This document shows positions 1-64,000 of a DNA stretch of 64,000 nucleotides, in pieces; position 1 is the stretch's first letter; each line of letters opens with the position of its first letter. This DNA is from Microbacterium sp. zg-B185. GTDB taxonomy: Bacteria; Actinomycetota; Actinomycetes; Actinomycetales; Microbacteriaceae. Location of the stretch: contig NZ_CP126739.1 in NCBI RefSeq assembly GCF_030246885.1, positions 2,790,001 to 2,854,000 on the forward strand, written 5' to 3'. The translations under genes and the position numbers were made by a program. Under the pieces are notes generated by a model that was not told the DNA's origin, did not search any database, and saw nothing but the letters and a program-made list of their open reading frames with translations.

Positions 1-978
1 CGGCTCGCCCTCCCCCGCCTCGCGCAGCGTCCTGCCGGTGAGGGCGAGGAACACGTCGTCGAGGGTCGGTGGGACACCCGTCGCGCTGATGACGCCGATG
101 CCCGCGGCATCCAGCGCCCGCACGGCGGAAGGAAGGAGCCTGTCGCCGGCGGGGGCGGTGAGCACGATGGTTGCCTCGCCGTCTCGGCGAACATCGCGCT
201 CGGTCAGTCCCTGCACGATCCCGGCGGCACGGTCCGCCTCCGCCGGGGAACCGAAGCCGAAGGTCAGCAGGTCCCCGGCCAGGTTCGCCTTCAGGGCGGT
301 CGCCGTGTCGTCGGCGATGACGCGTCCCCTGTCCATGACCATCACCCGCTCCGCGTAGCGGTCCGCCTCCTCGAGGTAGTGCGTCGTGAGGAACACCGTC
401 GTGCCGTGCTGGGCGCGCAGGTCCAGGATGTGCTGCCAGAGGTTCGCCCGACTCTGCGGATCGAGCCCGGTGGAGGGTTCGTCGAGGAACAGCAGGGGTG
501 GCGCGTGCATAAGTCCGAGGGCGATGTCCAGGCGTCGCTTCTGACCGCCGCTGAGCTGCTGCACGGAGCGAGTGGCGAAGCTGCCCAGATCGAGGGAGTG
601 GATGAGCTCCTCGGCACGTCTGGCCGACGCCGAGCGGGTCATGCCGTAGAACGCCCCCTGGCTGAGCAGCTCGTCGCGCACTCGCTGCGAGAAGCTGCCG
701 CTGGTGAGCTGACCCACGTAGCCGATGCGCGCGCGCACCTCGGCGGGGCGGCGCAGGATGTCGTGTCCCACGACGCGCGCGGTTCCCGACGTCGGCGGGA
801 TCAGGGTGGTGAGCATGCGCAGACTCGTGGACTTGCCGGCGCCGTTGGGCCCGAGAAAGGCGACGAGTTCACCGCGATCGACACGGAAGGTCAGGTCGGT
901 CACGGCGTCGACGGTCTTCTTCTTCACTGCGAAGCGCTTGGTCAGGCCCTGCGCTTGGATGATCGGTTCCTTCGTCAT
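1..978 (-). CDS. ABC transporter ATP-binding protein (DrrA-like), truncated by window edge
   Basis: ATPase subunit of an ABC exporter of the daunorubicin-resistance (DrrA/CcmA) type, expected to power a membrane permease encoded beyond the left edge. From the ATG at 978 the frame is open for 326 codons to base 1, so the C-terminus is missing. Walker A reads GPNGAGKS, the signature reads LSGGQKRRLD, Walker B reads LLFLDEPSTGLDP, and the H-loop TTHYLEEAD follows. The region after the nucleotide-binding domain resembles the DUF4162-type tail common in DrrA proteins (inference). It is divergent from the WYL regulator at 1040 with a 61-bp shared promoter region, so that regulator may control it. 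Substrate unknown. Confidence 0.93.
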   Translation of the reverse strand, partial: MTKEPIIQAQGLTKRFAVKKKTVDAVTDLTFRVDRGELVAFLGPNGAGKSTSLRMLTTLIPPTSGTARVVGHDILRRPAEVRARIGYVGQLTSGSFSQRVRDELLSQGAFYGMTRSASARRAEELIHSLDLGSFATRSVQQLSGGQKRRLDIALGLMHAPPLLFLDEPSTGLDPQSRANLWQHILDLRAQHGTTVFLTTHYLEEADRYAERVMVMDRGRVIADDTATALKANLAGDLLTFGFGSPAEADRAAGIVQGLTERDVRRDGEATIVLTAPAGDRLLPSAVRALDAAGIGVISATGVPPTLDDVFLALTGRTLREAGEGEP

Positions 979-1039
979 GGAGCGACGGTAAGACCGATCC
1001 AGGACACATCCGGTCCGCGATATCGGGCAATCTTGTCGC

Positions 1040-2026
1040 ATGTCCGACACGACCACCCGAGCGCTCACCCTGCTGAACCTGCTGCAGACGCACCGCCACT
1101 GGCCCGGGGCAGAACTCGCCCAGCGCATGGGCGTCACCGAGCGCACGGTCCGGCGCGACGTCGAGCGCCTCCGCGAACTGGGCTACCGCATCGAGTCCAC
1201 ACCGGGCGTCGCGGGCGGCTACCGCCTCGAGGCGGGCAGCGCCGTGCCGCCGCTGCTCCTGAACGACGAGGAGGCGGTAGCCATGGCGATCGGGCTGCGG
1301 GTGGCCGCCGCGCAGCGCCTGGTCGGCGGGCCGGAGACCACACTCACCGCCCTGGCGAAGCTGGAGCAGGTGCTGCCTGCCCCGCTGCGCAGACGTGTCA
1401 CGGCCCTGGCGGATGCCGTCCAGCCGGCCGGAATCCGCACCGGCGAAGCCGTCTCCACGGAGGTGCTGGGCGAGCTCGCGCTGGCCTGCCGCGATCACGA
1501 ACGGGTGCGCTTCACCTACACCGCGGCATCCGGGGAGGTCTCGCACCGCCGGGTGGAACCGCACACGCTGGCCCCCGCAGACCGGCACTGGTATCTGCTG
1601 TGCTGGGACGTGGAGCGCGAGGACTGGCGGACTTTCCGCGTGGACCGCGTGAGCGACATCGCCCACACGCGCGTGCTGTTCCCTACGCGGGAACTGACCC
1701 CCGAGCAGATCGAGGAGTTCATCCTGGTCGCCCGCTCGTGGGTGCGCACCGCCGTCGAGACGGAGCTTGTGATGGATCTGCCGATCCAGGCGATGCGCGA
1801 GGCCTTCGGCCAGTGGAGCCAGGGCGCCACCGCGGAAGGTGGCGATCGCACCCGGTGGCCGGTCGGCGGTCAGGACTTCCGCGAGACGATGTACGGCATG
1901 GCGTGGATCCCCGCCGGAGTCGAGTACACCACCGATCTCGCCGAGCCGGCCCGCTCCGAGCTGCGCGAGACGCTCGGGCGCATGCTGCGGGCGCTGGACG
2001 CCGCACCTCCGCCCCGCTCCGGCTGA
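1040..2026 (+). CDS. WYL-domain transcriptional regulator (YafY type)
   Basis: Helix-turn-helix regulator with a ligand-sensing WYL domain, 328 aa. The N-terminus (about residues 5-60) is a DeoR/HTH_11-like winged helix with TERTVRRDVERLRELGY. The middle (about 140-210) holds the WYL fold, with RVEPHTLAP and WYLLCWDVEREDWRTFRVDR; the C-terminal part is the WCX-like extension. It starts with ATG close to the divergent ABC ATPase gene, which is its most likely target. An imperfect dyad (ACCGAT...ATCCGGT, about 990-1012) lies in the shared intergenic region. A second regulator of the same architecture lies at 7152. Effector unknown. Confidence 0.93.
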   Translation: MSDTTTRALTLLNLLQTHRHWPGAELAQRMGVTERTVRRDVERLRELGYRIESTPGVAGGYRLEAGSAVPPLLLNDEEAVAMAIGLRVAAAQRLVGGPETTLTALAKLEQVLPAPLRRRVTALADAVQPAGIRTGEAVSTEVLGELALACRDHERVRFTYTAASGEVSHRRVEPHTLAPADRHWYLLCWDVEREDWRTFRVDRVSDIAHTRVLFPTRELTPEQIEEFILVARSWVRTAVETELVMDLPIQAMREAFGQWSQGATAEGGDRTRWPVGGQDFRETMYGMAWIPAGVEYTTDLAEPARSELRETLGRMLRALDAAPPPRSG

Positions 2027-2182
2027 GACACGGGGTCGGCGGGTGCGTGCACCGGAGCGGTGGGAGCTTGCGGGTGAGTGCGGGCGCTGAGGACCGCCCC
2101 GCCCCGTCACGCTGCGTCGTAAAGGGAAACGTTCCGTCGCATCCACACCGCGGCCGCGCGGGCGTCGATAACGTGGGGCCAT

Positions 2183-2258
2183 CGCGGCGATCCGGGTGGA
2201 CCCGGGCCCTGGTTCATACCCGGTGGCGTTGCGGGTTCGACTCCCGCCGTCGCGTCCA
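2183..2258 (+). tRNA. tRNA-like fold with CAT anticodon, probably degenerate
   Basis: This 76-nt segment folds partly as a tRNA. A 7-bp acceptor stem pairs 2183-2189 with 2248-2254 (one G-T pair). The T-arm GCGGG-TTCGACT-CCCGC is perfect, and an encoded CCA ends at 2258. A loop TTCATAC places a CAT anticodon between T33 and A37. Against a functional tRNA: position 8 is A rather than T, the D-arm is atypical with a short loop, and the anticodon stem has a C-T mismatch. It could be a tRNA pseudogene, the tRNA 3' end left by an integrated element, or chance. It lies beside a gene-poor segment with phage- and IS-like fragments, which fits an attachment-site remnant. Confidence 0.35.
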
Positions 2259-2363
2259 CTCGATGTGCTCCGGGTTGTGCTCATGCTGCATATAGAATGT
2301 CGCCACCGGGCACTCATGGAGGGCCACCGTCGCCTCGATCGGAAGGTCTCATCATGAAACGAC

Positions 2364-2537
2364 ATGAGCAATCCGGTTGTCCTGCCAGTGAACCAGAACG
2401 AACACCTGTTCTCGTTGATCGGCAACAGATATGGCGGAGACGGCATAGTCACATTCACCCCCGCAACGTTGGATGACCCGGGTCAGCCGGTGACGGGGGG
2501 AATGTGCAACGACGGCCAATACCCTGTCCTTGACTAG
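2364..2537 (+). CDS. short phage tail-collar / microcystin-dependent-type protein
   Basis: A 57-aa protein starting at ATG 2364, preceded by GGAAGG. The segment LPVNQNEHLFSLIGNRYGGD matches the signature of the phage tail collar (MdpB) family, whose members carry a Q-N-x-x-LFSL-x-G-x-x-YGGDG core, and the C-terminal GQYPVLD resembles the family's closing G-x-YP motif. Family members are normally over 100 residues and start with a GEI-type strand and a CDGQ motif, so this copy lacks the usual N-terminus. It may be a trimmed stand-alone module or a remnant of a larger gene. It sits in a segment otherwise poor in genes, near a possible transposase remnant. Confidence 0.55.
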   Translation: MSNPVVLPVNQNEHLFSLIGNRYGGDGIVTFTPATLDDPGQPVTGGMCNDGQYPVLD

Positions 2538-2599
2538 GGACAGGCACTCTCGCACGCACGTGTCTACGAAGCCATAGGCGAGTTCCGCGACCCGCAGGG

Positions 2600-2755
2600 T
2601 CAGTAGTCGTCCGCGGTGCGAGGTCGACTTCGTCGGCTGTCTCCGGCTGAGCCGTGGGTCCACGGCGAAGCTGGTCGATCCTCCTCCGTGACAAGCGCAT
2701 CCGACGTCTCGTCGTCGACGAACAGCGTCGTGTCAGCAAAAGCGATGTGTTTCAC
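2600..2755 (-). CDS. small hypothetical protein, possibly truncated
   Basis: From a GTG at 2755 this frame gives a 51-aa product beginning VKHIAFADTTLFVDDETSDA, a stretch that looks protein-like (a beta hairpin followed by an acidic helix) and resembles N-termini of small Microbacteriaceae hypothetical proteins. After about residue 24 the translation turns into low-quality Arg/Ser-rich sequence, suggesting a frameshift or truncation. No function can be assigned. It is convergent with the tail-collar-like gene at 2364. Confidence 0.25.
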   Translation of the reverse strand: MKHIAFADTTLFVDDETSDALVTEEDRPASPWTHGSAGDSRRSRPRTADDY

Positions 2756-3054
2756 CCGCACAGCCTCACCGAGCGACGGGAACGCGCAGGACGGCCTTGA
2801 CAACGCCATGGCGCTGCACCCCAAATCGGCATTGGTGGAGTCATGGCACGACCGCCGTCGTCATGCTGGCTCTAGCCGCGGTCGCCGCAGGTTGAGCTCG
2901 TCGGGGAAGTTCCGGTTTTCGCCTGCCACGAGGTGCGGCCAGGTCAAGCCCCGACCCAGTTCCCGAGCCCACGCGTACCTCTGTCTTATCGGTCTGTTGC
3001 GCCGAAGGAGGATCCGCATGATCGACCTGGCCGTCTCCATCCGTCCGATCACCA

Positions 3055-3089
3055 CGTCGCTAGGACGACCACCTCGTCGTTAGGACGAC
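3055..3089 (+). repeat. two-copy 15-bp direct repeat, 20-bp period
   Basis: CGTCGCTAGGACGAC at 3055-3069 and CGTCGTTAGGACGAC at 3075-3089 differ at one base. The 20-bp period would place both copies on roughly the same DNA face, which would suit a tandem protein-binding site, but no gene starts immediately downstream. Confidence 0.5.
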
Positions 3090-3186
3090 GGAGGCGCGCA
3101 CCTCCCCCGACCTGGACCGCCACGCTGGCCGACGTTCGCCGCGCACGGGCTCATCGTTCCAGCCTCCTTTGACGTGCATCGTCGGC

Positions 3187-3213
3187 AGCGACCAGCGGTC
3201 TCGGCTGGTCGCT
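3187..3213. other. perfect 10-bp hairpin
   Basis: AGCGACCAGC (3187-3196) pairs perfectly with GCTGGTCGCT (3204-3213) around a 7-nt loop. No T-run follows, so an intrinsic terminator is uncertain. It lies about 130 bp upstream of the DUF7882 gene start and could be a regulatory dyad. Confidence 0.4.
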
Positions 3214-3344
3214 CGCTACCCCGGCGGCAGGTGACGCCTGCAGGAGGAGCGTCCACCGCAAAGCCGGGAGACTCCGGGACGAGCGGATTGACGTACGCCG
3301 AACCTCTGTGGCCAAAACGTCGGGTCCGGCCTATCGTGTCCGGT

Positions 3345-3815
3345 GTGGGCACCCTTTACTACGGCGGATCGGCTACCGCCATCACGGTTGAGGACCGCGC
3401 TCTCGCGCACCTGAAAGTCGTTGTGGCGACGAAGCTGCGTCGTCAGGAGAGCTTCACGCTGTCGTGGGTGCACCCTGCGGATCAGCCGCGCGGGCGGTCG
3501 ACGATCTGGTTGCAGCCGTCCATCCCGCTGCGCTTCGTGTTCGATGACCCGGAACCGACGACCTTGAATCCGCAGTGGGTTCAGGAGCTGGCCAGCTCAG
3601 CGAACTCCTCGGGCGGTATCACGCTGACAGCGGAGCACTTCGACACCGACGGTGACCCCGATCACGAAGCGGAAACGGAGTCGTTGTCCGTGGGCAAGGT
3701 GCGGATCGACGACCTCGCGATCGACAACCTCACCATCGCCGGCCCCCCTGTCGGCCAAGACACCAACCCTCCCGCCGTTCGTCGCTCCGAAACCGAGGAT
3801 CACCGCCAAGACTGA
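3345..3815 (+). CDS. DUF7882 family protein
   Basis: A 156-aa protein from GTG 3345, beginning VGTLYYGGSATAITVEDRAL, with KLRRQESFTLSW further on. This is the pattern of the DUF7882 family, common in Microbacteriaceae and often misannotated as a DNA-ligase-associated protein. The conserved core (about residues 1-95) ends near NPQWVQELASSANSSGG; the acidic tail (about 96-156) is variable. The frame is open upstream to about 3174, but homology begins at the GTG. Function unknown. No operon partner is visible: the nearest gene downstream is the convergent TetR gene, with a possible transposase remnant between. Confidence 0.82.
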   Translation: MGTLYYGGSATAITVEDRALAHLKVVVATKLRRQESFTLSWVHPADQPRGRSTIWLQPSIPLRFVFDDPEPTTLNPQWVQELASSANSSGGITLTAEHFDTDGDPDHEAETESLSVGKVRIDDLAIDNLTIAGPPVGQDTNPPAVRRSETEDHRQD

Positions 3816-3819
3816 GTCG

Positions 3820-4040
3820 ACCTCAGATCTGCACTTGTCGGGCGACGATCTGTTCGGCGACATCGCGGATTCGGGTGCGGTTTCTGCGGGCGTGATCGTA
3901 ACCGGCTGCTGCAGCCACCACCCCGACGGAAGGCCCGTGAGCCGAACCTGCGTTCCCAGCCCACCTTTGTTGCCCGGCAACCGGTCGCGGTCCTGGTGGC
4001 GCCCGCGGTCGATCCCGGCGGAGACGTCATGCTGCTTGCG
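3820..4040 (-). pseudogene. possible IS5-type transposase fragment
   Basis: On the minus strand one frame reads GNKGGLGTQVRLTGLPSGWW and then QQPVTITPAETAPE. This resembles the G-R-S-x-GG-L-T-T-K-I-H-L ... P-L-x-x-V-x-T-P-G-Q-x-x-D core of IS5-family DDE transposases, with several substitutions. Neither end of a transposase gene is present and the frame runs into antisense of DUF7882. It lies directly downstream of the TetR stop codon. I treat it as a decayed insertion-sequence fragment. The match is by eye and partial. Confidence 0.35.
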
Positions 4041-4044
4041 CGTA

Positions 4045-4761
4045 CTACTGCGATATCTCTCGTTCGAGGCGGTCCAGGAGAGCTTCGAGCGAAACCTCGA
4101 ACTCTTCGTCGCTGCGGTCTTTGCTGAGCAGGGCTCGCAGGCGTCGGACCTCTGGCGCGGTGTCCAAGGGGACCTGCCCATCACCCTCGGGTATGGTCGC
4201 GCCGCCTTCGTCGAGGGGCTCCTCAACGGGACCGGTTTCAGCGCCTCGCGTCGCGGACTCCAGGAGTAGATGACCGAGCAGAAAACTGCTGAACGATCGG
4301 TACGCGTCCACTGCCTGCGCGTCAGTGAATCCGTGGCTGATGAGCGCACTGAGGAAGGTGTTGACGACCTCGATGCTGCGCAGCGGGGGTCGTAGCCAAG
4401 GTGCTGCCGGATGGCGTGTGGCAACGAGGGGGAACGCCTTCGGGTGTTCGATTGCGATGCGTCGCACCTCATGGGCGACGGTTTGCAGGAAGCCCTGCCA
4501 GTGCTCCGCTAGCTCGTCGTCCAGCCTCGACGTCAGGTCTCCCATCAGCAGCGCGACGACGCCTTCCAGCAGATCCTCCTTGCCCTGCACGTGCCGATAC
4601 AGGGACATGGCTTCCACGCCCAAGTCCTGCCCCAAAGACCGCATCGACAAACCGTGCGCCCCCGAGCGGTCGATCTGATCCAGGGCCGCCTGGACGATCA
4701 GGTCACGACTGAGTCGGCGCGTCGAGCTGCCCGCCGACTTCTTGCTCGCGGACGGCGTCAT
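4045..4761 (-). CDS. TetR/AcrR family regulator (TetR_C_1-like)
   Basis: A 238-aa repressor. The N-terminal HTH (about residues 15-62) carries LSMRSLGQDLGVEAMSLYRH, and the C-terminal half resembles the TetR_C ligand/dimerisation domain of TetR itself. The ATG at 4761 is preferred over a TTG at 4785 because GGAG sits about 8 nt upstream of it. It is divergent from the membrane-protein gene at 4892, and a perfect 7-3-7 palindrome (4832-4848) lies between them, so it probably represses both itself and the 4892-6448 genes. Ligand unknown. Confidence 0.9.
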   Translation of the reverse strand: MTPSASKKSAGSSTRRLSRDLIVQAALDQIDRSGAHGLSMRSLGQDLGVEAMSLYRHVQGKEDLLEGVVALLMGDLTSRLDDELAEHWQGFLQTVAHEVRRIAIEHPKAFPLVATRHPAAPWLRPPLRSIEVVNTFLSALISHGFTDAQAVDAYRSFSSFLLGHLLLESATRGAETGPVEEPLDEGGATIPEGDGQVPLDTAPEVRRLRALLSKDRSDEEFEVSLEALLDRLEREISQ

Positions 4762-4831
4762 ACTCCACTCTCCTGCCTGACACAAGTCCCACCGTGCCGG
4801 TTCATCCCTGCCGTTACGCTCACGCTAGTCA

Positions 4832-4848
4832 TGCTTACGGTGTAAGCA
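4832..4848. promoter_or_regulatory. TetR-type operator, perfect palindrome
   Basis: TGCTTAC-GGT-GTAAGCA is a perfect 7-bp inverted repeat with a 3-bp centre, in the 130-bp region between the divergent TetR gene and the membrane-protein gene at 4892. Size and place are typical of an autoregulatory TetR operator (inference). Confidence 0.7.
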
Positions 4849-4891
4849 ACGACCGTGTTGGTTCGCATCACGTCCTATCGAGGAGGCAATC

Positions 4892-5587
4892 ATGGCCCGC
4901 AACAGTTCCAATCATGTCGACGGTGCGGCGGCGCACGCTGTGACGACAGACAACGACGCGACGAAGGAGTCGCTGATCGGCACCGAACGTCGCGGACGCC
5001 CGGCGAACGTGTCGTGGGGGTCGATCTTCGCCGGCGTGGTGACATTTCTGGCCGTGACCGTGCTGCTCTCACTAGTGACCGCAGGAATCGGCCTTGGTGG
5101 CTCCGGCGTCGGGGCGGGCATCTGGAGTGTTGTCGCGCTCGCTCTGGCCCTCGCCGCAGCAGGTTACGTCGCCGGCGCGCTTGCCGTCCGAAGCGGACTG
5201 CTGCATGGATTCCTGACGTGGGCCACCTCGCTCGTGGTCGCTCTCGCGTTGACGGTGTGGCTCAGCGCCAGCCTGCTTGGCGCCGTTGGGGGAGTGGTCA
5301 GCTCCGCTACGCAAGCGCTGTCCGGAACCGACGTGACCCAGGTCGCGGAGGACATTCAGGGCAACGTCGATGAGGAGGAGGCGCAGGATCAAGCCGATGA
5401 GGCACTCGAGGACGCGCAGCAGACAGCCGAGGATGCCGCGGACACCGCCCAAGCGGGCGCATGGTGGGGATTCGCCGGCCTGCTCCTCGGCGCCGTGATC
5501 GCCGCCCTAGGAGGCATGCTCGGCGTGCGCACCGTGGTCAATCGTGACGGCCGGGACGAGGTCGTGGCCGTACGCAACACCCGCTAG
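4892..5587 (+). CDS. four-helix membrane protein, stress-type
   Basis: A 231-aa integral membrane protein of unknown function. Three hydrophobic segments lie at about residues 43-70, 76-98 and 104-135. An acidic, Glu/Asp/Ala-rich helical stretch follows at about 145-185, and a fourth membrane segment at about 190-215. It begins at ATG after AGGAGG, just downstream of the TetR operator, and is followed 72 bp later by the PRC-barrel/DUF2382 gene, so the pair is probably one TetR-controlled unit. The organisation resembles envelope-stress genes in actinobacteria and cyanobacteria. No enzyme motif is visible. Confidence 0.85.
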   Translation: MARNSSNHVDGAAAHAVTTDNDATKESLIGTERRGRPANVSWGSIFAGVVTFLAVTVLLSLVTAGIGLGGSGVGAGIWSVVALALALAAAGYVAGALAVRSGLLHGFLTWATSLVVALALTVWLSASLLGAVGGVVSSATQALSGTDVTQVAEDIQGNVDEEEAQDQADEALEDAQQTAEDAADTAQAGAWWGFAGLLLGAVIAALGGMLGVRTVVNRDGRDEVVAVRNTR

Positions 5588-5659
5588 CCGGCGCGTCACC
5601 GCCAATGCAGACAGCCGTTTCATCCCTCGCCACACGACAACGAAGGAAGCAGGAGAACA

Positions 5660-6448
5660 ATGATCAACGCACACACGCTAAACAGCCTCATCGGCAGCGA
5701 TGTGATCGGCTCGGACGGTCACAAGATCGGCACCGTCGGTCAGGTCTATGTGGACACGGAAACGGGCGCCCCATCCTGGGTATCGGTTCGTACCGGGTTG
5801 TTCGGGATGTCAGCGACGTTCGTTCCCGTCGACGAGGCGGACCAGGCCGGCGCGGAGCTTCGCGTGCCCTATACGAAAGACTTCGTGAAGGACGCTCCGC
5901 GCATCGACGCTGATGGCTCTCTCGAGCACTCTCAGGAGGATGAGCTCTACGCCTACTACGGGAACGGCTCCACCGGTGCTGTCGGCACGACCGTCGGTCA
6001 CGACCAAGAGGCCGCAGCCGACACCACCGTCGGCTACGACACCTCCGGCCCCACCACCGATGACGCGATGACGCGTTCCGAGGAGCGGCTGCGCGTCGGC
6101 ACCGAGAAGGTGGAGACCGGCCGGGCGCGCCTGCGCAAGTACGTGGTCACCGAGAACGAAACCGTCACCGTGCCGGTCACGCGCGAAGAGGTGCGTATCG
6201 AGCGTGAGCCGATTACCGAAGCGAATGTCGGCGACGCGACGAGGGGTCCGGACATCAGCGAGGAGGAGCACGAGGTGGTCCTGACCGAGGAGCGCCCCGT
6301 CGTCGCGAAGGAGACCGTACCGGTCGAACGCGTCCGTCTCGATAAGGCGACAGTGACGGAGGAGCAGACGGTCACCGAGCAGGTGCGCAAGGAAGAGATC
6401 GACTACGACGACGGTGCGATCCGTCCGGATCGCACCGACCGCACCTGA
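5660..6448 (+). CDS. PRC-barrel and DUF2382 (YsnF/AvaK-type) protein
   Basis: A 262-aa soluble protein. The N-terminal PRC-barrel (about residues 1-85) contains LIGSDVIGSDGHKIGTVGQV. A low-complexity linker (about 90-140) follows. The C-terminal DUF2382 domain (about 145-250) has the typical charged pattern, with RLRKYVVTENETVTVPVTRE and VPVERVRLDKATVTEEQ. DUF2382 proteins are stress-induced in several lineages, but their activity is unknown. ATG 5660 is preceded by AGGAG. It lies after the four-helix membrane protein and before a strong terminator, so it is probably the last gene of the TetR-controlled unit. Confidence 0.93.
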   Translation: MINAHTLNSLIGSDVIGSDGHKIGTVGQVYVDTETGAPSWVSVRTGLFGMSATFVPVDEADQAGAELRVPYTKDFVKDAPRIDADGSLEHSQEDELYAYYGNGSTGAVGTTVGHDQEAAADTTVGYDTSGPTTDDAMTRSEERLRVGTEKVETGRARLRKYVVTENETVTVPVTREEVRIEREPITEANVGDATRGPDISEEEHEVVLTEERPVVAKETVPVERVRLDKATVTEEQTVTEQVRKEEIDYDDGAIRPDRTDRT

Positions 6449-6464
6449 TCGCTCACCACGACCC

Positions 6465-6502
6465 GGGCGGGCAGCCTCGAAGACCCCGGAGGCTGCCCGC
6501 CC
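6465..6502 (+). terminator. intrinsic-type terminator hairpin
   Basis: A perfect 14-bp stem (GGGCGGGCAGCCTC / GAGGCTGCCCGCCC) with a 10-nt loop, directly after the DUF2382 gene and before the convergent glyoxalase gene. It probably serves both strands; no clear T-run. Confidence 0.7.
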
Positions 6503-6593
6503 GCTCCACCGTCGCGGCACCGGAGTCGCGCGGAAACAACTGGTTCGCGGTCTTCGGCGCCGTCGTGGTGATTTGCAGCCGAACGGAGCCCGT

Positions 6594-7052
6594 CTACCGC
6601 GGGGCGGCGACGTCGAGGATCCAGGTCACGCCGAACCTGTCGCGGAGCATGCCGAAGCCCGGACTCCATGCGGACGCCGCGAGCGGCTCGACGATGGAGG
6701 CGCCGACCGAGAGCGCGGCCCAATATCGCCCGACCTCGTCGAGGGTCTCTCCGCGCACCGAGACGAAAAAGGGCTGGTCCGTGATGGTGGTGCCGTTCTC
6801 ACGACGGGTGGAGCCGGCCGCCGCGGCCGAGCCCTCTGATCGGCCGGGGATGTCGTAGGCCATGATCCGGAAGCCGTCAGCGGTCTCGATCTGGCCGAAG
6901 ACGACCTTCTCGGCGCCGGGACGTTCCTGGGGCATGCCGAAGTCGCCGTAGGTGGCGATCGTGGCCTCGCCGCCGAAGACGGACCGGTAGAACTCGAGCG
7001 CCGCGCGGGCGTCGCCGCGGAAGTTCAGGTGGGTGGTGGTCGTGATGCTCAT
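6594..7052 (-). CDS. VOC/glyoxalase-fold protein (PhnB-like)
   Basis: A 152-aa protein of the vicinal-oxygen-chelate superfamily, PhnB-like branch (formerly called 3-demethylubiquinone methyltransferase-like). It shows RGDARAALEFYRSVFGGEAT near the N-terminus, KVVFGQIETADGFRIMAYD in the middle and WSPGFGMLRDRFGVTWILDV at the end. ATG 7052 is chosen because GAGGAG sits just upstream. Members of this branch often lack defined catalysis, so no substrate is assigned. It is divergent from the WYL regulator at 7152 and shares its operator-like inverted repeat. Confidence 0.9.
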   Translation of the reverse strand: MSITTTTHLNFRGDARAALEFYRSVFGGEATIATYGDFGMPQERPGAEKVVFGQIETADGFRIMAYDIPGRSEGSAAAAGSTRRENGTTITDQPFFVSVRGETLDEVGRYWAALSVGASIVEPLAASAWSPGFGMLRDRFGVTWILDVAAPR

Positions 7053-7106
7053 GTCTGCTCCTCGTGAGACATGGCCGAGTTCTCCCGGCAGCAACCAGCC
7101 TCACAG

Positions 7107-7135
7107 CTGTATAGGTCAGCTACTGTCCTATACAG
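7107..7135. promoter_or_regulatory. inverted-repeat operator between VOC gene and WYL regulator
   Basis: CTGTATAGG (7107-7115) and CCTATACAG (7127-7135) form a perfect 9-bp inverted repeat with an 11-bp spacer, centred about 31 bp upstream of the regulator's ATG and about 69 bp upstream of the VOC gene's ATG. The centre-to-centre distance of the arms is 20 bp, about two helical turns. It is a good candidate site for the WYL regulator (inference). Confidence 0.65.
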
Positions 7136-7151
7136 AAACTACGATCGAGGG

Positions 7152-8126
7152 ATGACGGCCACCTCCCGATTGCTCAGCCTCCTCTCGCTGCTGCAGACCC
7201 GGCGCGACTGGCCGGGGTCGCTCCTCGCCGCGCGCCTGGAGGTCAGCCCTCGCACGGTGCGCCGCGACGTGGACCGGCTGCGGGAGATGGGGTACCGCAT
7301 CCAGGCCACGATGGGGCCGGACGGCGGTTACCGGCTCGACGCCGGCAGCGAGCTGCCGCCGCTGCTGTTCGACGACGACCAGGCCATCGCACTCGCGGTC
7401 GCCCTGCAGGCTGGGACAGTGACCGGGGCCGGGATCGAAGAAGCAGCCCTCCGGGCGCTGACCACCGTGCGGCAGGTGATGCCATCACGGCTCCGGCACC
7501 GTCTGAATGCGCTGGATTTCACGGCCATCCCGCGTCGCCCGGGCGACGCGGCGTCCGACCCGGTATCGCCGGAGGTCCTCGTCGCCGTCTCGACCGCCGC
7601 GCGTGCTCACGAGGTGCTGCGCTTCGACTACGCCAGCCACCGCACCGCTGACTCCTCGGCACCGCCGCGACGGGTCGAGCCGCATCACCTGGTGACCTCG
7701 CACGGCCGCTGGTATCTGGTCGCCTGGGACCTCGACCGCGATGATTGGCGCCTCTTCCGCGCCGACCGGATCGCGCCGCGCACCCCGACCGGGCCTCGTT
7801 TCGTCCCCCGCGAGGTGCCCGGGGGTGATGTCGGCGGATACGTCTCGGCCCGCTTCACCGGCTCCAGCGGCGCCGAACGGTGGCCGTGCACGGGAAAGGT
7901 CATCCTCCACCGACCTGCCGGTGACGTGCTCCCGTTCGCCGGCGACGGCATCGTCGAGGATCTGGGGCCCGACCGGTGCACCCTGGAAGCCGGCTCCTGG
8001 TCATGGGTCGCCCTCGCCGCGACCCTCAACCGCTTCGACACCGACATCGAGGTCCTCCACCCGCGGGAACTCACAGACGCCTTCGCGCAGCTCGCAGCTC
8101 GCAACACCGCAACGGCAACCGCGTAG
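7152..8126 (+). CDS. WYL-domain transcriptional regulator
   Basis: A 324-aa regulator with an N-terminal DeoR-like HTH (about residues 5-58, with SPRTVRRDVDRLREMGYRIQ) and a WYL domain (about 145-215, with RRVEPHHLVTSHGRWYLVAW). Closely similar in layout to the regulator at 1040. ATG 7152 is chosen because it matches the family N-terminus. It is divergent from the PhnB-like gene with a strong inverted repeat between them, which suggests control of that gene and autoregulation. Ligand unknown. Confidence 0.93.
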   Translation: MTATSRLLSLLSLLQTRRDWPGSLLAARLEVSPRTVRRDVDRLREMGYRIQATMGPDGGYRLDAGSELPPLLFDDDQAIALAVALQAGTVTGAGIEEAALRALTTVRQVMPSRLRHRLNALDFTAIPRRPGDAASDPVSPEVLVAVSTAARAHEVLRFDYASHRTADSSAPPRRVEPHHLVTSHGRWYLVAWDLDRDDWRLFRADRIAPRTPTGPRFVPREVPGGDVGGYVSARFTGSSGAERWPCTGKVILHRPAGDVLPFAGDGIVEDLGPDRCTLEAGSWSWVALAATLNRFDTDIEVLHPRELTDAFAQLAARNTATATA

Positions 8127-8561
8127 CCGTCCCGGCCTGCGGCGGTCGGTCGGGGCGATGCGGCGGGACGCGGGTACGTCACCCGGGACGTCTCGCCCGG
8201 AATCCGGGTTTCAGGCCGCCGGCGGTGGTGGTTACGTGCGAGTGCGCAGGATGGCTCGCACTCCCTGCCCGGGCGCGCAGATCGTCGGTGGCGAGGTTCC
8301 TCAGCGGTGCAAGCCCGCCTTGCGTCTGGACGCCGAGGAGCTCTCGGACCGTCTTGCGGGCCAGCGCCGTGGTTCAGCCCGAACGCGGTCGTCGGTGGTG
8401 GTCTTGACCACGGGGAAAGGCTGGAGGAGCCTATTGGCAGCTGCGATGACGATGGGGCACGCAACGGTGTTCCGGGAGGTCATGGCGGCCACCCCAGCCG
8501 GTCGCACGACGAGTGACGCCCGCCGAGCGACCGACGCGAAAGGTCGACCGGAGGAACACTC
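8127..8561. other. 435-bp stretch without a supported gene
   Basis: No frame shows recognisable motifs. On the minus strand a short in-frame stretch around 8280-8370 (RKTVRELLGVQTQGGL...NLATDDLRARAG) looks protein-like, but its frame breaks on both sides, so it may be decayed coding DNA. The last 20 bp hold the ribosome binding site of the ScyD/ScyE-type gene. Confidence 0.35.
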
Positions 8562-9638
8562 ATGACGACGAGGAGGACGCTGCGCGCGGGTACCGCGGTC
8601 GCAGCTCTGGCAGTCTCAATGCTGTTCGCCCCCACGGTGGCGAGCGCGACCACGCAGTCCGACGAGGAGAGGACAGGCGGCGGCCCCGTCGTGTCGCTCA
8701 TCGCATCGGGGATGCAGGGCACCATCGGCAGCACCATCGGCCCAGACGGAGCGCTTTACGTCGCCGAAGGCAAGGCCGGCCAGATAACACGCGTCGATGT
8801 GCGCACCGGCGAGAAGACCGCGTACGCGACCGGTCTGCCCATCACGGTGCTTCCGCTCGGCGGTGCGATCGACATCGCATTCGTCGGCCGCACGGCCTAC
8901 GTCCTCGTCACCACGGTCGGTGATGACGTCCCCGGCGACACGACCAACGACGTCGACGGCATCTACCGGGTCGACGACGCCGACAGCTTCACCGTGATCG
9001 CGGACATCGGCGAATGGTCCAAGCAGAACCCGCCACCACCGGACATCGACTTCTTCCTCGCGCGTGGAGTCCAATACGCGATGCAGCCCATCTGGGGCGG
9101 ATTCCTCGTCACCGATGGCCACCACAACCGGGTCGTCAAGGTGTCGATGTCCGGGGAGATCACCACGGTCGAGCAGTTCGCCAACATCGTGCCCACCGGA
9201 ATCACCGCGCTGGGACCGTTGGTGTTCATGGCCGAGGCCGGTCCGGTGCCGCACGATCCGTCGACCGGAAAGGTCGTCGCATTCGGGCTTTGGAACCCGG
9301 AGCCTCGGGATGTGGCATCCGGCTACAGCCTCATTACCGATGTCGCACTCGGTGCCTGCGGCCTCTACGCGGTGTCCCAGGGCGACTCCCCCGGCGTGGT
9401 GCCGGAAGGGTCGCCGGCACTGCCGGACAGCGGAGAGCTGCTGAAGGTCAACCACGACGGCACGTTCTCCGTCGTCGCCGACGGACTCGATCTGCCCACG
9501 TCGGTCGCCTTCGCGCGCGACACCGCCTACGTGCTCACTCTCAACGGCGAGGTCTGGAAGGTCGACGACGTCTCGAGCGCCGGCCAGCGCCATCGCTGGG
9601 CAGGCTGCTTCGGCAACGGCTATTTCGGAGCCTGGTGA
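8562..9638 (+). CDS. secreted ScyD/ScyE family beta-propeller protein
   Basis: A 358-aa exported protein. The signal peptide (about residues 1-30) has RRTLRAG, a hydrophobic core and an ASA-type cleavage site. The mature part resembles the ScyD/ScyE family: GPDGALYVAEGKAGQITRVD repeats, GIYRVDDADSFTVIADIGEW, the NPTGI-type strand (IVPTGITALG) and a final LTLNGEVWKV blade, consistent with a six-bladed propeller. The family is named after scytonemin-cluster proteins in cyanobacteria, but in actinobacteria its role is unknown. It is monocistronic, with a strong hairpin at 9663-9698 after it. Confidence 0.85.
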   Translation: MTTRRTLRAGTAVAALAVSMLFAPTVASATTQSDEERTGGGPVVSLIASGMQGTIGSTIGPDGALYVAEGKAGQITRVDVRTGEKTAYATGLPITVLPLGGAIDIAFVGRTAYVLVTTVGDDVPGDTTNDVDGIYRVDDADSFTVIADIGEWSKQNPPPPDIDFFLARGVQYAMQPIWGGFLVTDGHHNRVVKVSMSGEITTVEQFANIVPTGITALGPLVFMAEAGPVPHDPSTGKVVAFGLWNPEPRDVASGYSLITDVALGACGLYAVSQGDSPGVVPEGSPALPDSGELLKVNHDGTFSVVADGLDLPTSVAFARDTAYVLTLNGEVWKVDDVSSAGQRHRWAGCFGNGYFGAW

Positions 9639-9662
9639 TCGCATCCACCCGATGTGACCGGA

Positions 9663-9698
9663 GTCGGCCGAGGAGCACACTCGTGCTCTTCGGCCGAC
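9663..9698 (+). terminator. terminator hairpin after ScyD/ScyE-type gene
   Basis: GTCGGCCGAGGAGCAC (9663-9678) pairs over 16 bp, with one G-T pair, with GTGCTCTTCGGCCGAC (9683-9698) around the loop ACTC. It lies between convergent units and probably works on both strands. Confidence 0.7.
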
Positions 9699-9718
9699 CC
9701 GAATCCGATGTGCGGTGA

Positions 9719-9950
9719 TCAGCGACTGGAGTAGCCGCCGTCGATCGGCAGCGCGACGCCCGAGATCATGGCGGCCCCGTCGTTGAGCAGGAAGACGATG
9801 GCGGCGGCGATATCGTCCTCGGTCGCCCAGCGGTGCAGGGCATCGCCTCCAGGAAAGGCCCTTCGATCTCAGGACGACCCCAGTACCACGCCGACATCGA
9901 CGTCATCACCGCCGTCGGATTCACGCTGTTGACGCGGCTGCTGGGTGACC
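9719..9950 (-). pseudogene. C-terminal fragment of a short-chain dehydrogenase, frameshifted
   Basis: The minus strand encodes the end of an SDR oxidoreductase. One frame reads RVNSVNPTAVMTSMSAWYWG and on to GPFLEAMP. The next frame continues with LHRWATEDDIAAAIVFLLND and the closing IDGGYSSR before the stop at 9719. The switch falls in a CCC run near 9838 and looks like a one-base deletion. The cofactor-binding and catalytic Tyr-Lys parts are absent: upstream of about 9950 the homology stops where the next gene's leader begins. It is therefore a remnant. Confidence 0.75.
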
Positions 9951-10030
9951 GCCATCCCGCTCTCACGACGGGTGTACCGCCGTCGCCGCAGCGTTCACGG
10001 TCGCACGCCCGCAGACGCCGCGCGGGTGCG

Positions 10031-10126
10031 GCTGGCAGGATGGCCGCGTGCGGCAGGGAGCGGCTGGCAGGATGGCCGCGTGCGGCAGGGAGCGGCTGGC
10101 AGGATGGCCGCGTGCGGCAGGGAGCG
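10031..10126 (+). repeat. three perfect 32-bp tandem repeats over a translation start
   Basis: Three identical 32-bp units occupy 10031-10062, 10063-10094 and 10095-10126. Each unit contains AGGA followed 7 nt later by GTG, so it carries a complete translation-initiation site (GTGs at 10048, 10080 and 10112). Because 32 is not a multiple of 3, the three starts lie in three different frames; only the last is in frame with the phosphotransferase sequence. Confidence 0.95.
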
Positions 10127-10815
10127 GCGGGCCACGTACGGCTGGTGCAGCGGGAGGGCAGGACCCTCGTCCAGAAGCGCCTGGCGGATGTGGAACGCCA
10201 TGACACCGAAGTGCTCGCCCTGCGCGCCCTCGCCGGCACCGGCCTTCCGGTTCCCCAGGTCGTCGAGGTGCGGCCCGGTTCCATCCTGATGACGCACATG
10301 CCCGGGAATCGCCTGGACACGGGCGATGCGGACACGCGACGCGACCGCCTCCGGGCCTCGGCTGCGCTGATGCGTCGACTGCATGCGCTGCGGCCGCCCG
10401 CCGGACTGCCGCCCGCGCCGGACGACGAGCTGATCATCCGCCCGTATCGGGATGCCGGCGGCCCCCCGCTTCCGCTCGCCGTTGCGCCTGCGGCGGGCAG
10501 GGTGTTCTGCCACGGCGACTGGACGGACGGGAACCTGCTCGCCGTGAACGGCACCATCACAGCCATCGTCGACTGGGAGGCCGCTCACCTCGGAGACCCG
10601 ATCCGCGAGCTCTCGCGCGCAGCCTGGGCGGCTGGGGCGGAAGGACGCGCGGTCCTTGGATGTCATGGTCGCGGCGTACGCCGCCCGACCTGCCGTCCGT
10701 GCGGGCTTGGACGCCGATCCACGCGGTCGAACTCTGGCTCGGGTTCGCCCAGGCGTGCCCTCCCGCCTACCTCGCGCAGCTCACGACCGAGCTGCGGGAT
10801 TGGCCTTGCCCCTGA
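10112..10815 (+). pseudogene. aminoglycoside-phosphotransferase-like kinase, two frameshifts
   Basis: Remnant or misread gene of the APH/choline-kinase fold. From GTG 10112 the first frame gives the N-lobe (VRLVQREGRTLVQKRLADVE) and the catalytic loop FCHGDWTDGNLL, then the DFG-equivalent IVDWEAAHLGDP. Near 10650 the homology moves to a second frame (LDVMVAAYAARPAVRAG), and near 10710 to a third (IHAVELWLGFAQACPPAYLA), ending at the TGA at 10815. Full-length relatives are one frame of about 230 residues, so two single-base changes have occurred or were miscalled. The start region is triplicated (see the 32-bp repeat). Catalytic Asp and Asn are present. Substrate unknown. Confidence 0.75.
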
Positions 10816-10878
10816 CCGGACCGGTCCCGTCCTCCGGCCGGGCGTCCTGCGAGGAGGCGGCCGAGCTGTTCAGGAGCA

Positions 10879-12639
10879 TCATTTCGTCTGGTCATCACCG
10901 GCGTCCACGACCGGCGTGGATGGGGCGTCCTTCGCGGGTCCGACGCCGACAGGTATTCCGGCTTCGGGGTGGTTGGCATCGAACGCGGGGCGCTCGCTGC
11001 GGATCCGCGGGATCGAGGTGAAGTTGTGCCGCGGCGGCGGGCACGAGGTCGCCCACTCCAGCGACGCGCCATACCCCCACGGGTCGTTCACGGTCACCTT
11101 GGGCGCCTTGCGCGCAGTGATCCACACGTTGAACAGGAACGGGATCATCGACGCACCCAGGATCATCGCCCCGACCGTGGAGAGCTGATTCAGCCAGGTG
11201 AAATTGTCCTGTTCCGAGTAGTCCGCGTAGCGGCGCGGCATGCCGTCCACGCCCAGCCAGTGCTGGATCAGGAAGGTCATGTGGAAGCCGATGAACAGCA
11301 TCCAGAAGTGCACGTAGCCGATGCGTTCGTTCAGCATCTTGCCCGTGAACTTCGGCCACCAGAAGTAGAACCCGGCGAACATCGCGAACACCACGGTGCC
11401 GAACACGACGTAGTGGAAGTGCGCGACGACGAAGTAGGTGTCCGAGATGTGGAAATCCAGCGGCGGGGAGGCCAGGATCACACCGGTCAGACCACCGAAG
11501 ACGAACGAGACCAGGAAGCCCAGCGAGAACAGCATCGGCGTTTCGAAGGTGACCGAGCCGCGCCACATCGTGCCGATCCAGTTGAAGATCTTCACCCCGG
11601 TGGGCACCGCGATCAGCATCGTCATCAGCGCGAAGAACGGCAGCAGGACGGCACCGGTGACGTACATGTGGTGCGCCCACACCGCGACGGACAGCGCCGC
11701 GATCGCGATGGTGGCGTAGACGAGGGTCTTGTATCCGAAGATCGGCTTGCGGCTGAAGACCGGGAAGATCTCCGAGACGATGCCGAAGAACGGCAGCGCG
11801 ATGATGTACACCTCGGGGTGGCCGAAGAACCAGAACAGGTGCTGCCACAGCAGCACACCACCGTTCGCCGGGTCGTAGATGTGCGCTCCCAGGACCCGGT
11901 CGGCCGCGGCCGCCAGGATCGCCGCCGCCAGGACGGGGAAGGCGAGGAGGATCAGGATGCTGGTGACCAGCGTGTTCCAGGTGAAGATCGGCATCCGCCA
12001 CATCGTCATCCCGGGCGCGCGCATCGTGATGATCGTGGTGATGAAGTTCACCGCACCCAGGATCGTGCCGAAACCGCTCATGCCCAGGCCGAGCATCCAG
12101 AGATTGCCGCCGACACCGGGGGTGAACGTGGCATTCGCGAGCGGTTGATATGCGGTCCAGCCGAAGGATGCCGCCCCCTGCGGGGTGAGGAACCCGGACA
12201 CGGCGATGATCGAGCCGAACAGGAACAGCCAGAACGAGAACGCGTTCAGACGCGGGAACGCCACATCCGGCGCGCCGATCTGCAGCGGCATGATCGCATT
12301 GGCGAAGCCGAAGAAGAGCGGGGTCGCGAACATCAGCAGCATGATCGTGCCGTGCATCGTGAACAGCTGGTTGTACTGCTCCTTGGTCGGCACGATCTGC
12401 ATGCCCGGCTCGAACAGCTCGGCGCGGATGATCAGCGCCATCACGCCGCCCAGCATGAAGAACAGCACCGACGCGATCAGGTACATGTACCCGATCGTCT
12501 TGTGGTCCGTGGAAGTGATCCACTTGACGACGATGTTGCCCTTCTGCTCAGTGCGCGTGGCCCTGAGCAGCGCGGCTTGCCGAGGCGGGAGCGTGGTCGG
12601 GCGTGCTCCCTTCACCGCTGTCCGGGTGGAATCCGCCAT
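10879..12639 (-). CDS. ctaD: cytochrome c oxidase subunit I
   Basis: Catalytic subunit of the aa3-type cytochrome c oxidase, 586 aa. It binds heme a, heme a3 and CuB and reduces oxygen while pumping protons across the membrane. About 12 membrane segments are visible, with the CuB/heme motifs [15 protein letters not shown] and HHMYVTG and the heme-binding pair in [15 protein letters not shown] 12639 follows GGAGGAGGGAG. It stands alone: no ctaC, ctaE, ctaF or qcr genes are adjacent, so it is an orphan and probably second copy. A SURF1 assembly factor is encoded at 29855-30721. Confidence 0.97.
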
Positions 12640-12934
12640 GATCGCTCCCTCCTCCGCGCCGCTACAGCCACCTCGGTTCGCAGCGGACTCGGATCCGGAT
12701 GAACCCATGCACCTCGATGCGGCGTCGCGACTTTACGTGAAGGCCGCAGACCGCAGACAGGGGCTTGACAGCCGCCGGTCACGGACCACGACATCGGGCA
12801 CCTCGGTGGGATCACCGCCGCGGACGACAGGCCACCCTTCACCCGATCCGCAGTAACGAAGCGGCGCAGCATCACCCCTCCCCCGCGGCGGACCACCCTG
12901 CCAGGATGATGCCAAGCGAGGAGATGAGGACGCG

Positions 12935-15442
12935 ATGACGCAGACGCCGAGCACCGAGGATCAGGCAACCGAGGCATTTCCGCACCGGGAACCGGAGGGG
13001 CTCACCGAAGACGCTCTCGCGCAGATCGACGCGTGGTGGCGGACGGCGAACTACCTGTCTGTGGGGCAGATCTACCTGCTGGATAATCCGCTGCTGCGCG
13101 AACCGCTCGCGCCGGAGCACATCAAGCCCCGACTGCTCGGGCACTGGGGCACCACCCCCGGGCTCAACTTCCTCTACGCCCACCTGAACCGGGCGATCCG
13201 CAGCCGGGGGCTGAACACCATCTACATCACCGGTCCCGGACACGGCGGTCCCGGGATGGTGGCCAACGCATACCTCGACGGCACCTATTCCGAGCTGTAC
13301 CCGCAGGTCGGGCGGAATGAATCGGGTGTGCGGGCGCTGTTCCGGCAGTTCTCGTTCCCGGGCGGGATCCCCAGCCACGCGGCCCCGGAGACGCCCGGGT
13401 CGATCCATGAGGGCGGCGAGCTCGGCTACGCGCTCTCGCACGCGTACGGTGCCGCCTTCGACAATCCCGACCTGCTGGTCGCCGCGGTCGTCGGGGACGG
13501 TGAGGCCGAGACCGGGCCGCTGGCCACCAGCTGGCACTCGAACAAGTTCCTGGACCCGCTCGGGGACGGCGTCGTGCTGCCGATCCTGCACCTCAACGGC
13601 TACAAGATCGCGAATCCGACGGTGCTCGCCCGCATCCCCGAGGACGAGCTGCTCGCCCTGATGCGCGGCTACGGTCACACGCCGCATCTGGTATCCGGCG
13701 GCTTCGACGGCGAAGACCCGGCGGCCGTCCACCGCCGGTTCGCCGAGACGCTCGACACCGTTCTGAACGAGATCGCGGCGATCAAGGCGGCGGCGGAGGC
13801 CGGGACGCTGCCGGGCCGACCGGCGTGGCCCATGATCATCCTGCGCACTCCGAAGGGGTGGACCTGCCCGCGCGAGATCGACGGCCTGCCGGCCGAGGAC
13901 AGCTGGCGTTCGCACCAGGTTCCGCTCGCCAATGCACGCGACACCGCCGCGCACCTGAAGGTCCTGGAGGACTGGCTGCGCTCGTACCGGCCGGATGAGC
14001 TCTTCGACGATTCCGGAGCAGTGGTGCCCCTGGCCACGGCGCTGGCGCCGGAGGGGACGCTGCGGATGAGCGCGAATCCGGCCGCCAACGGCGGAGTGCT
14101 CAAGCGCGATCTCGTGCTGCCGGACTTCCGGGCCTTCGCCGTGGACGTGCCCGCTCCCGGGGGCACCGTGAATGAGGCCACGCGCGTGCTCGGACAGTGG
14201 CTCGCCGAGGTCATCCGCCGCAATCCGGACAACTTCCGCATCTTCGGCCCGGACGAGACGGCATCCAATCGCCTGGGCGCCGTGTACGCGGTGACGGACA
14301 AGCAGTGGAATGCGCAGCTGCTGCCGCAGGACGAGCACCTGGCCCGGAGCGGCAGGGTCATGGAGATGCTCAGCGAGCATCAGTGCCAGGGCTGGCTGGA
14401 GGGCTACCTACTGACCGGACGGCACGGACTGTTCAACACGTACGAGGCGTTCGTGCACATCGTCGACTCGATGCTCAACCAGCATGCCAAGTGGTTGAAG
14501 GTGAGCAAGGAGATCCCGTGGCGGCGTCCGATCGCCTCGTTGAACTATCTGCTGTCCTCGCACGTGTGGCGGCAGGACCACAACGGGCTCTCGCACCAGG
14601 ACCCCGGGTTCATCGACCACGTCGTGAACAAGAAGCCGGACGTGGTGCGCGTCTACCTGCCCTTCGACGCCAACACGCTGCTGTCCACGTACGACCACTG
14701 CCTGCGCAGCACCGACTATGTGAACGTCGTCGTCGCCGGGAAGCAGCCCACCTTCAACTGGCTGAGCATGGACCAGGCGATCGCGCACATGACCCGGGGA
14801 CTCGGGATCTTCGAGTGGGCGGGGACCGAGACCGCCGGCGCGGAGCCGGATGTCGTGCTCGCCTGCGCCGGCGACGTGCCCACACTCGAGACGCTGGCCG
14901 CGGCATCCCTGCTCCGGTCCGAGATTCCGGATCTGAAGGTGAGGGTCGTCAACGTCGTCGACCTGATGCGGCTGGTCAGTGAGGGCGAGCACCCGCACGG
15001 GCTGCCGGACCGGGAGTACGACGCGATCTTCACGACGGATCGGCCGGTGATCTTCGCCTACCACGGCTATCCATGGCTGATCCACCGACTCACCTACCGT
15101 CGCGCCGGCCACCCTCACCTGCACGTGCGCGGCTATAAGGAGGAGGGCACGACGACCACGCCCTTCGACATGGTGATGCTCAACGACATCGACCGCTATC
15201 GCCTGGTGATCGACGTTCTGGACCGCGTTCCGGGCCTGGCCGGGCGGTATGCGGGGCTGCGCCAGCGGATGCAGGACGCGCGGGTCGAGGCGCGCCTGTA
15301 CACCCGTGAGCACGGTGAGGACATCCCTGCCGTCGCGGAGTGGACGTGGAGCGGCAGCGCGGAAGGGTTCGCGCGCGAGGCGAACACCGGGGTGGGACAG
15401 GTCAGCACCGACGCGGACACCGGTGGGGACAACGACCTCTGA
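12935..15442 (+). CDS. xfp: phosphoketolase (xylulose-5-P / fructose-6-P)
   Basis: Thiamine-diphosphate enzyme splitting xylulose 5-phosphate or fructose 6-phosphate with phosphate to give acetyl phosphate plus glyceraldehyde 3-phosphate or erythrose 4-phosphate. At 835 aa it has the usual family length. Visible are the XFP_N signature ([18 protein letters not shown] and [19 protein letters not shown]), the cofactor-binding segment [20 protein letters not shown], and the C-terminal XFP_C part (FHGYPW-type [17 protein letters not shown]). No acetate kinase gene is adjacent, so acetyl phosphate must be handled elsewhere. ATG 12935 lies after GAGGAGATGAGGA-type sequence. It converges closely on the membrane gene at 15464. 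Confidence 0.97.
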
Positions 15443-15463
15443 TGCTCCGCGCCGGCGGAGGCA

Positions 15464-16111
15464 TCACCCTCGCTGGCTGGAGAGTTCCCGCCCCTCGTCC
15501 ACGGAGTCCTCGACGCTGGGCTGGGACCGGCCCCGCACGAGGCGGTCGATGAGAGCGGCCAGCCACGCTCCGCCGATCCCCAAGACGATCACCGTGCCCT
15601 CGCTGACGAGGATGTACGCACCCGTCGTCGCGGATGCCTGCACCAGCAGGACGCTGACCAGCGGGGGGATCAGTGCCAGGAGCAGCACGAGAAACGCCAG
15701 GGGATGCCGCCCCCGGACGAGCAGCCATCCGCCCAGGGCGACCACCAGCGTGATCAGACCCTGATTGACGACGAAGGTCCAGAACGCGACGGGATGGTCG
15801 ATGTTGCCGACTCCGCGCTCGATCCCGATGGTCGCCCACAGCAGCAGCACGACGCAGGCGAGGGTGACCGCACCCAGCCGTCGAGCGCCGGATGCCGGCA
15901 TGAGTATGAATGCGGCCAGGTAGATGCCGATGATCAGGACGAACTCCGCGAAGTCCACGGCCGGCACGTCGGTGCCCAGGACCCCGGCGTAGTTCGCCGC
16001 CTGGATGAACGCGCTGAAGTCCGTGGCGATGTTCAGGAATCCGGCGAAGAGCACGCCGACGAGGGCCGCTCCGTACCGAGCGTTCCGATCGAATCGCACC
16101 TCGGGAACCAT
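15464..16111 (-). CDS. hypothetical six-helix membrane protein
   Basis: A 215-aa integral membrane protein of unknown function. Hydrophobic segments fall at about residues 12-32, 52-75, 80-98, 108-130, 138-160 and 170-190, with a short charged C-terminal tail. No catalytic or transporter motif is visible. It is divergent from the phospholipase-type gene at 16188 and ends 21 bp from the phosphoketolase stop. Confidence 0.75.
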   Translation of the reverse strand: MVPEVRFDRNARYGAALVGVLFAGFLNIATDFSAFIQAANYAGVLGTDVPAVDFAEFVLIIGIYLAAFILMPASGARRLGAVTLACVVLLLWATIGIERGVGNIDHPVAFWTFVVNQGLITLVVALGGWLLVRGRHPLAFLVLLLALIPPLVSVLLVQASATTGAYILVSEGTVIVLGIGGAWLAALIDRLVRGRSQPSVEDSVDEGRELSSQRG

Positions 16112-16187
16112 GGGACGACCCTACTGGGCCGACACACTCCGCCCGCACCGACGTGGATAGACTGACGGCCGGATTGCGCGCAGGGGG

Positions 16188-17948
16188 ATGGTTGTGAACG
16201 CAAGCACGCAGGATCACGGACGCGCCGACCGACCGCGCGACTCGGCACGACGGGACTTCCTGCGGCGCGCCGGCATCGGCGCGGCCGGCATCGCGATCGG
16301 CGGGTCCGCCGGAGCCGCGATCACGGCGGCGGCGACCGCGCATCCCCCGGAGTTCGCCCCGCTGCCCACGCGCACGACGCCTGGCTTCGACCATGTCGTG
16401 GTCGTCATGTTCGAGAACCGCAGTTTCGACAACATGCTCGGATGGCTGTACACCGCCGATGAGAAGTCCTCGGACGAATTCGACGGGCTGGCCCAGGGGA
16501 GCTACTCGAATATCGGGCCCGACGGCGAAGCGGTTCCGGCATATGTCTACGAGGGCTCTACCGACACGGTCATGCAGTCCCCTCAGCCCGACCCCGGCGA
16601 GACCTATCCGCACGTGAACACGCAGCTGTTCGGGGTCGTCGACCCGCAGACCAACGAGGACATCCGCACTCACGGCCTGATGCCACCGTTCAACACGCCG
16701 CCGGTGGCGGCCACTGCCGACATGTCCGGCTTCGTCCAGGATTTCGCGATCAACTTCTCGCGCGACAAGGGCCGGGCGCCCACGGCTGAGGAGCACCGCG
16801 TGGCGATGGGATCGTTCAGCCCCGCCATGATGCCGGTGCTGTCCACCCTCGCCCGCGAGTTCGCCGTCTACGACGCCTGGCATGCGGCCGTGCCGTCGCA
16901 GACGTTCTGCAACCGTCTGTTCTTCCACGCGTCCACGTCCAACGGCTATGTCACCAATCAGGGTGGCGACGGCTACTACAAGTGGATCAACGGTCCGGCG
17001 GCTCCGACGATCTTCAACCGGCTCGAGGATGCTGGCATCCCCTGGCGCATCTACTACGACGGCTCGCAGCTGGTCTCGCTCACCGGGCTGCTGCACTCGC
17101 CCGTGCTGCAGCCCTACTGGAAGACCAATTTCCGCGAGATGGGCCAGTTCGCCGAGGATGCGAAGAACGGCGACCTGCCCGCGTACAGCTTCATCGAGCC
17201 GCGCATGGTGTTCAACCACAACGACATGCACCCGCCGTGGGGCGCGAAGGTGCACGAAGACACCGTCGATGTCGACGGCCAGAAGGTCCCCGTCTACAAC
17301 AGCGCCCTCTCCGACGTGCGCGCGGGCGACCGGCTCGTGCAGGACGTCTACGACGCGATCCGCACGAGCGCGTCGGCGCAGGGCTCGAACGCGATGAACA
17401 CCGCTCTCGTGATCACCTTCGACGAGCACGGCGGCACCTACGACCATGTGCCCCCGCCTGCCGCCACCCCGCCGGACCGGTCGGGGCCGGGCGAGATGGG
17501 GTTCACATTCGACCGATTGGGCGTGCGGGTACCGGCGATCGTGGTGAGCGCGTACACCGCGGCGAACACCGTGATCCACGACGAGATGCACCACGGCTCG
17601 GTCATCAACACGCTCTGCCGCCAGCACGGCCTGGCACCGCTGACGCTGCGGGATCAGAGCGCGAACCCGATCTTCAACTCCGTCAACCTCACCGAGCCGC
17701 GCCAGCCCTACACGTGGCCGCAGCCGCAGGCGCTGTACGCGGGGCGCAATCCCGAGGAGGACGACGCGGCCGCCGCGGCGAAGAAGCACAAGGACCGGCC
17801 GCTCACCTCCCCCGCCCAGGGGCTGACCGGACTGCTGCTGGCCCGCTTCAATCCCGGCAGCAAGGCTCCCGCGACGTATGCCGAGGCGTATGACGCGGTG
17901 GTCCGGTTCGGCAAGGGCCTGTTCGGCACCTACGACCACCCGAAGTGA
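16188..17948 (+). CDS. TAT-exported phosphoesterase, phospholipase C/acid phosphatase type
   Basis: A 586-aa secreted hydrolase of the phosphoesterase family that includes bacterial phospholipase C. The N-terminus carries a twin-arginine signal (SARRDFLRRAGIGAAGIAIG) and an Ala-rich H-region ending near residue 55. The catalytic domain starts with FDHVVVVMFENRSFDNMLGW, in which the ENRSFD motif holds metal and nucleophile residues. Later conserved pieces are ITFDEHGGTYDHVPPP and GVRVPAIVVSAY. It may release diacylglycerol or phosphate from phospholipids outside the cell. It converges on a glycerophosphodiesterase gene, a functional pairing for phospholipid breakdown (inference). GTG 16194 is an alternative start. 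Confidence 0.92.
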   Translation: MVVNASTQDHGRADRPRDSARRDFLRRAGIGAAGIAIGGSAGAAITAAATAHPPEFAPLPTRTTPGFDHVVVVMFENRSFDNMLGWLYTADEKSSDEFDGLAQGSYSNIGPDGEAVPAYVYEGSTDTVMQSPQPDPGETYPHVNTQLFGVVDPQTNEDIRTHGLMPPFNTPPVAATADMSGFVQDFAINFSRDKGRAPTAEEHRVAMGSFSPAMMPVLSTLAREFAVYDAWHAAVPSQTFCNRLFFHASTSNGYVTNQGGDGYYKWINGPAAPTIFNRLEDAGIPWRIYYDGSQLVSLTGLLHSPVLQPYWKTNFREMGQFAEDAKNGDLPAYSFIEPRMVFNHNDMHPPWGAKVHEDTVDVDGQKVPVYNSALSDVRAGDRLVQDVYDAIRTSASAQGSNAMNTALVITFDEHGGTYDHVPPPAATPPDRSGPGEMGFTFDRLGVRVPAIVVSAYTAANTVIHDEMHHGSVINTLCRQHGLAPLTLRDQSANPIFNSVNLTEPRQPYTWPQPQALYAGRNPEEDDAAAAAKKHKDRPLTSPAQGLTGLLLARFNPGSKAPATYAEAYDAVVRFGKGLFGTYDHPK

Positions 17949-17970
17949 CCGACCGGCGGGTCGGTACGGC

Positions 17971-18981
17971 TCAGCGCCGGAAGAACTCCACACCGAGGTC
18001 GGCGTGATCGACGAACACGCCGTCGACGCCGGCATCCCGCAGCACCGCCCACTCCCCCTCGTAATCTCCGAATGCCGCCGGACCACCGCGCCCCCGATAG
18101 TGCGCCGCCAGGAACGCATTCTCCGGCCGGCATGTCCAGGTGAAGACTCGCAGGCCGCGCGTGTGCGCGTCGGCGACGAGAGAGGAGGGCCCAGTCGCGC
18201 GCCCGAGCTTGCCGGATGCGAGGATCATCCGTTTGTCCACGCTGATCCCGTCCATCTCGCCGGCCAGGCCGTCCAGACCGGTCGGTCGCGCGGTCTGCTT
18301 GTAGGTGGGTGCGGCCTTGCCCAGAACGGCGACGAGATCGAAGGGACGCCCCGTGGCCTCGAGCAGATAGATGTACGAGGCCCGGATGCCGCGTTCCCTC
18401 ACCTGGCGCAGCACCGTGGATTCGAAGGCCTCGATGGTGAGCGGCAGCTCGCCCTGGGCCCAGCCCGCGTCGGCGAGTTCCGCCTCGACCAGCGCGGCGA
18501 CGCTCCAGCCCAAAGCGTCGAAGTAGGTCGCGTGCTTGATCTCCAGGACCACGCCGATCTCGCGCCGGTGCTCCAGCGACGCGGCGCGCACCAGATCCAG
18601 AACGTCGCGCAGTCGAAGAAGCGGCTGCTGGTCATCGAAGGCCGCGCTGGCGGGCCGCAGCTGTGGCAGCCTCTCCCGGCAGCGCAGCGTCGCAATCTCG
18701 TCCCACGTGAAGTCCTCGGTGAACCATCCGGTCACCTCGACGCCGTCCACCGCCTTGGTCGTGCGCCGGTCGGCGAACTCAGGCCGGTCGGCGACGTCGG
18801 TGGTGCCGGAGATCTCGTTCTCGTGCCGCACGACCAGGACGCCGTCCTTGGAGACGACCACGTCCGGCTCCACCGCATCCACGCCCATCGCCAGCGCAAG
18901 ATCGTACGACGCTCGGGAATGCTCCGGCCGGTAGCCGGGCGCTCCGCGATGGCCGATGACGAGTGGATGGGTCCGAGGCAC
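17971..18981 (-). CDS. glycerophosphodiester phosphodiesterase
   Basis: A 336-aa GDPD-family TIM-barrel enzyme that hydrolyses glycerophosphodiesters to glycerol 3-phosphate and an alcohol. Active-site signatures are visible: IGHRGAPGYRPEHSRASYDL (catalytic His and metal-binding Glu), VDAVEPDVVVSKDGVLVVRH (metal-binding E-x-D and second His), and later VVLEIKH. No signal peptide is apparent, so it probably acts in the cytoplasm on imported diesters. It converges with the exported phospholipase C-type gene, 22 bp apart. Confidence 0.94.
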   Translation of the reverse strand: MPRTHPLVIGHRGAPGYRPEHSRASYDLALAMGVDAVEPDVVVSKDGVLVVRHENEISGTTDVADRPEFADRRTTKAVDGVEVTGWFTEDFTWDEIATLRCRERLPQLRPASAAFDDQQPLLRLRDVLDLVRAASLEHRREIGVVLEIKHATYFDALGWSVAALVEAELADAGWAQGELPLTIEAFESTVLRQVRERGIRASYIYLLEATGRPFDLVAVLGKAAPTYKQTARPTGLDGLAGEMDGISVDKRMILASGKLGRATGPSSLVADAHTRGLRVFTWTCRPENAFLAAHYRGRGGPAAFGDYEGEWAVLRDAGVDGVFVDHADLGVEFFRR

Positions 18982-19135
18982 CGATTCAGGCTACCCGCGG
19001 GCTCCGAGCGCGGGCGCGGGGAGCACTGCTCATAGTCCTCTCACAGCGCAGCACCGGCGTCCTGGTGCGGTCATCCGATAACGTAGTGGTACAGCACCGT
19101 GCTGAGACAACCTCGTGACTTGGAGTGTGAGAGCA

Positions 19136-20053
19136 GTGGCCCTCAACAACCCCGCGTTCAACAATCCGGCCTTCCAGGATTCCAAGGCTGTGAACAGCTA
19201 CCCGGGCGGCGCGCAGGCCGCGACCCTGGGCGGGCAGACGCAGTTCGCCACCGCGCAGCGCGCCGGCACCGATGCCGCCGCGCAGGCGCACCTGGAGGGC
19301 ATGTACGCCGCCCCGCCAGCCGGCGCCATCGAGACGGACCGGATGACCGTCGAGGACACCGTGATGAAGACCCTGGGTCTCTTCGGGATCCTCGTCGTCA
19401 CAGCCGTCGTCGGCTGGGTCTGGACCATGGCCGGAGTGACCGCCGCCAACCCGAGCCCCTCCATCGCACCGTGGCTGATCGGCGCGCTGGGCGGTTTCGT
19501 GCTGTCGATGGTGGTCATCTTCACCTCGCGGAAGAAGATCCGTCCGGGACTGATCATGGCTTACGCAGCCCTGGAAGGACTGTTCGTCGGCGGCATCTCC
19601 GCGTTCTTCGAGTTCATCTTTCCGGGCATCGTCCTGCAGGCGACCATCGCTACCCTCGCCGTCGTCGGCGTGACGCTGGCCCTCTTCGCGAGCGGCAAGA
19701 TCCGCGCGTCGAAGAAGGCAACCAAGATCTTCCTCATCGCGATGGTCGGCTACCTCGTGTTCTCGCTGGTCAACCTGGGCCTCATGTTCTTCGGCGCCAC
19801 CGACAGCGCGTTCGGCCTGCGCAGCGAGCCGAGCTTCCTCTTCGGCATCCCGTGGGGCGTCCTCATCGGTGTCTTCGTCGTCATCATGGCCGCGTACTCT
19901 CTCGTGCTCGACTTCGACTCGATCCAGCAGGGTGTCCGCAACGGCGCTCCGCGCAAGTTCGGATGGCTCGGCGGCTTCGGCATCATGGTGACGGTCGTCT
20001 GGCTGTACGTCGAGATCCTGCGCATCATCGCGATCCTCCGCGGCTCGAATTAG
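19136..20053 (+). CDS. Bax inhibitor-1/YccA family membrane protein
   Basis: A 305-aa membrane protein of the BI-1/YccA (DUF4870-unrelated) actinobacterial branch. The N-terminal about 85 residues are polar, starting VALNNPAFNNPAFQDSKAV. Seven hydrophobic segments follow, and the C-terminus carries the family DFDSIQQGVRNGAP and GWLGGFGIMVTVVWLYVEIL. GTG 19136 is chosen because actinobacterial members start with ALNNPAF; GTG 19115 is an in-frame alternative. Family members modulate ion leak or FtsH-type proteolysis in other bacteria; here the role is unknown. Monocistronic, with a terminator downstream. Confidence 0.9.
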   Translation: MALNNPAFNNPAFQDSKAVNSYPGGAQAATLGGQTQFATAQRAGTDAAAQAHLEGMYAAPPAGAIETDRMTVEDTVMKTLGLFGILVVTAVVGWVWTMAGVTAANPSPSIAPWLIGALGGFVLSMVVIFTSRKKIRPGLIMAYAALEGLFVGGISAFFEFIFPGIVLQATIATLAVVGVTLALFASGKIRASKKATKIFLIAMVGYLVFSLVNLGLMFFGATDSAFGLRSEPSFLFGIPWGVLIGVFVVIMAAYSLVLDFDSIQQGVRNGAPRKFGWLGGFGIMVTVVWLYVEILRIIAILRGSN

Positions 20054-20115
20054 ACACGAGCCGGGTCATGCGCGCAGCGCGTTGACACGGCTGCGTGTCT
20101 AGATCGAGTAGCGCG

Positions 20116-20145
20116 ACGAGGGCCGTCCGGAAGGGCGGCCCTCGT
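20116..20145 (+). terminator. intrinsic terminator after Bax-inhibitor gene
   Basis: ACGAGGGCCGTCC (20116-20128) pairs with GGGCGGCCCTCGT (20133-20145), 13 bp with one G-T pair, around a GGAA tetraloop, followed by TCGTT. Confidence 0.8.
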
Positions 20146-20212
20146 TCGTTGCGCGCCACGCCGCACCGGCGCTTCGCTCTCGGCTGCCTGAGATCGCCGC
20201 TATCGTGACCAT

Positions 20213-22330
20213 ATGATCGCGCCGCGCGCGCTCGCCGCCCCGTCGACGTCCGACGCGCCCGCCCCTCCGGCAGCGGATGCGTCCGCCTCGCGTGCCCACA
20301 GACGCCGGCATCCACTCGCCCTTCTCGGCGCAGCGCTCGTTGCCGGCAGCGTCCTTCTCACCGGCGGACTGCCGACGCCGGCCGCAGCGAGCGATCCGCC
20401 CCTCCGTCCGTCGAGTCTGATCGCCGATGAGCTGGAGGAGACCGGATGCCCGGTCGACGTTCCGGTGCAGGACCAACGTCGCGTCACGTGCGGCGTGCTG
20501 ACCGTGCCGGAGAGCCGCGCACCGGGGAGCGACCCGGCCAAGACCGTGCAGCTGCCGGTCGCCGTGATCGCCAGCAGATCCGATGATCCGGAGGAGGACC
20601 CCCTCGTCTTCCCCACCACGGGCGGGCCCGGAGCGGGCAGCCTCGACTCGCTGTCGTATTTCCTCGATCACGCGGACTGGGCGTCGCAGAACCGGGACAT
20701 CATCGTCATCGAGCAGCGCGGCGACGCGCTGGCCGAACCCACCCTGGACTGTCCCGAGCTGGACACCTCCCACTTCGTGAGGGACGGCGTCGTGCTGAGC
20801 GGCGAGAAAGAGGCCACGGTCCGCCTGGCACAGCTGCAGAAGTGCCATGACCGTCTGATCGAGGAGGGACGAAATCTCGCGGCGTACACCAGCGCGGAAA
20901 GCGCTGCCGACCTGACCGACCTGCGCAGCGCCCTCGGATACGACGAGTGGAACCTGTACGGCCTGTCCTACGGCACGCGGATCGCGCTGACCGTGATGCG
21001 CGACCGGCCACAGGGCCTGCGTGCGGTGATCCTGGACGGAGTCGTCCCGCCGCAGGTGCGCGAGTACGAGCAGATGCCCGCCGGCTTCCGCACCGCCCTC
21101 GACACGCTCGCCGCCGACTGCGCGGCCGACGCGGACTGCGCCAGGCTGTATCCCGATCTCGAGGCGTCGCTGGCCACCGTGCTGGACCGCGCCGAGAAGT
21201 CACCCCTCACCGTGACCGTCAAGAGCCCCGAGGACCGGTCGCCGGCACGCCTTACCGTAGACGACACGGATCTCGTCAGGGACGTGTTCGACGCGTTCCA
21301 GAACGTGGAGGTCGTGCGCATCCTCCCGTTCCTCATCGACCGGCTGGCACACGGCGACACCGACGCGGCGGCCCCGCTCGCCCAGCGGAGCATCGACGCG
21401 CGCGGCCGGATCACCGAGGGCCTGCAGCTGTCGATCGACTGCGCCGAGGAAGCGCCGTTCAACGACGACGCGGCGATCCTGGCAGCACGCGAAGCGGACC
21501 CGATCCTGTCGCACTTCGCCCCGTTCGACGGCTTCCGCGAGGACTGCGCAGTGTGGGCGGTCCCGGCCGCGTCCGCGATCGAGACGGACCCGGTCGTCAG
21601 CGGCATTCCCACCCTCCTGACCAACGGGGCGTACGACCCGCACACCCCGCGCGCGTGGAGCGAAGCGGCAGCGAGCACCCTTTCCGCGCACTATCTCTAC
21701 GAGTTCCCCGGCATGGGCCACGGCGCCGTGTGGGCGAACCGGGTCGATGACTGCGCCGCGACGATCGCGGGGCGGTTCCTGGACGATCCGACCGTCGAAC
21801 CGGACTCCACCTGCATCGCGGACATGACCGCTCCGGACTTCCTCACCGCCACCGACATCCACGCCACATCGGCCCTCTACCGCTTGGAATCGGACGTCAT
21901 CCATGACCGCGACCCGATCACGATCGGCGTCGGGGTCGCATCGGTGCTCGTCTTGGCCGCGACGCTGATCTACGCCGCGGTGTACGGGCTGCTCTGGCTG
22001 CGCCGCCGGCGCGGCGACGCCCCCGGCGGGACGGTGCTGGCGGCCGCGGCATCCGCCGGCCTGAATCTCCTCTACGTCGCCGGGCTCGCGCTCGTGATGG
22101 CGAACACCGAGCCGATCCTCCTCGCGTTCGGGCTGCCGGCCGGGGCCTGGCCGCTGCTGCTGCTGCCGTTCACGGCGATCTGCGCCGCGGTGCTGCTGAT
22201 CGTGCTGCTCGTGCTGGCGTGGATGCGCCGCGAGGGAAGCCTGTTCCACCGCGTCGTCCTGTCGATCTCGGCTGCGGCGTCCGTGGTCTTCGCCCTGTGG
22301 CTCACGGCCCGCGGTCTGCTGCTGCTCTGA
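20213..22330 (+). CDS. alpha/beta-hydrolase (S33/TAP-like) with C-terminal membrane domain
   Basis: A 705-aa predicted envelope hydrolase. The N-terminus has a signal/anchor segment (about residues 30-60). The catalytic alpha/beta-hydrolase domain (about 85-540) shows the TTGGPGAGS oxyanion loop, the nucleophile elbow GLSYG, the acid in NGAYDPHTP and the base in PGMGHGAV, as in tripeptidyl-aminopeptidase-like S33 enzymes with a TAP_C-like end. Unusually, the last about 135 residues hold four membrane helices, so the enzyme is anchored at both ends. It may trim peptides outside the cell; the substrate is not known. Preceded by a terminator, so it probably has its own promoter. Confidence 0.88.
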   Translation: MIAPRALAAPSTSDAPAPPAADASASRAHRRRHPLALLGAALVAGSVLLTGGLPTPAAASDPPLRPSSLIADELEETGCPVDVPVQDQRRVTCGVLTVPESRAPGSDPAKTVQLPVAVIASRSDDPEEDPLVFPTTGGPGAGSLDSLSYFLDHADWASQNRDIIVIEQRGDALAEPTLDCPELDTSHFVRDGVVLSGEKEATVRLAQLQKCHDRLIEEGRNLAAYTSAESAADLTDLRSALGYDEWNLYGLSYGTRIALTVMRDRPQGLRAVILDGVVPPQVREYEQMPAGFRTALDTLAADCAADADCARLYPDLEASLATVLDRAEKSPLTVTVKSPEDRSPARLTVDDTDLVRDVFDAFQNVEVVRILPFLIDRLAHGDTDAAAPLAQRSIDARGRITEGLQLSIDCAEEAPFNDDAAILAAREADPILSHFAPFDGFREDCAVWAVPAASAIETDPVVSGIPTLLTNGAYDPHTPRAWSEAAASTLSAHYLYEFPGMGHGAVWANRVDDCAATIAGRFLDDPTVEPDSTCIADMTAPDFLTATDIHATSALYRLESDVIHDRDPITIGVGVASVLVLAATLIYAAVYGLLWLRRRRGDAPGGTVLAAAASAGLNLLYVAGLALVMANTEPILLAFGLPAGAWPLLLLPFTAICAAVLLIVLLVLAWMRREGSLFHRVVLSISAAASVVFALWLTARGLLLL

Positions 22331-22402
22331 CCCGGCCGCGGGTGGTTCTGCTCAGAGCGGAACCGCTCGGTCACGGCATCCACGAGGTCCTATCGTGAGC
22401 CC

Positions 22403-22735
22403 ATGGCCGAGATCATCCGGATGCCGACGAAGCGCCTCCCGCGCGAGCCCGAGCCGCTGTGGCGCGACGCGCTCGGCGAGCAGCTGCGACGGATCCGTCA
22501 CGACCGGGGCGAGCGGCTCGCGGACACCGCCGAGCGCGCGGGTGTCTCGCCGCAGTACCTGTCCGAGATGGAGCGCGGGCTCAAGGAGCCCTCGAGCGAG
22601 ATGATCGCCGCCGTCGCCGGAGCCCTCGAAGTCACCCTGGTGGAGCTCACTGCCGCGGTCGTCGACGAACTCCGCGACCGCGCGCCCGGCCACGCGGCTG
22701 CCGGCGTGCGCACCGCGCTGGTGCTGGTGGCCTGA
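22403..22735 (+). CDS. XRE-family HTH regulator
   Basis: A 110-aa DNA-binding protein whose centre (about residues 24-84) is a Cro/C1 helix-turn-helix: LGEQLRRIRHDRGERLADTA followed by GVSPQYLSEMERGLKEPSSE. The short tail has no ligand-binding domain. The N-terminal RMPTKRLPREPEPLW is basic and proline-rich. Target unknown. It lies between the S33 hydrolase and the LigD-type polymerase, on the same strand as both. Confidence 0.9.
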   Translation: MAEIIRMPTKRLPREPEPLWRDALGEQLRRIRHDRGERLADTAERAGVSPQYLSEMERGLKEPSSEMIAAVAGALEVTLVELTAAVVDELRDRAPGHAAAGVRTALVLVA

Positions 22736-22815
22736 CCCGCAGCGGGTTCGGTGCGAACAGGTCTGCCCCCGTCAAGGCCTGGCCGCGGCATCCACCCGTC
22801 GCTAGCGTGGGCCTG

Positions 22816-24057
22816 GTGAGCCCCGCGCGCAAAGAGCAGATGATCGACGTCGACGGCCGGGAGGTGCGCATCTCCAGCCCCGACAAGGTGGTGTTCCCGC
22901 AGCCAGGGCTGACCAAGCTCGATGTCGTGCAGTACTACCTGTCGGTGGCGCCGGGAGCGCTGCGCGGCGCCGGCGGCCGTCCGATGGTGCTGAAGCGGTT
23001 CGTCAAAGGCATCGACCAGGAGGCGTTCTTCCAGAAGCGCGTGCCGGAGAACCACCCGGACTTCATCGACACCGCCACCCTGCACTACGCCAGGGGAACG
23101 TCGGCGGAGGAGGCGGTGATCCGGGATGCCGCGGGCCTGGCCTGGGTGGTCAACCTCGGCTGCCTGGATCTGAACCCGCACCCGGTCCGCGCCGAGGACC
23201 TGGACCATCCCGACGAGCTGCGCGTCGACCTGGATCCGATGCCCGGCGTGGACTGGTCGCAGATCGTCGATGTCGCCATGGTCGCGCGCGAGGTCCTGGA
23301 CGACTGCGGGCTCGTCGGATGGCCGAAGACGTCCGGCTCGCGCGGGCTGCACATCCTGGTGCGGATCGCACCGGAGTGGGATTTCCGTGACGTGCGGCTG
23401 GCGGCCGAGACCCTGGCCCGCGAGGTCGAGAACCGCGCGCCGGGACTTGCGACGGCGCGGTGGTGGAAGGAGGAGCGGGGCGAGAGCGTGTTCGTGGACT
23501 TCAACCAGAACGCGAAGGATCGCACCGTCGCGTCCGCGTACTCGATCCGGCCGCTGCCGGACGCACGCGTATCCACGCCGCTGGACTGGGACGAGGTGCG
23601 CGTCCGCCGGCCCGAGGAGTTCACCGCCCTGACCGTGCCCGAGCGCTTCGCGCAGATCGGCGACCCGCACGCCGGGATCGACGCTGCAGCGGGTTCGCTG
23701 GACCGGCTGCTGGCCCTGGCCGAGGAGCTCGGCCCGGCCGAGAAGCCGCCGCGCGGTGCCGACGGCTCGGGTCGGCGCGCGTCGACGATGCCGCTGATCG
23801 AGGTCGCGCGCACCAAGACCAAACCGGAGGCGCTCGCAGCGCTCGATCAGTGGAGTGCGCGGCATCCGGATGTCGTGGACCGACTGCACCCGGCCGACAC
23901 CCTGGTGGACGGCATGCGCGGGTCCAGTTCGCTGTGGTACCGCGTGCGGATCAACCTGCAGCATGTCCCCGAGGCCGAGCGGCCGGCGCAGGAGCCGCTG
24001 ATCGCCGACTACGACCCATGGGCGGGCAAGGAGTGGCCGGTGCCCCGCGAGGACTGA
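22816..24057 (+). CDS. LigD-type DNA polymerase domain protein (AEP primase-polymerase)
   Basis: A 413-aa stand-alone archaeo-eukaryotic primase-type polymerase like the PolDom of ligase D. Motifs: metal-binding D-x-D in ELRVDLDPMPG, SGSRGLHILVRI, and the third carboxylate in VFVDFNQNAKDRTVASAYS. The N-terminus has SSPDKVVFPQPGLTKLDVVQYY, typical of the LigD polymerase family. No ligase or nuclease domain is fused and no ku or ligase gene is adjacent, so it may act with an unlinked NHEJ ligase or in gap repair. GTG 22816 is chosen by homology; GTG 22807 is an alternative. The residues after about 330 form a basic, variable linker and closing helix. Confidence 0.93.
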   Translation: MSPARKEQMIDVDGREVRISSPDKVVFPQPGLTKLDVVQYYLSVAPGALRGAGGRPMVLKRFVKGIDQEAFFQKRVPENHPDFIDTATLHYARGTSAEEAVIRDAAGLAWVVNLGCLDLNPHPVRAEDLDHPDELRVDLDPMPGVDWSQIVDVAMVAREVLDDCGLVGWPKTSGSRGLHILVRIAPEWDFRDVRLAAETLAREVENRAPGLATARWWKEERGESVFVDFNQNAKDRTVASAYSIRPLPDARVSTPLDWDEVRVRRPEEFTALTVPERFAQIGDPHAGIDAAAGSLDRLLALAEELGPAEKPPRGADGSGRRASTMPLIEVARTKTKPEALAALDQWSARHPDVVDRLHPADTLVDGMRGSSSLWYRVRINLQHVPEAERPAQEPLIADYDPWAGKEWPVPRED

Positions 24058-24096
24058 TGCTCGAGGTGGCCGTGCGCGACTGCGCGCGCCGCAGTA

Positions 24097-24195
24097 GCGC
24101 ATAACTCCTTCAGTTCGCGGCGGCGCTTCCCGCTGACCCCGCGGAACGAGCGCCGAAGTCGCGGTGGCGGGCGCGGAATTGCAGGAGTTGCGCGC
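24097..24195. repeat. palindromic intergenic repeat, family A copy 1
   Basis: A roughly 99-bp element bounded by GCGCATAACTCCTTCA (24097-24112) and the near-inverse TGCAGGAGTTGCGCGC (24180-24195). The interior shares TTCGCGGCGGCG(C/G)TTCCCGC with copy 2 at 24400. No coding capacity. Confidence 0.75.
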
Positions 24196-24240
24196 CCGCG
24201 CCCGAAGACTCGGCCGTCGAACCGCTCCCCCGTGCCCCCC

Positions 24241-24342
24241 GCTCCCCTGTCACAACACGCCGGGCGAACGCGCCGTTTGCGACAGGCGAGCCCTCACCCC
24301 GCGCCGTGCGCCGAGGGACCGCGCAGGTTGCGACAGGCGGGC
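24241..24342. repeat. intergenic repeat, family B copy 1 plus a partial copy
   Basis: 24241-24292 is a full B unit, CTCCCCTGTCACAACACGCC ... TTGCGACAGGCGAG, with inverted ends sharing CCTGTC/GACAGG. 24310-24342 repeats only the right half (GACCGCGCAGGTTGCGACAG). Other B units lie at 24539, 31937, 32002 and 32067. Confidence 0.75.
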
Positions 24343-24399
24343 CGCGCCCACGTCGGCGCCGACCGGGGCCCGCGCCATCGCCCCCGCCCGCCGGCATCA

Positions 24400-24497
24400 G
24401 CGCATAACTCCTTCATTTCGCGGCGGCGGTTCCCGCCTGACCCGCGGAAAGCTGCCGGCGTCGCGGTCGGCGTGCCGAAAATGCAGGAGTTATGCGC
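24400..24497. repeat. palindromic intergenic repeat, family A copy 2
   Basis: A 98-bp element with ends GCGCATAACTCCTTCA (24400) and TGCAGGAGTTATGCGC (to 24497), inverse complements except for one base. About 300 bp from copy 1 and in the same orientation. Confidence 0.8.
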
Positions 24498-24538
24498 CCG
24501 CGCGCTCGGACGCGACTGTCGGGCTGATCCGTCTCTCA

Positions 24539-24590
24539 GCTCCCCTGTCACAACACGCCGAGGGACCGCGCAGGTTGCGACAGGGGAACC
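24539..24590. repeat. intergenic repeat, family B copy 2
   Basis: CTCCCCTGTCACAACACGCC at the left and GCAGGTTGCGACAGGGGAAC at the right. The outer 11-12 bp are near-perfect inverted repeats. It lies just downstream of the frameshifted clpP gene. Confidence 0.75.
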
Positions 24591-24622
24591 GCACCCACGT
24601 CGCACCCCCCGCGCGGCGGGGG

Positions 24623-25209
24623 CTACCGCCGGTCCAGCACGCGGTCGGCCAGCCCGTAGGCGACCGCGTCCTGCGCCGTGAACACCCGGTCACGGTCGGT
24701 GTCCGCGCGCAGCTTCGCGGGGGCCTGCCCGGAGTGACGCGCGAGGATCTGCTCGACCTCGCCGCGCACGCGCACCAGCTCGTCGGCCTGCAGGATCAGG
24801 TCCGGGATCGCGCCGCGGCCCTGGCCCGTGGGCTGATGCAGAACCACGCGCGCGTGCGGCAGGACGGGCGCTTGCCCGTCGTCCCGGCAGCCAGCATGAC
24901 CGCGCCGACGCCGATCGCCTGTCCGACGCAGGTCGTGGCGATGTCGGGCCGCACGTGCTGCATCGTGTCGTAGACGGCGAGCATCGCGCTGGGGTCGCCG
25001 CCTTCGGAGTTGATGTACAGCTGGATGTCGCGGTCCGGGTTATCGGCATCCAGATGCAGCAGCTGCGCGATGAGCGCGTTGGCGACCCCCGCGTCGATCG
25101 CGGTTCCGAGATACACGACCCGCTCGGTGAGCAGGTGCGAGTACACATCCATGATGCGGTCACCGCGCGGATGCTGGGACACCACGTTCGGGATCGCGTA
25201 CCCGCTCAT
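24623..25209 (-). pseudogene. ClpP-like protein without catalytic serine, frameshifted
   Basis: Second gene of a clpP pair. From ATG 25209 one frame gives the ClpP fold as far as [10 protein letters not shown]. The homology then moves by one base near 24865, in a CCC run, and continues as [20 protein letters not shown] to [16 protein letters not shown] and the stop at 24623. The total is about 195 residues, normal for ClpP. The His (in HARVVLHQP) and the acid (in [13 protein letters not shown]) are present, but the serine position reads GQAIGVGAV where active actinobacterial subunits have a Ser (GQAxSxxAV). It is therefore a ClpR-like inactive subunit if expressed. The frameshift may be real or a base-calling error. 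Start overlaps the clpP stop upstream (ATGA). Confidence 0.85.
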
Positions 25210-25835
25210 GCCGCCACCTCCGCCGCGCCCACGCCGAGCCCGGCGGGTCGCCGCCGTTGCGGGACGACCTGCGCGAAGTGCGTGACCACTCCGTCGATGA
25301 AGCCGTACTCCTGCGCCTGCGCGGCGGTGTACCAGCGGTCGTGCAGCGAGTCCTCGAAGATGCGCGGGACGGGCTGGCCGGTGTCCTCGGCGATCAGCCC
25401 CAGGACGGTGTCGCGCATGTGCCGCAGGTCATCGGCCTGCACTTCGACCTCGCCCGCGGAGCCGCCGATGCCGGCCGAGCCCTGATGCATCAGAATCCGC
25501 GCGTGCGCGAGCGCGCGGCGCTTTCCCTTCGTTCCGGCCGAGAGCAGGAACTGCCCGGCGCTGCACGCCAGGCCCAGGGCGAGGGTCGCGACGTCGTTGG
25601 GGATCAGGCGCATCACGTCGCGGATCGCCAGCATCGAGGGCACCGACCCGCCCGGGGAGTGGATCCACAGGGCGATATCGGATGCCGCGTCCTCGGCTGC
25701 CAGCGCCAGCAGCTGTGTCGCGATCAGCGTGCCGTTGTCATCGTCGAGCGGGCCGTCCAGGACGAGCACGCGCTGCTGGAACAGCTCGCGCCGAGCCTCG
25801 GCTCCGAACTGCGGGATCTTTGCGTCATCTGCCAT
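25206..25835 (-). CDS. clpP: ATP-dependent Clp protease proteolytic subunit
   Basis: A 209-aa self-compartmentalising serine protease subunit. All triad elements are visible: Ser in LACSAGQFLLSAG, His in HARILMHQGSAGIGG, and Asp in the HDRWYTAAQAQEYGFIDGVV region. The N-terminal VLVLDGPLDDDNGTLIATQL matches the ClpP handle. ATG 25835 is chosen by family length; an upstream extension is Arg/Ala-rich and unlikely. It is translationally coupled (ATGA) to the serine-less paralogue downstream, so the two may form a mixed tetradecamer. No clpX lies nearby, so this is probably an accessory pair. An iteron-like repeat array lies upstream at 25973-26136. Confidence 0.93.
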   Translation of the reverse strand: MADDAKIPQFGAEARRELFQQRVLVLDGPLDDDNGTLIATQLLALAAEDAASDIALWIHSPGGSVPSMLAIRDVMRLIPNDVATLALGLACSAGQFLLSAGTKGKRRALAHARILMHQGSAGIGGSAGEVEVQADDLRHMRDTVLGLIAEDTGQPVPRIFEDSLHDRWYTAAQAQEYGFIDGVVTHFAQVVPQRRRPAGLGVGAAEVAA

Positions 25836-25972
25836 GGCACCAGCGTGCGCCGCCACCGCCGCCCGTGCGGCGGTTTCCGCCTCCGGCGGATCCGCCCTCA
25901 GCGGGGCGGCGGGCCCGGGTCGCCTCTGCGTCGTCCGCTCGTTCCCCGCGCCCCGGTCTCGGCATCCGCCCC

Positions 25973-26028
25973 TGTTCACTTGCCCTGAATGTACGTCAAA
26001 TGTTCACTTGCCCTGGATGTACGTCAAA
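25973..26028. repeat. two 28-bp direct repeats upstream of clpP
   Basis: Two head-to-tail 28-bp units (25973-26000 and 26001-26028) differ at one base. Read toward clpP each begins TTTGACGTACAT, which includes a -35-like TTGACG, so they may carry duplicated promoter or activator sites. Confidence 0.85.
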
Positions 26029-26040
26029 CCTCTCTGTGCG

Positions 26041-26136
26041 CGTACATGTACGACCACCGAACGGGGGGGTGGCCGTACATATACGACCACTGAACGGGGG
26101 GGTGGTCGCACATGTACGACCACTGAACCGGGGGGG
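26041..26136. repeat. three 31-33-bp repeats with GTACATGTAC cores
   Basis: Units 26041-26072, 26073-26105 and 26106-26136 share a palindromic core (GTACATGTAC, GTACATATAC or GCACATGTAC), then GACCACTGAAC and a run of seven Gs. The GTAC-AT hexamer also occurs in the 28-bp repeats next to it, giving five iterations over 164 bp between clpP and the glycosyltransferase. Confidence 0.85.
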
Positions 26137-26152
26137 AGACGGCGACGCCGGC

Positions 26153-27598
26153 TCAGCCGCCGACCCGCCGTGACGGGCGGGCCAGCACGTCCTGCACGGC
26201 CTGGGCGAGTGCAGCCATCGCATGCGCGGGATGGACGGTGCGGCCCGCCGCGACGGCCTCGGCGGTCAGGCGCGCACGCAGCTCCACGTTCGTGAGGACC
26301 TCGACCAGCGCGGCTGCCAGAGCGTCCTCGTCTCCGTCGGGAACCAGCATCCCGCCGCCCTGGGCGAGCAGATCGCGCGGGCCGTACCGCACGTCGAACG
26401 CGACGACCGGGCAGCCGTGCACGAGAGCTTCGGCGATCGAGAGCCCCTGACCCTCGAACGCGGATGTCGACAGGAACACGGACGCCTCGTCCAGCGCGCG
26501 CCCCGGGTCGTCGGTGAGGCCGCGCAGCACGACGTGGGCGTCCAGGCCCAGCTCGTCGATCAGCTGCTGCAGCCGATCGCGCTCCGGCCCGTCTCCATAG
26601 ATGTCCAGCGTCGCATCGGGGAGGGCGCGGCGCACGGCCGCGAGCGCGCGGATGGCGGCATCGATCCGCTTGCCGGGGGCCAGGCGATTGAGCATCAGGA
26701 TGCGGCCGGGCACACGATCGGCGAGCGGAGCGACGGATGCCGCGGGCGGGACCGCGTTGGGCACCACGACGTGCACGGGCGAGGTGCCGAACCGGTCCTC
26801 CACGTCGTCGCGCTGCGCCGCCGTCGGCCACAGCACCGCGTCGAAGCGCTCCGCGAGCCCGAACCACCGGGACCACAGCTCGTTCAGCGGCGCGTCCGGG
26901 GTGAACGGGGGCTCCAGATGGATCGTGTGGATCGCGTGGACGAGCCGCAGCGCGGGATCCTCCCAGCCGGCCAGCAGCTCCCCGAGCTGGCGTGACTCGC
27001 ACAGCACCACGACGGGGCGATCCGCGCGACCGGCGCGCAGCTCCGTCACGACGGAATCCAGCCACGCCCGGTAGAGGGCACCGAACCCGTCGACGACGCC
27101 GACGACCCCGCCCCGCCCGTCGTATACCGCGACCGGCGCCGTGGCGACGTGCCAGTCCGGGTCGCCGTCGATCACCGGAAGCCCCACGACCGGTCGGCCC
27201 GCGGCATCGGTGACCTGGTAATACGTCAGGGCCGGGTCGGGTTCGCCCGGGTGCGCCGCGCGGCGCAGCCACGGTGCCGCTCCCCCGCGCGGGTCGGCGG
27301 CCTCGTCGAACAGGTTCCGCATGCGGCGCGGGTCCACGACCAGGTCGCGGCCGGCGAAGGCGGCGCGGTGCTGCGCGTGCTCGGCGGGAGTTCCGGGGTC
27401 CAGTGTCAGCAGCAGCGGACCGAGCCCGCCGTGCACGCCCGCCGCGGCCATCTGCCGCGCGCGCGCCAGCGCGGCCAGCGCATAGCCGCCGTCCCGGTCG
27501 GGGATCAGCCGACTGGAGAGGATGAGGTACTCGGCATCCGGGAACTCGGTCTTCGGCGGCACGGACTCGGGCAGCTCGGATTCAGTCGACTCGGTCAC
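26153..27598 (-). CDS. glycosyltransferase family 4, TagE-like
   Basis: A 481-aa retaining glycosyltransferase. The C-terminal GT-B domain (about residues 290-470) shows ILMLNRLAPGKRIDAAIRAL and the donor-site E-x7-E in STSAFEGQGLSIAEALVHG, then CPVVAFDVRYGPRDLL. The N-terminal about 280 residues resemble poly(glycerol-phosphate) alpha-glucosyltransferases, so it may glycosylate teichoic-acid-like polymers (inference). GTG 27598 is preferred because AGGA sits 8 nt upstream; ATG 27607 is the alternative. It lies upstream of the repeat array and clpP on the same strand, apparently as a separate unit. Confidence 0.88.
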   Translation of the reverse strand: MTESTESELPESVPPKTEFPDAEYLILSSRLIPDRDGGYALAALARARQMAAAGVHGGLGPLLLTLDPGTPAEHAQHRAAFAGRDLVVDPRRMRNLFDEAADPRGGAAPWLRRAAHPGEPDPALTYYQVTDAAGRPVVGLPVIDGDPDWHVATAPVAVYDGRGGVVGVVDGFGALYRAWLDSVVTELRAGRADRPVVVLCESRQLGELLAGWEDPALRLVHAIHTIHLEPPFTPDAPLNELWSRWFGLAERFDAVLWPTAAQRDDVEDRFGTSPVHVVVPNAVPPAASVAPLADRVPGRILMLNRLAPGKRIDAAIRALAAVRRALPDATLDIYGDGPERDRLQQLIDELGLDAHVVLRGLTDDPGRALDEASVFLSTSAFEGQGLSIAEALVHGCPVVAFDVRYGPRDLLAQGGGMLVPDGDEDALAAALVEVLTNVELRARLTAEAVAAGRTVHPAHAMAALAQAVQDVLARPSRRVGG

Positions 27599-27712
27599 GG
27601 TCCCCATCCTGCCCGGTATGGCGGCCCGTGTGCGGCGTGAGTTCACCGGGAGGCCCCGCGTCGAATCGGCATGGCGTCCGGCGGATTCCGGTTCAGCGCG
27701 CTCCGGCCGTGT

Positions 27713-29320
27713 CTACTCCCACTCGATCGTCCCCGGGGGCTTGCTCGTGACATCGAGCACGACCCGGTTGACGTCGCGAACCTCATTGGTGATGCGGTTG
27801 GAGATGCGGGCCAGCACGTCGTACGGCAGCCGGGTCCAGTCCGCGGTCATCGCGTCCTCGGACGAGACCGGGCGCAGCACGATCGGGTGACCGTAGGTGC
27901 GTCCGTCGCCCTGCACGCCGACGGAGCGCACGTCGGCCAGCAGCACGACCGGGCACTGCCAGATCTGCGAGTCCAGTCCGGCACGGGTCAGCTCTTCGCG
28001 GGCGATCGCGTCGGCGTCACGCAGAATCTCGAGGCGGTCAGCGGTGACCTCACCCACGATGCGGATGCCGAGGCCGGGGCCCGGAAACGGCTGGCGGCCG
28101 ACGATCACCTCGGGCAGGCCCAGTTCGCGTCCGATCGCGCGGACCTCGTCCTTGAACAGCGCCCGGAGCGGCTCGACGAGCTCGAACTGGAGGTCCTCGG
28201 GCAGCCCGCCCACGTTGTGGTGGGACTTGATGTTCGCGGTGCCGGACCCGCCGCCGGATTCCACGACGTCCGGGTAGAGGGTCCCCTGCACCAGGAAGCG
28301 GATCGGCTCGCCGTCGGCGGCCGCCTCGGCCAGCAGCGTCTTCTCGGCCGCCTCGAACGAGCGGATGAACTCACGGCCGATGATCTTGCGCTTCTGCTCG
28401 GGATCGCTCACGCCGGCCAGCGCGTTCAGGAACTGCTCGCGGGCGTCGACGGTCACCAGGCGGACGCCGGTGGAGGCGACGTAGTCCTGCTCGACCTGCT
28501 CGCGCTCATTCTTTCGCAGCAGGCCGTGGTCGACGAAGATGCACACCAACTGGTCGCCGACGGCTTCGTGCACGAGCGCCGCCGCGACGGCGGAATCGAC
28601 GCCGCCGGACAGACCGCAGATCACACGGCCGGTGCCGATCTGCTCACGGATGCGCGCGACCTGCTCGGCGATGACGTTGCCGCTGTTCCAGTCGGCGGCG
28701 AGCCCGGCCGCCTTGTGCAGGAAATTCTCGATGACCCGCTGCCCGTGGTCGGTGTGCTTGACCTCGGGGTGCCACTGCACGCCGTACATGCGCCGTTCGT
28801 CGCTGCCGAACGCGGCGACCGGGGTCGCTGCGGTCGAGGCGAGCACGTCGAAGCCCTCCGGGGCTTTGGAGACCTGGTCGCCGTGGCTCATCCACACGTT
28901 CTGCGCGGACGGCTGCCCCGACAGCAGTACGCCGCCGTCGCCGGAGAGCGCGGCATCCGTCGCCCCGTATTCGCGCAGTCCGGTGTTGGCGACCTCGCCG
29001 CCGAGGGCCTGGGCCATCACCTGGAATCCGTAGCAGATGCCGAGCGTGGGCACGCCGAGGTCGAACACCCCCGAATCCAGCGACGGAGCGCCCGGCTCGT
29101 ACACCGAGGACGGTCCGCCGGAGAGGATGAGCCCGACCGGGTTCTTCGCGGCGATCTCGGCCGCGGTGGCGGTGTGCGGCACGATCTCGCTGTACACGCC
29201 GGCCTCGCGGACGCGGCGGGCGATCAGCTGGGCGTACTGCGCGCCGAAGTCGACGACCAGGACGGGCCGCTGCTCGGTCTCCGTCGCGGGCAGGTCGGGA
29301 GTCTGGGTCTGCTGGGTCAA
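27713..29320 (-). CDS. guaA: GMP synthase (glutamine-hydrolysing)
   Basis: Converts XMP to GMP using glutamine and ATP, 535 aa. The N-terminal class I amidotransferase has the Cys nucleophile in [15 protein letters not shown] and the His-Glu pair in QWHPEVKH. The ATP pyrophosphatase domain has the PP-loop [14 protein letters not shown]. The C-terminal dimerisation domain ends KPPGTIEWE, the family C-terminus. The start is TTG 29320 with GGAAGG 6 nt upstream, and it overlaps the stop of the DUF3817 gene by 4 nt. It is the last gene of the guaB3-SURF1-DUF3817-guaA chain, while the main guaB lies separately at 42420. Confidence 0.98.
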
Positions 29321-29844
29321 CGGGAGCCTTCCGCTGCGGTGACGGGAGTGGGGGGTGCTGCTTCGGCGGCCTCTCGGGCGGTGAGGTAGTCGTTCACCTC
29401 GCGCGCGACGCGCGCCTCCATGAAGAAGGACAGGGCGGGTATGACCCCGCCCAGTGCGAGCGTGATGAAGCGCGGGAACGGCCACCGCATCAGGCTCCAG
29501 ATGCGGAAGCTGGAGAAGAGGTACACGACGTAGAACCAGCCGTGCGCGACGAGGATGAACAGCGAGATGTTGAACCCGTCGCCGGCCGAGATCATCTCGC
29601 AGTCGTTGGTCATCGGCGCGAACAGCGACCACCACTCGCACGTCGGCCCGGCGATCACCGGCGCGAGCCAGAGGAATCCTCCGGAGCCCCCGGCAAAGAG
29701 CTCGAGGTGCAGCGGCGTGTACTTCAGGATCATCTCGGCGACCAGCAGGAGCAGGCCGACACCGGTGATGATGGCGCAGATCTCGTAGAACTTCAGGGCT
29801 CCGCGGATCGCAGGAAACGTTGCGAGTTTGGGGGCGCGGGGCAT
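29317..29844 (-). CDS. DUF3817 domain membrane protein
   Basis: A 175-aa membrane protein with the actinobacterial DUF3817 pattern: [20 protein letters not shown] in helix 1, [20 protein letters not shown] in the middle, then a pair of helices ending with [12 protein letters not shown]. Three to four membrane helices, with a periplasmic insert between about residues 55 and 90. The family is nearly always next to guaA or the SURF1 gene in actinobacteria; its function is unknown. Its stop overlaps the guaA TTG start, and the SURF1 gene ends 10 bp upstream. Confidence 0.92.
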
Positions 29845-29854
29845 GATCCCCAGT

Positions 29855-30721
29855 CTACCCGCGGGATTCTGGGGGTCCGTCGGGACCGGATGCCGCAGCC
29901 GCAGCATCCTCCAGGTCTTCCAACTCCTTCTCCCAGGCGTCGCGGGCCAGCCGGTACCAGAGGTAGAACGCGAAGCCGGCGAAGACGGCCCACTCGGCGG
30001 CGTAGAAGATGTTCAGCCAGTTCACGTCCGAACCCTCTTCCGGAGCGGGAGAGGAGATCGCCTCGAGCGGCCCCTGAGGCACTTCGGCCGCCACGTACTG
30101 CCGGTAGACGCTGAGGCCGTCCGCGTCGTGCCACCGCGACAGCAGCGCGGCGGGCGACATCCGGGTCAGCGTGAACGGGTCGGCGCCGCTCGGCGGCAGC
30201 GCGGTCCCCTCGTCGGAGATGAGGCGGCCGGTGATGGCGAGTGGGGTCTCGGCGGCGTCCTGCGCCGCGGCATCCCGATTCAGCACCTCCACGGCGGCCT
30301 CCGCCTCGGCCAGCGTGGGAGCCCAGCCGATCGCCACCGCGACCGATACCGGCGCCGCGGCGTCGCCGGCCACCCGGAACTGACCGGTGACCCAGTACCC
30401 CTCGGCGCCGTCGTTGAAGCGGGAGGCGACGATGATGAAGTCGTCCGGGACCCAGGTGCCGGTAACGGTCACACGCTGGCCGACGAGGGGCTCGGACAGG
30501 TACTGTCCCGGCTCCACCACCTCGGCGATCGGCCGCACCTCCTCGGTCGCGCCGGGCGGGGTCGGATCCATGTCGACGGCGCGGCCGAGCTGCCACTGCC
30601 CGAGCCACGCGAACACACCGGCCACGACCAGGCACAGGGCCAGCAGCGCGATCCATTGCGGCCGCAGCAGGACTTCGCGCAGCGTCGGCGGAAAGACCTC
30701 GGGCAGGTCGGGGCTGGTCAT
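29855..30721 (-). CDS. SURF1-family cytochrome oxidase assembly protein
   Basis: A 288-aa SURF1/Shy1-type membrane protein, which assists heme a insertion into cytochrome c oxidase subunit I. It has two membrane helices (about residues 20-40 and 240-260) flanking a periplasmic domain. Typical motifs are LGQWQLGRAVD after the first helix, GQRVTVTGTWVPDD, and YAAEWAVFAGFAFYLWYRL at the end. Its ATG overlaps the guaB3 stop by 4 nt. Placement in a purine operon, away from ctaD at 10879, is odd functionally but seen in relatives (from memory). Confidence 0.93.
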   Translation of the reverse strand: MTSPDLPEVFPPTLREVLLRPQWIALLALCLVVAGVFAWLGQWQLGRAVDMDPTPPGATEEVRPIAEVVEPGQYLSEPLVGQRVTVTGTWVPDDFIIVASRFNDGAEGYWVTGQFRVAGDAAAPVSVAVAIGWAPTLAEAEAAVEVLNRDAAAQDAAETPLAITGRLISDEGTALPPSGADPFTLTRMSPAALLSRWHDADGLSVYRQYVAAEVPQGPLEAISSPAPEEGSDVNWLNIFYAAEWAVFAGFAFYLWYRLARDAWEKELEDLEDAAAAASGPDGPPESRG

Positions 30722-31836
30722 CCCGCGCTGTACGGGGCGACGACGACCTCGACCCGCTGGAACTCCTTGAGGTCGGAGTATCCCGTCGTGGCCATCGACT
30801 TGCGCAGCGCGCCGATCAGGTTCGCGGTGCCGTCGGCCACCGGCGCGGGACCGTACAGCACCGACTCCAGCGTGGTGACCTGCTCGACGCGGACACGGCG
30901 TCCGCGCGGCAGCTTCGAGTGCACCGCCTCGGCGCCCCAGTGGTAGCCGCGGCCGGGGGCATCGGTGGCCCGCGAGAGCGCGACGCCGAGCATGACGGCA
31001 TCCGCGCCCATGGCGAGCGCCTTGACGATGTCGCCCGAGGTGCCCACGCCGCCGTCGGCGATGACGTGCACGTAGCGGCCGCCGGACTCGTCGAGGTAGT
31101 CGCGTCGCGCCCCGGCCACGTCCGAGACGGCGGTGGCCATCGGCGCGTGGATGCCGAGGGTGGCGCGGGTGGTGGATGCCGCTCCTCCGCCGAAGCCGAC
31201 GAGCACGCCCGCGGCGCCGGTGCGCATCAGGTGCAGGGCGGCGGTGTAGGTCGAGGCACCGCCGACGATGACCGGCACGTCCAGGTCGTAGATGAACTTC
31301 TTCAGGTTCAGGGGCGTCTCGACGCTGGAGACGTGCTCCGCCGAGACGGTCGTGCCGCGGATCACGAACAGGTCGACGCCGGCCGCGACGACCGTCTCGT
31401 ACAGCTGCTGGGTGCGCTGCGGAGTCAGGGCGCCGGCTACGGTGACGCCGCCCGCGCGGATCTCGGCGAGGCGATCGCGCACCAGCTCGGGCTTGATCGG
31501 CTCGGAGTACAGCTCCTGCATCCGCTGCGTGGCGTCGCCGGCGTCGAGCGCGGCGATCTCGGCGAGGTACGGCTCCGGGTCGTCGTAGCGGGTCCACAGG
31601 CCCTCGAGATCCAGTACGCCCAGGCCGCCGAGCTGGCCGAGCATGATGGCGGTGGCCGGGCTGACGACCGAGTCCATCGGAGCACCGAGGACCGGGATGT
31701 CGAATTGGAACGCGTCGATCGACCACGCGGTGGAGACGTCCTCCGGGTTGCGGGTGCGGCGGGACGGAACGACCGCGATGTCGTCGAACGTATAGGCGCG
31801 ACGCGCGCGCTTCGCGCGACCGATCTCGATCTCCAT
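30718..31836 (-). CDS. guaB3: GuaB3-family IMP dehydrogenase-related protein
   Basis: A 372-aa TIM-barrel protein of the actinobacterial GuaB3 family, related to IMP dehydrogenase and GMP reductase but without CBS domains. It begins MEIEIGRAKRARRAYTFDDI and shows the family PVLGAPMDSVVSPATAIMLG, GGASTYTAALHLMRTGAAGV, and the phosphate-binding VIADGGVGTSGDIVKALAMG. The IMPDH catalytic loop (GPGSICTTR in guaB) is replaced here by GGGAASTTRA, which lacks the Cys, so canonical IMP oxidation is unlikely. GTG 31842 is a possible start. First gene of the purine/SURF1 operon. Confidence 0.94.
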   Translation of the reverse strand: MEIEIGRAKRARRAYTFDDIAVVPSRRTRNPEDVSTAWSIDAFQFDIPVLGAPMDSVVSPATAIMLGQLGGLGVLDLEGLWTRYDDPEPYLAEIAALDAGDATQRMQELYSEPIKPELVRDRLAEIRAGGVTVAGALTPQRTQQLYETVVAAGVDLFVIRGTTVSAEHVSSVETPLNLKKFIYDLDVPVIVGGASTYTAALHLMRTGAAGVLVGFGGGAASTTRATLGIHAPMATAVSDVAGARRDYLDESGGRYVHVIADGGVGTSGDIVKALAMGADAVMLGVALSRATDAPGRGYHWGAEAVHSKLPRGRRVRVEQVTTLESVLYGPAPVADGTANLIGALRKSMATTGYSDLKEFQRVEVVVAPYSAG

Positions 31837-31936
31837 GCTCACACGATCAGCCTACCCGGGCCGGTTCGGGCCGCGGTGGCCACGGCGGTTCCTGCCGCGC
31901 CGACCGCGGCATCCCTCCCTCTCTGCACGACCCTCG

Positions 31937-32117
31937 GCTCCCCTGTCACAACACGCCGACCCGCGCGGCAGAACGCGACAGGCGAACCGGAACCCCTCTC
32001 CGCTCCCCTGTCACAACACGCCGACCCGAGGAGCAGAACGTGACAGGCGAACCGAAACCCCCCTCCGCTCACCTGTCACAACACGCCGACCCGAGGAGCA
32101 GAACGTGACAGGCGAGC
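31937..32117. repeat. three tandem family B repeats, about 65-bp period
   Basis: Units start at 31937, 32002 and 32067. Each is about 51 bp with CTC(C/A)CCTGTCACAACACGCC at the left and GAACG(C/T)GACAGGCGA at the right, separated by about 14 bp. The two right-hand units are nearly identical. They fill the region between guaB3 and the DUF2277 gene. Confidence 0.9.
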
Positions 32118-32175
32118 CGGAAGGGGGACAGCGCGGAGCGCCGGAAGGGGGGCAGCGCGGAGCGCCGGAAGGGAG
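32116..32175. repeat. 24-bp tandem repeat, two and a half copies
   Basis: GCCGGAAGGGGGACAGCGCG plus GAGC is repeated at 32116-32139 and 32140-32163 (one base different), then a partial third copy to about 32175. It begins exactly where the last B unit ends. Confidence 0.85.
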
Positions 32176-32198
32176 GAAGCGCGCGAAGGGGGCGCCCG

Positions 32199-32477
32199 CT
32201 ACGCGGCCGAATACCGTCCGGAGGCGACGGCCCGCGCGCGGGCCTTGGCGGCCTCCTCCTCGCGGTTCTTGGGCGGGGCGACCGCGACGAGGTCCTCGAG
32301 CAGGTGCGCGGTGACGTGCGCGATCTCGTGCACGGCGCGGTCGAAGGCCTCCTGGTTGGCCTTGGACGGCTTGGTCGTGCCCGCGATCTTGCGGACGTAC
32401 TGCAGCGCGGCCGCGTGCACCTCTTCGGAGGTCGCCGCCGGCTCGAAGTTGTGAAGGGTGTGGATGTTGCGGCACAT
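32199..32477 (-). CDS. DUF2277 family protein
   Basis: A 92-aa protein beginning MCRNIHTLHNFEPAATSEEV, the signature start of DUF2277, with ALQYVRKIAGTTKPSKANQE and a helical C-terminal half. The conserved N-terminal Cys and His residues suggest metal binding, but this is not established. ATG 32477 is chosen over 32486 because the family starts with MCRNI. Monocistronic. Confidence 0.93.
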   Translation of the reverse strand: MCRNIHTLHNFEPAATSEEVHAAALQYVRKIAGTTKPSKANQEAFDRAVHEIAHVTAHLLEDLVAVAPPKNREEEAAKARARAVASGRYSAA

Positions 32478-32522
32478 GCCGTCCACGGTACGCCGGGAGC
32501 GGCATCCGGCGCGAGGGAGTTC

Positions 32523-33140
32523 TCAGCGGCTGCGCAGCGCCCTGGTCAGCGGACCATCCAGGACGAACAGCAGGAACGCGATCGAACCCACCCACGGCGC
32601 CAGGACGACGACCCCGCCCGAGATCAGAACGGCGCTCAGCGCAGCCCGCGCGGCTGCCCGCACATCCTCCTCCGACATGTCCGGAAGCATCACGGCGCGA
32701 TTGCGCACCGCCCACGTCCACTGCAGCCATCCGCACACGATCGCGAGGAAGAAGGTGACCGGCATGAGCAGACGCCCGGCCAGGAACTCGGAGTAGTCGG
32801 TGGTCAGGCTGGTGGCGAACGGGACCAGCACGATGAACAGCAACCGCGCGTTGTTGAGCCAGATCAGCCTGGCATCCACGCGGGCGATGTGCTCGAACTG
32901 CTGCACGTGCGTGGTCCACAGCAGGCACAGCAGCGCGAAACTGAGCCCGAAGTTCAGGAACAGCTCCCACATGCCGCCCAGCTCGGCCCACATCTGGGCG
33001 TCGGTGGCGACCTTGCCGAACGGGTGGGTGGTCAGATCCAGCACCAGCAAGGTCGCGGCGATCGCGAAGACGCCGTCCGTGAACGCCTCCAGGCGAGCCG
33101 TGGACTGCGTCGCCGCCGGGTGCCGTCGCGTCCGGATCAT
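32523..33140 (-). CDS. TMEM175-family (DUF1211) potassium-channel-like protein
   Basis: A 205-aa membrane protein with one six-helix TMEM175/DUF1211 unit. The hallmark first-helix motif R-x3-F-x-DG-V-FAI is present as RLEAFTDGVFAIAATLLVLD, and helices 2-6 follow. Bacterial homologues form tetrameric leak potassium channels. The start at ATG 33140 matches the family. It lies downstream of the alkylhydroperoxidase-type gene on the same strand, with a 130-bp gap. Confidence 0.92.
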   Translation of the reverse strand: MIRTRRHPAATQSTARLEAFTDGVFAIAATLLVLDLTTHPFGKVATDAQMWAELGGMWELFLNFGLSFALLCLLWTTHVQQFEHIARVDARLIWLNNARLLFIVLVPFATSLTTDYSEFLAGRLLMPVTFFLAIVCGWLQWTWAVRNRAVMLPDMSEEDVRAAARAALSAVLISGGVVVLAPWVGSIAFLLFVLDGPLTRALRSR

Positions 33141-33270
33141 TCGCCCAGCGTAGGGGAACGTATGCCGCGGCACCGCCACCCCGCGCTTGCCTGCGTCGTC
33201 GCGTCCCACGGCGGGAGCGGGCTCGCGCCGAAGGCGGGAGCGGCCGACGCTCGGCCGGCGGGAGCGGAGT

Positions 33271-33924
33271 TCACGCGGCCGGCGCGGCGCTCGCGCGGGC
33301 GCGCTCCTGCGCGGCGCTCCGGTCCGCGGCCCGCTGGTTGGCGATCGCCTCTTGGTCCGACGCATCCGGCGCCGCGGGCTCGCCGAGGCTCATCATGAGC
33401 CGGTTCGCCCAGGCGAAGAACGCGGCGGCCTCCACGACGTCCTGGATGTCCGCGGGCGAGAGCCCGACCTCGCGGAGACGGACGACGTGGTGCGCGGCGA
33501 AGCGGGGCGGCGAGGCGGTCAGCGCCGTGGCGGCGTCCGCGATGGCGCGCCAGCGCTCGTCCAGCTCGGTGTCGACGCCCTCCTCGAGGAGGCGGATCAC
33601 GTCGGCTTCGCGCGTGGTGAAGGTGGCGGTGAAGCGCGCGTGCACGCTCGCGCACAGCTCGCAGCCGTTGTAGCGCGAGGCGACGGTCGCGGCGAGCTCG
33701 CGTTCACCGCGCGCAAGGCCCGGGCGGCCGAGGAAGATGGCGCGGTCCAGGTCGGTGCGGGTGGACAGGGCAGCGGGGTGCCAGGCGAGCAGCCGGAAGT
33801 ACGGCGAGTCCGGCCACACGCTGGATTCGTACGCCTCGATCTGCGCGGGTGTCCCGGTGTCCGGCCCGACCGGAGTGATCCACGCGTGCCAGGCGCGCTC
33901 GGCGATGGTGAAGCGGGTGCTCAT
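33271..33924 (-). CDS. alkylhydroperoxidase-domain protein (Avi_7169-like, CMD fold)
   Basis: A 217-aa carboxymuconolactone-decarboxylase-fold protein. The AhpD-type redox centre CELCASVH (C-x2-C-x3-H) is intact, so thiol peroxidase or disulfide-reductase chemistry is possible. The N-terminal WITPVGPDTGTPAQIEAYES and the pairing with a second CMD protein fit the 'Avi_7169' subfamily. It is coupled (ATGA overlap) to the Avi_7170-like gene upstream and is the last gene of the 39175-33271 liv-type operon. It probably acts on the imported compound or protects during its oxidation (inference). Confidence 0.88.
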   Translation of the reverse strand: MSTRFTIAERAWHAWITPVGPDTGTPAQIEAYESSVWPDSPYFRLLAWHPAALSTRTDLDRAIFLGRPGLARGERELAATVASRYNGCELCASVHARFTATFTTREADVIRLLEEGVDTELDERWRAIADAATALTASPPRFAAHHVVRLREVGLSPADIQDVVEAAAFFAWANRLMMSLGEPAAPDASDQEAIANQRAADRSAAQERARASAAPAA

Positions 33925-34427
33925 GCGTCCTCCTCCGCGAGCGCCAGCTCCTCCTGCACGCGCAGGGCGTGCGCGACGCGCACCTGGTAGCTGACGAATC
34001 CGACGATCTGGCTGATCACGATCACCTCGGCGGCGCTCCAGCCGGCCGCCGTCAGCGCGGTCAGGTCGTCTCGGGTGGATGCGGCGGGACGAGCGACGAG
34101 CAGGTCGACGTGGCGCAGGGCGGCGCGGATCCGACGGGGAGCGCGCACACCCGCTGCGCCGTCCGGGCCGTCGGTGGCCAGCGCGGCGGCCTCGGGGTGG
34201 GCGGTGCGAGCGAGGTACCACTCGGTGGCGGCCGCGTCTCGGTCCACCCATGCGGCGCGCGCGGCGATGAGGTGCCGCAGGTCGGCGTCGACGCCGGGCA
34301 CCGGGTCGGCGAGCTCGACCTCGAACAGCGCATCGTAGGCGGCCTGCGCCGCTTCGCGCACGGCGGGACGGTGCGCGCGGGGGGCGTCGGAGTCGGTCTC
34401 GGCGATCTCGCGGATGACATCGGTCAC
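33921..34427 (-). CDS. CMD-domain protein (Avi_7170-like)
   Basis: A 168-aa protein from GTG 34427, with the second half (about residues 80-165) of CMD type: LTALTAAGWSAAEVIVISQI and VGFVSYQVRVAHALRVQEEL. It lacks the C-x2-C pair of its neighbour, as usual for the Avi_7170 subfamily, whose members occur with Avi_7169 proteins. GTG is chosen because it overlaps the livF-type stop by 4 nt (GTGA). The two CMD proteins may form one complex. Confidence 0.85.
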   Translation of the reverse strand: MTDVIREIAETDSDAPRAHRPAVREAAQAAYDALFEVELADPVPGVDADLRHLIAARAAWVDRDAAATEWYLARTAHPEAAALATDGPDGAAGVRAPRRIRAALRHVDLLVARPAASTRDDLTALTAAGWSAAEVIVISQIVGFVSYQVRVAHALRVQEELALAEEDA

Positions 34428-35230
34428 GGTGCGGGGCGTCCTTCCGGGTGTGTTCCGGATGCCGCGGCATCCGTGATCGATTCGGCCAGGCGCAGCGGAT
34501 CGTCGTCCTCGAGAGCGCGGCCGAGGTAGGCCTCGCGGACCCCCGGGTGGGCGAGCAGGGTCTGCGCGGACCCGGCGATGGCGATGTGTCCGGTGCGCAG
34601 GACGTAGCCGCGGTCGGCGACCTGCAGGGCCAATTCGGCGTTCTGCTCGACCATGAACACGCTCACCCCCCAGTCCGTGCGCATCGAGCCGATGAATTCC
34701 AGCACCCGCTCGACCACGATCGGCGCGAGCCCCATGGTGGGCTCGTCCATGCAGATCAGGCGCGGTCGGCTCATCAGGGCGCGTCCGAACGCGAGCATCT
34801 GCTGCTCGCCCCCGGACATCGTGCCCGCGGCCTGCCGGCGCCGTTCGGCCAGGCGCGGGAAGAACGCGTACACCTCGGCGAGCGTGCGGCTCTTGGCCCG
34901 GCCCGGGCGGACGTAGGCCCCGGTGAGCAGGTTGTCCTCCACGGTCATCGCACCGAACACGCGCCGCGCTTCGGGAACCGAGGCCAGCCCGGCGGCGATG
35001 CGGCGGGGGGTGCTCCAGCGGGTGATGTCCTCGTCGGCGAAGTGCACGGTGCCGCGCACCGGTCGCACCAGTCCGAGGGCCGTCTTCATCGTGGTCGACT
35101 TGCCCGACGCGTTGCCGCCGAGCAGGGACACGACCTCGCCGGCGTCGAGGGTGAGTGACACATCGACCAGTGCCGGGCTTGCGCCGTAGTCGACGCTCAC
35201 GTCGCGGAATTCCAGCAGTGGCTCGGTCAT
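34424..35230 (-). CDS. branched-chain-type ABC transporter ATPase (LivF)
   Basis: A 268-aa ABC ATPase of the LivF class. Walker A reads GGNASGKSTTMK (an unusual N-A-S-G variant of N-G-A-G), the signature MSGGEQQMLAFGRALMSRP, Walker B LICMDEPTMGLAP. It energises the LivHM permease together with LivG. Stop and start overlap its neighbours (ATGA with LivG, GTGA with the CMD gene), so it is translationally coupled. The C-terminal 25 residues are variable. Confidence 0.96.
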   Translation of the reverse strand: MTEPLLEFRDVSVDYGASPALVDVSLTLDAGEVVSLLGGNASGKSTTMKTALGLVRPVRGTVHFADEDITRWSTPRRIAAGLASVPEARRVFGAMTVEDNLLTGAYVRPGRAKSRTLAEVYAFFPRLAERRRQAAGTMSGGEQQMLAFGRALMSRPRLICMDEPTMGLAPIVVERVLEFIGSMRTDWGVSVFMVEQNAELALQVADRGYVLRTGHIAIAGSAQTLLAHPGVREAYLGRALEDDDPLRLAESITDAAASGTHPEGRPAP

Positions 35231-36081
35231 TCCTGCACCGCCTCGGCGAAGGCTTTGCCCAGATACGCCTCAATCACGCGGGGGTCGCGGCGGACCTGCT
35301 CGGGCGTGCCGTGCGCGATGACGCGCCCCTCGTCCAGGACGAGGACGCGGTCGCTGAGCCGGAACACAAGATCCAGCTTGTGCTCGACCAGCAGCACCGT
35401 CTGACCCTGCCGCTTCAGCTCCTGCAGCTGCTGCAGCACCTCGCCGGTCTCGGTCTGGTTCATCCCGGCAGTCGGCTCGTCCAGGACCAGCACGCGGGGA
35501 CCGGAGACCAGGGCGCGCGCGATCTCGGTCCTGCGCCGGTTCGCATAGGACAGCGAATACGCGTAGTCGTCGACGCGCGGCGCGAGCCGCGTGCCGAACC
35601 GGTCCAGCTCCGCCACGACGTGGGCATGATCGGCCGCGTCCTGCCGTCGCCGCGCCCGCGACGGGAACAGGGCACCGAAGGTCTCGGCCAGCAGCGGGAT
35701 CCAGCGGATCCCCGGGATGTGTCGCAGACGCGGCAGCGGACGCCCCACGCGCTGCACGGGCTCGAGTCCGACCAGCACGTTCTCGGCGATCGTGAGGTTG
35801 CCGATCACCCGGCCGTTCTGGAACGTCCGGGTCAGTCCCTTCTCCGCGATCCGGTACGCCTTGCGCCCGGAGATCCGCTCGCCGTCCAGCACCACCGTGC
35901 CGGCGTCGGCGGGCAGGGTGCCGCAGATCATGTTGAGTGTCGTGGTCTTGCCGCTGCCGTTCGGGCCCACGATGGAGAGCACCTCGCCGGCGCGCAACTG
36001 GAAGGACACGTCGTCGACGACGGTCAGCCCGCCGAACCGTTTGGACAGACCGGACACGTCCAGAACCGCGGCATCCGTCAT
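35227..36081 (-). CDS. branched-chain-type ABC transporter ATPase (LivG)
   Basis: A 284-aa LivG-class ATPase. Walker A GPNGSGKTTTLNMICG, the LivG-specific GLTRTFQNGRVIGNLTIAEN, a degenerate signature YSLSYANRRRTEIARALVSG (SYANRR instead of SGGQ/SYGxQR), Walker B LVLDEPTAGMNQ. It pairs with LivF and the fused permease. Four-nucleotide overlaps on both sides mark tight coupling. Confidence 0.96.
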   Translation of the reverse strand: MTDAAVLDVSGLSKRFGGLTVVDDVSFQLRAGEVLSIVGPNGSGKTTTLNMICGTLPADAGTVVLDGERISGRKAYRIAEKGLTRTFQNGRVIGNLTIAENVLVGLEPVQRVGRPLPRLRHIPGIRWIPLLAETFGALFPSRARRRQDAADHAHVVAELDRFGTRLAPRVDDYAYSLSYANRRRTEIARALVSGPRVLVLDEPTAGMNQTETGEVLQQLQELKRQGQTVLLVEHKLDLVFRLSDRVLVLDEGRVIAHGTPEQVRRDPRVIEAYLGKAFAEAVQE

Positions 36082-37943
36082 GACACGACCTCCGATTCCA
36101 CGCTCGCCCGCCGGCGTCGCCGCCCGAGGACCCGGTCGGACCGCGCCCAGATCCCCTGCGGTCGCAGCAGGATCAGCAGCAGCAGCACGACGCCGTAGAA
36201 CAGCAGGCGCCAATCGGCGAGCGGCCGGAACAGCTCGGGGATGCCGACCAGGATGACCGCGCCGACGATGGCGCCCATCGGCGCGCGCAGACCGCCCAGG
36301 ATCGCGATGGTCACCGCGAGCACGGACAGGGAGATGCCGAACTGGGACGGCTCGATGAACGTCACCTGCGCGGCGTACAGGGCACCGGCGAAGCCGGCCA
36401 GGACCGAGCCCAGCCCGAAGGCGAGGGACTTGTATGCGGCGGGGTGGATGCCGCTGGCCGCAGCCGCGATCTCGTCCTCGCGCACCGCGGCCCACGTGCG
36501 GCCCAGGTGCGACGAGCCGAGTCCGGACACCACCAGGAGTGCCAGGACCAGGATCGCGAACGTCAGCAGGTACATCCCGGTGGCGGAGTTCACCGACAGG
36601 CCGAACACGGTGGGGCGAGGGATGCCGAAGATGCCGCGGGCGCCGTTGGTGATGCCCCCGAGGTTCAGCGCCAGCGCCGCGATGAACGCCCCGGTGGCCA
36701 GCGTGGCCATGGACACGTAGTGCCCGCGCAGACGCCAGGTGGGAGCGGTGATCACGACGCTGAAGATGGCCGCGACCAGCCCGGCGGCCACGAAGCTGGC
36801 CCAGAAGTCCCAGCCCGCCTGGGTCACCAGCAGCGCCGACGTGTACGCGCCGATCGCGAGCGCCCCAGCCTGACCCAGCACGATCTGGCCGGCGAAGCCG
36901 CCGGCCAGAGTGACCGAGAGGGCGAACAGGGCGTAGATCCACACCAGTGCCCCGGTGCGAAGCAGGTAGTCCCCCGCGATCAGCGGAACCAGCGCGCCGG
37001 CGGCGATCAGTCCGACGGCGACCCACCGGTTCAGTCGCACCGGCTTGCCGGCACCGAAGAACGTGCCGGTCATGGGCTCGCTCGCGGTCGTGGAGCGTCG
37101 CCCCAGGATGCCGTTCGGCCTGATCCACAGCACCAGGATGAGCGCGCCGAAGGTGATCAGCTGGCGCACCGAATCGCCCCACAGGGCGACGCCGAACGCC
37201 TCGGCCACCCCGAGCACGAGGCCTCCCACGATCGCGCCGGGCAGCGAGCCGAGCCCGCCGATCGTGGCGGCCGCGAACGCCTGGATGCCGGCGGTGAATC
37301 CCATCGACGGCGACACGTTCGAGAAGTACATGCCCACGAGCACGCCCGCGACCCCGCCCAGGGCGGAGGCGACCACGAAGGAGACCGCCTGGATGCGCGC
37401 GACGGGGATGCCCATCTGCGCGGCGGCCTCGGCATCCTGCGATGTCGCCCGGATGGCGCGGCCCACCCGGGTCTTGGCCAGCACGATGGCCAGCACCGTG
37501 ACGCACACGACGGCGACGCCGATGATGACGATCGCGATCGTGCCGAAGCGGAAGCCGAACAGCTCGAGGTTGCTGCGCTCCAGCAGCGGCGGAAAACGCC
37601 GGGTCTCGGCGCCGAACACGCGCTGCGAGGTGTTGTCGATGATGATGCCGGCTGCGAAGGTCGCCAGCAGCACGGCGATCCCCGGCGCGGCGCGCAGCGG
37701 CCGGACCGCGATCAGGTAGATCACGAAGCCGAGCAGGCTGGTGAAGACGATCACGCCCAGCAGCACGGCCCACAGCTGCCAGCCGAGCACTTCGGCGAAG
37801 AACCAGCCCAGCATGCCGCCGGCGGCGAAGACCGATCCCTGTGCGAAGTTGACGATGTTGGAGACGCCGAAGATCAGCGAGACCCCGACGGCCAGCAAGG
37901 CGTACGTCGAGCCCCCGACGATGCCGGCGAGAAGGATGTCCAT
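36078..37943 (-). CDS. fused LivH-LivM permease
   Basis: A 621-aa permease combining both membrane subunits of a LivHMGF importer in one chain. The N-terminal half (about residues 1-285) is LivH-like: GGSTYALLAVGVSLIFGVSN and GLGSLPGAIVGGLVLGVAEA. After a short linker the C-terminal half (about 300-610) is LivM-like: LAGGFAGQIVLGQAGALAIG, TWRLRGHYVSMATLATGAFI, and a C-terminal LLRPQGIWARSDRVLGRRRR. Such fusions are known in this family. The neighbouring second system (44208-46513) keeps the two subunits separate. Confidence 0.95.
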   Translation of the reverse strand: MDILLAGIVGGSTYALLAVGVSLIFGVSNIVNFAQGSVFAAGGMLGWFFAEVLGWQLWAVLLGVIVFTSLLGFVIYLIAVRPLRAAPGIAVLLATFAAGIIIDNTSQRVFGAETRRFPPLLERSNLELFGFRFGTIAIVIIGVAVVCVTVLAIVLAKTRVGRAIRATSQDAEAAAQMGIPVARIQAVSFVVASALGGVAGVLVGMYFSNVSPSMGFTAGIQAFAAATIGGLGSLPGAIVGGLVLGVAEAFGVALWGDSVRQLITFGALILVLWIRPNGILGRRSTTASEPMTGTFFGAGKPVRLNRWVAVGLIAAGALVPLIAGDYLLRTGALVWIYALFALSVTLAGGFAGQIVLGQAGALAIGAYTSALLVTQAGWDFWASFVAAGLVAAIFSVVITAPTWRLRGHYVSMATLATGAFIAALALNLGGITNGARGIFGIPRPTVFGLSVNSATGMYLLTFAILVLALLVVSGLGSSHLGRTWAAVREDEIAAAASGIHPAAYKSLAFGLGSVLAGFAGALYAAQVTFIEPSQFGISLSVLAVTIAILGGLRAPMGAIVGAVILVGIPELFRPLADWRLLFYGVVLLLLILLRPQGIWARSDRVLGRRRRRASVESEVVS

Positions 37944-37964
37944 TCGAGTCGATTATCCCAGCAC

Positions 37965-38001
37965 GCCGGTGCGGGTTGCGCTGCGGCTTCCGCGCACCGG
38001 C
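37965..38001 (-). other. stem-loop between substrate-binding and permease genes
   Basis: GCCGGTGCG (37965-37973) and CGCACCGGC (37993-38001) form a perfect 9-bp stem in the 68-bp gap. Placed after the solute-binding gene of an ABC operon, such stems often lower expression of the downstream permease genes or stabilise the upstream mRNA (inference). Confidence 0.4.
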
Positions 38002-38011
38002 ATGCGCAGGG

Positions 38012-39175
38012 TCAGTCGCGCAGTTCGAACGCGCCGTCGCGGATGACGAGGGCGTACTGGTCGGCATCCACGACGCGGCGGTTATCGGCGAAGGTGATCG
38101 GCCCGTACAGGATCGTGTCGAAGTCGCTGCCCTCGGCCAGCGCATCGCGCAGGCTCTCCCGGGTCAGCTCGCCCGCCGTTGCCGCCTGCTCGGCGGCCTG
38201 GACGACCACGGAGAGGGCGTCGTACGCGCGGATGGCGTAATCGGGGGGCGTTTCGACGTCATACTCGGCGGCGAAGTCGGCGATGAAGGCCTGCACCTTC
38301 TCGTCCGGGTTGGCGGGCGTGAAGTAGCTCAGCGTCTGAACGCCTTCGGCCGCGTCGGCGGCCAGTTCGACGAACTGCTGGTTGTAGATCGAGCTGATGC
38401 CCACGATCGGCACATCGATGCCCAGCTCGCGCGCCTGAGCGGTGATCAGGGCGCCGTCGGCCGCATAGGAGATCAGGACGATGACCTCGGGGTCGGCGGC
38501 CTGCGCGGCCAGCAGCAGCGGGCGGAAGTCTGTGCTCTCCGGGTTGTAGCCGGTGGCGTAGACCTCCTCCAGACCGGCGTCCTCGGCACCTTCGGCGAAG
38601 AACCCGTGCGTGTTCAGGCCCCAGTCGGTGTCGTGGTAGAACACGGCGGCCTTGTCGCCCTGCTCGGCGGCGAACTCGGCCAGACGCGGCGCCTCGTACT
38701 CCTGGGACACCCAGGTCGCGAAGATGTAGTCGCCCGGGTCGGTGACCGTGGACGCGGACGCGGAGAAGGCAAACTGCGCCAGTCCGGCGGCCTGGTAGAT
38801 CGGGCTGCCCGCGGCGGTGGCGGGCGTGCCGAAGTCGCCGAGCACGGAGAGGATGGACGCGTCGTCGACGAACTTCTGCGCGACCGAGGCCGCCTGGGCG
38901 GGGTCGGCCTGGGTGTCTTCGTAGACGAGCTCGACGTCGCGGCCGTCGACGCCGCCGGCGTCGTTGATCTGCGCGAGGGCCAGCTCGAAGCCCTGCTCGA
39001 AGTACTCGCCGTACTGCGCCTGGTCGCCGGTCTGCGGCAACGCGACGCCGAAGCGGACAGGCTCGGCGACGGAACCGGAGGTGTCGGCGCTTCCCGCGCC
39101 GGACGCGCAGGCCGAGAGGGCGAGGGCGAGCGCGGCAACGCCGGCGATCGCGACGGCAGGGCGGGACAAGCGCAT
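38012..39175 (-). CDS. branched-chain-type ABC substrate-binding lipoprotein
   Basis: A 387-aa periplasmic-binding protein, type I fold, LivJ/amide-binding class. The lipoprotein signal (LALALSACASG, lipid-anchored Cys at about residue 24) is clear. The mature protein shows FGVALPQTGDQAQYGEYFEQ, INDAGGVDGRDVELVYEDTQ, and YDALSVVVQAAEQAAT near the end. It delivers substrate to the fused permease. Linkage with CMD proteins and flavin oxidases suggests a substrate other than plain branched-chain amino acids. First gene of the operon. Confidence 0.95.
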   Translation of the reverse strand: MRLSRPAVAIAGVAALALALSACASGAGSADTSGSVAEPVRFGVALPQTGDQAQYGEYFEQGFELALAQINDAGGVDGRDVELVYEDTQADPAQAASVAQKFVDDASILSVLGDFGTPATAAGSPIYQAAGLAQFAFSASASTVTDPGDYIFATWVSQEYEAPRLAEFAAEQGDKAAVFYHDTDWGLNTHGFFAEGAEDAGLEEVYATGYNPESTDFRPLLLAAQAADPEVIVLISYAADGALITAQARELGIDVPIVGISSIYNQQFVELAADAAEGVQTLSYFTPANPDEKVQAFIADFAAEYDVETPPDYAIRAYDALSVVVQAAEQAATAGELTRESLRDALAEGSDFDTILYGPITFADNRRVVDADQYALVIRDGAFELRD

Positions 39176-39364
39176 GAGGACTCCTGGAAGGCTCGGGCTC
39201 GGCTACCTCGGGCGGTGCGGAGCAGTATGACGTTACGGAGGCGTCCGTCCGCGCTCGAATCCGGCGACACAGTGCGTCACAGTAGCCCTGAAAGGGCGGC
39301 GAATTCGCAGTGCCCGGGACCGACTGGGATGATCGAGCAGGACGACCGGACCGGAGGGCGCGAA

Positions 39365-41245
39365 ATGGCAGTGTCGGGCGCGCGCATCGCCGTGATCGGA
39401 GCCAGCGTCCGCGGCACGGTGCTGGTGGAGCGGCTCCTGGCCAGCGCGCCGGAGCTCCTGGATGCGCCGCTGCGGATCGAGGTCTTCGACCCGCACCCGC
39501 CGGGATCAGGACGGATCTGGCGGGCGGGGCAGCGCCCCGAGCTGATCATGAACACCGTCGCGTCGCAGTCCACCGTGTTCTGCGACGAGACCGTCCGGTG
39601 CGCCGGCCCGGTCCGCCCGGGACCGACTCTCGCGCACTGGTGCGAACAGGTCAGCGGCGAGCCCGGGCTGGCCGACCTGCCCGAGGTCGTGCGCGCGGAG
39701 GCGGCCCGCACGGTCGCCGGCACCAGCCCCAGCCGACTGCTGTACGGCCACTACCTGCGCTGGTGCTTCGCGGCCATCGCGCAGGCCGCGCCCCCGACCA
39801 TCGAGGTGGCGGTCACCGCGGAGCGGGTCATCGACCTGGTGCCGACCGGCAGCGGATTCCGCATCCGCACCGATGCCGGGCCCCGTGGCGTGGTCGACGC
39901 CGTGATCCTGGCGACCGGATGGCTGGCCCGCGACGATGGGCCGCGGCATCCGCTGATCGTCCCGCCCGACAACCCGATCGACCAGGACCTCTCCGCCATC
40001 GGCGCGGGCGAGACGATCGCCGTGCGGGGCCTGGGAATGGGCTTCTTCGACACGGTGAGTCTGCTCACCGAGGGTCGGGGCGGGTCCTTCGCGGAGCAGG
40101 CGGACGGAACGCTGCAGTACCTGCCCAGCGGGCGCGAGCCGCGCATCCTGGCCGGGTCCGGGCGCGGGGTGCCCTACCGCGCCAAGCCGCTGTTCGGCGG
40201 CGTCCCCGGCTTTCCCGCCCAGCGAGTGCTGCGCGGCGCGCTGCCCGCGCTCATCGCGCGCCGACCGGTCGATTTCACCGTCGACGTGCTGCCGCTGATC
40301 GAGCGCGACGCGCTGGTGGACGGGTACCAGACCCTCGCCCGCGTCCGGCCGCAGGCGGTATCGGATGCCGCCGCTCTCCTCTCCGCAATCGCGTCGGGCG
40401 AGGAGATCGACGCGCTGGTCGCCGCGCACGTTCCGGACCCCGCCGACCGCATCGACCTCGCTGCGGCGGGCGAGCCGCTGCGCGCCGCCGATCCGGAGGA
40501 CGACATCGACGCGGTGATCGCCGAGGTGGTCGCCCGCGACGCGGTCGAGGCCGTCGCAGGCCTGGACAGCCCGCTGAAGGCCGCGCTGCACTCCTACCAG
40601 GCCGCGCGCAGTGCGCTGATCGACCTCGTCGCGTTCGGCGGGCTCACCCCGGACTCGTATGCCGCGTACCGGCGGTTCCTCGCGACGGCCGCGTCGTTCG
40701 GCAGCGGACCCCCGCTGGTGCGACCGCGGCAGCTGCTGGCGCTGCACCGCGCCGGCGTCGTCGCCTTCCTCGGCCCCGGGATGCGCGTGGACGCCGGCGA
40801 GGATGCGGTGACCGTCTCCGGTGACCGGCATCCGGCCGTGCGGGTGTCCGCGCTGGTGGAGGCGTGGCTGCCGCCGCAGACCGTGCAGCGCACCGCCGAC
40901 CCGCTGCTGGGGGCGCTGCGCTCGCGCGGACTGGCGCGCCCGTGGCGGCACGCCGACGGGTCCGCCTCGGATGCCGTCGACATCCGCGCCGCCGATGGCG
41001 CCCTGGTCGGGGCCGACGGCACGGTCCTGGCCGGGCTGCACTCGATCGGCGTGCCGCACGAGGATGCCCGCGTGTACACGCTCATCGCGCCGGTCCCGGG
41101 GACGAATTCGCCGGTCCTGCGCGAGGCGGATGCCGCGGCCCGCGCCGCGCTCGCGCACGTCGCCGCCACGCGGAGGGCAGCGCGGGCCGCGCCCGCTCGG
41201 ACGGTCCGTTCCGCGCCCGCCGATGAGGAGCCCGCCCATGCCTGA
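39365..41245 (+). CDS. FAD/NAD(P)-binding protein (NAD_binding_9 type)
   Basis: A 626-aa flavoprotein-like protein. The N-terminal Rossmann motif is a variant, IAVIGASVRGTVLVERLL, followed by IEVFDPHPPGSGRIWRAGQR and LIMNTVASQSTVFCDE, the pattern of the FAD-NAD(P)-binding (NAD_binding_9) family. A second nucleotide-binding stretch is AVRGLGMGFFDTVSLL. Catalysis is not assigned; relatives are putative monooxygenases or oxidoreductases. ATG 39365 follows GGAGGGCG. It overlaps the next oxidase gene by 8 nt and faces the liv-type operon across 189 bp, so both probably serve one pathway. Confidence 0.88.
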   Translation: MAVSGARIAVIGASVRGTVLVERLLASAPELLDAPLRIEVFDPHPPGSGRIWRAGQRPELIMNTVASQSTVFCDETVRCAGPVRPGPTLAHWCEQVSGEPGLADLPEVVRAEAARTVAGTSPSRLLYGHYLRWCFAAIAQAAPPTIEVAVTAERVIDLVPTGSGFRIRTDAGPRGVVDAVILATGWLARDDGPRHPLIVPPDNPIDQDLSAIGAGETIAVRGLGMGFFDTVSLLTEGRGGSFAEQADGTLQYLPSGREPRILAGSGRGVPYRAKPLFGGVPGFPAQRVLRGALPALIARRPVDFTVDVLPLIERDALVDGYQTLARVRPQAVSDAAALLSAIASGEEIDALVAAHVPDPADRIDLAAAGEPLRAADPEDDIDAVIAEVVARDAVEAVAGLDSPLKAALHSYQAARSALIDLVAFGGLTPDSYAAYRRFLATAASFGSGPPLVRPRQLLALHRAGVVAFLGPGMRVDAGEDAVTVSGDRHPAVRVSALVEAWLPPQTVQRTADPLLGALRSRGLARPWRHADGSASDAVDIRAADGALVGADGTVLAGLHSIGVPHEDARVYTLIAPVPGTNSPVLREADAAARAALAHVAATRRAARAAPARTVRSAPADEEPAHA

Positions 41246-42320
41246 CCGCTTTTCGCATCTGATCCTCGGCGGCGGCGTGATGGGACTCGCCACCGCCTGG
41301 GCGCTGACCCGCCGCGGACACCGCCCGCTGGTGCTGGAGCGCTTCGAGCGCGGGCACCTGCGCGGCGCGTCCCACGGCGCGACCCGCAACTACAACAACG
41401 CCTACGCGGAGCCGGCCTACCTGGACCTGCTCGAACGGGCACGAGGCGGGTGGGCCGACCTGGGCACCCCCGGCGGTGAGCCGCTGCTTCGCCTGCACGG
41501 CCTGGTCAGCCACGGGCGTCCCGCGGAGCTGATCGCCACCGAGGCTGCCCTGCACGACCGCGGCATCCCGGCCGAGCTCCTCAGCGGCACCGAGGCGGCA
41601 CGACGGTGGCCGGGCATGCGCTTCGAGCAGACCGTGCTGCACTCGCCCGACGCCGGCGTCGTCCGCGCCTCCGCCGCACTGCGGGAACTGGAGCGGCGGA
41701 TCGTCGCGCTCGGCGGCGAGGTGCGCTACGGGGCCGAGGTCACCGCGATCGAGCCGCGCCCGGACGAGGTCACGGTGCGCGTCCGCGACGACGCCGAACT
41801 CACGGCACCGGTCGCGGTCGTCACGGTCGGCGCGTGGAGCGCGCCGCTGCTGGCCGGACTGATCGCGCTGCCGCCGCTCACGGTCACCGAGGAGAGTCCC
41901 GCCCACTTCGCGGAGGTCGCCGCGCCCGCCGCCTGGCCGTCCTTCAACCACCTCGTGGGCGTCCCCGGCGACGTGTACGGCATGCCCACCCCGGGCGAGG
42001 GCGTCAAGGTCGGGTTCCACCGGGTCGGCGCCGTGGTCGACCCCGACATCCGTCCGTTCACGCCCACGCACGAGGACGCGCTGCGCGCGTACGTGCGGGA
42101 GTGGATGCCGGGACTCGACGCGGACGCGGCATCCTTCATCAGCTGCACCTACACCTCGACGGAGGGCGGCCGCTTCGTCCTGGACCGGCGCGGTTCGCTG
42201 GTGGTGGGCGCGGGCTTCTCCGGGCACGGGTTCAAGTTCGCGACCGGCATCGGCGAGACCCTCGCCGACCTCGCGGTCGATCCGGCCGCGCAGGCCGACC
42301 CGGCGTTCCGGCTGCCCTGA
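41238..42320 (+). CDS. FAD-dependent amine oxidase (sarcosine/N-methyl-tryptophan oxidase type)
   Basis: A 360-aa DAO-family oxidase like monomeric sarcosine oxidase or SolA. It has the FAD motif LILGGGVMGLATAWALTRRG, the flavin-contact SHGATRNYNNAY (the family has S-H-G-x-x-R), and the C-terminal GAGFSGHGFKFATGIGE. The Cys in SCTYTSTEGGRFVLD lies where the family carries its covalent FAD attachment. It oxidises an N-methyl or secondary amine to give aldehyde or imine and peroxide; the exact substrate is unknown. Peroxide production fits the alkylhydroperoxidase-type protein encoded across the divergent promoter. Confidence 0.93.
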   Translation: MPDRFSHLILGGGVMGLATAWALTRRGHRPLVLERFERGHLRGASHGATRNYNNAYAEPAYLDLLERARGGWADLGTPGGEPLLRLHGLVSHGRPAELIATEAALHDRGIPAELLSGTEAARRWPGMRFEQTVLHSPDAGVVRASAALRELERRIVALGGEVRYGAEVTAIEPRPDEVTVRVRDDAELTAPVAVVTVGAWSAPLLAGLIALPPLTVTEESPAHFAEVAAPAAWPSFNHLVGVPGDVYGMPTPGEGVKVGFHRVGAVVDPDIRPFTPTHEDALRAYVREWMPGLDADAASFISCTYTSTEGGRFVLDRRGSLVVGAGFSGHGFKFATGIGETLADLAVDPAAQADPAFRLP

Positions 42321-42419
42321 CCGCGCGTTCGTCCGCGCGGGCAAGGCCGCAACCGACGGCGGTTCGGGCCGCTCCGGTCCTCAGCGGCGACCTGACCCGC
42401 AGCGGCTGCCGGCAGCGCG

Positions 42420-43997
<1,578 letters not shown>

Positions 43998-44207
43998 TCA
44001 GATTCTAAAGCGTCGGCGGGGCCGATTTGTTCCCCCGCGGCTTCCGGGCTATACGCGCGGCCGCGGTGACGGACGCCCCGCGCTCCGAATACTTGTCCAC
44101 AGCGTGTTGTAGGTGAAACAAGACCGACACATTACGCTCGTACCGTCGTCGTCACGGCTGATGCGACCCGTAGCGTCGAGCCGTGTGGCAGCCGGACTGG
44201 AGGTTAC

Positions 44208-45527
44208 GTGGGTTCCACGACTACGCTCGCGGGGCGTTCGCTGAAATGGCTCATCATCGCCATCGGCACGCTGCTCGCAGCCACACTGCTCGTATTGCAG
44301 ACGCCGGGCGCGGCTCGCGCCGACGCACCCGACGAACCCGGCGGTGACCAGGAGCAGACGTCGTTCTACTTCGCCGGCACGATCACGAACAAGGACGAGC
44401 CGCTCGCGGATGTCCGCGTGTCGGTAGAGGGCAACGGCTTCGACGCCGAGACGCTCACCGGCGCAGACGGACGCTGGCGCCTGTACGTCCCCGAGAAGGA
44501 CACGTACTCCCTCGAAGTGGACGAGTCGACGCTCCCGGACGGGGTCATCGTCGAGAACAATCCGCGGGACGTCGAGTTCGGCCTGACCGGCTCCGCGATC
44601 GTCAACATCTTCCTGAGCCCCGGCGAGCGCACGCAGACCAGCTTCCTGGACCAGGTGCTGGACCGGCTGATGAACGGCCTGAACTTCGGGCTGCTGCTCG
44701 CCTTGGCCGCCATCGGCGTCTCGCTCATCTTCGGCACCACCGGTCTGACGAACTTCGCGCACGCGGAGATGATCACCTTCGGCGCGGTCATCGCGCTCGT
44801 GTTCGGCGTCTGGCTGGCCTGGCCGATGTGGATCGTGATCCCGGTGGTGATCCTGCTCGGCGGCGTGCTCGGCTGGACCCTGGATGCCGGGCTCTGGCAG
44901 CCTCTGCGGCGCAAGGGTCTCGGCCTGGTGCAGGTGATGATCGTCAGCATCGGTCTGTCGCTGGCCGGACGCTACCTGTTCCAGTTCTTCATCGGCGGCA
45001 GCACCTACCAGCTGCCCGGTGCCGGCGGAGCGCGCGACATCACACTCGGCCCGATCTCACTGTCCCTGCTCGATGTGATCTCGATGGGCATCAGCATCGT
45101 GCTGCTCGCGGCGGTGGCGTTCTGGCTGCTGCGCACGCGCATCGGCAAGGCGACGCGGGCGATCTCGGACAACCCCGGCCTGGCCGCGGCATCCGGGATC
45201 AACGTCGACCGCGTCATCCGGATCGTGTGGATCCTCTCGGCCGCGCTCGCCGCGATCGCGGGCGTGCTGTGGGCGTACTTCCGACCCGGGATCAAGTGGG
45301 ACATGGGCACGCAGGTGCTGCTGCTCGTGTTCGCCGCCGTCACTCTGGGTGGTCTCGGCACGGCGTTCGGGGCACTCCTGGGCGCGATCATCGTCGGCAT
45401 CCTGGTGGAGATCTCCACCCTGTGGATACCGCCCGACATGAAGTACGTGGGTGCCCTTGCGGTGCTGATCATCATCCTGCTCGTCCGACCTCAGGGCATC
45501 CTGGGTCGCAAAGAGAGACTCGGTTAG
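44208..45527 (+). CDS. LivH-type permease with extracytoplasmic N-terminal domain
   Basis: A 439-aa protein from GTG 44208 (GGAGG just upstream). The first about 38 residues form a signal/anchor helix (KWLIIAIGTLLAATLLVLQT). Residues about 50-130 form a carboxypeptidase-regulatory-like beta-sandwich (FYFAGTITNKDEPLADVRVS). The LivH permease domain follows (about 155-435): ALAAIGVSLIFGTTGLTNFA, GLVQVMIVSIGLSLAGRYLF, and a C-terminal LLVRPQGILGRKE. The extra outside domain is absent from classical LivH and may contact the binding protein or cell wall. First gene of the livH-M-G-F run to 48358. Confidence 0.94.
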   Translation: MGSTTTLAGRSLKWLIIAIGTLLAATLLVLQTPGAARADAPDEPGGDQEQTSFYFAGTITNKDEPLADVRVSVEGNGFDAETLTGADGRWRLYVPEKDTYSLEVDESTLPDGVIVENNPRDVEFGLTGSAIVNIFLSPGERTQTSFLDQVLDRLMNGLNFGLLLALAAIGVSLIFGTTGLTNFAHAEMITFGAVIALVFGVWLAWPMWIVIPVVILLGGVLGWTLDAGLWQPLRRKGLGLVQVMIVSIGLSLAGRYLFQFFIGGSTYQLPGAGGARDITLGPISLSLLDVISMGISIVLLAAVAFWLLRTRIGKATRAISDNPGLAAASGINVDRVIRIVWILSAALAAIAGVLWAYFRPGIKWDMGTQVLLLVFAAVTLGGLGTAFGALLGAIIVGILVEISTLWIPPDMKYVGALAVLIIILLVRPQGILGRKERLG

Positions 45528-45535
45528 GGGGCGAC

Positions 45536-46513
45536 ATGGACTGGGGACAGATCTTCAACAACACGGCCTACTGGGTGTTCAGCCCGGAGACCATTGCCTA
45601 CGCCCTCGCGGCAGTCGGACTGGCAGTGCAGTTCGGTTACGGCGGTCTGCTGAACTTCGGCATGGCCGGCTTCATGGCGCTCGGCGCCTACGGCTACGCG
45701 ATCTCGATTCTGAGCTTCGGCCTGCCCTGGTGGGCCGGCATCCTGGTCGGCTGTCTGGCAGCGGTCGCGTTCGCCTTCATCCTGGGCATACCGACGCTGC
45801 GACTGCGCGCGGACTATCTGGCCATCGTGACGATCGCGGCGGCCGAGATCGTCAGGCTCTTCCTGACCACGCAGCTCTTCGACGAGTGGACCAACTCCGC
45901 CGACGGACTCAGCGGCTATCACGCCGGCTTCCGCGGGGCCAACCCGTTCCCGCCCGGCACGTACGGCTTCGGCCCGTGGCAGTGGACCGAAGCTCAGCTC
46001 TGGGTGCGCGTGTTCGGGGCCCTGCTGCTGGCGATCGCCGTCTACATCGTCTGGGCGATCATGCGCAGCCCGTGGGGCCGCGTCCTGAAGGGCATCCGCG
46101 AGGACGAGGACGCGGTGCGCTCGCTCGGCAAGAACGTGTTCGCCTACAAGATGCAGGCCCTGATCATCGGTGGCGTGTTCGGCGCGCTCGGCGGCGTGGT
46201 CTTCGCGCTCCCCTCGGCGGTGGTCCCGGCGACCTACACCACCTCGATCACGTTCTTCATCTGGACGATCCTGCTCCTCGGCGGCGCCGCGACGGTGTTC
46301 GGGCCGGTGCTGGGAGCTGTGATCTTCTGGGTGATCATGGGATTCCTCGGCAACGTGCTGCCCGCCCTGGCCAACTCCGGCATCCTGCCGTTGTCGTCGG
46401 TGCAGGCCGGGACGCTGCGCTTCATCCTGGTCGGCGTCGCCCTGATGCTGATCGTGATCTTCCGTCCACAGGGCATCCTCGGCAACAAGAGGGAGCTGAC
46501 CTTTGTCAAATAA
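45536..46513 (+). CDS. LivM-type permease
   Basis: A 325-aa membrane subunit of a branched-chain-type importer, with about eight to ten helices. Typical pieces: GLAVQFGYGGLLNFGMAGFM, GIPTLRLRADYLAIVTIAAA, the cytoplasmic loop SPWGRVLKGIREDEDAVRSL and the C-terminal IVIFRPQGILGNKRE. The substrate-specific insert with DEWTNSADGLSGYHAGFRGA lies between helices. It starts 8 nt after the upstream permease gene and overlaps the LivG start by 11 nt. Confidence 0.96.
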   Translation: MDWGQIFNNTAYWVFSPETIAYALAAVGLAVQFGYGGLLNFGMAGFMALGAYGYAISILSFGLPWWAGILVGCLAAVAFAFILGIPTLRLRADYLAIVTIAAAEIVRLFLTTQLFDEWTNSADGLSGYHAGFRGANPFPPGTYGFGPWQWTEAQLWVRVFGALLLAIAVYIVWAIMRSPWGRVLKGIREDEDAVRSLGKNVFAYKMQALIIGGVFGALGGVVFALPSAVVPATYTTSITFFIWTILLLGGAATVFGPVLGAVIFWVIMGFLGNVLPALANSGILPLSSVQAGTLRFILVGVALMLIVIFRPQGILGNKRELTFVK

Positions 46514-47569
46514 CGGCTCGGCAGATAACGGCATGGCAGACAACGGCACGACCAACGGTGCGCCAGGTGACGGCACGGCGGCCACCGGCGGCGGTGAGGC
46601 GGTCGAGGTGACGCCGACCGGCAGCATCCGTCGCCCCAAGTCGGGCGGTCTGGCCAAGGGCGAGAACGTCCCGGGCGTCGCGAAGGTCGACCCCATCCTG
46701 ATCGCCGACAACGTGACCCGACGCTTCGGCGGCCTGCTGGCCGTCGATGTGGAGCACGTCGAGGTGCCGCGTGGCGTCATCACCGCGCTGATCGGGCCCA
46801 ACGGCGCGGGCAAGACCACGCTGTTCAACCTGCTGTGCGGATTCGACAAGCCGAACACGGGCACGTGGAGCTTCGACGGCAAGAACCTGTCCGGCATCCC
46901 GTCGTTCAAGGTCGCCCGGATGGGCCAGGTCCGCACGTTCCAGCTGACCAAGGCGCTCTCGCTGCTGACCGTGCTGGAGAACATGAAGCTCGGCGCCACC
47001 GGGCAGAAGGGCGAGGGCCTGTTCTCCAGCCTGATCCCTGCGATCTGGCGCAAGCAGGACGACGCGATCGAAGAGAAGGCGCGCGGCCTGCTGGAGCGCT
47101 TCAAGCTCGACGCGAAGGCCGAGGACTATGCGGCGAGCCTGTCCGGCGGGCAGCGCAAGCTGCTCGAGATGGCGCGGGCACTGATGAGCGACCCGACGCT
47201 GGTGATGCTCGACGAGCCGATGGCCGGTGTCAACCCGGCGCTGACCGAGTCGCTGCTGGATCACATCCTCGACCTGAAGGACCTCGGCATGACCGTGCTG
47301 TTCGTCGAGCACGACATGCACATGGTCCGTCACATCGCCGACTGGGTGATCGTGATGGCGGAGGGCCGCATCGTGGCCGAGGGCCCGCCGGAAACGGTCA
47401 TGCACGACCAGGCCGTGATCGACGCGTACCTGGGCAGCCACCAGGACGTCGACCTCGGCGTGGTGACCGGCCGTGTCGCGGGCGAGCTCGGCGCTTCGGG
47501 CGCAGAGCTGCTCGACGAGATCAAAGAAGCGGAAGAGGCCGCGATCGCCGACGCCGAAGGAGAGCACCG

Positions 47570-47573
<4 letters not shown>
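46503..47573 (+). CDS. LivG-type ABC ATPase with repetitive N-terminal extension
   Basis: A 356-aa ATPase. The TTG start at 46503 lies within the livM-type stop region with GGGAG upstream. The first about 60 residues are an unusual Asn/Gly-rich extension (NNGSADNGMADNGTTNGAPG) before the ABC domain. Then Walker A IGPNGAGKTTLFNLLCG, LivG-type QVRTFQLTKALSLLTVLENM, signature LSGGQRKLLEMARALMSDP, Walker B VMLDEPMAGVNP. The C-terminal 40 residues are acidic. A later internal start cannot be excluded, since the extension is low-complexity. Confidence 0.94.
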
Positions 47574-48358
<785 letters not shown>

Positions 48359-48368
48359 CGCCGTACGC

Positions 48369-48408
48369 AAGCCAGAAGCGGATGCCACGGCATCCGCTTC
48401 TGGCTTTT
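48369..48408 (+). terminator. strong intrinsic terminator of the second liv operon
   Basis: AAGCCAGAAGCGGATGC (48369-48385) pairs perfectly over 17 bp with GCATCCGCTTCTGGCTT (48390-48406), with a 4-nt loop and a T-run at the end. The A-run on the other side makes it work in both directions. Confidence 0.9.
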
Positions 48409-48443
48409 CCATGTCCGCCGGTGGACCGGGTCGACAAACGCGA

Positions 48444-48469
48444 AGGGCCCCGGATCGCTCCGGAGCCCT
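48444..48469 (-). terminator. terminator hairpin for the second binding-protein gene
   Basis: An 11-bp stem with one mismatch (AGGGCCCCGGA / TCCGGAGCCCT) 18 bp after the stop codon of the minus-strand binding-protein gene. Confidence 0.6.
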
Positions 48470-48486
48470 CGCTGCGTGCGGCTGGA

Positions 48487-49788
48487 TCAGCCGATGCGCT
48501 CGAACATGTTGTCGGCACCGAACTCGAAGATGCCGACGGTGGCCTCGGTCGGGTCGCCATTCTCATCGAACGTGATCGGACCGGACTTGCCGTCGTAGTC
48601 CGCGACGCCACCACCGAGGATGATGTCGGCGCACTCCGCGTACGTGGTGCACTTCTCACCGTCTCCGGTGCCGCCCGAGACTTCCTGCAGCTTGCCGGCG
48701 ACCTCGGCGGGCTCCGTGGAGCCTGCCGACAGCGCAGCCAGTGCCAGGAGGATGACCGCGTCGTACGACTCGTTGGCGTACGAGAAGTCGGTCAGTTTCT
48801 CGTTGCCCTCGGCGACCCACCAGTCGCTGACGGCGGTCTGGAACTGCTCGTCAGCCTCGATCGGGCCGGCGGGCGTGGTGCCCTTGGCGCCTTCCATGCT
48901 GGCGGCAGCGGGCCACTTGGCGTCCGCGCCGAACTGCTTGAGGTTTCCGTCGACGAGGTACAGCTGGTCGGCGGGGTAGCCCGCTGCCAGCAGTGCCGGG
49001 CCGATCGTGAAGATCTCATCGAACGTGATCAGCAGGATCGCATCCGGGTTGGATGCCAGCAGCGCGCTGATCTGCGCGTCGAAGGTCGTGTCACCCGTGT
49101 TGTAGGACTGCTCCTCGACGATCGTGCCGCCGGTGCCGGTGAAGACCTCCTGGAAGACCTCGTTCAGGCCGGTGCCGTAGGAGTCGTTCTGGTACAGGAC
49201 CGCGACGTTGCTGTGGCCGTCCTCGGCCAGCAGGTTGCCGAGCACCTCGCCCTGCAGCGTGTCCGAGGGGGCGGTGCGCCAGTACAGGCCGTTGTCGTCC
49301 CACGCCGTGAAGTCCAGCGAAGTGTTGGCCGGCGAGAAGGTGATGATGCCCGCGGCGACGGCGTCGTCGAGGAACAGCTTCGTCACACCCGACGATGCGG
49401 CGCCGATGGCGGCCGTGACGCCCTCCGAGATGAGGGTCTGGATCGTGGTCGCGTAGGCCTTGTTGTCGGTGTCACCCGAGTCGCCCCACACGATGTCGTC
49501 GATCGTGAGACCCGTGGTGTCGGCGTAGTCGTTGACTTCCTGCGCGGCGAGGCCGACCCCGGCCTCCTCGGGCGGGCCGAGGAAGGAGAGGCTGCCGGTC
49601 TGGGGCAGGATCGTCCCGATCTTGAGTGTGAGGTCCTCTGTCGGCGCAGCGGGCTCCGAAGTCTCGGCGGTGCCGCCACCACCGGCACAGCCGGCGAGGA
49701 CGAGGGCGCTGGCGCCGGCGATGGCGATCCCGCCGATCACCGTCCGCACGCGCGAGCGGGAGGCAGTGCCTCGGGAAAAGACGCTCAT
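48487..49788 (-). CDS. branched-chain-type ABC substrate-binding lipoprotein (second system)
   Basis: A 433-aa type I binding protein with a lipoprotein signal (ASALVLAGCAGGGG, lipid-anchored Cys at about residue 34). The mature part shows LKIGTILPQTGSLSFLGPPE, ISEGVTAAIGAASSGVTKLF, VAVLYQNDSYGTGLNEVFQE and FSYANESYDAVILLALAALS. It is convergent with the livF-type gene and presumably feeds the permease encoded at 44208-46513. Not obviously related at sequence level to the binding protein at 38012 beyond the common fold, so the two systems may differ in substrate. Confidence 0.95.
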   Translation of the reverse strand: MSVFSRGTASRSRVRTVIGGIAIAGASALVLAGCAGGGGTAETSEPAAPTEDLTLKIGTILPQTGSLSFLGPPEEAGVGLAAQEVNDYADTTGLTIDDIVWGDSGDTDNKAYATTIQTLISEGVTAAIGAASSGVTKLFLDDAVAAGIITFSPANTSLDFTAWDDNGLYWRTAPSDTLQGEVLGNLLAEDGHSNVAVLYQNDSYGTGLNEVFQEVFTGTGGTIVEEQSYNTGDTTFDAQISALLASNPDAILLITFDEIFTIGPALLAAGYPADQLYLVDGNLKQFGADAKWPAAASMEGAKGTTPAGPIEADEQFQTAVSDWWVAEGNEKLTDFSYANESYDAVILLALAALSAGSTEPAEVAGKLQEVSGGTGDGEKCTTYAECADIILGGGVADYDGKSGPITFDENGDPTEATVGIFEFGADNMFERIG

Positions 49789-49930
49789 GTTGCTCCTTGC
49801 TGTGGTTGAACGCGGATCCGACTCGGGCGCCGATCCAGTTCCCCTAAACCTAACCGCGGACGTGTCTCGCCAATGTTGCCGTTCGTTAACGATCTGTAAC
49901 GCAACTGCCGCGTCTCACCACCCTCAAAAC

Positions 49931-50005
49931 CCCGCGAGACTGCATAGGCGCCACGAGACTGAGGTGGGTGACCCCGGTCTCGTGATGCCTATGCAGTCTC
50001 GCGGG
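49931..50005. repeat. 75-bp palindromic intergenic element, family C
   Basis: A 19-bp perfect inverted repeat (CCCGCGAGACTGCATAGGC at 49931-49949, its complement at 49987-50005). An inner 8-bp pair follows (CACGAGAC at 49952-49959, GTCTCGTG at 49977-49984), with 2-nt internal loops and a 17-nt apex. It lies between the second binding-protein gene and copZ. No T-run, so it is a repeat-type hairpin rather than a simple terminator. Confidence 0.9.
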
Positions 50006-50048
50006 CTGGAATACCGGGGTGAGGTATAAGGTTGCGCGTAGCGGGAAC

Positions 50049-50063
50049 TACCCCCTAGGGGTA
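50049..50063 (+). promoter_or_regulatory. CsoR-type copper operator
   Basis: TACCCCCTAGGGGTA is a near-perfect palindrome matching the CsoR box pattern (TACCCC-N-N-GGGGTA-like), 24 bp before the copZ ATG. The operon encodes a CsoR repressor at 52638, so copper-responsive autoregulation is likely. Confidence 0.85.
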
Positions 50064-50086
50064 TCGACGAGCGAAGGGCACGAGCC

Positions 50087-50299
50087 ATGGGAATGACGAA
50101 CGAGTACCAGGTGACCGGCATGAGCTGCGGGCACTGCGAGTCGGCGGTGCGCGGCGAGGTCGGCAAGCTCGAGGGCGTGGAGCAGATCGAGGTGAGCGCG
50201 GCCGACGGCCGCCTCGTCATCGTCTCGACCGGCGCGCTCGACGATACCGCCGTACTGGCCGCCGTCGACGAGGCGGGCTACGAGGCCACCCGCATCTGA
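50087..50299 (+). CDS. copZ: copper chaperone, heavy-metal-associated domain
   Basis: A 70-aa single HMA domain protein with the metal site GMSCGHC (residues 11-17) in a beta-alpha-beta-beta-alpha-beta fold, ending EAGYEATRI. It binds Cu(I) in the cytoplasm and passes it to CopA. First gene of copZ-copA-csoR, preceded by a CsoR box; its stop overlaps the copA ATG (TGATG). Confidence 0.95.
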
Positions 50300-52641
50300 T
50301 GGATGCCGCTCTGGCCGCCGAGGACGGCGGCACACCCGCGCTCCCCCGCTCGCGCGTCGAGCTCGAGATCGGCGGGATGACCTGCGCGTCATGCGCGAAC
50401 CGCATCGAGAAGAAGCTGAACCGGCTCGAGGGCGTCACCGCCAGCGTCAACTACGCCACGGAGAAGGCGGTCGTCTCGACCGCCGCCGGCGTGGATCCCG
50501 CCGTGCTGATCGCCGAAGTCGAGAAGACCGGGTACACCGCGGCGCTCCCCCGCCCGCAGGCACCCGCGCAAGCCCCGCCCGAAGACCGCGAGCTGACCTC
50601 GCTCCGGCAGCGGCTGATCGGCGCGATCGTGCTGTCCGTGCCGGTGATCGCGCTGTCGATGATCCCCGCGCTGCAGTTCACCTACTGGCAGTGGCTCTCG
50701 CTGGCGCTGGCTGCCCCGGTCGTCGTCTGGGCCGCGTGGCCCTTCCACCGGGCCGCGTGGATCAACCTGCGTCACGGCGCCGCCACGATGGACACGCTGA
50801 TCTCGATCGGTGTCTCGGCGGCATTCCTGTGGTCGCTGTACGCGCTGTTCCTCGGCGATGCCGGCATGCCCGGCATGATGGAGGCCTTCGAGTGGACCGT
50901 GCAGCGCACCGACGGCGCCGGCAACATCTATCTCGAAGTCGCCGCCGGAGTGACGATGTTCGTCCTCGCCGGCCGGTACTTCGAACTGCGCTCCAAGCGC
51001 CGCGCCGGCGCCGCCCTGCGTGCGCTGCTCGAGCTGGGCGCGAAGGACGTCGCGGTCATCCGCGACGGTGTCGAAGGCCGGATCCCGATCTCCGCGCTGC
51101 GCGTCGGCGACGAGTTCGTGGTGCGACCGGGCGAGAAGATCGCCACGGACGGCGTGGTCGTCTCGGGGACATCGGCTGTGGACGCCTCGATGGTCACCGG
51201 CGAATCTGTGCCGGTCGAGGTGGGTGCCGGTGATGCCGTCGTGGGCGCCACCGTCAACGCGGGCGGGCGCCTGCACGTGCGGGCGACCCGGGTCGGGGAT
51301 GACACTCAGCTGGCGCAGATGGCACGGCTGGTCGAAGAGGCCCAGTCCGGCAAGGCCGACGTGCAGCGCCTCGCCGACCGCATCTCCGGCGTGTTCGTGC
51401 CGATCGTCCTGGTCATCTCCCTCGGCACCCTTGTCACCTGGCTGCTGCTGGGCAACCCGGTCGCCGCCGCGGTGACCGCCGCTGTGGCGGTCCTGATCAT
51501 CGCCTGCCCGTGCGCGCTCGGGTTGGCCACACCCACCGCGCTCCTGGTCGGCACCGGCCGGGGCGCTCAGCTCGGCATCCTGATCAAGGGACCGGAGGTG
51601 CTCGAATCCACCCGGATGGTCGACACGATCCTGCTCGACAAGACCGGCACCGTCACCACCGGGCGCATGGCGCTGGTCGCTGTGATCACGGCGCCGGGGA
51701 CCGACCGCACCGAGCTGCTGCGACTGGCCGGCGCGCTGGAGGATTCCTCTGAGCACCCGATCGGCCGGGCGATCGCCCTGGCCGCTGCCCGCGAGGCCGG
51801 CGAGCTGCCCACCGTGGAGTCGTTCCAGGCCACCGCGGGAGTGGGCGTCTCGGGCGTCGTCGACGGACATGCGGTCGTGGTGGGTCGCCAATCCCTGCTC
51901 GCGGAGTGGGCCATCCACCCGGACGCCGCGCTCGTCGCGGACAAGGACCGGGCCGAGGCGGAGGGGTCCTCCGCCGTGTTCGTGGCGTGGGACGGCCACG
52001 GCCGCGGGGTGCTCGTCGTGGCGGACCGCGTCAAGGCCACCAGCCGCGAAGCCGTCGCGCAGTTCCGGCGGCTCGGGCTGCGGCCGGTGCTGCTGACCGG
52101 GGACAACGAGACCGTCGCCCGCCGCATCGCGGATGAGGTGGGCATCGAGCGCGTCATCGCGGGCGTTCTGCCGGACCAGAAGGTCTCGGTCGTGCGCGAG
52201 CTGCAGGCCGAGGGCCGAGTCGTCGCGATGGTCGGCGACGGTGTCAACGACGCCGCCGCACTCGCGCAGGCCGACCTGGGTCTGGCCATGGGCACGGGCA
52301 CGGATGCCGCCATCGAAGCATCCGACATCACCCTGGTCCGCGGGGATCTGCGCAGCGCCGCCGACGCTATCCGGCTGTCGCGCCGCACGTTCGGCACCAT
52401 CCGCGGCAACCTGTTCTGGGCCTTCGCCTACAACGTCGCGGCCATTCCCCTGGCGGCGATGGGGCTGCTCAATCCGATGATCGCGGGAGCGGCGATGGCG
52501 TTCTCGAGCGTCTTCGTCGTCGGCAACAGTCTGCGCCTGCGCCGCTTCCGGAGCCTGTCGAAGGACGCACCGCCGAACGTTCCGGTCGGCTCGCGCGCGC
52601 TGCCGACCGTTATGGATTCCCACGCCAAGGAGCTGTCATGA
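50299..52641 (+). CDS. copA: copper-exporting P1B-type ATPase
   Basis: A 780-aa Cu(I) efflux ATPase. The N-terminal HMA domain has GMTCASC (residues 26-32). Eight membrane helices follow. Helix 6 carries the ion-binding CPC in [19 protein letters not shown] (about residues 403-405). The phosphorylation site DKTGTVTTG is near residue 448, HP-locus EHPIGRAI near 485, and the hinge [10 protein letters not shown] near 646. The last about 30 residues are basic and variable. It overlaps copZ by 1 nt and csoR by 4 nt. Confidence 0.97.
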
Positions 52642-52934
52642 CCGACGTCCACACCCAGCACGGGTACATCACCGACAAAGAGAAGTACCTCAACCGCATG
52701 CGCCGCATCGAGGGTCAGGCCCGCGGCATCCACAAGATGGTCGAGGACGAGAAGTACTGCATCGACATCCTGACCCAGATCAGCGCGCTGACCAGCGCGC
52801 TGGAGGCCGTCGCGATCGGCCTGCTCGATGACCATCTGCGGCACTGCGTCGTGGATGCCGCACGCCTCGGAGGCGACGAGGCGGACGCCAAGATCTCCGA
52901 GGCGACGGCCGCGATCGCGCGGTTGGTGCGGTAA
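52638..52934 (+). CDS. csoR: CsoR-family copper-sensing repressor
   Basis: A 98-aa four-helix repressor (DUF156). The start [20 protein letters not shown] leads into [20 protein letters not shown], with the Cu(I) ligands C41, H66 and C70 (KYCIDIL and DDHLRHC) of the CsoR C-H-C set. Cu(I) binding releases DNA. It overlaps the copA stop (ATGA), so the operon is autoregulated via the box at 50049. Confidence 0.96.
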
Positions 52935-52963
52935 CCGCGTCGGGGCCGGCCGCCAGGCCCGCG

Positions 52964-53974
52964 TCAGGTCAGCGCGCCGACGTCCGAGACGACGCGCGCG
53001 CGACGCGCGAACACCAGCGAGTCCACGGTCAGCACGATCAGCGCGAACCAGACCAGGCCGAACCCGATCCAGCGCTCCAGCGGCATCGGCTCGCCCAGCA
53101 GCCACGCGCCGGTGATGAACTGCAGGATCGGGGCGACGAACTGCAGCAGTCCGATCACGGTCAGCGGCACCCGCCGCGCGCCGGCGGCGAACAGCAGCAG
53201 CGGGACGGCGGTGACCACGCCCACCAGGCACAGCAGCACCGCGTGCCACGGGCCGGCAGCGCCCATCGTCAGTCCCGTCGTGGTGCTGACGACGAGAAGG
53301 ATCGCGATCCCCACCGGTGCCAGCCAGAGCGTCTCGAGCGTCAGCCCGCTGACGGCGTCGACGGCGGGGCCGAGGCGCTTCTTGACCAGGCCGTAGAGGC
53401 CGAACGAGAATGCCAGGGTCAGTGCCACCCAGGGGAAGGCGCCGTAGCCGACGACGATCACGCCCACCGCCACCGCGGCCAGCGCGAGGGCGATCCACTG
53501 CGTGGGGCGCAGTCGCTCGCGCAGCACCAGCACGCCCAGCACGACCGTGACGATCGGGTTGATGAAGTAGCCGAGGCTCGTCTCGATGACGTGCCCGGTC
53601 AGCGCGGCGAGGATGAAGACCTGCCAGTTGACGTAGATGAGCACACCGGCCAGCGCGGTCCACAGCAGCAACCGCGGCTGTCGCACGATGGCCGCGAGTC
53701 TGCGCCACCCGCGCACGACGGTCAGCAGGAGCGCGCAGAACCCGAGCGAGAGCACGATGCGCCAGGCGACCAGCTCCCACGGTCCGGTCGGAAGGAGCAG
53801 CAGGAAGTACAGGGGCAGGAACCCCCACAGCAGATAGGCCGAGAAGGCGTAGATGCCGCCGAGCGAACGCTCGCGCGCGGCATCCACCGGTGCTGCAGCC
53901 GCTCCGGTAGCGGGCCGGGCCGGCTCGGGTGAACCGGATGCCGCGTCGGGCGCGGAAGAGAGGTCACGGGTCAC
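52964..53974 (-). CDS. rarD: RarD-type EamA transporter
   Basis: A 336-aa protein with ten membrane helices in two EamA repeats, RarD subfamily. After a polar Ala/Pro-rich N-terminus (about residues 1-36) it shows IYAFSAYLLWGFLPLYFLLL, WQVFILAALTGHVIETSLGY and FINPIVTVVLGVLVLRERL, and later LLQFVAPILQFITGAWLLGE. Substrates are not established. GTG 53974 is chosen as start; an ATG further in would cut the polar extension. Convergent with csoR. Confidence 0.92.
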   Translation of the reverse strand: MTRDLSSAPDAASGSPEPARPATGAAAAPVDAARERSLGGIYAFSAYLLWGFLPLYFLLLLPTGPWELVAWRIVLSLGFCALLLTVVRGWRRLAAIVRQPRLLLWTALAGVLIYVNWQVFILAALTGHVIETSLGYFINPIVTVVLGVLVLRERLRPTQWIALALAAVAVGVIVVGYGAFPWVALTLAFSFGLYGLVKKRLGPAVDAVSGLTLETLWLAPVGIAILLVVSTTTGLTMGAAGPWHAVLLCLVGVVTAVPLLLFAAGARRVPLTVIGLLQFVAPILQFITGAWLLGEPMPLERWIGFGLVWFALIVLTVDSLVFARRARVVSDVGALT

Positions 53975-54075
53975 TCACCCAGCGTACGGGTGCGCACCCG
54001 GCTGCGGATGGCCGCGAGCGGGCCACCACCCGGGCCGTGGCGCGCACGGAGCGCACGTCGACGCCGGCACTGGCG

Positions 54076-54163
54076 GCGCACAACTCCTGCACAAGGAGGA
54101 TCAGGCCCACGGTGGTCGGTGCGATCCCGGCGGCGTAGCGCGCAGAACGCAGGAGTTGTGCGC
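54076..54163. repeat. palindromic intergenic repeat, family A copy 3
   Basis: An 88-bp element with perfect 15-bp inverted ends (GCGCACAACTCCTGC and GCAGGAGTTGTGCGC). Same termini as the copies at 24097 and 24400, with a different interior. It lies between rarD and groES. Confidence 0.85.
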
Positions 54164-54185
54164 CCCGGCGGGCGAGCGCGGGCAT

Positions 54186-54223
54186 GCGAAAGGTCCGGAT
54201 GCCGAGGCTTCCGGACCTTTCGC
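54186..54223 (-). terminator. terminator hairpin downstream of groES
   Basis: GCGAAAGGTCCGGA (54186-54199) pairs perfectly over 14 bp with 54210-54223 around a 10-nt loop, 12 bp after the groES stop codon. The side facing groES transcription has only a short T-rich end. Confidence 0.7.
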
Positions 54224-54235
54224 GAACTGCGGGTG

Positions 54236-54532
54236 TTAGCGGACGACGACCGCGAGGACGTCGCGCGCCGACAGAACGAGGAACTCGTCTGCACCGAACT
54301 TGACCTCGGTGCCGCCGTACTTGCTGTAGAGCACGACGTCGCCCACGGCGACGTCCAGCGGAACGCGGTTGCCGTTGTCGTCGATGCGACCGGGTCCGAC
54401 CGCTACGACCTCGCCCTCCTGGGGCTTTTCCTTAGCGGTGTCCGGGATGACCAGACCGCTCGCCGTGGTCTGCTCGGCCTCGACCTGGCGGATGACGATG
54501 CGATCCTCGAGCGGCTTGATGGAAACCGACAC
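54236..54532 (-). CDS. groES: co-chaperonin GroES
   Basis: A 98-aa lid subunit of the GroEL-GroES chaperonin. It has [20 protein letters not shown] at the start, the mobile loop around [20 protein letters not shown], the roof [20 protein letters not shown], and [10 protein letters not shown] at the end. GTG 54532 is preferred over an upstream in-frame start because AGAGG precedes it and homology starts there. groEL is not adjacent (no gene follows within the hairpin-bounded region). Two CIRCE elements upstream indicate HrcA repression. Confidence 0.97.
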
Positions 54533-54568
54533 GGGTGTACCTCTGCTTTCCTTGAAACTCAAGACTGG

Positions 54569-54595
54569 TTAGCACCCTCGAGGTGAGAGTGCTAA
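54569..54595 (-). promoter_or_regulatory. CIRCE element 1 (HrcA site)
   Basis: TTAGCACCC-N9-GAGTGCTAA, one base from the CIRCE consensus TTAGCACTC-N9-GAGTGCTAA, 37 bp upstream of the groES GTG. Confidence 0.9.
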
Positions 54596-54615
54596 ATCTC
54601 AGTCTAGGCAAGCAC

Positions 54616-54640
54616 TGGCACTCATGCAACGTGAGTGCCA
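54616..54640 (-). promoter_or_regulatory. CIRCE element 2 (HrcA site)
   Basis: TGGCACTC-N9-GAGTGCCA, a perfect 8-bp inverted repeat with the CIRCE spacing and the ACTC/GAGT core, 20 bp upstream of element 1. Tandem CIRCEs before groES are common in actinobacteria. Confidence 0.85.
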
Positions 54641-54923
54641 ATTCCGGCGTAACACGGTTATGCGGGAAGTGTGCGCAGAAGCACCTTTCTGTGCCATGCT
54701 GGGGGGTGGTGCTCCAAATCTCAGGGGGTTAGCGGGCACCGTCCGAGAGTTCATCGGCCCTCGTATCAGTGGTCGCGAATTGTGCTCCTCACTTCCGAAG
54801 AAGGAAGTGGGGAACGATCCGTGGCAGTTCGGATGCCGACGCCGACGGCTCTCGCACAGAAGCCTCAGCGATGGTAGACATAACTGGGGGAAGTCGCACG
54901 TCTAGTTCTTGGGGGAACGAGAC
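54641..54923 (+). promoter_or_regulatory. leader region of the Hsp70-LuxR operon
   Basis: This 283-bp region holds no supported gene. It contains a 10-bp stem-loop (54787-54796 with 54803-54812, loop GAAGAA), two TGGGGGAA motifs (54885 and 54910), and CTGGGGGG at 54699. The last TGGGGGAA lies just before the Hsp70 start and may include its ribosome binding site. The motifs are candidate sites for the LuxR-type regulator of the operon (inference). Confidence 0.4.
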
Positions 54924-56840
54924 ATGACAGAGGTGTCATATTTTCTGGCCGTCGATGTGGGGACGAGTCGGATAGCAGCAGCTACCGCACGCGTCGCGGC
55001 AGACGGAAGCATCGTCACGGCGCCGTTCGCGCTGGGCCGCAAGAGCGACAGTGTCGCCACGGTCGTATTCGTCGGAGACGGCGGGGAACTGTCCTTCGGC
55101 GATGCCGCCGAGCGGCGCGGAGTCACCCAGCCCGACCGGCTGATCCGCGAGTTCAAGCGCAGCATCGGCGACGAGGTTCCGATCGTCGTCGGCGACCGAT
55201 CACTGCCGGCCGAGCAGCTGTATGCCAAGACGGTCGCCTCGATCGTCGCGCTGGTCACCGAGCGCGAGGGACGGCGGCCCGAAGCCGTGTCGCTCACGCA
55301 CCCCACCGCGTGGGGCGGCCACCGCATCGAGCTGATCCGCTCCGCCCTGCACCGCGAGGGCGTCGGCGAGGTCGAGCTGATCACCGAGCCCGAGGCCGCA
55401 GCGCGGCACTACGAGGCATCCCGCGCGCTGGAGATGGGCGAGACCCTCGCGGTCTACGACCTCGGCGGCGGCACATTCGACTCCGTCATCCTCCGCAAGG
55501 AGATCGACGGCTCCTTCGCCCTCGTGGGCGAGCCGGTCGGCATCGACAACCTCGGCGGCGTGGACTTCGACGACGCCGTGATGCGCCACGTCGTGACCGC
55601 CGCGGGTCTGGATGTCGGGTCGCTCGATATGACCGACCCCGCCATCCGCCTCTCGCTGTCCCAGCTGCGCCGCGAATCCGTGGACGCCAAAGAAGCCCTC
55701 TCCTTCGACTCCGAGGCCACCGTCCCGGTCGTCGTCCCCCCGACGCACACCAGCGTGCGACTCACGCGGTCCGAGTTCGAGGACATGATCAGCGGGTCGC
55801 TGGACAAGACGATGGACGCGCTGGACGACGCGCTCGAGGGCGCCAGTCTCGAGCCGGAAGCGCTCGAGTCGATCCTCCTGATCGGCGGCTCGTCCCGCAT
55901 CCCGTTCGTCGCGCAGCGTCTGTCCGAGCGGTTCGACCGGCCGATCGCGATCGACGCGGACCCGAAGGCGGCCATCGCCCTGGGTGCCGCCCGCACGGCA
56001 CTGATCCGCCTCAACGACAAGCACCTCGCCTTGGCCGGTGGCACTGCGCTGGCGCTGATCGGCGACAGCGCGGCCGGATCCGAACTCGCCCTGCTCGAGG
56101 CGGACACAGCGGTCGTGGACGGCGCACCCAACTTCGTCTCGCCGGTGAGCAAGGCACGCAAGTCCTCGCCGTTCGTTCTGGGCGGTGCTGCCCTGACCAT
56201 CGCGGCGGCGATCGTCTTCGCGAGCACGATGACCGCGGGCTCCGGCACCGCCGACCGCTCGCCGTCCCCGACGACATCCACCGCCGCCCCCACGACGCCG
56301 GCGATCGCCGAGCCGGTCGTGCCGGGCGCACCGGTCGTCGAAGCGGCACCGGTGATCAACGACGACGCGCCCCGGCGGTCCACCGGAGCGAACCCGAATC
56401 CGCGTCGCAGCGCCACGCCGGTGGCCCCGCCCGCCACGCAGACCACGGCCAAGCCGACCACTCCGCCGAGCTCGAGTTCCAACCCGCCGGCGAACAACCC
56501 GTCCAACCCGCCGGCGAACAACGACCCGTCCAACCCGCCGGCGAACAACGAAAATCCGACGGACCCGTCCAACCCGCCCACGGACCCGTCCAACCCGCCG
56601 ACCGACCCGTCCAACCCGCCCACGGACCCGTCCGACCCGCCGACCGACCCCACGGACCCGCCGACCGACCCCACGGACCCGCCGGTTGATCCACCGGTAG
56701 ATCCGCCGGTCGATCCGCCGGTCGATCCGCCGGTCGAAGCTGACCCGGTGGTGGAACCGACGACGGCTCCTGATCCGGAACCGGCGCCGCCCGAAACCCC
56801 AGCCCCCACTGGTAGCCCGAGTCCCGACATCATCACCTGA
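54924..56840 (+). CDS. membrane-anchored Hsp70-like protein with Pro/Thr/Asp-rich tail
   Basis: A 638-aa protein. Residues 1 to about 375 form an Hsp70/actin-like ATPase: phosphate-1 loop LAVDVGTSRIAAATA, phosphate-2 LAVYDLGGGTFDSVILR, adenosine motif LLIGGSSRIPFVAQRL. The usual substrate-binding domain is missing. After a short linker there is one membrane helix (about 417-437, FVLGGAALTIAAAIVFAST), then about 200 low-complexity residues with NPPTDPS and DPPVDPP repeats, probably outside the cell. ATG 54924 is preferred over 54909. First gene of a run with an AAA-LuxR regulator and IniB-like protein, so it may sense or transmit an envelope signal (inference). Confidence 0.88.
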   Translation: MTEVSYFLAVDVGTSRIAAATARVAADGSIVTAPFALGRKSDSVATVVFVGDGGELSFGDAAERRGVTQPDRLIREFKRSIGDEVPIVVGDRSLPAEQLYAKTVASIVALVTEREGRRPEAVSLTHPTAWGGHRIELIRSALHREGVGEVELITEPEAAARHYEASRALEMGETLAVYDLGGGTFDSVILRKEIDGSFALVGEPVGIDNLGGVDFDDAVMRHVVTAAGLDVGSLDMTDPAIRLSLSQLRRESVDAKEALSFDSEATVPVVVPPTHTSVRLTRSEFEDMISGSLDKTMDALDDALEGASLEPEALESILLIGGSSRIPFVAQRLSERFDRPIAIDADPKAAIALGAARTALIRLNDKHLALAGGTALALIGDSAAGSELALLEADTAVVDGAPNFVSPVSKARKSSPFVLGGAALTIAAAIVFASTMTAGSGTADRSPSPTTSTAAPTTPAIAEPVVPGAPVVEAAPVINDDAPRRSTGANPNPRRSATPVAPPATQTTAKPTTPPSSSSNPPANNPSNPPANNDPSNPPANNENPTDPSNPPTDPSNPPTDPSNPPTDPSDPPTDPTDPPTDPTDPPVDPPVDPPVDPPVDPPVEADPVVEPTTAPDPEPAPPETPAPTGSPSPDIIT

Positions 56841-56848
56841 ACCTGACG

Positions 56849-59407
56849 ATGTCAACCGTTCAGTCTGATGAGAATGTGCTGTCGGATGCCGAGGCCCTGT
56901 TCATCTGGGAGCGACAAGCACGTCCGGTGATGGAGTCGATCGCCTCGGCGGGCGACAGCCCCGCGCGGGCGTTCGTGGTGGGCAACGCCGGATCGGGCAA
57001 GTCGACGATGCTGCGCGAACTGCACCGACTCCTGGCCGACCAGAACGCCGATCCGGTCCTGTTCGGCGATGCGGTGGACGTGGCCCGCGTGCCCTCGGCG
57101 CACGTGCTGCTGGTCGATGACCTCCACCTGCTCGATTCCGCGCAGGTCGCCGCCATCCTGGAGCGCTCCGCGGATCCCGAAGCGGCGTTGGTCGTCGCGA
57201 GCCGTCCTTGGCCGCGGGCGGACGCCCTGACCAGCATCTCCCGGAGCCTGGAGCGCAGCCGACCCGCGATCGTGCTGGGTCACGTCTCGCGCTCCGATGT
57301 GCTGACGTATCTCCGCGCCGCGGATCAGGTCATCGCGGGTTCCTGCGTCGACGACATCCTGAGGTTCACCGGCGGCGTGTCCTGGCTCGTCTCCGAGGCG
57401 CTCGCGCTGCACGATGCGCGCGACTGCGCCGACGACAGCGGCCACCGTGCGGTCAAACGGGCCGTGGAGGATCGGATCGCCTACCGGCTGGACACGATCC
57501 CGGTCGAGCTGCGGCTCGAGATCGAAGCGCTGTGCGTCTCGCCGGCCGGTCACGACCGTCTGCTGGCCGAGCGGGACGACATCATCGCACAGGGGTATGC
57601 CGAGGGTCTGCTGATGCGCAACGGCCAGCCGGTGCCGCTGGTGCGGGCGGCCGTGCGCTCCATCATTCCGGTCACTCGGCTGATCGACCTGAGCGCGAAC
57701 GTCGCCGACGGCCTTGCCCTGTCCGCGGCGGCGGGAGATTCGAGCTACCGCAGCTGGGTCGGCGGCATCCAGGATCCGGCCATCGGCGCGGCCCTGGTGG
57801 AGCATGCCGATCGGGCGCTGGACGGCGACCCGCGCCGCGCGTTCGAGCTGTATGCGGGTGCACTGGACTGCGGCCTGAATCCGACCGGGCTCATCGGCCG
57901 GCAGGCGCAGGCCGCGTGGGCGTCCGGCAACCCCGACCTGGCCGCCTCGCTCCTGGACGGCGTGCCCACGACCGGGACCATCCCGGACAGCGACCGCGTC
58001 GCCGACACCTCCGCGGCCATCTGGTCCATGCGCGGAATGATGCGCATGAGCGACACCGTCTACCGTTCGCTGCCCCCGCAGAGCGGCGAGTCCAGGGCGC
58101 GCGCAACGATCGCCGCCTTCGGCGCGGGGCGGATGCCGGAGGCTGCCGAATCCGCACAGGCCTCCGGGCTGCCCTCCACCCTCCGCGTCGCGCTGGAGCT
58201 GCTGGATCGCGGCCTGCGCACGTCGATGACCAACGACGGCACGGAGTCCGCGATCGCCGATCTGGTGCGCGCGTCCGAGATGTACACCTCGGCGGCCACG
58301 TCCGCTCCGATCCCCGAACTGCCCGCCGTCATCGCCGCGATCGTGGCGATGAACGTCGGCGACCTGGACGTCGCGCACGACGTCATCGAGAACGCGATCC
58401 AGGGCGATCAGGGCGGCGAATGGGCACGGGTGCGTCTGCTGCTGTGGCGCTCCTGGATCGCCGTCCAGAAGGCCCGGCCGGCTGAGGCGCGGGATGCGCT
58501 GACGCATGCCCTGGAGACGTCCTCGACGCGTTCGACCCGCGACACGCTGCTGGCCCAGGCGATCCGCGTCGCGATCGCCCGGCGCTACGAGGACTCCGCA
58601 GCGCTGGAGGCCGCCTGGAGCGCGGCCCGCGACAGCATCCTGCACACCGAGGTCGATCTGTACTCGCTGCTGCCCCTGGCCGAGCTGGTCACCGCCGCTG
58701 CCCGCGTGGATGACCCGGAGCGGCTGCGGCCGCATTTCGTGCGCGGGCTCGGCATCGTCGAACAGCTGGGCTCTCCCCCGGTGTGGTCCACACATCTGCA
58801 CTGGGCGGGGATCCAGCACGGCATCCTGCTCAATCTGCCCGACGCGCTCGAACCGCACGCGCGCGCCCTCGTGTCGGCGACCGCCCACAGTCCGGTCGCT
58901 GCCGTGATGGCGCAGGCCGGCCGCGTGTGGACGGCGACCTTGGCGGGATCCGTGGATGCCGATGCCGTCGAGGCCGCCGCTCACGGCCTGGCCTCGGCGG
59001 GGCTGGGCTGGGACGGCGCGCGGCTGGCCGGACACGGCGCGAACCGCACCACCGACCGGCGGATCTCTGCGCGGCTGCTCTCGTGCGCACGCGAACTGCA
59101 CCCTCAGGAGGTCACGCGCAAGGCCCCGCGCGCGGACGAGGAATCCACGCCGGGGACACCGGCCGGCCCCTCGGGATTCACGCTGAGCGAGCGCGAGCGC
59201 GACGTCGCGCGGCTCGTGCTGCAGGGCAAGACGTACGCCGAGATCGGGGAGACGATCTTCATCTCGCCGCGCACGGCCGAACACCACATCGCCCACATCC
59301 GACGCCGCCTCGGGGCGACGTCCCGGTCTGATCTCATCGCGAAACTGCGCGTGGTCGTCGATCAAGGTGAGGGAACCGGGGAGCGCACCACTGGGCTGAA
59401 CCCATGA
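56849..59407 (+). CDS. large AAA-ATPase LuxR-family regulator
   Basis: An 852-aa regulator of the LAL/MalT-like type. Walker A is VVGNAGSGKST (residues 43-53), Walker B HVLLVDDLHLL (85-95), followed by sensor-like ALVVASRPWPRADAL. The middle (about 300-750) is alpha-helical, Ala/Leu-rich, TPR-like. The C-terminal LuxR HTH (about 779-838) reads LSERERDVARLVLQGKTYAE and SPRTAEHHIAHIRRRL. It starts 8 bp after the Hsp70-like gene, so they are co-transcribed. In M. tuberculosis a regulator of this kind (IniR) lies beside iniBAC, which supports control of the linked IniB and dynamin genes here (inference). Confidence 0.93.
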   Translation: MSTVQSDENVLSDAEALFIWERQARPVMESIASAGDSPARAFVVGNAGSGKSTMLRELHRLLADQNADPVLFGDAVDVARVPSAHVLLVDDLHLLDSAQVAAILERSADPEAALVVASRPWPRADALTSISRSLERSRPAIVLGHVSRSDVLTYLRAADQVIAGSCVDDILRFTGGVSWLVSEALALHDARDCADDSGHRAVKRAVEDRIAYRLDTIPVELRLEIEALCVSPAGHDRLLAERDDIIAQGYAEGLLMRNGQPVPLVRAAVRSIIPVTRLIDLSANVADGLALSAAAGDSSYRSWVGGIQDPAIGAALVEHADRALDGDPRRAFELYAGALDCGLNPTGLIGRQAQAAWASGNPDLAASLLDGVPTTGTIPDSDRVADTSAAIWSMRGMMRMSDTVYRSLPPQSGESRARATIAAFGAGRMPEAAESAQASGLPSTLRVALELLDRGLRTSMTNDGTESAIADLVRASEMYTSAATSAPIPELPAVIAAIVAMNVGDLDVAHDVIENAIQGDQGGEWARVRLLLWRSWIAVQKARPAEARDALTHALETSSTRSTRDTLLAQAIRVAIARRYEDSAALEAAWSAARDSILHTEVDLYSLLPLAELVTAAARVDDPERLRPHFVRGLGIVEQLGSPPVWSTHLHWAGIQHGILLNLPDALEPHARALVSATAHSPVAAVMAQAGRVWTATLAGSVDADAVEAAAHGLASAGLGWDGARLAGHGANRTTDRRISARLLSCARELHPQEVTRKAPRADEESTPGTPAGPSGFTLSERERDVARLVLQGKTYAEIGETIFISPRTAEHHIAHIRRRLGATSRSDLIAKLRVVVDQGEGTGERTTGLNP

Positions 59408-59450
59408 ACCCCGTACTGAACCCCCATCGCATCGGGGGAACCCCCGATGC
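59397..59450 (+). promoter_or_regulatory. TGAACCC direct repeats and hairpin before the IniB-like gene
   Basis: TGAACCC occurs at 59397, 59405 and 59417, overlapping the end of the LuxR gene. A 10-bp stem (GCATCGGGGG/CCCCCGATGC, 59429-59450) with a two-base centre follows, containing GGGGGAA as in the leader at 54885 and 54910. It may be a regulator site or a terminator ahead of the IniB-like gene's own promoter; an AT-rich stretch at 59460-59505 follows. Confidence 0.45.
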
Positions 59451-59510
59451 CGCGAAAGGTAATTTCCAGAACAATATGAATAGCTTTATCGGACATATAG
59501 GAGTCGAGTC

Positions 59511-60188
59511 ATGAGTACACCAGTTGCGACCATCGCAGACGCGTTGATCGAATTCATTCTGAGCCTGCTTCGTGACCCGTCGGCGGTGGAAGAATTCGAC
59601 GCGAACCCCACGGGGATGCTGGCGAGCAACGGCCTGAGCGACGTGTGCGCGGACGACGTGCGGGCCGTTGCCCCCGTGGTCATCGACCGCCCCGAGGTCG
59701 ACCCCCGCCCGACGCCCGCCCCGCCGAAGCCGTACCCGAGCGATGTCGTCAACGAGATCAAGACCATCACGAACAACTTCGTGACGATCGACAACCGGGC
59801 CACCATCGTGGACCAGTCGGTCAACCAGAACATCTGGACCGAGGGCGGCGACGTCACGCAGATCTTCGACAACGAAGCCATCGTCGCATCGGGCGACCAG
59901 GCCGTCGCCGCCGGCGACGACGCGCTGGTGGACAACTCCGACACCGACGTGGCGGTCGGCGACGTGTCGATCGGCAACGAGACCACCGACGTCGACATCG
60001 ACGGTTCGTTCAACGACGACTCGACCGAGACCGACGACTCGGTCGACATGGATGCGGACGAGTCCTTCAACGACGACTCGACGAACACGGACGTGAGCGT
60101 CGACGTCGAGGACTCGTTCAACGATTACACCGAGACAGCAGTGGACACCGACGTGGACGTCGAGTTCGCCACTGAGGAGACGCTGTAA
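59511..60188 (+). CDS. IniB N-terminal-domain protein with acidic repeats
   Basis: A 225-aa protein. The first about 60 residues match the IniB N-terminal domain: ALIEFILSLLRDPSAVEEFD and ANPTGMLASNGLSDVCADDV, then Val-Ala-Pro-Val. The centre (about 80-150) has Asn/Gln-rich beta-type sequence (VDQSVNQNIWTEGGDVTQIF). The tail (about 150-225) is strongly acidic, with the repeat SFNDDST occurring twice and a third variant SFNDYTE. No signal peptide or membrane helix is seen. ATG 59511 follows AGGAG. The mycobacterial IniB is a Gly-rich protein of the isoniazid-inducible operon; here the Gly-rich part is replaced by Asp-rich sequence. Confidence 0.88.
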   Translation: MSTPVATIADALIEFILSLLRDPSAVEEFDANPTGMLASNGLSDVCADDVRAVAPVVIDRPEVDPRPTPAPPKPYPSDVVNEIKTITNNFVTIDNRATIVDQSVNQNIWTEGGDVTQIFDNEAIVASGDQAVAAGDDALVDNSDTDVAVGDVSIGNETTDVDIDGSFNDDSTETDDSVDMDADESFNDDSTNTDVSVDVEDSFNDYTETAVDTDVDVEFATEETL

Positions 60189-60197
60189 GCTCAGCCC

Positions 60198-60869
60198 GTG
60201 TCTGACGAGCAGAAATCACTTCCGAATCCGCGCGTCCCCGCTGTCCAGGGGCGCGCGGATTCGCGTGGGCCGGCTCCGCAGGGACGCCCGGAATCGCCGC
60301 GTCGCGAAGCACCCGCACGACCGCCGTTGTCCAGCCCGAACGCTCCGCCCGTGGTCGCGAAAGTCACCCCGCCGGCATCCGTGCGCTTCGCTCAGCTGTT
60401 CTGGATCCTGAGCTTCGCCGTCGGCGGATTCGCGGTCGTCTACTTCTTCATCATCCGCGAGAAGCAGCTGCCGCTGATCGGTGACGTGGTGCGCAGCGTG
60501 ACCGAGGGTCGCAGCGACGAGATCTACACGACCGCCGCCGACATCATCTTCTGGTCGATCTTCGGCACCATGCTGGCGATCCTGCTCATCCAGATCACGC
60601 TGATGGTCTCGTTCATGGGGCGACGGCCCAACGTGCGGTGGTGGCAGATGGGAACCGTGCTGCTGCAGGCGATCGTCGTGCTGCTATCGCTGGAGCTTGT
60701 CGCCGGCGGGAGCGACGGCGAGTTCCTCCGTCAGCTCCTGGTCATCCAGCTCGGTCTGGCGCTGCTCGGACTCCTCATCAGCACGATGCCCCCCGCCCTC
60801 GCCTGGTCCGCCCGTGGCGTCGACGTCCGCCGCGGTCCCCTCGGAGAAGCCGGCAGTCCCGAGCTCTGA
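60198..60869 (+). CDS. four-helix membrane protein of the dynamin/IniB locus
   Basis: A 223-aa protein from GTG 60198, starting 9 bp after the IniB-like stop. The N-terminal about 60 residues are Pro/Arg-rich and cytoplasmic-looking. Four hydrophobic segments follow at about residues 65-87, 112-137, 146-165 and 172-195. The motif ADIIFWSIFGTMLAILLIQI lies in helix 2. No family recognised. Its last 186 bp overlap the C-terminal coding sequence of the dynamin-like gene on the other strand. Position suggests a membrane partner of the locus (inference). Confidence 0.8.
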   Translation: MSDEQKSLPNPRVPAVQGRADSRGPAPQGRPESPRREAPARPPLSSPNAPPVVAKVTPPASVRFAQLFWILSFAVGGFAVVYFFIIREKQLPLIGDVVRSVTEGRSDEIYTTAADIIFWSIFGTMLAILLIQITLMVSFMGRRPNVRWWQMGTVLLQAIVVLLSLELVAGGSDGEFLRQLLVIQLGLALLGLLISTMPPALAWSARGVDVRRGPLGEAGSPEL

Positions 60870-62321
60870 GGCCATCTCCTCCAGGCTGCGGATCACGACG
60901 CGGCACACCTCGGTGGTGGCGCGCTCGGTGAGCGGAGACTGCGCCAGGGTGCGCCAGTGGATCAGCTGGTCATCGATCAGCTGACGCAGCGCACTCGGGC
61001 CGGCACCCTCCTCAGCGGCGAGCCGCGAGGTGATCGGCGTCCCCTTGCCTCCGACGAGCCGCTCCGCCAGTACCGTGTTCTCCTTCGAGAGCGGCAGGCC
61101 GGAAGCGCGCATCCTCGCCAGCAGCGAGAGCTCACGCAGGGTGTGCGCGGTGGCGTAGATGCGCTCGATGCCGGCCACCAAGTCCCCGGTCTCCGCGCGC
61201 GGGTGGTCGTGGACGAGCTTGTCCAGCCCGTCCAGGACGCCCCGCACCTTGAGTGCGTCCGCCCGGGTGCGGAACTGGTTGCGCACGACCTGGTTCAGTT
61301 CGTTCAGCCCGCTCTGCTGGATCAGCCGTTCGGCCAGCTGCGACGAATCCGACGCGCCGCCGCGGACCAGGGTCGTCGCCAGTCGGACGCCGAAGATCCC
61401 GAAGCGTCCGAGCAGGTCACGGCGCGCGTCCTGGCTGACGGTGGTCACGTCGGTGGGGCGCACGAAGCGATCGGCGGAGACGAGCAGGCGATCGCGGGAG
61501 GCCTTGTCCAGCCGCGCGAGCTCGCGGAACGCTGCGAACTCCTTCTCACGCAGGGTGCGCGCGCCCTCCGCGAGCAGCCCCGCCACCGGCGTCACGCCCA
61601 GCGCCAGCGAGCCCAGGTCGCCGTCTCGCTCGTACCGCCGGGCGACGCGGCTCGCCGACAGGAGCGAGTCGATGCGACCCGAACCGACCTCGTCCGCCCG
61701 TGACAGCACGCCCACCGCGTTGACCGTCTGCGAGACGCCCGCGGCGGTGTCGCGAAAGGCCTCCAGGAACTTGACGTCCGACGCGTGCAGGTGGCGGAGC
61801 AGGTACACGATCGCGTCCGCCGACGAGGGAGACTCGTCGGGTGTCAGAAAGGTGGTGGAGCGCGCCGAGGTCTCCTGCGAGAGCGAGGCGATGCCGGGCG
61901 TATCGATGAGGATCACCGACTGCAGCCCCGAGGAGGGCCAGCCCACGTCGATGAACTTGACGTCCTCGGGAGGGATGCCGTCCAGCGTCAGCACCAGCTT
62001 GCCGCGCTCGCGCTTGACCGGCATGCGGCGCGGCTCACCTTCGCGAGGATGCAGGGTCACGTACGGCGTCGCGGAGTACCGGTACCAGGTGACGACCCGG
62101 GTGCACTCGCCGGCGTCAGTCGGCGCGATCTGCTCGCCCAGCATCGCGTTCAGCAGGGTCGACTTGCCGGCCTTGACCATGCCGGCCAGGGCCAGCCGCA
62201 ACGGCTCCCGCAGGCGTCGGTCCAGGTCCTGCAGGACCTTGGTCGCCGCGGGATCGTCCTGGTAGACAGCGAAAGCGGACGCGATGAGATCGCTCGCGTC
62301 GTCGCGCACCGTTCTGCTCAC
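60684..62321 (-). CDS. dynamin-like GTPase (IniC-like)
   Basis: A 545-aa bacterial dynamin-family GTPase. G1 is GMVKAGKSTLLNAML (residues 47-61), G3 VILIDTPGIASLSQ, G4 AVGVLSRADEVGSG. Helical stalk sequence fills about 250-500. There is no obvious membrane helix, matching the IniC-type partner. GTG 62321 overlaps the stop of the upstream dynamin by 4 nt. The last about 62 residues (after CRVVIRSLEEMASELGTAGF) are acidic, Gly/Glu-rich and lie antisense to the four-helix membrane gene. It likely works with the upstream paralogue as a heteromeric membrane-remodelling pair. Confidence 0.93.
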   Translation of the reverse strand: MSRTVRDDASDLIASAFAVYQDDPAATKVLQDLDRRLREPLRLALAGMVKAGKSTLLNAMLGEQIAPTDAGECTRVVTWYRYSATPYVTLHPREGEPRRMPVKRERGKLVLTLDGIPPEDVKFIDVGWPSSGLQSVILIDTPGIASLSQETSARSTTFLTPDESPSSADAIVYLLRHLHASDVKFLEAFRDTAAGVSQTVNAVGVLSRADEVGSGRIDSLLSASRVARRYERDGDLGSLALGVTPVAGLLAEGARTLREKEFAAFRELARLDKASRDRLLVSADRFVRPTDVTTVSQDARRDLLGRFGIFGVRLATTLVRGGASDSSQLAERLIQQSGLNELNQVVRNQFRTRADALKVRGVLDGLDKLVHDHPRAETGDLVAGIERIYATAHTLRELSLLARMRASGLPLSKENTVLAERLVGGKGTPITSRLAAEEGAGPSALRQLIDDQLIHWRTLAQSPLTERATTEVCRVVIRSLEEMASELGTAGFSEGTAADVDATGGPGEGGGHRADEESEQRQTELDDQELTEELAVAPAGDKLQR

Positions 62322-64000
62322 CGGCTGATTGCCTCCCTGCGCACCGGCGGCAGCACGGGGATCTCGGAGCGCAGCGTCTCGAGCTGCTTGATCTGAGTCC
62401 GCAGCTGCGTCATCCGCTGGTCCGTGTCCGCGGCGAACGTGCCGGCAGCCTGCTTGGCGGCGAGCACCGACTCCGACAGCGAGCGGTGGAACTCGTCCGC
62501 GATGCCGCCGAAGTGGTCGCGCGCGGAACGCTGCACCAGGCGGAGCCGGTCCTTCAGCTGCTTGCTGACCTGGAAGGTGACCTCGTCGATGTACCGACGG
62601 ACCAGGTTCTTCGCCTCGAACTGCCGGCGCGAGAGCCGCGAGCCCATGTCCTCGCGGTACGCGCGACGCCCCACCAGGATGCCGGCGAGCAGCGAGAGCG
62701 GGTTGATCAGGCTCAGGCCGATCAGTCCGGTGGCCAGGCCCACCATCAGCACACCACCGTACGAGCCGCGGACACCGATGTAGATCTTCTCGCCCGCGCC
62801 CATCTGGCCGGCGTTCAGCTTCGCGATGCCTTCGACCGGGTCCAGGACACCCTCGGTGTTGCCGACCTCGATGAGGGGCAGCTCGTTGCCGCCCTCCGCG
62901 AACAGCTCGGCGACCTCTTCGGACAGCCACCGCGAGCGCTCGTCGGTCCACACGAACGTCTCCGAGATGGCGGCCGCGACGCGCTGGTCGAGCCACTCGG
63001 TGATCTGGTCCCAGATCGGGCCAGGATCGCCCTCGTCGATGGATTTCTCCGCCTCGCGCTGCACCTTGCGCAGACGGTCACGCAGGTCGTGCTCCATATC
63101 GGAGATGAGGTCGGCCACGCCGTCGCTCAGGGTGACCTGCCACCGGGAGGAGCGGCCGCGGAACTCGTCGGCCCGCGCCTTCGCATCCTCCAGCTGCGCG
63201 ATCATCCGGGGGGTGTCCTCGGGATGCTCCAGCGCGTTCAGTTCGGAGCGCAGCGACATCGTCAGCTGATCGACGACCGAGGCCAGGTCGTGCACGGCGG
63301 CACGCTCGTGGATGACCTCGGCGCGCTCCAGCACCTCCCGGCGCAGGTGCGCGACGAGCGCCGGGAACCCGGACTCGTCGTTGAGTTCGCGATCCTGCAG
63401 CTCCGCCGCCATCATCCGAAGGTCGCTGGAGACCGTGAACATCGGCACCTCGCCGACCTCGCCCAGGTGCGAGCGGTCGAGGCGCTCGATCTGCCGCCAG
63501 TCCGGGTAGAGGTCGGTCTTGGCCAGCACGGCCGCGACGTTCGGGGACACGCGCATCGCGTGCTTGAGGAACTGGATCTCGGGCTCGGTGTACTCCTGCG
63601 AGGCATCCGAGACGAGCAGCACGGCGTGCGCCGACGAGAGGGCGGCCAGAGTGGTCAGCGAGTTCGACGAGTCCAGTCCCCCGACGCCGGGTGAGTCGAC
63701 GATCCGCAGACCGCCTTTGAGGATCTCGCGGGGCAGCAGCACTTCGGCCGACACGATCTGGCGCTCGTTGCCCGGGTTGCCCTTCTCCGAGACGAGATCA
63801 CCCAGATCCTCGAGCGCGATCTCCTGGCGCTGGATGACGCCGGGACCGTCGGACTCGTGATGGATCAGGATCGCCGCAGAGGCCGTCTCGGCGTATCCGA
63901 CCGACGTCGGCACGCTCGTGGCCACATCGTCATCGACCGGGCACGCGGGTGCGTTGACGAGCGCGTTGATGAGCTTGCTCTTGCCCTTCTTGAACTCGCC
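62318..64000 (-). CDS. dynamin-like GTPase (IniA-like), truncated by window edge
   Basis: At least 560 residues, open to base 64000, so the first residues are missing. G1 is GEFKKGKSKLINAL at the very edge, G3 LRIVDSPGVGGLDSS, G4 AVLAKTDLYPDW. A membrane-inserting segment (about 63 nt either side of 62720: GSYGGVLMVGLATGLIGLSL and NPLSLLAGILVGR) lies in the stalk, as in IniA, and coiled regions flank it. The downstream dynamin overlaps its stop (GTGA). In mycobacteria IniA mediates membrane fission-type activity. Convergent with the Hsp70-LuxR-IniB run. Confidence 0.93.
   Translation of the reverse strand, partial: GEFKKGKSKLINALVNAPACPVDDDVATSVPTSVGYAETASAAILIHHESDGPGVIQRQEIALEDLGDLVSEKGNPGNERQIVSAEVLLPREILKGGLRIVDSPGVGGLDSSNSLTTLAALSSAHAVLLVSDASQEYTEPEIQFLKHAMRVSPNVAAVLAKTDLYPDWRQIERLDRSHLGEVGEVPMFTVSSDLRMMAAELQDRELNDESGFPALVAHLRREVLERAEVIHERAAVHDLASVVDQLTMSLRSELNALEHPEDTPRMIAQLEDAKARADEFRGRSSRWQVTLSDGVADLISDMEHDLRDRLRKVQREAEKSIDEGDPGPIWDQITEWLDQRVAAAISETFVWTDERSRWLSEEVAELFAEGGNELPLIEVGNTEGVLDPVEGIAKLNAGQMGAGEKIYIGVRGSYGGVLMVGLATGLIGLSLINPLSLLAGILVGRRAYREDMGSRLSRRQFEAKNLVRRYIDEVTFQVSKQLKDRLRLVQRSARDHFGGIADEFHRSLSESVLAAKQAAGTFAADTDQRMTQLRTQIKQLETLRSEIPVLPPVRREAISR

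Follow-up and report, generated by a model that had tools for sequence, protein, structure and literature searches.

The closest described relative of the locus analysed here is the IniR-iniBAC system of mycobacteria. According to the available text of PMC5760070, no mycobacterial operon is induced more strongly by isoniazid and ethambutol than iniBAC, whose activator is IniR, and sensing is placed by the authors in the periplasm. That text mentions a dnaK-like gene for M. smegmatis only, so IniR may not always need an Hsp70. IniA of M. smegmatis cuts membranes by GTP-dependent fission (PMC6715688, available text). The GTPase-HSP70-tubulin conflict systems (eLife 2020, PMC7159879) likewise combine GTPases with Hsp70 proteins, some of which, in the text available, lack a peptide-binding domain; neither 'dynamin' nor 'iniA' occurs in the main text of that paper. 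Unlike those systems, the proteins of the present module gave no tubulin match when scanned.

The window, a stretch of 64,000 nucleotides from Microbacterium sp. zg-B185, ends within a compact group of genes. The earlier note had listed five gene types within 9 kb, and profile searches and structure models located all of them. The module continues beyond the end of the window with the rest of the IniA gene and a second IniB-like gene:

54924..56840, + strand: Hsp70-type nucleotide-binding domain (NBD), one transmembrane (TM) segment and a Pro-rich tail (Pfam HSP70, 3.6e-36)
56849..59407, + strand: IniR-like STAND ATPase with C-terminal LuxR HTH (GerE, 8.4e-14; Walker A motif GNAGSGKS)
59429..59450, no strand assigned: candidate regulator box GCATCGGGG-N4-CCCCGATGC, 82 nt upstream of iniB1
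59511..60188, + strand: iniB1, IniB N-terminal domain and Asp/Asn-rich repeats (NF038175, 75 bits; cut-off 40)
60198..60869, + strand: TM4, four-TM protein with Pro-rich N-terminus (structure model)
60684..62321, - strand: IniC-like dynamin (Dynamin_N; GTG start overlapping the IniA stop, placed by eye)
62318..64000, - strand: IniA-like dynamin (Dynamin_N); the gene extends past the window to about 64228
64455-65429 on the numbering used here, past the window end: second IniB-like gene (iniB2), preceding the IniA gene and identified by its match to iniB1

Gene content and conservation of the module

The Dynamin_N matches of the two dynamins had E values of 8.7e-12 and 4.2e-18. The dynamin at the window end matched M. 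smegmatis IniA (PDB 6j72) with 6e-128 over residues 36-614 and is homologous over its length. The regulator combines an N-terminal P-loop ATPase with a C-terminal LuxR HTH and adjoins iniB; its AAA matches in Pfam fell under their cut-offs, and the Walker A motif is present. Against the IniR equivalog model (NCBIfam NF038181) it scored 1.6e-110 and 371 bits, below the cut-off of 750 bits, and by this score it is classed as an IniR homologue only. The second IniB-like protein had no match in the Pfam or PADLOC scans; the Asp/Asn-rich repeats of iniB1 resemble it.

The module shares with the mycobacterial system (NF038181, NF038175, IniA 6j72) an IniR-like activator, IniB-N proteins, an IniA/IniC pair with start-stop coupling, and CCCC-type repeats before iniB. 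It differs in the addition of TM4, in the Hsp70 as a standard part, in the low IniR score and in its occurrence in Microbacterium- and Arthrobacter-type actinobacteria. Actinobacteria of these types are not known to have mycolic acids. The Hsp70-like and four-helix components had both been considered foreign to the mycobacterial Ini set. TM4 is indeed an addition, but a class survey placed an Hsp70 gene immediately upstream of IniR in seven of eight mycobacterial-type loci. Two IniR proteins from those loci were tested and both exceeded the IniR cut-off.

Among 120 genomes of the family, TM4 (E cut-off 1e-3), IniC (1e-10) and Hsp70 (1e-45) each had matches in 11 and IniR (1e-30) in 9, and all four occurred together in the same nine genomes. 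The co-occurrence is more than chance. Hsp70 and TM4 were kept beside the dynamins in related genomes: 75 of 91 loci, which had been picked as near relatives, carried all four of Hsp70, IniR, IniC and TM4, arranged in one of two layouts, and 12 of the other 16 were truncated at contig ends. Both the gene content and the conservation of the module are well supported.

The two halves had been described as facing each other. This held for the layout of the window (layout M), where they lie on opposite strands and no common transcript is possible, but Arthrobacter and its relatives (layout A) have a single operon plus a convergent TM4. In the genus of the window the module lies between groES and a methyltransferase gene, which were adjacent in all four module-free genomes examined. 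Searched with IniA, plasmids gave a single match, on a 2.66-Mb Nocardia replicon.

The Hsp70-type protein and its pairing with IniR

The genome of the window contains two Hsp70 genes, DnaK and the module copy. The closest solved structures to the latter were DnaK/Hsp70 NBDs; like these chaperones it has a complete ATPase domain with its catalytic residues present. In the predicted structure the NBD spans residues 1 to about 370, mostly with pLDDT above 90, and the Pfam match stops at residue 369. No folded region follows residue 379, so that, in contrast to DnaK, the substrate-binding domain is absent. A single hydrophobic TM segment (residues 417-435) is followed by a tail of 203 residues with 31% Pro that is predicted to lie outside, and the protein would thus be membrane-anchored; the family is also in part catalytically degenerate. 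Receptor kinases with extracytoplasmic sensor domains, such as PknD, consist of a cytoplasmic ATP-using domain, one TM segment and a variable outer part. The module Hsp70 is alike in layout, with an Hsp70 fold in place of the kinase, which is a comparison of how the proteins may work only. Behind the NBD the relatives vary by lineage, with Pro-rich, Thr/Pro-rich or other tails after the TM segment, and in one case (L089) with a Pfam-supported propeller. Relatives are not all receptor-shaped, since several propeller-bearing Hsp70s (L099, L100:10009) have no predicted TM segment ahead of the propeller.

In the window iniR starts 8 nt past the hsp70 stop; the median gap was 5.5 nt, and it was at most 30 nt in 65 of 78 loci. 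A fusion of Hsp70 and IniR in L178 (1359-aa ORF) was rejected as evidence of direct contact, as the join looks frameshifted by eye and IniR would end up outside the cell.

Loss of ATPase function was compared between the two proteins. Among 116 loci, 58 had a stretch without a working P-loop IniR, each of them with a catalytic Hsp70 retained; the other 58 included 23 with a dead Hsp70, and loci lacking both ATPases numbered 0 of 116. The Hsp70 catalytic site was lost in about 10 lineages, and a P-loop IniR was present in every counted case. Tree-randomised p values ranged from 2.5e-5 (1 of 40,000 draws) to 6e-4, the best of them coming from an extension carried out once the pattern was already known and all trees being FastTree trees with long-branch warnings. 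Strict Hsp70-IniR pairs alone gave p values of only 0.004-0.11, and an independent-pairs test with at most three informative pairs, none with both lost, was not significant. In some loci the P-loop was scored as lost through one substitution alone (K to R in L089, L187, L222 and L223; T/S to R in L180), and ATP may still be bound there. This reciprocal loss appears to be new.

Five of 92 loci were dropped for broken, split or short genes (L121, L138, L160, L169 and L086); in L138, which would otherwise have counted as lacking both, IniR is split in two fragments. L118, with a K to R change only, was scored as catalytic, and L111 was counted despite an Hsp70 not adjoining IniR. IniR of L214 (630 aa) is below the 640-aa limit of the first set and was retained in the second. 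Left uncounted were L087, where a dead Hsp70 lies at a contig end and the IniR position is not visible, and second, dead Hsp70 genes in L107, L112, L113 and L114. The 21 loci of the order survey comprised nine intact pairs, four without IniR in the stretch, four repeats of named loci, three whose IniR runs into the contig end (L218-L220) and one with dynamins only (L227). With only weak LuxR-type matches (27-38 bits), L096-L098 were placed among the loci lacking IniR. The test did not extend to dynamin loci whose stretch has no such Hsp70 (L082, L090, L094, L095, L108 and L109).

Promoter boxes and TM4

The candidate box upstream of iniB1 is the sole perfect copy in the 3.57-Mb genome. The dyad was found upstream of all three classes of Micrococcales iniB promoters (iniB1, iniB2 and layout-A iniB) and was rare before hsp70, iniA and layout-A TM4, as scored on the same data in which it was discovered and on loci related to each other. 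As a shared element of these promoters it looks new, and it may be recognised by IniR; co-induction of the two halves is thereby supported only indirectly. The dyad was not seen in mycobacterial-type loci. CCCCTA/TAGGGG repeats preceded the first iniB in 8/8 of these (shuffle mean 0.1-0.2), with three copies in seven loci and two in L111; the CCCCTAA repeats lie in the region common to iniB and the divergent hsp70.

No family was found for TM4 in Pfam or NCBIfam. Its model has four long helices and shorter ones (mean pLDDT 86.5), and a search of the PDB for its fold gave nothing at E 0.001 or below. The 92 relatives among the protein-database matches listed are unnamed, 'hypothetical' or 'uncharacterized', except for two annotated as cytochrome c oxidase subunit IV. 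The TM4 gene is convergent to IniC in 84/84 loci having both. In the window the two overlap by 186 bp, tail to tail; their 3' ends overlap in 69 of the 84 loci, by at least 50 bp in 53. A regulatory role of this overlap was rejected: the overlapping IniC tail is poorly conserved, because the last invariant residue in an alignment of nine sequences is S475 of 541, and the overlap was taken as compact packing.

Proposed envelope-damage response and alternatives

At about even odds (roughly 0.5 for the explanation as a whole), the module would be an inducible response to envelope damage that is related to, and extends, the IniR-iniBAC envelope-stress system of mycobacteria; in it an Hsp70 sensor would share an ATP switch with IniR, and dynamins would repair the membrane. 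An envelope-stress or membrane-remodelling role had been proposed before and agrees with the IniR and IniA literature as far as its available text goes (PMC5760070, PMC6715688). The membrane-anchored NBD would act as a transmembrane sensor whose tail reaches into the cell wall and whose ATPase domain reports inside. Hsp70 and IniR would form one nucleotide-driven switch for which either ATPase is sufficient. Activated IniR would bind the boxes upstream of iniB1 and iniB2, by which IniB1-TM4 and IniB2-IniA-IniC would be produced together. Damaged membrane would be cut or remodelled by IniA and IniC, with IniB as a possible coat or scaffold; the probable role of TM4 is to dock the dynamins or hold them back. 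In favour of this reading, 27 of 35 IniA-bearing genomes of the class have a non-DnaK Hsp70 gene within 6 kb of IniA and four more within 15 kb, even though the genome of the window has no Hsp70 gene besides DnaK and the module copy. The more pointed statement, that a stripped Hsp70 is an envelope-damage receptor sharing one ATP switch with a STAND activator, of which either ATPase may be lost and never both, and that it fires a dynamin repair operon in many actinobacteria, is put forward tentatively, at somewhat less than an even chance.

As 20 dynamin loci of the survey carry Hsp70 while full IniR is absent from the fetched stretch, Hsp70 may serve the dynamins directly. It could then be an ATPase tethered to the membrane that builds up or takes apart an IniA/IniC coat, much as Hsc70 acts on the clathrin coat, and its place beside iniR would be operon convenience. 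The order dynamin-Hsp70-dynamin in G100 and G020, and IniC-IniA-Hsp70 in G213 (14-nt gap), would fit this. The absent substrate-binding domain and the persistence of a P-loop IniR wherever Hsp70 catalysis was counted as lost argue against it, and it is considered unlikely.

Dynamins of LeoA/LeoBC-type systems are proposed to reseal or sacrifice the membrane on phage attack. An accessory anti-phage surveillance module of this kind, raised as a possibility in the earlier note, would suit the scattered occurrence (6 of the 18 genomes listed for the genus) and the empty sites. In PADLOC, a library without cut-off, IniA matched LeoBC (2.1e-18) and LeoA (1.5e-14), and IniC matched LeoA (1.2e-7) and LeoBC (8.7e-4). 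Beyond this dynamin similarity a role in phage defence gained no support: among the other five proteins the regulator alone had a PADLOC match (a model of CARF proteins, matched through the HTH at 4.6e-5), the flank on the window side, groES, is a housekeeping gene, and the IniA query found no match in a phage collection. With mycobacterial iniBAC responding to cell-wall drugs (PMC5760070, available text), this reading is quite improbable. That the genes are functionally separate neighbours inherited as a compact cassette would suit presence or absence at a single site and the opposite strands of the two halves in layout M, which cannot share a transcript, but is highly improbable given the same gene set in two rearranged layouts and several genera, the constant orientation of TM4 to IniC, the shared boxes and the reciprocal ATPase loss.

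Under the envelope-damage reading, the module offers a transmembrane candidate and a candidate operator for how IniR perceives damage outside the membrane. Judging from the genera that carry it, the system also occurs without a mycolic-acid envelope. Should a shared switch underlie the reciprocal loss, the Hsp70 fold would have gained a new function.

Gene order, distribution and chromosomal site

The end of the window falls within the module, which extends past it. The genes hsp70, iniR-like, iniB1 and TM4 on the plus strand face the iniC-like, iniA-like and second iniB-like (iniB2) genes on the minus strand, here termed layout M.

Features of the module in window coordinates
54924-56840, plus strand: hsp70; Pfam HSP70, 3.6e-36
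56849-59407, plus strand: iniR-like; GerE, 8.4e-14; NF038181 (IniR), 371 bits
59429-59450: candidate box GCATCGGGG-N4-CCCCGATGC upstream of iniB1; perfect inverted repeat
59511-60188, plus strand: iniB1; IniB_NTERM, 75 bits
60198-60869, plus strand: TM4, four-TM membrane protein; below every cut-off in the Pfam scan, no match in the NCBIfam scan
60684-62321, minus strand: iniC-like; Dynamin_N match
62318 to about 64228, minus strand: iniA-like; Dynamin_N match
64455-65429 (same frame, outside the window), minus strand: iniB2

The best solved structure for the IniA-like dynamin was M. smegmatis IniA (6e-128). A copper-type P-ATPase gene at 50299-52934 is followed by an overlapping CsoR-like regulator gene, both named by eye.

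Among 120 family genomes, TM4, IniC and Hsp70 each had matches in 11 and IniR in 9; all four occurred in the same nine genomes, and the extra matches were weak or divergent. The genes were clustered in eight of these nine, the exception being G044, where they were split over two contigs that both ended within IniA. In the order draw IniC was found in 24 of 396 genomes, including 6 of the 18 genomes listed from the window's own genus. IniA was present in 35 of 246 class genomes, and a non-DnaK Hsp70 gene lay at most 6 kb from it in 27 of the 35, DnaK genes having been taken out of the counts by judgement. The distance was 11-15 kb in G175, G198, G259 and G349, whose stretches were deliberately positioned to take in an Hsp70 already seen, and no such gene was found in the examined stretch around IniA in G136, G150, G235 and G298. 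Strong TM4 matches in the class draw were confined to three genomes of the own genus, with weak ones in five more; TM4 genes also occurred in Arthrobacter, Georgenia and Phycicoccus loci.

A set of 91 loci was assembled from 11 survey loci and 80 named loci, the latter being the best 80 of 553 relatives by IniA alignment, close to the window and not a random sample. Hsp70, IniR, IniC and TM4 were all present in 75 loci, 35 with layout M and 40 with layout A (Arthrobacter and relatives), in which the order is Hsp70-IniR-IniB-IniA-IniC with TM4 convergent. Twelve of the 16 incomplete loci lay at contig ends. TM4 was absent from L160, L181, L186 and L178, and in L178 a single reading frame spans Hsp70 and IniR. 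In three mycobacterial-type loci (L107, L112 and L113), iniR is followed by a further Hsp70 gene, also degenerate, so that the order is Hsp70-IniR-Hsp70. In L045 (G100, 4940-10561) and L046 (G020, 5962-11426), a divergent gene group had Hsp70 placed between two dynamins, followed by a number of low-complexity proteins encoded on the opposite strand; IniR was not found within either stretch.

In G000 and G265 the module sits between groES and a gene for a THUMP-like methyltransferase. Twelve own-genus genomes lack the module, and the two genes adjoin in all four of them that were inspected (G106, G255, G285 and G355), and also in G304, where the module lay on a different contig. Both flanking genes were present at 21 of 37 layout-M loci, groES alone at 4 and neither at 12, some of which sit at contig ends. 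The distribution is that of a cassette either present or absent at one fixed position.

Hsp70 architecture and reciprocal loss of ATPase sites

The predicted model of the window Hsp70 comprised a complete nucleotide-binding domain (NBD) of high confidence and no folded part past residue 379; the nearest solved structures were DnaK/Hsp70 NBDs. Basic residues precede the single hydrophobic segment (417-435) and a Pro-rich tail follows it, suggesting that the NBD lies inside and the tail outside. Within the 91 loci, a TM followed the NBD in 67 of 76 Hsp70 relatives longer than 440 residues, and the median tail was 216 residues, zeros included. The region C-terminal to the NBD varied in distant loci. 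Mycobacterial-type genomes have a Thr/Pro-rich part behind the TM, and several distant loci have other tails behind a TM; L089 has a Vgb/YncE-type propeller behind a TM, L104 has WD40 repeats behind a borderline TM, and L099 and L100 have PQQ propellers with no TM predicted. An ATPase domain in the cytoplasm, joined through a TM to an outer part that varies, is a receptor-like build, but not all relatives fit. The L089 gene joining NBD and propeller spans 5436-7892. Some actinobacteria have expanded Hsp70-domain proteins, as G218 has 18 PF00012 matches.

In the first set of 92 loci with both Hsp70 and IniR genes, the IniR P-loop was missing in 37 (deleted domain or changed motif) and at least one Hsp70 catalytic residue (K78, E155, D179, T184) in 25. 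Only L138, whose IniR is broken, had both losses. After removal of five broken or short cases, the remaining 87 loci contained 33 P-loop losses, 22 Hsp70 losses and no double loss, with 7 and 9 changes, respectively, on the IniA tree; random placement of losses on the tree gave p values of 0.015-0.06. The absence of double losses was set as a prediction before the examination of a second set, which came from a search that carried no information on these residues. Its nine new intact pairs showed five P-loop losses, one Hsp70 loss and no double loss (both sets, 96 loci: p 0.004-0.11). All 20 dynamin loci whose stretch contained no full IniR had a catalytic Hsp70; in these genomes IniR could sit elsewhere, and their distant Hsp70s may have other functions. 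With these 20 added after the pattern was known (116 loci), Hsp70 was catalytic in all 58 loci without a working P-loop IniR and dead in 23 of the remaining 58, corresponding to 10 losses by parsimony and p values of 2.5e-5 to 6e-4.

Candidate promoter boxes

The box upstream of iniB1 is the sole perfect copy in the window genome; the runner-up has two mismatches, and the iniB2 promoter has a version with four. With up to five mismatches, the box was found in 67% of 46 layout-A iniB, 71% of 28 iniB2 and 73% of 37 iniB1 upstream regions (8 of 36 iniB2 regions were omitted as too short, and many loci are closely related), and in 6-9% of shuffles of these regions. Upstream of hsp70, iniA and layout-A TM4 the frequency was 4-7%, close to that of their own shuffles (2-6%). 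Trained on iniB1 alone (21 sites), a weight matrix with a threshold above the 99th percentile of shuffles detected sites in 52% of the layout-A iniB regions, in 46% of those of iniB2 and in 0-3% of control sets. Given these candidate boxes at iniB promoters, iniB1-TM4 and iniB2-iniA-iniC are probably controlled by a single regulator, which, from mycobacteria, we infer to be IniR.

The dyad box was not seen in mycobacterial-type loci. CCCCTA/TAGGGG repeats precede the first iniB there: of eight loci, L111 has two repeats and the other seven have three each, against a shuffle mean of 0.1-0.2. In most of these loci the region is common to iniB and the divergent hsp70. When exact GCACT/GGCAC dyads are counted, 15 of 35 layout-M loci have a GGCACTC/GAGTGCC dyad in the region before hsp70. 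This dyad is not obvious in the window; it resembles the CIRCE (HrcA) element and presumably belongs to the neighbouring groES.

Proposed mechanism

Among the open-access titles and abstract beginnings listed, none described the module outside mycobacteria, an Hsp70 partner of IniR, or TM4. The one pertinent sentence found, in PMC5760070, places a dnaK-like gene next to iniR in M. smegmatis. The same paper describes IniR as a multimer-forming activator of iniBAC, and its authors conclude periplasmic sensing. GTP-driven membrane remodelling and cutting are described for IniA in PMC6715688.

The least certain point is which partner the Hsp70 acts on: IniR, the dynamins, or both. Hsp70 may be linked directly to the dynamins, because Hsp70-dynamin groups without IniR occur. 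In the proposed reading of the module, Hsp70 would be the sensor and would form the switch together with IniR, and IniB, IniA/IniC and TM4 would be the effectors.
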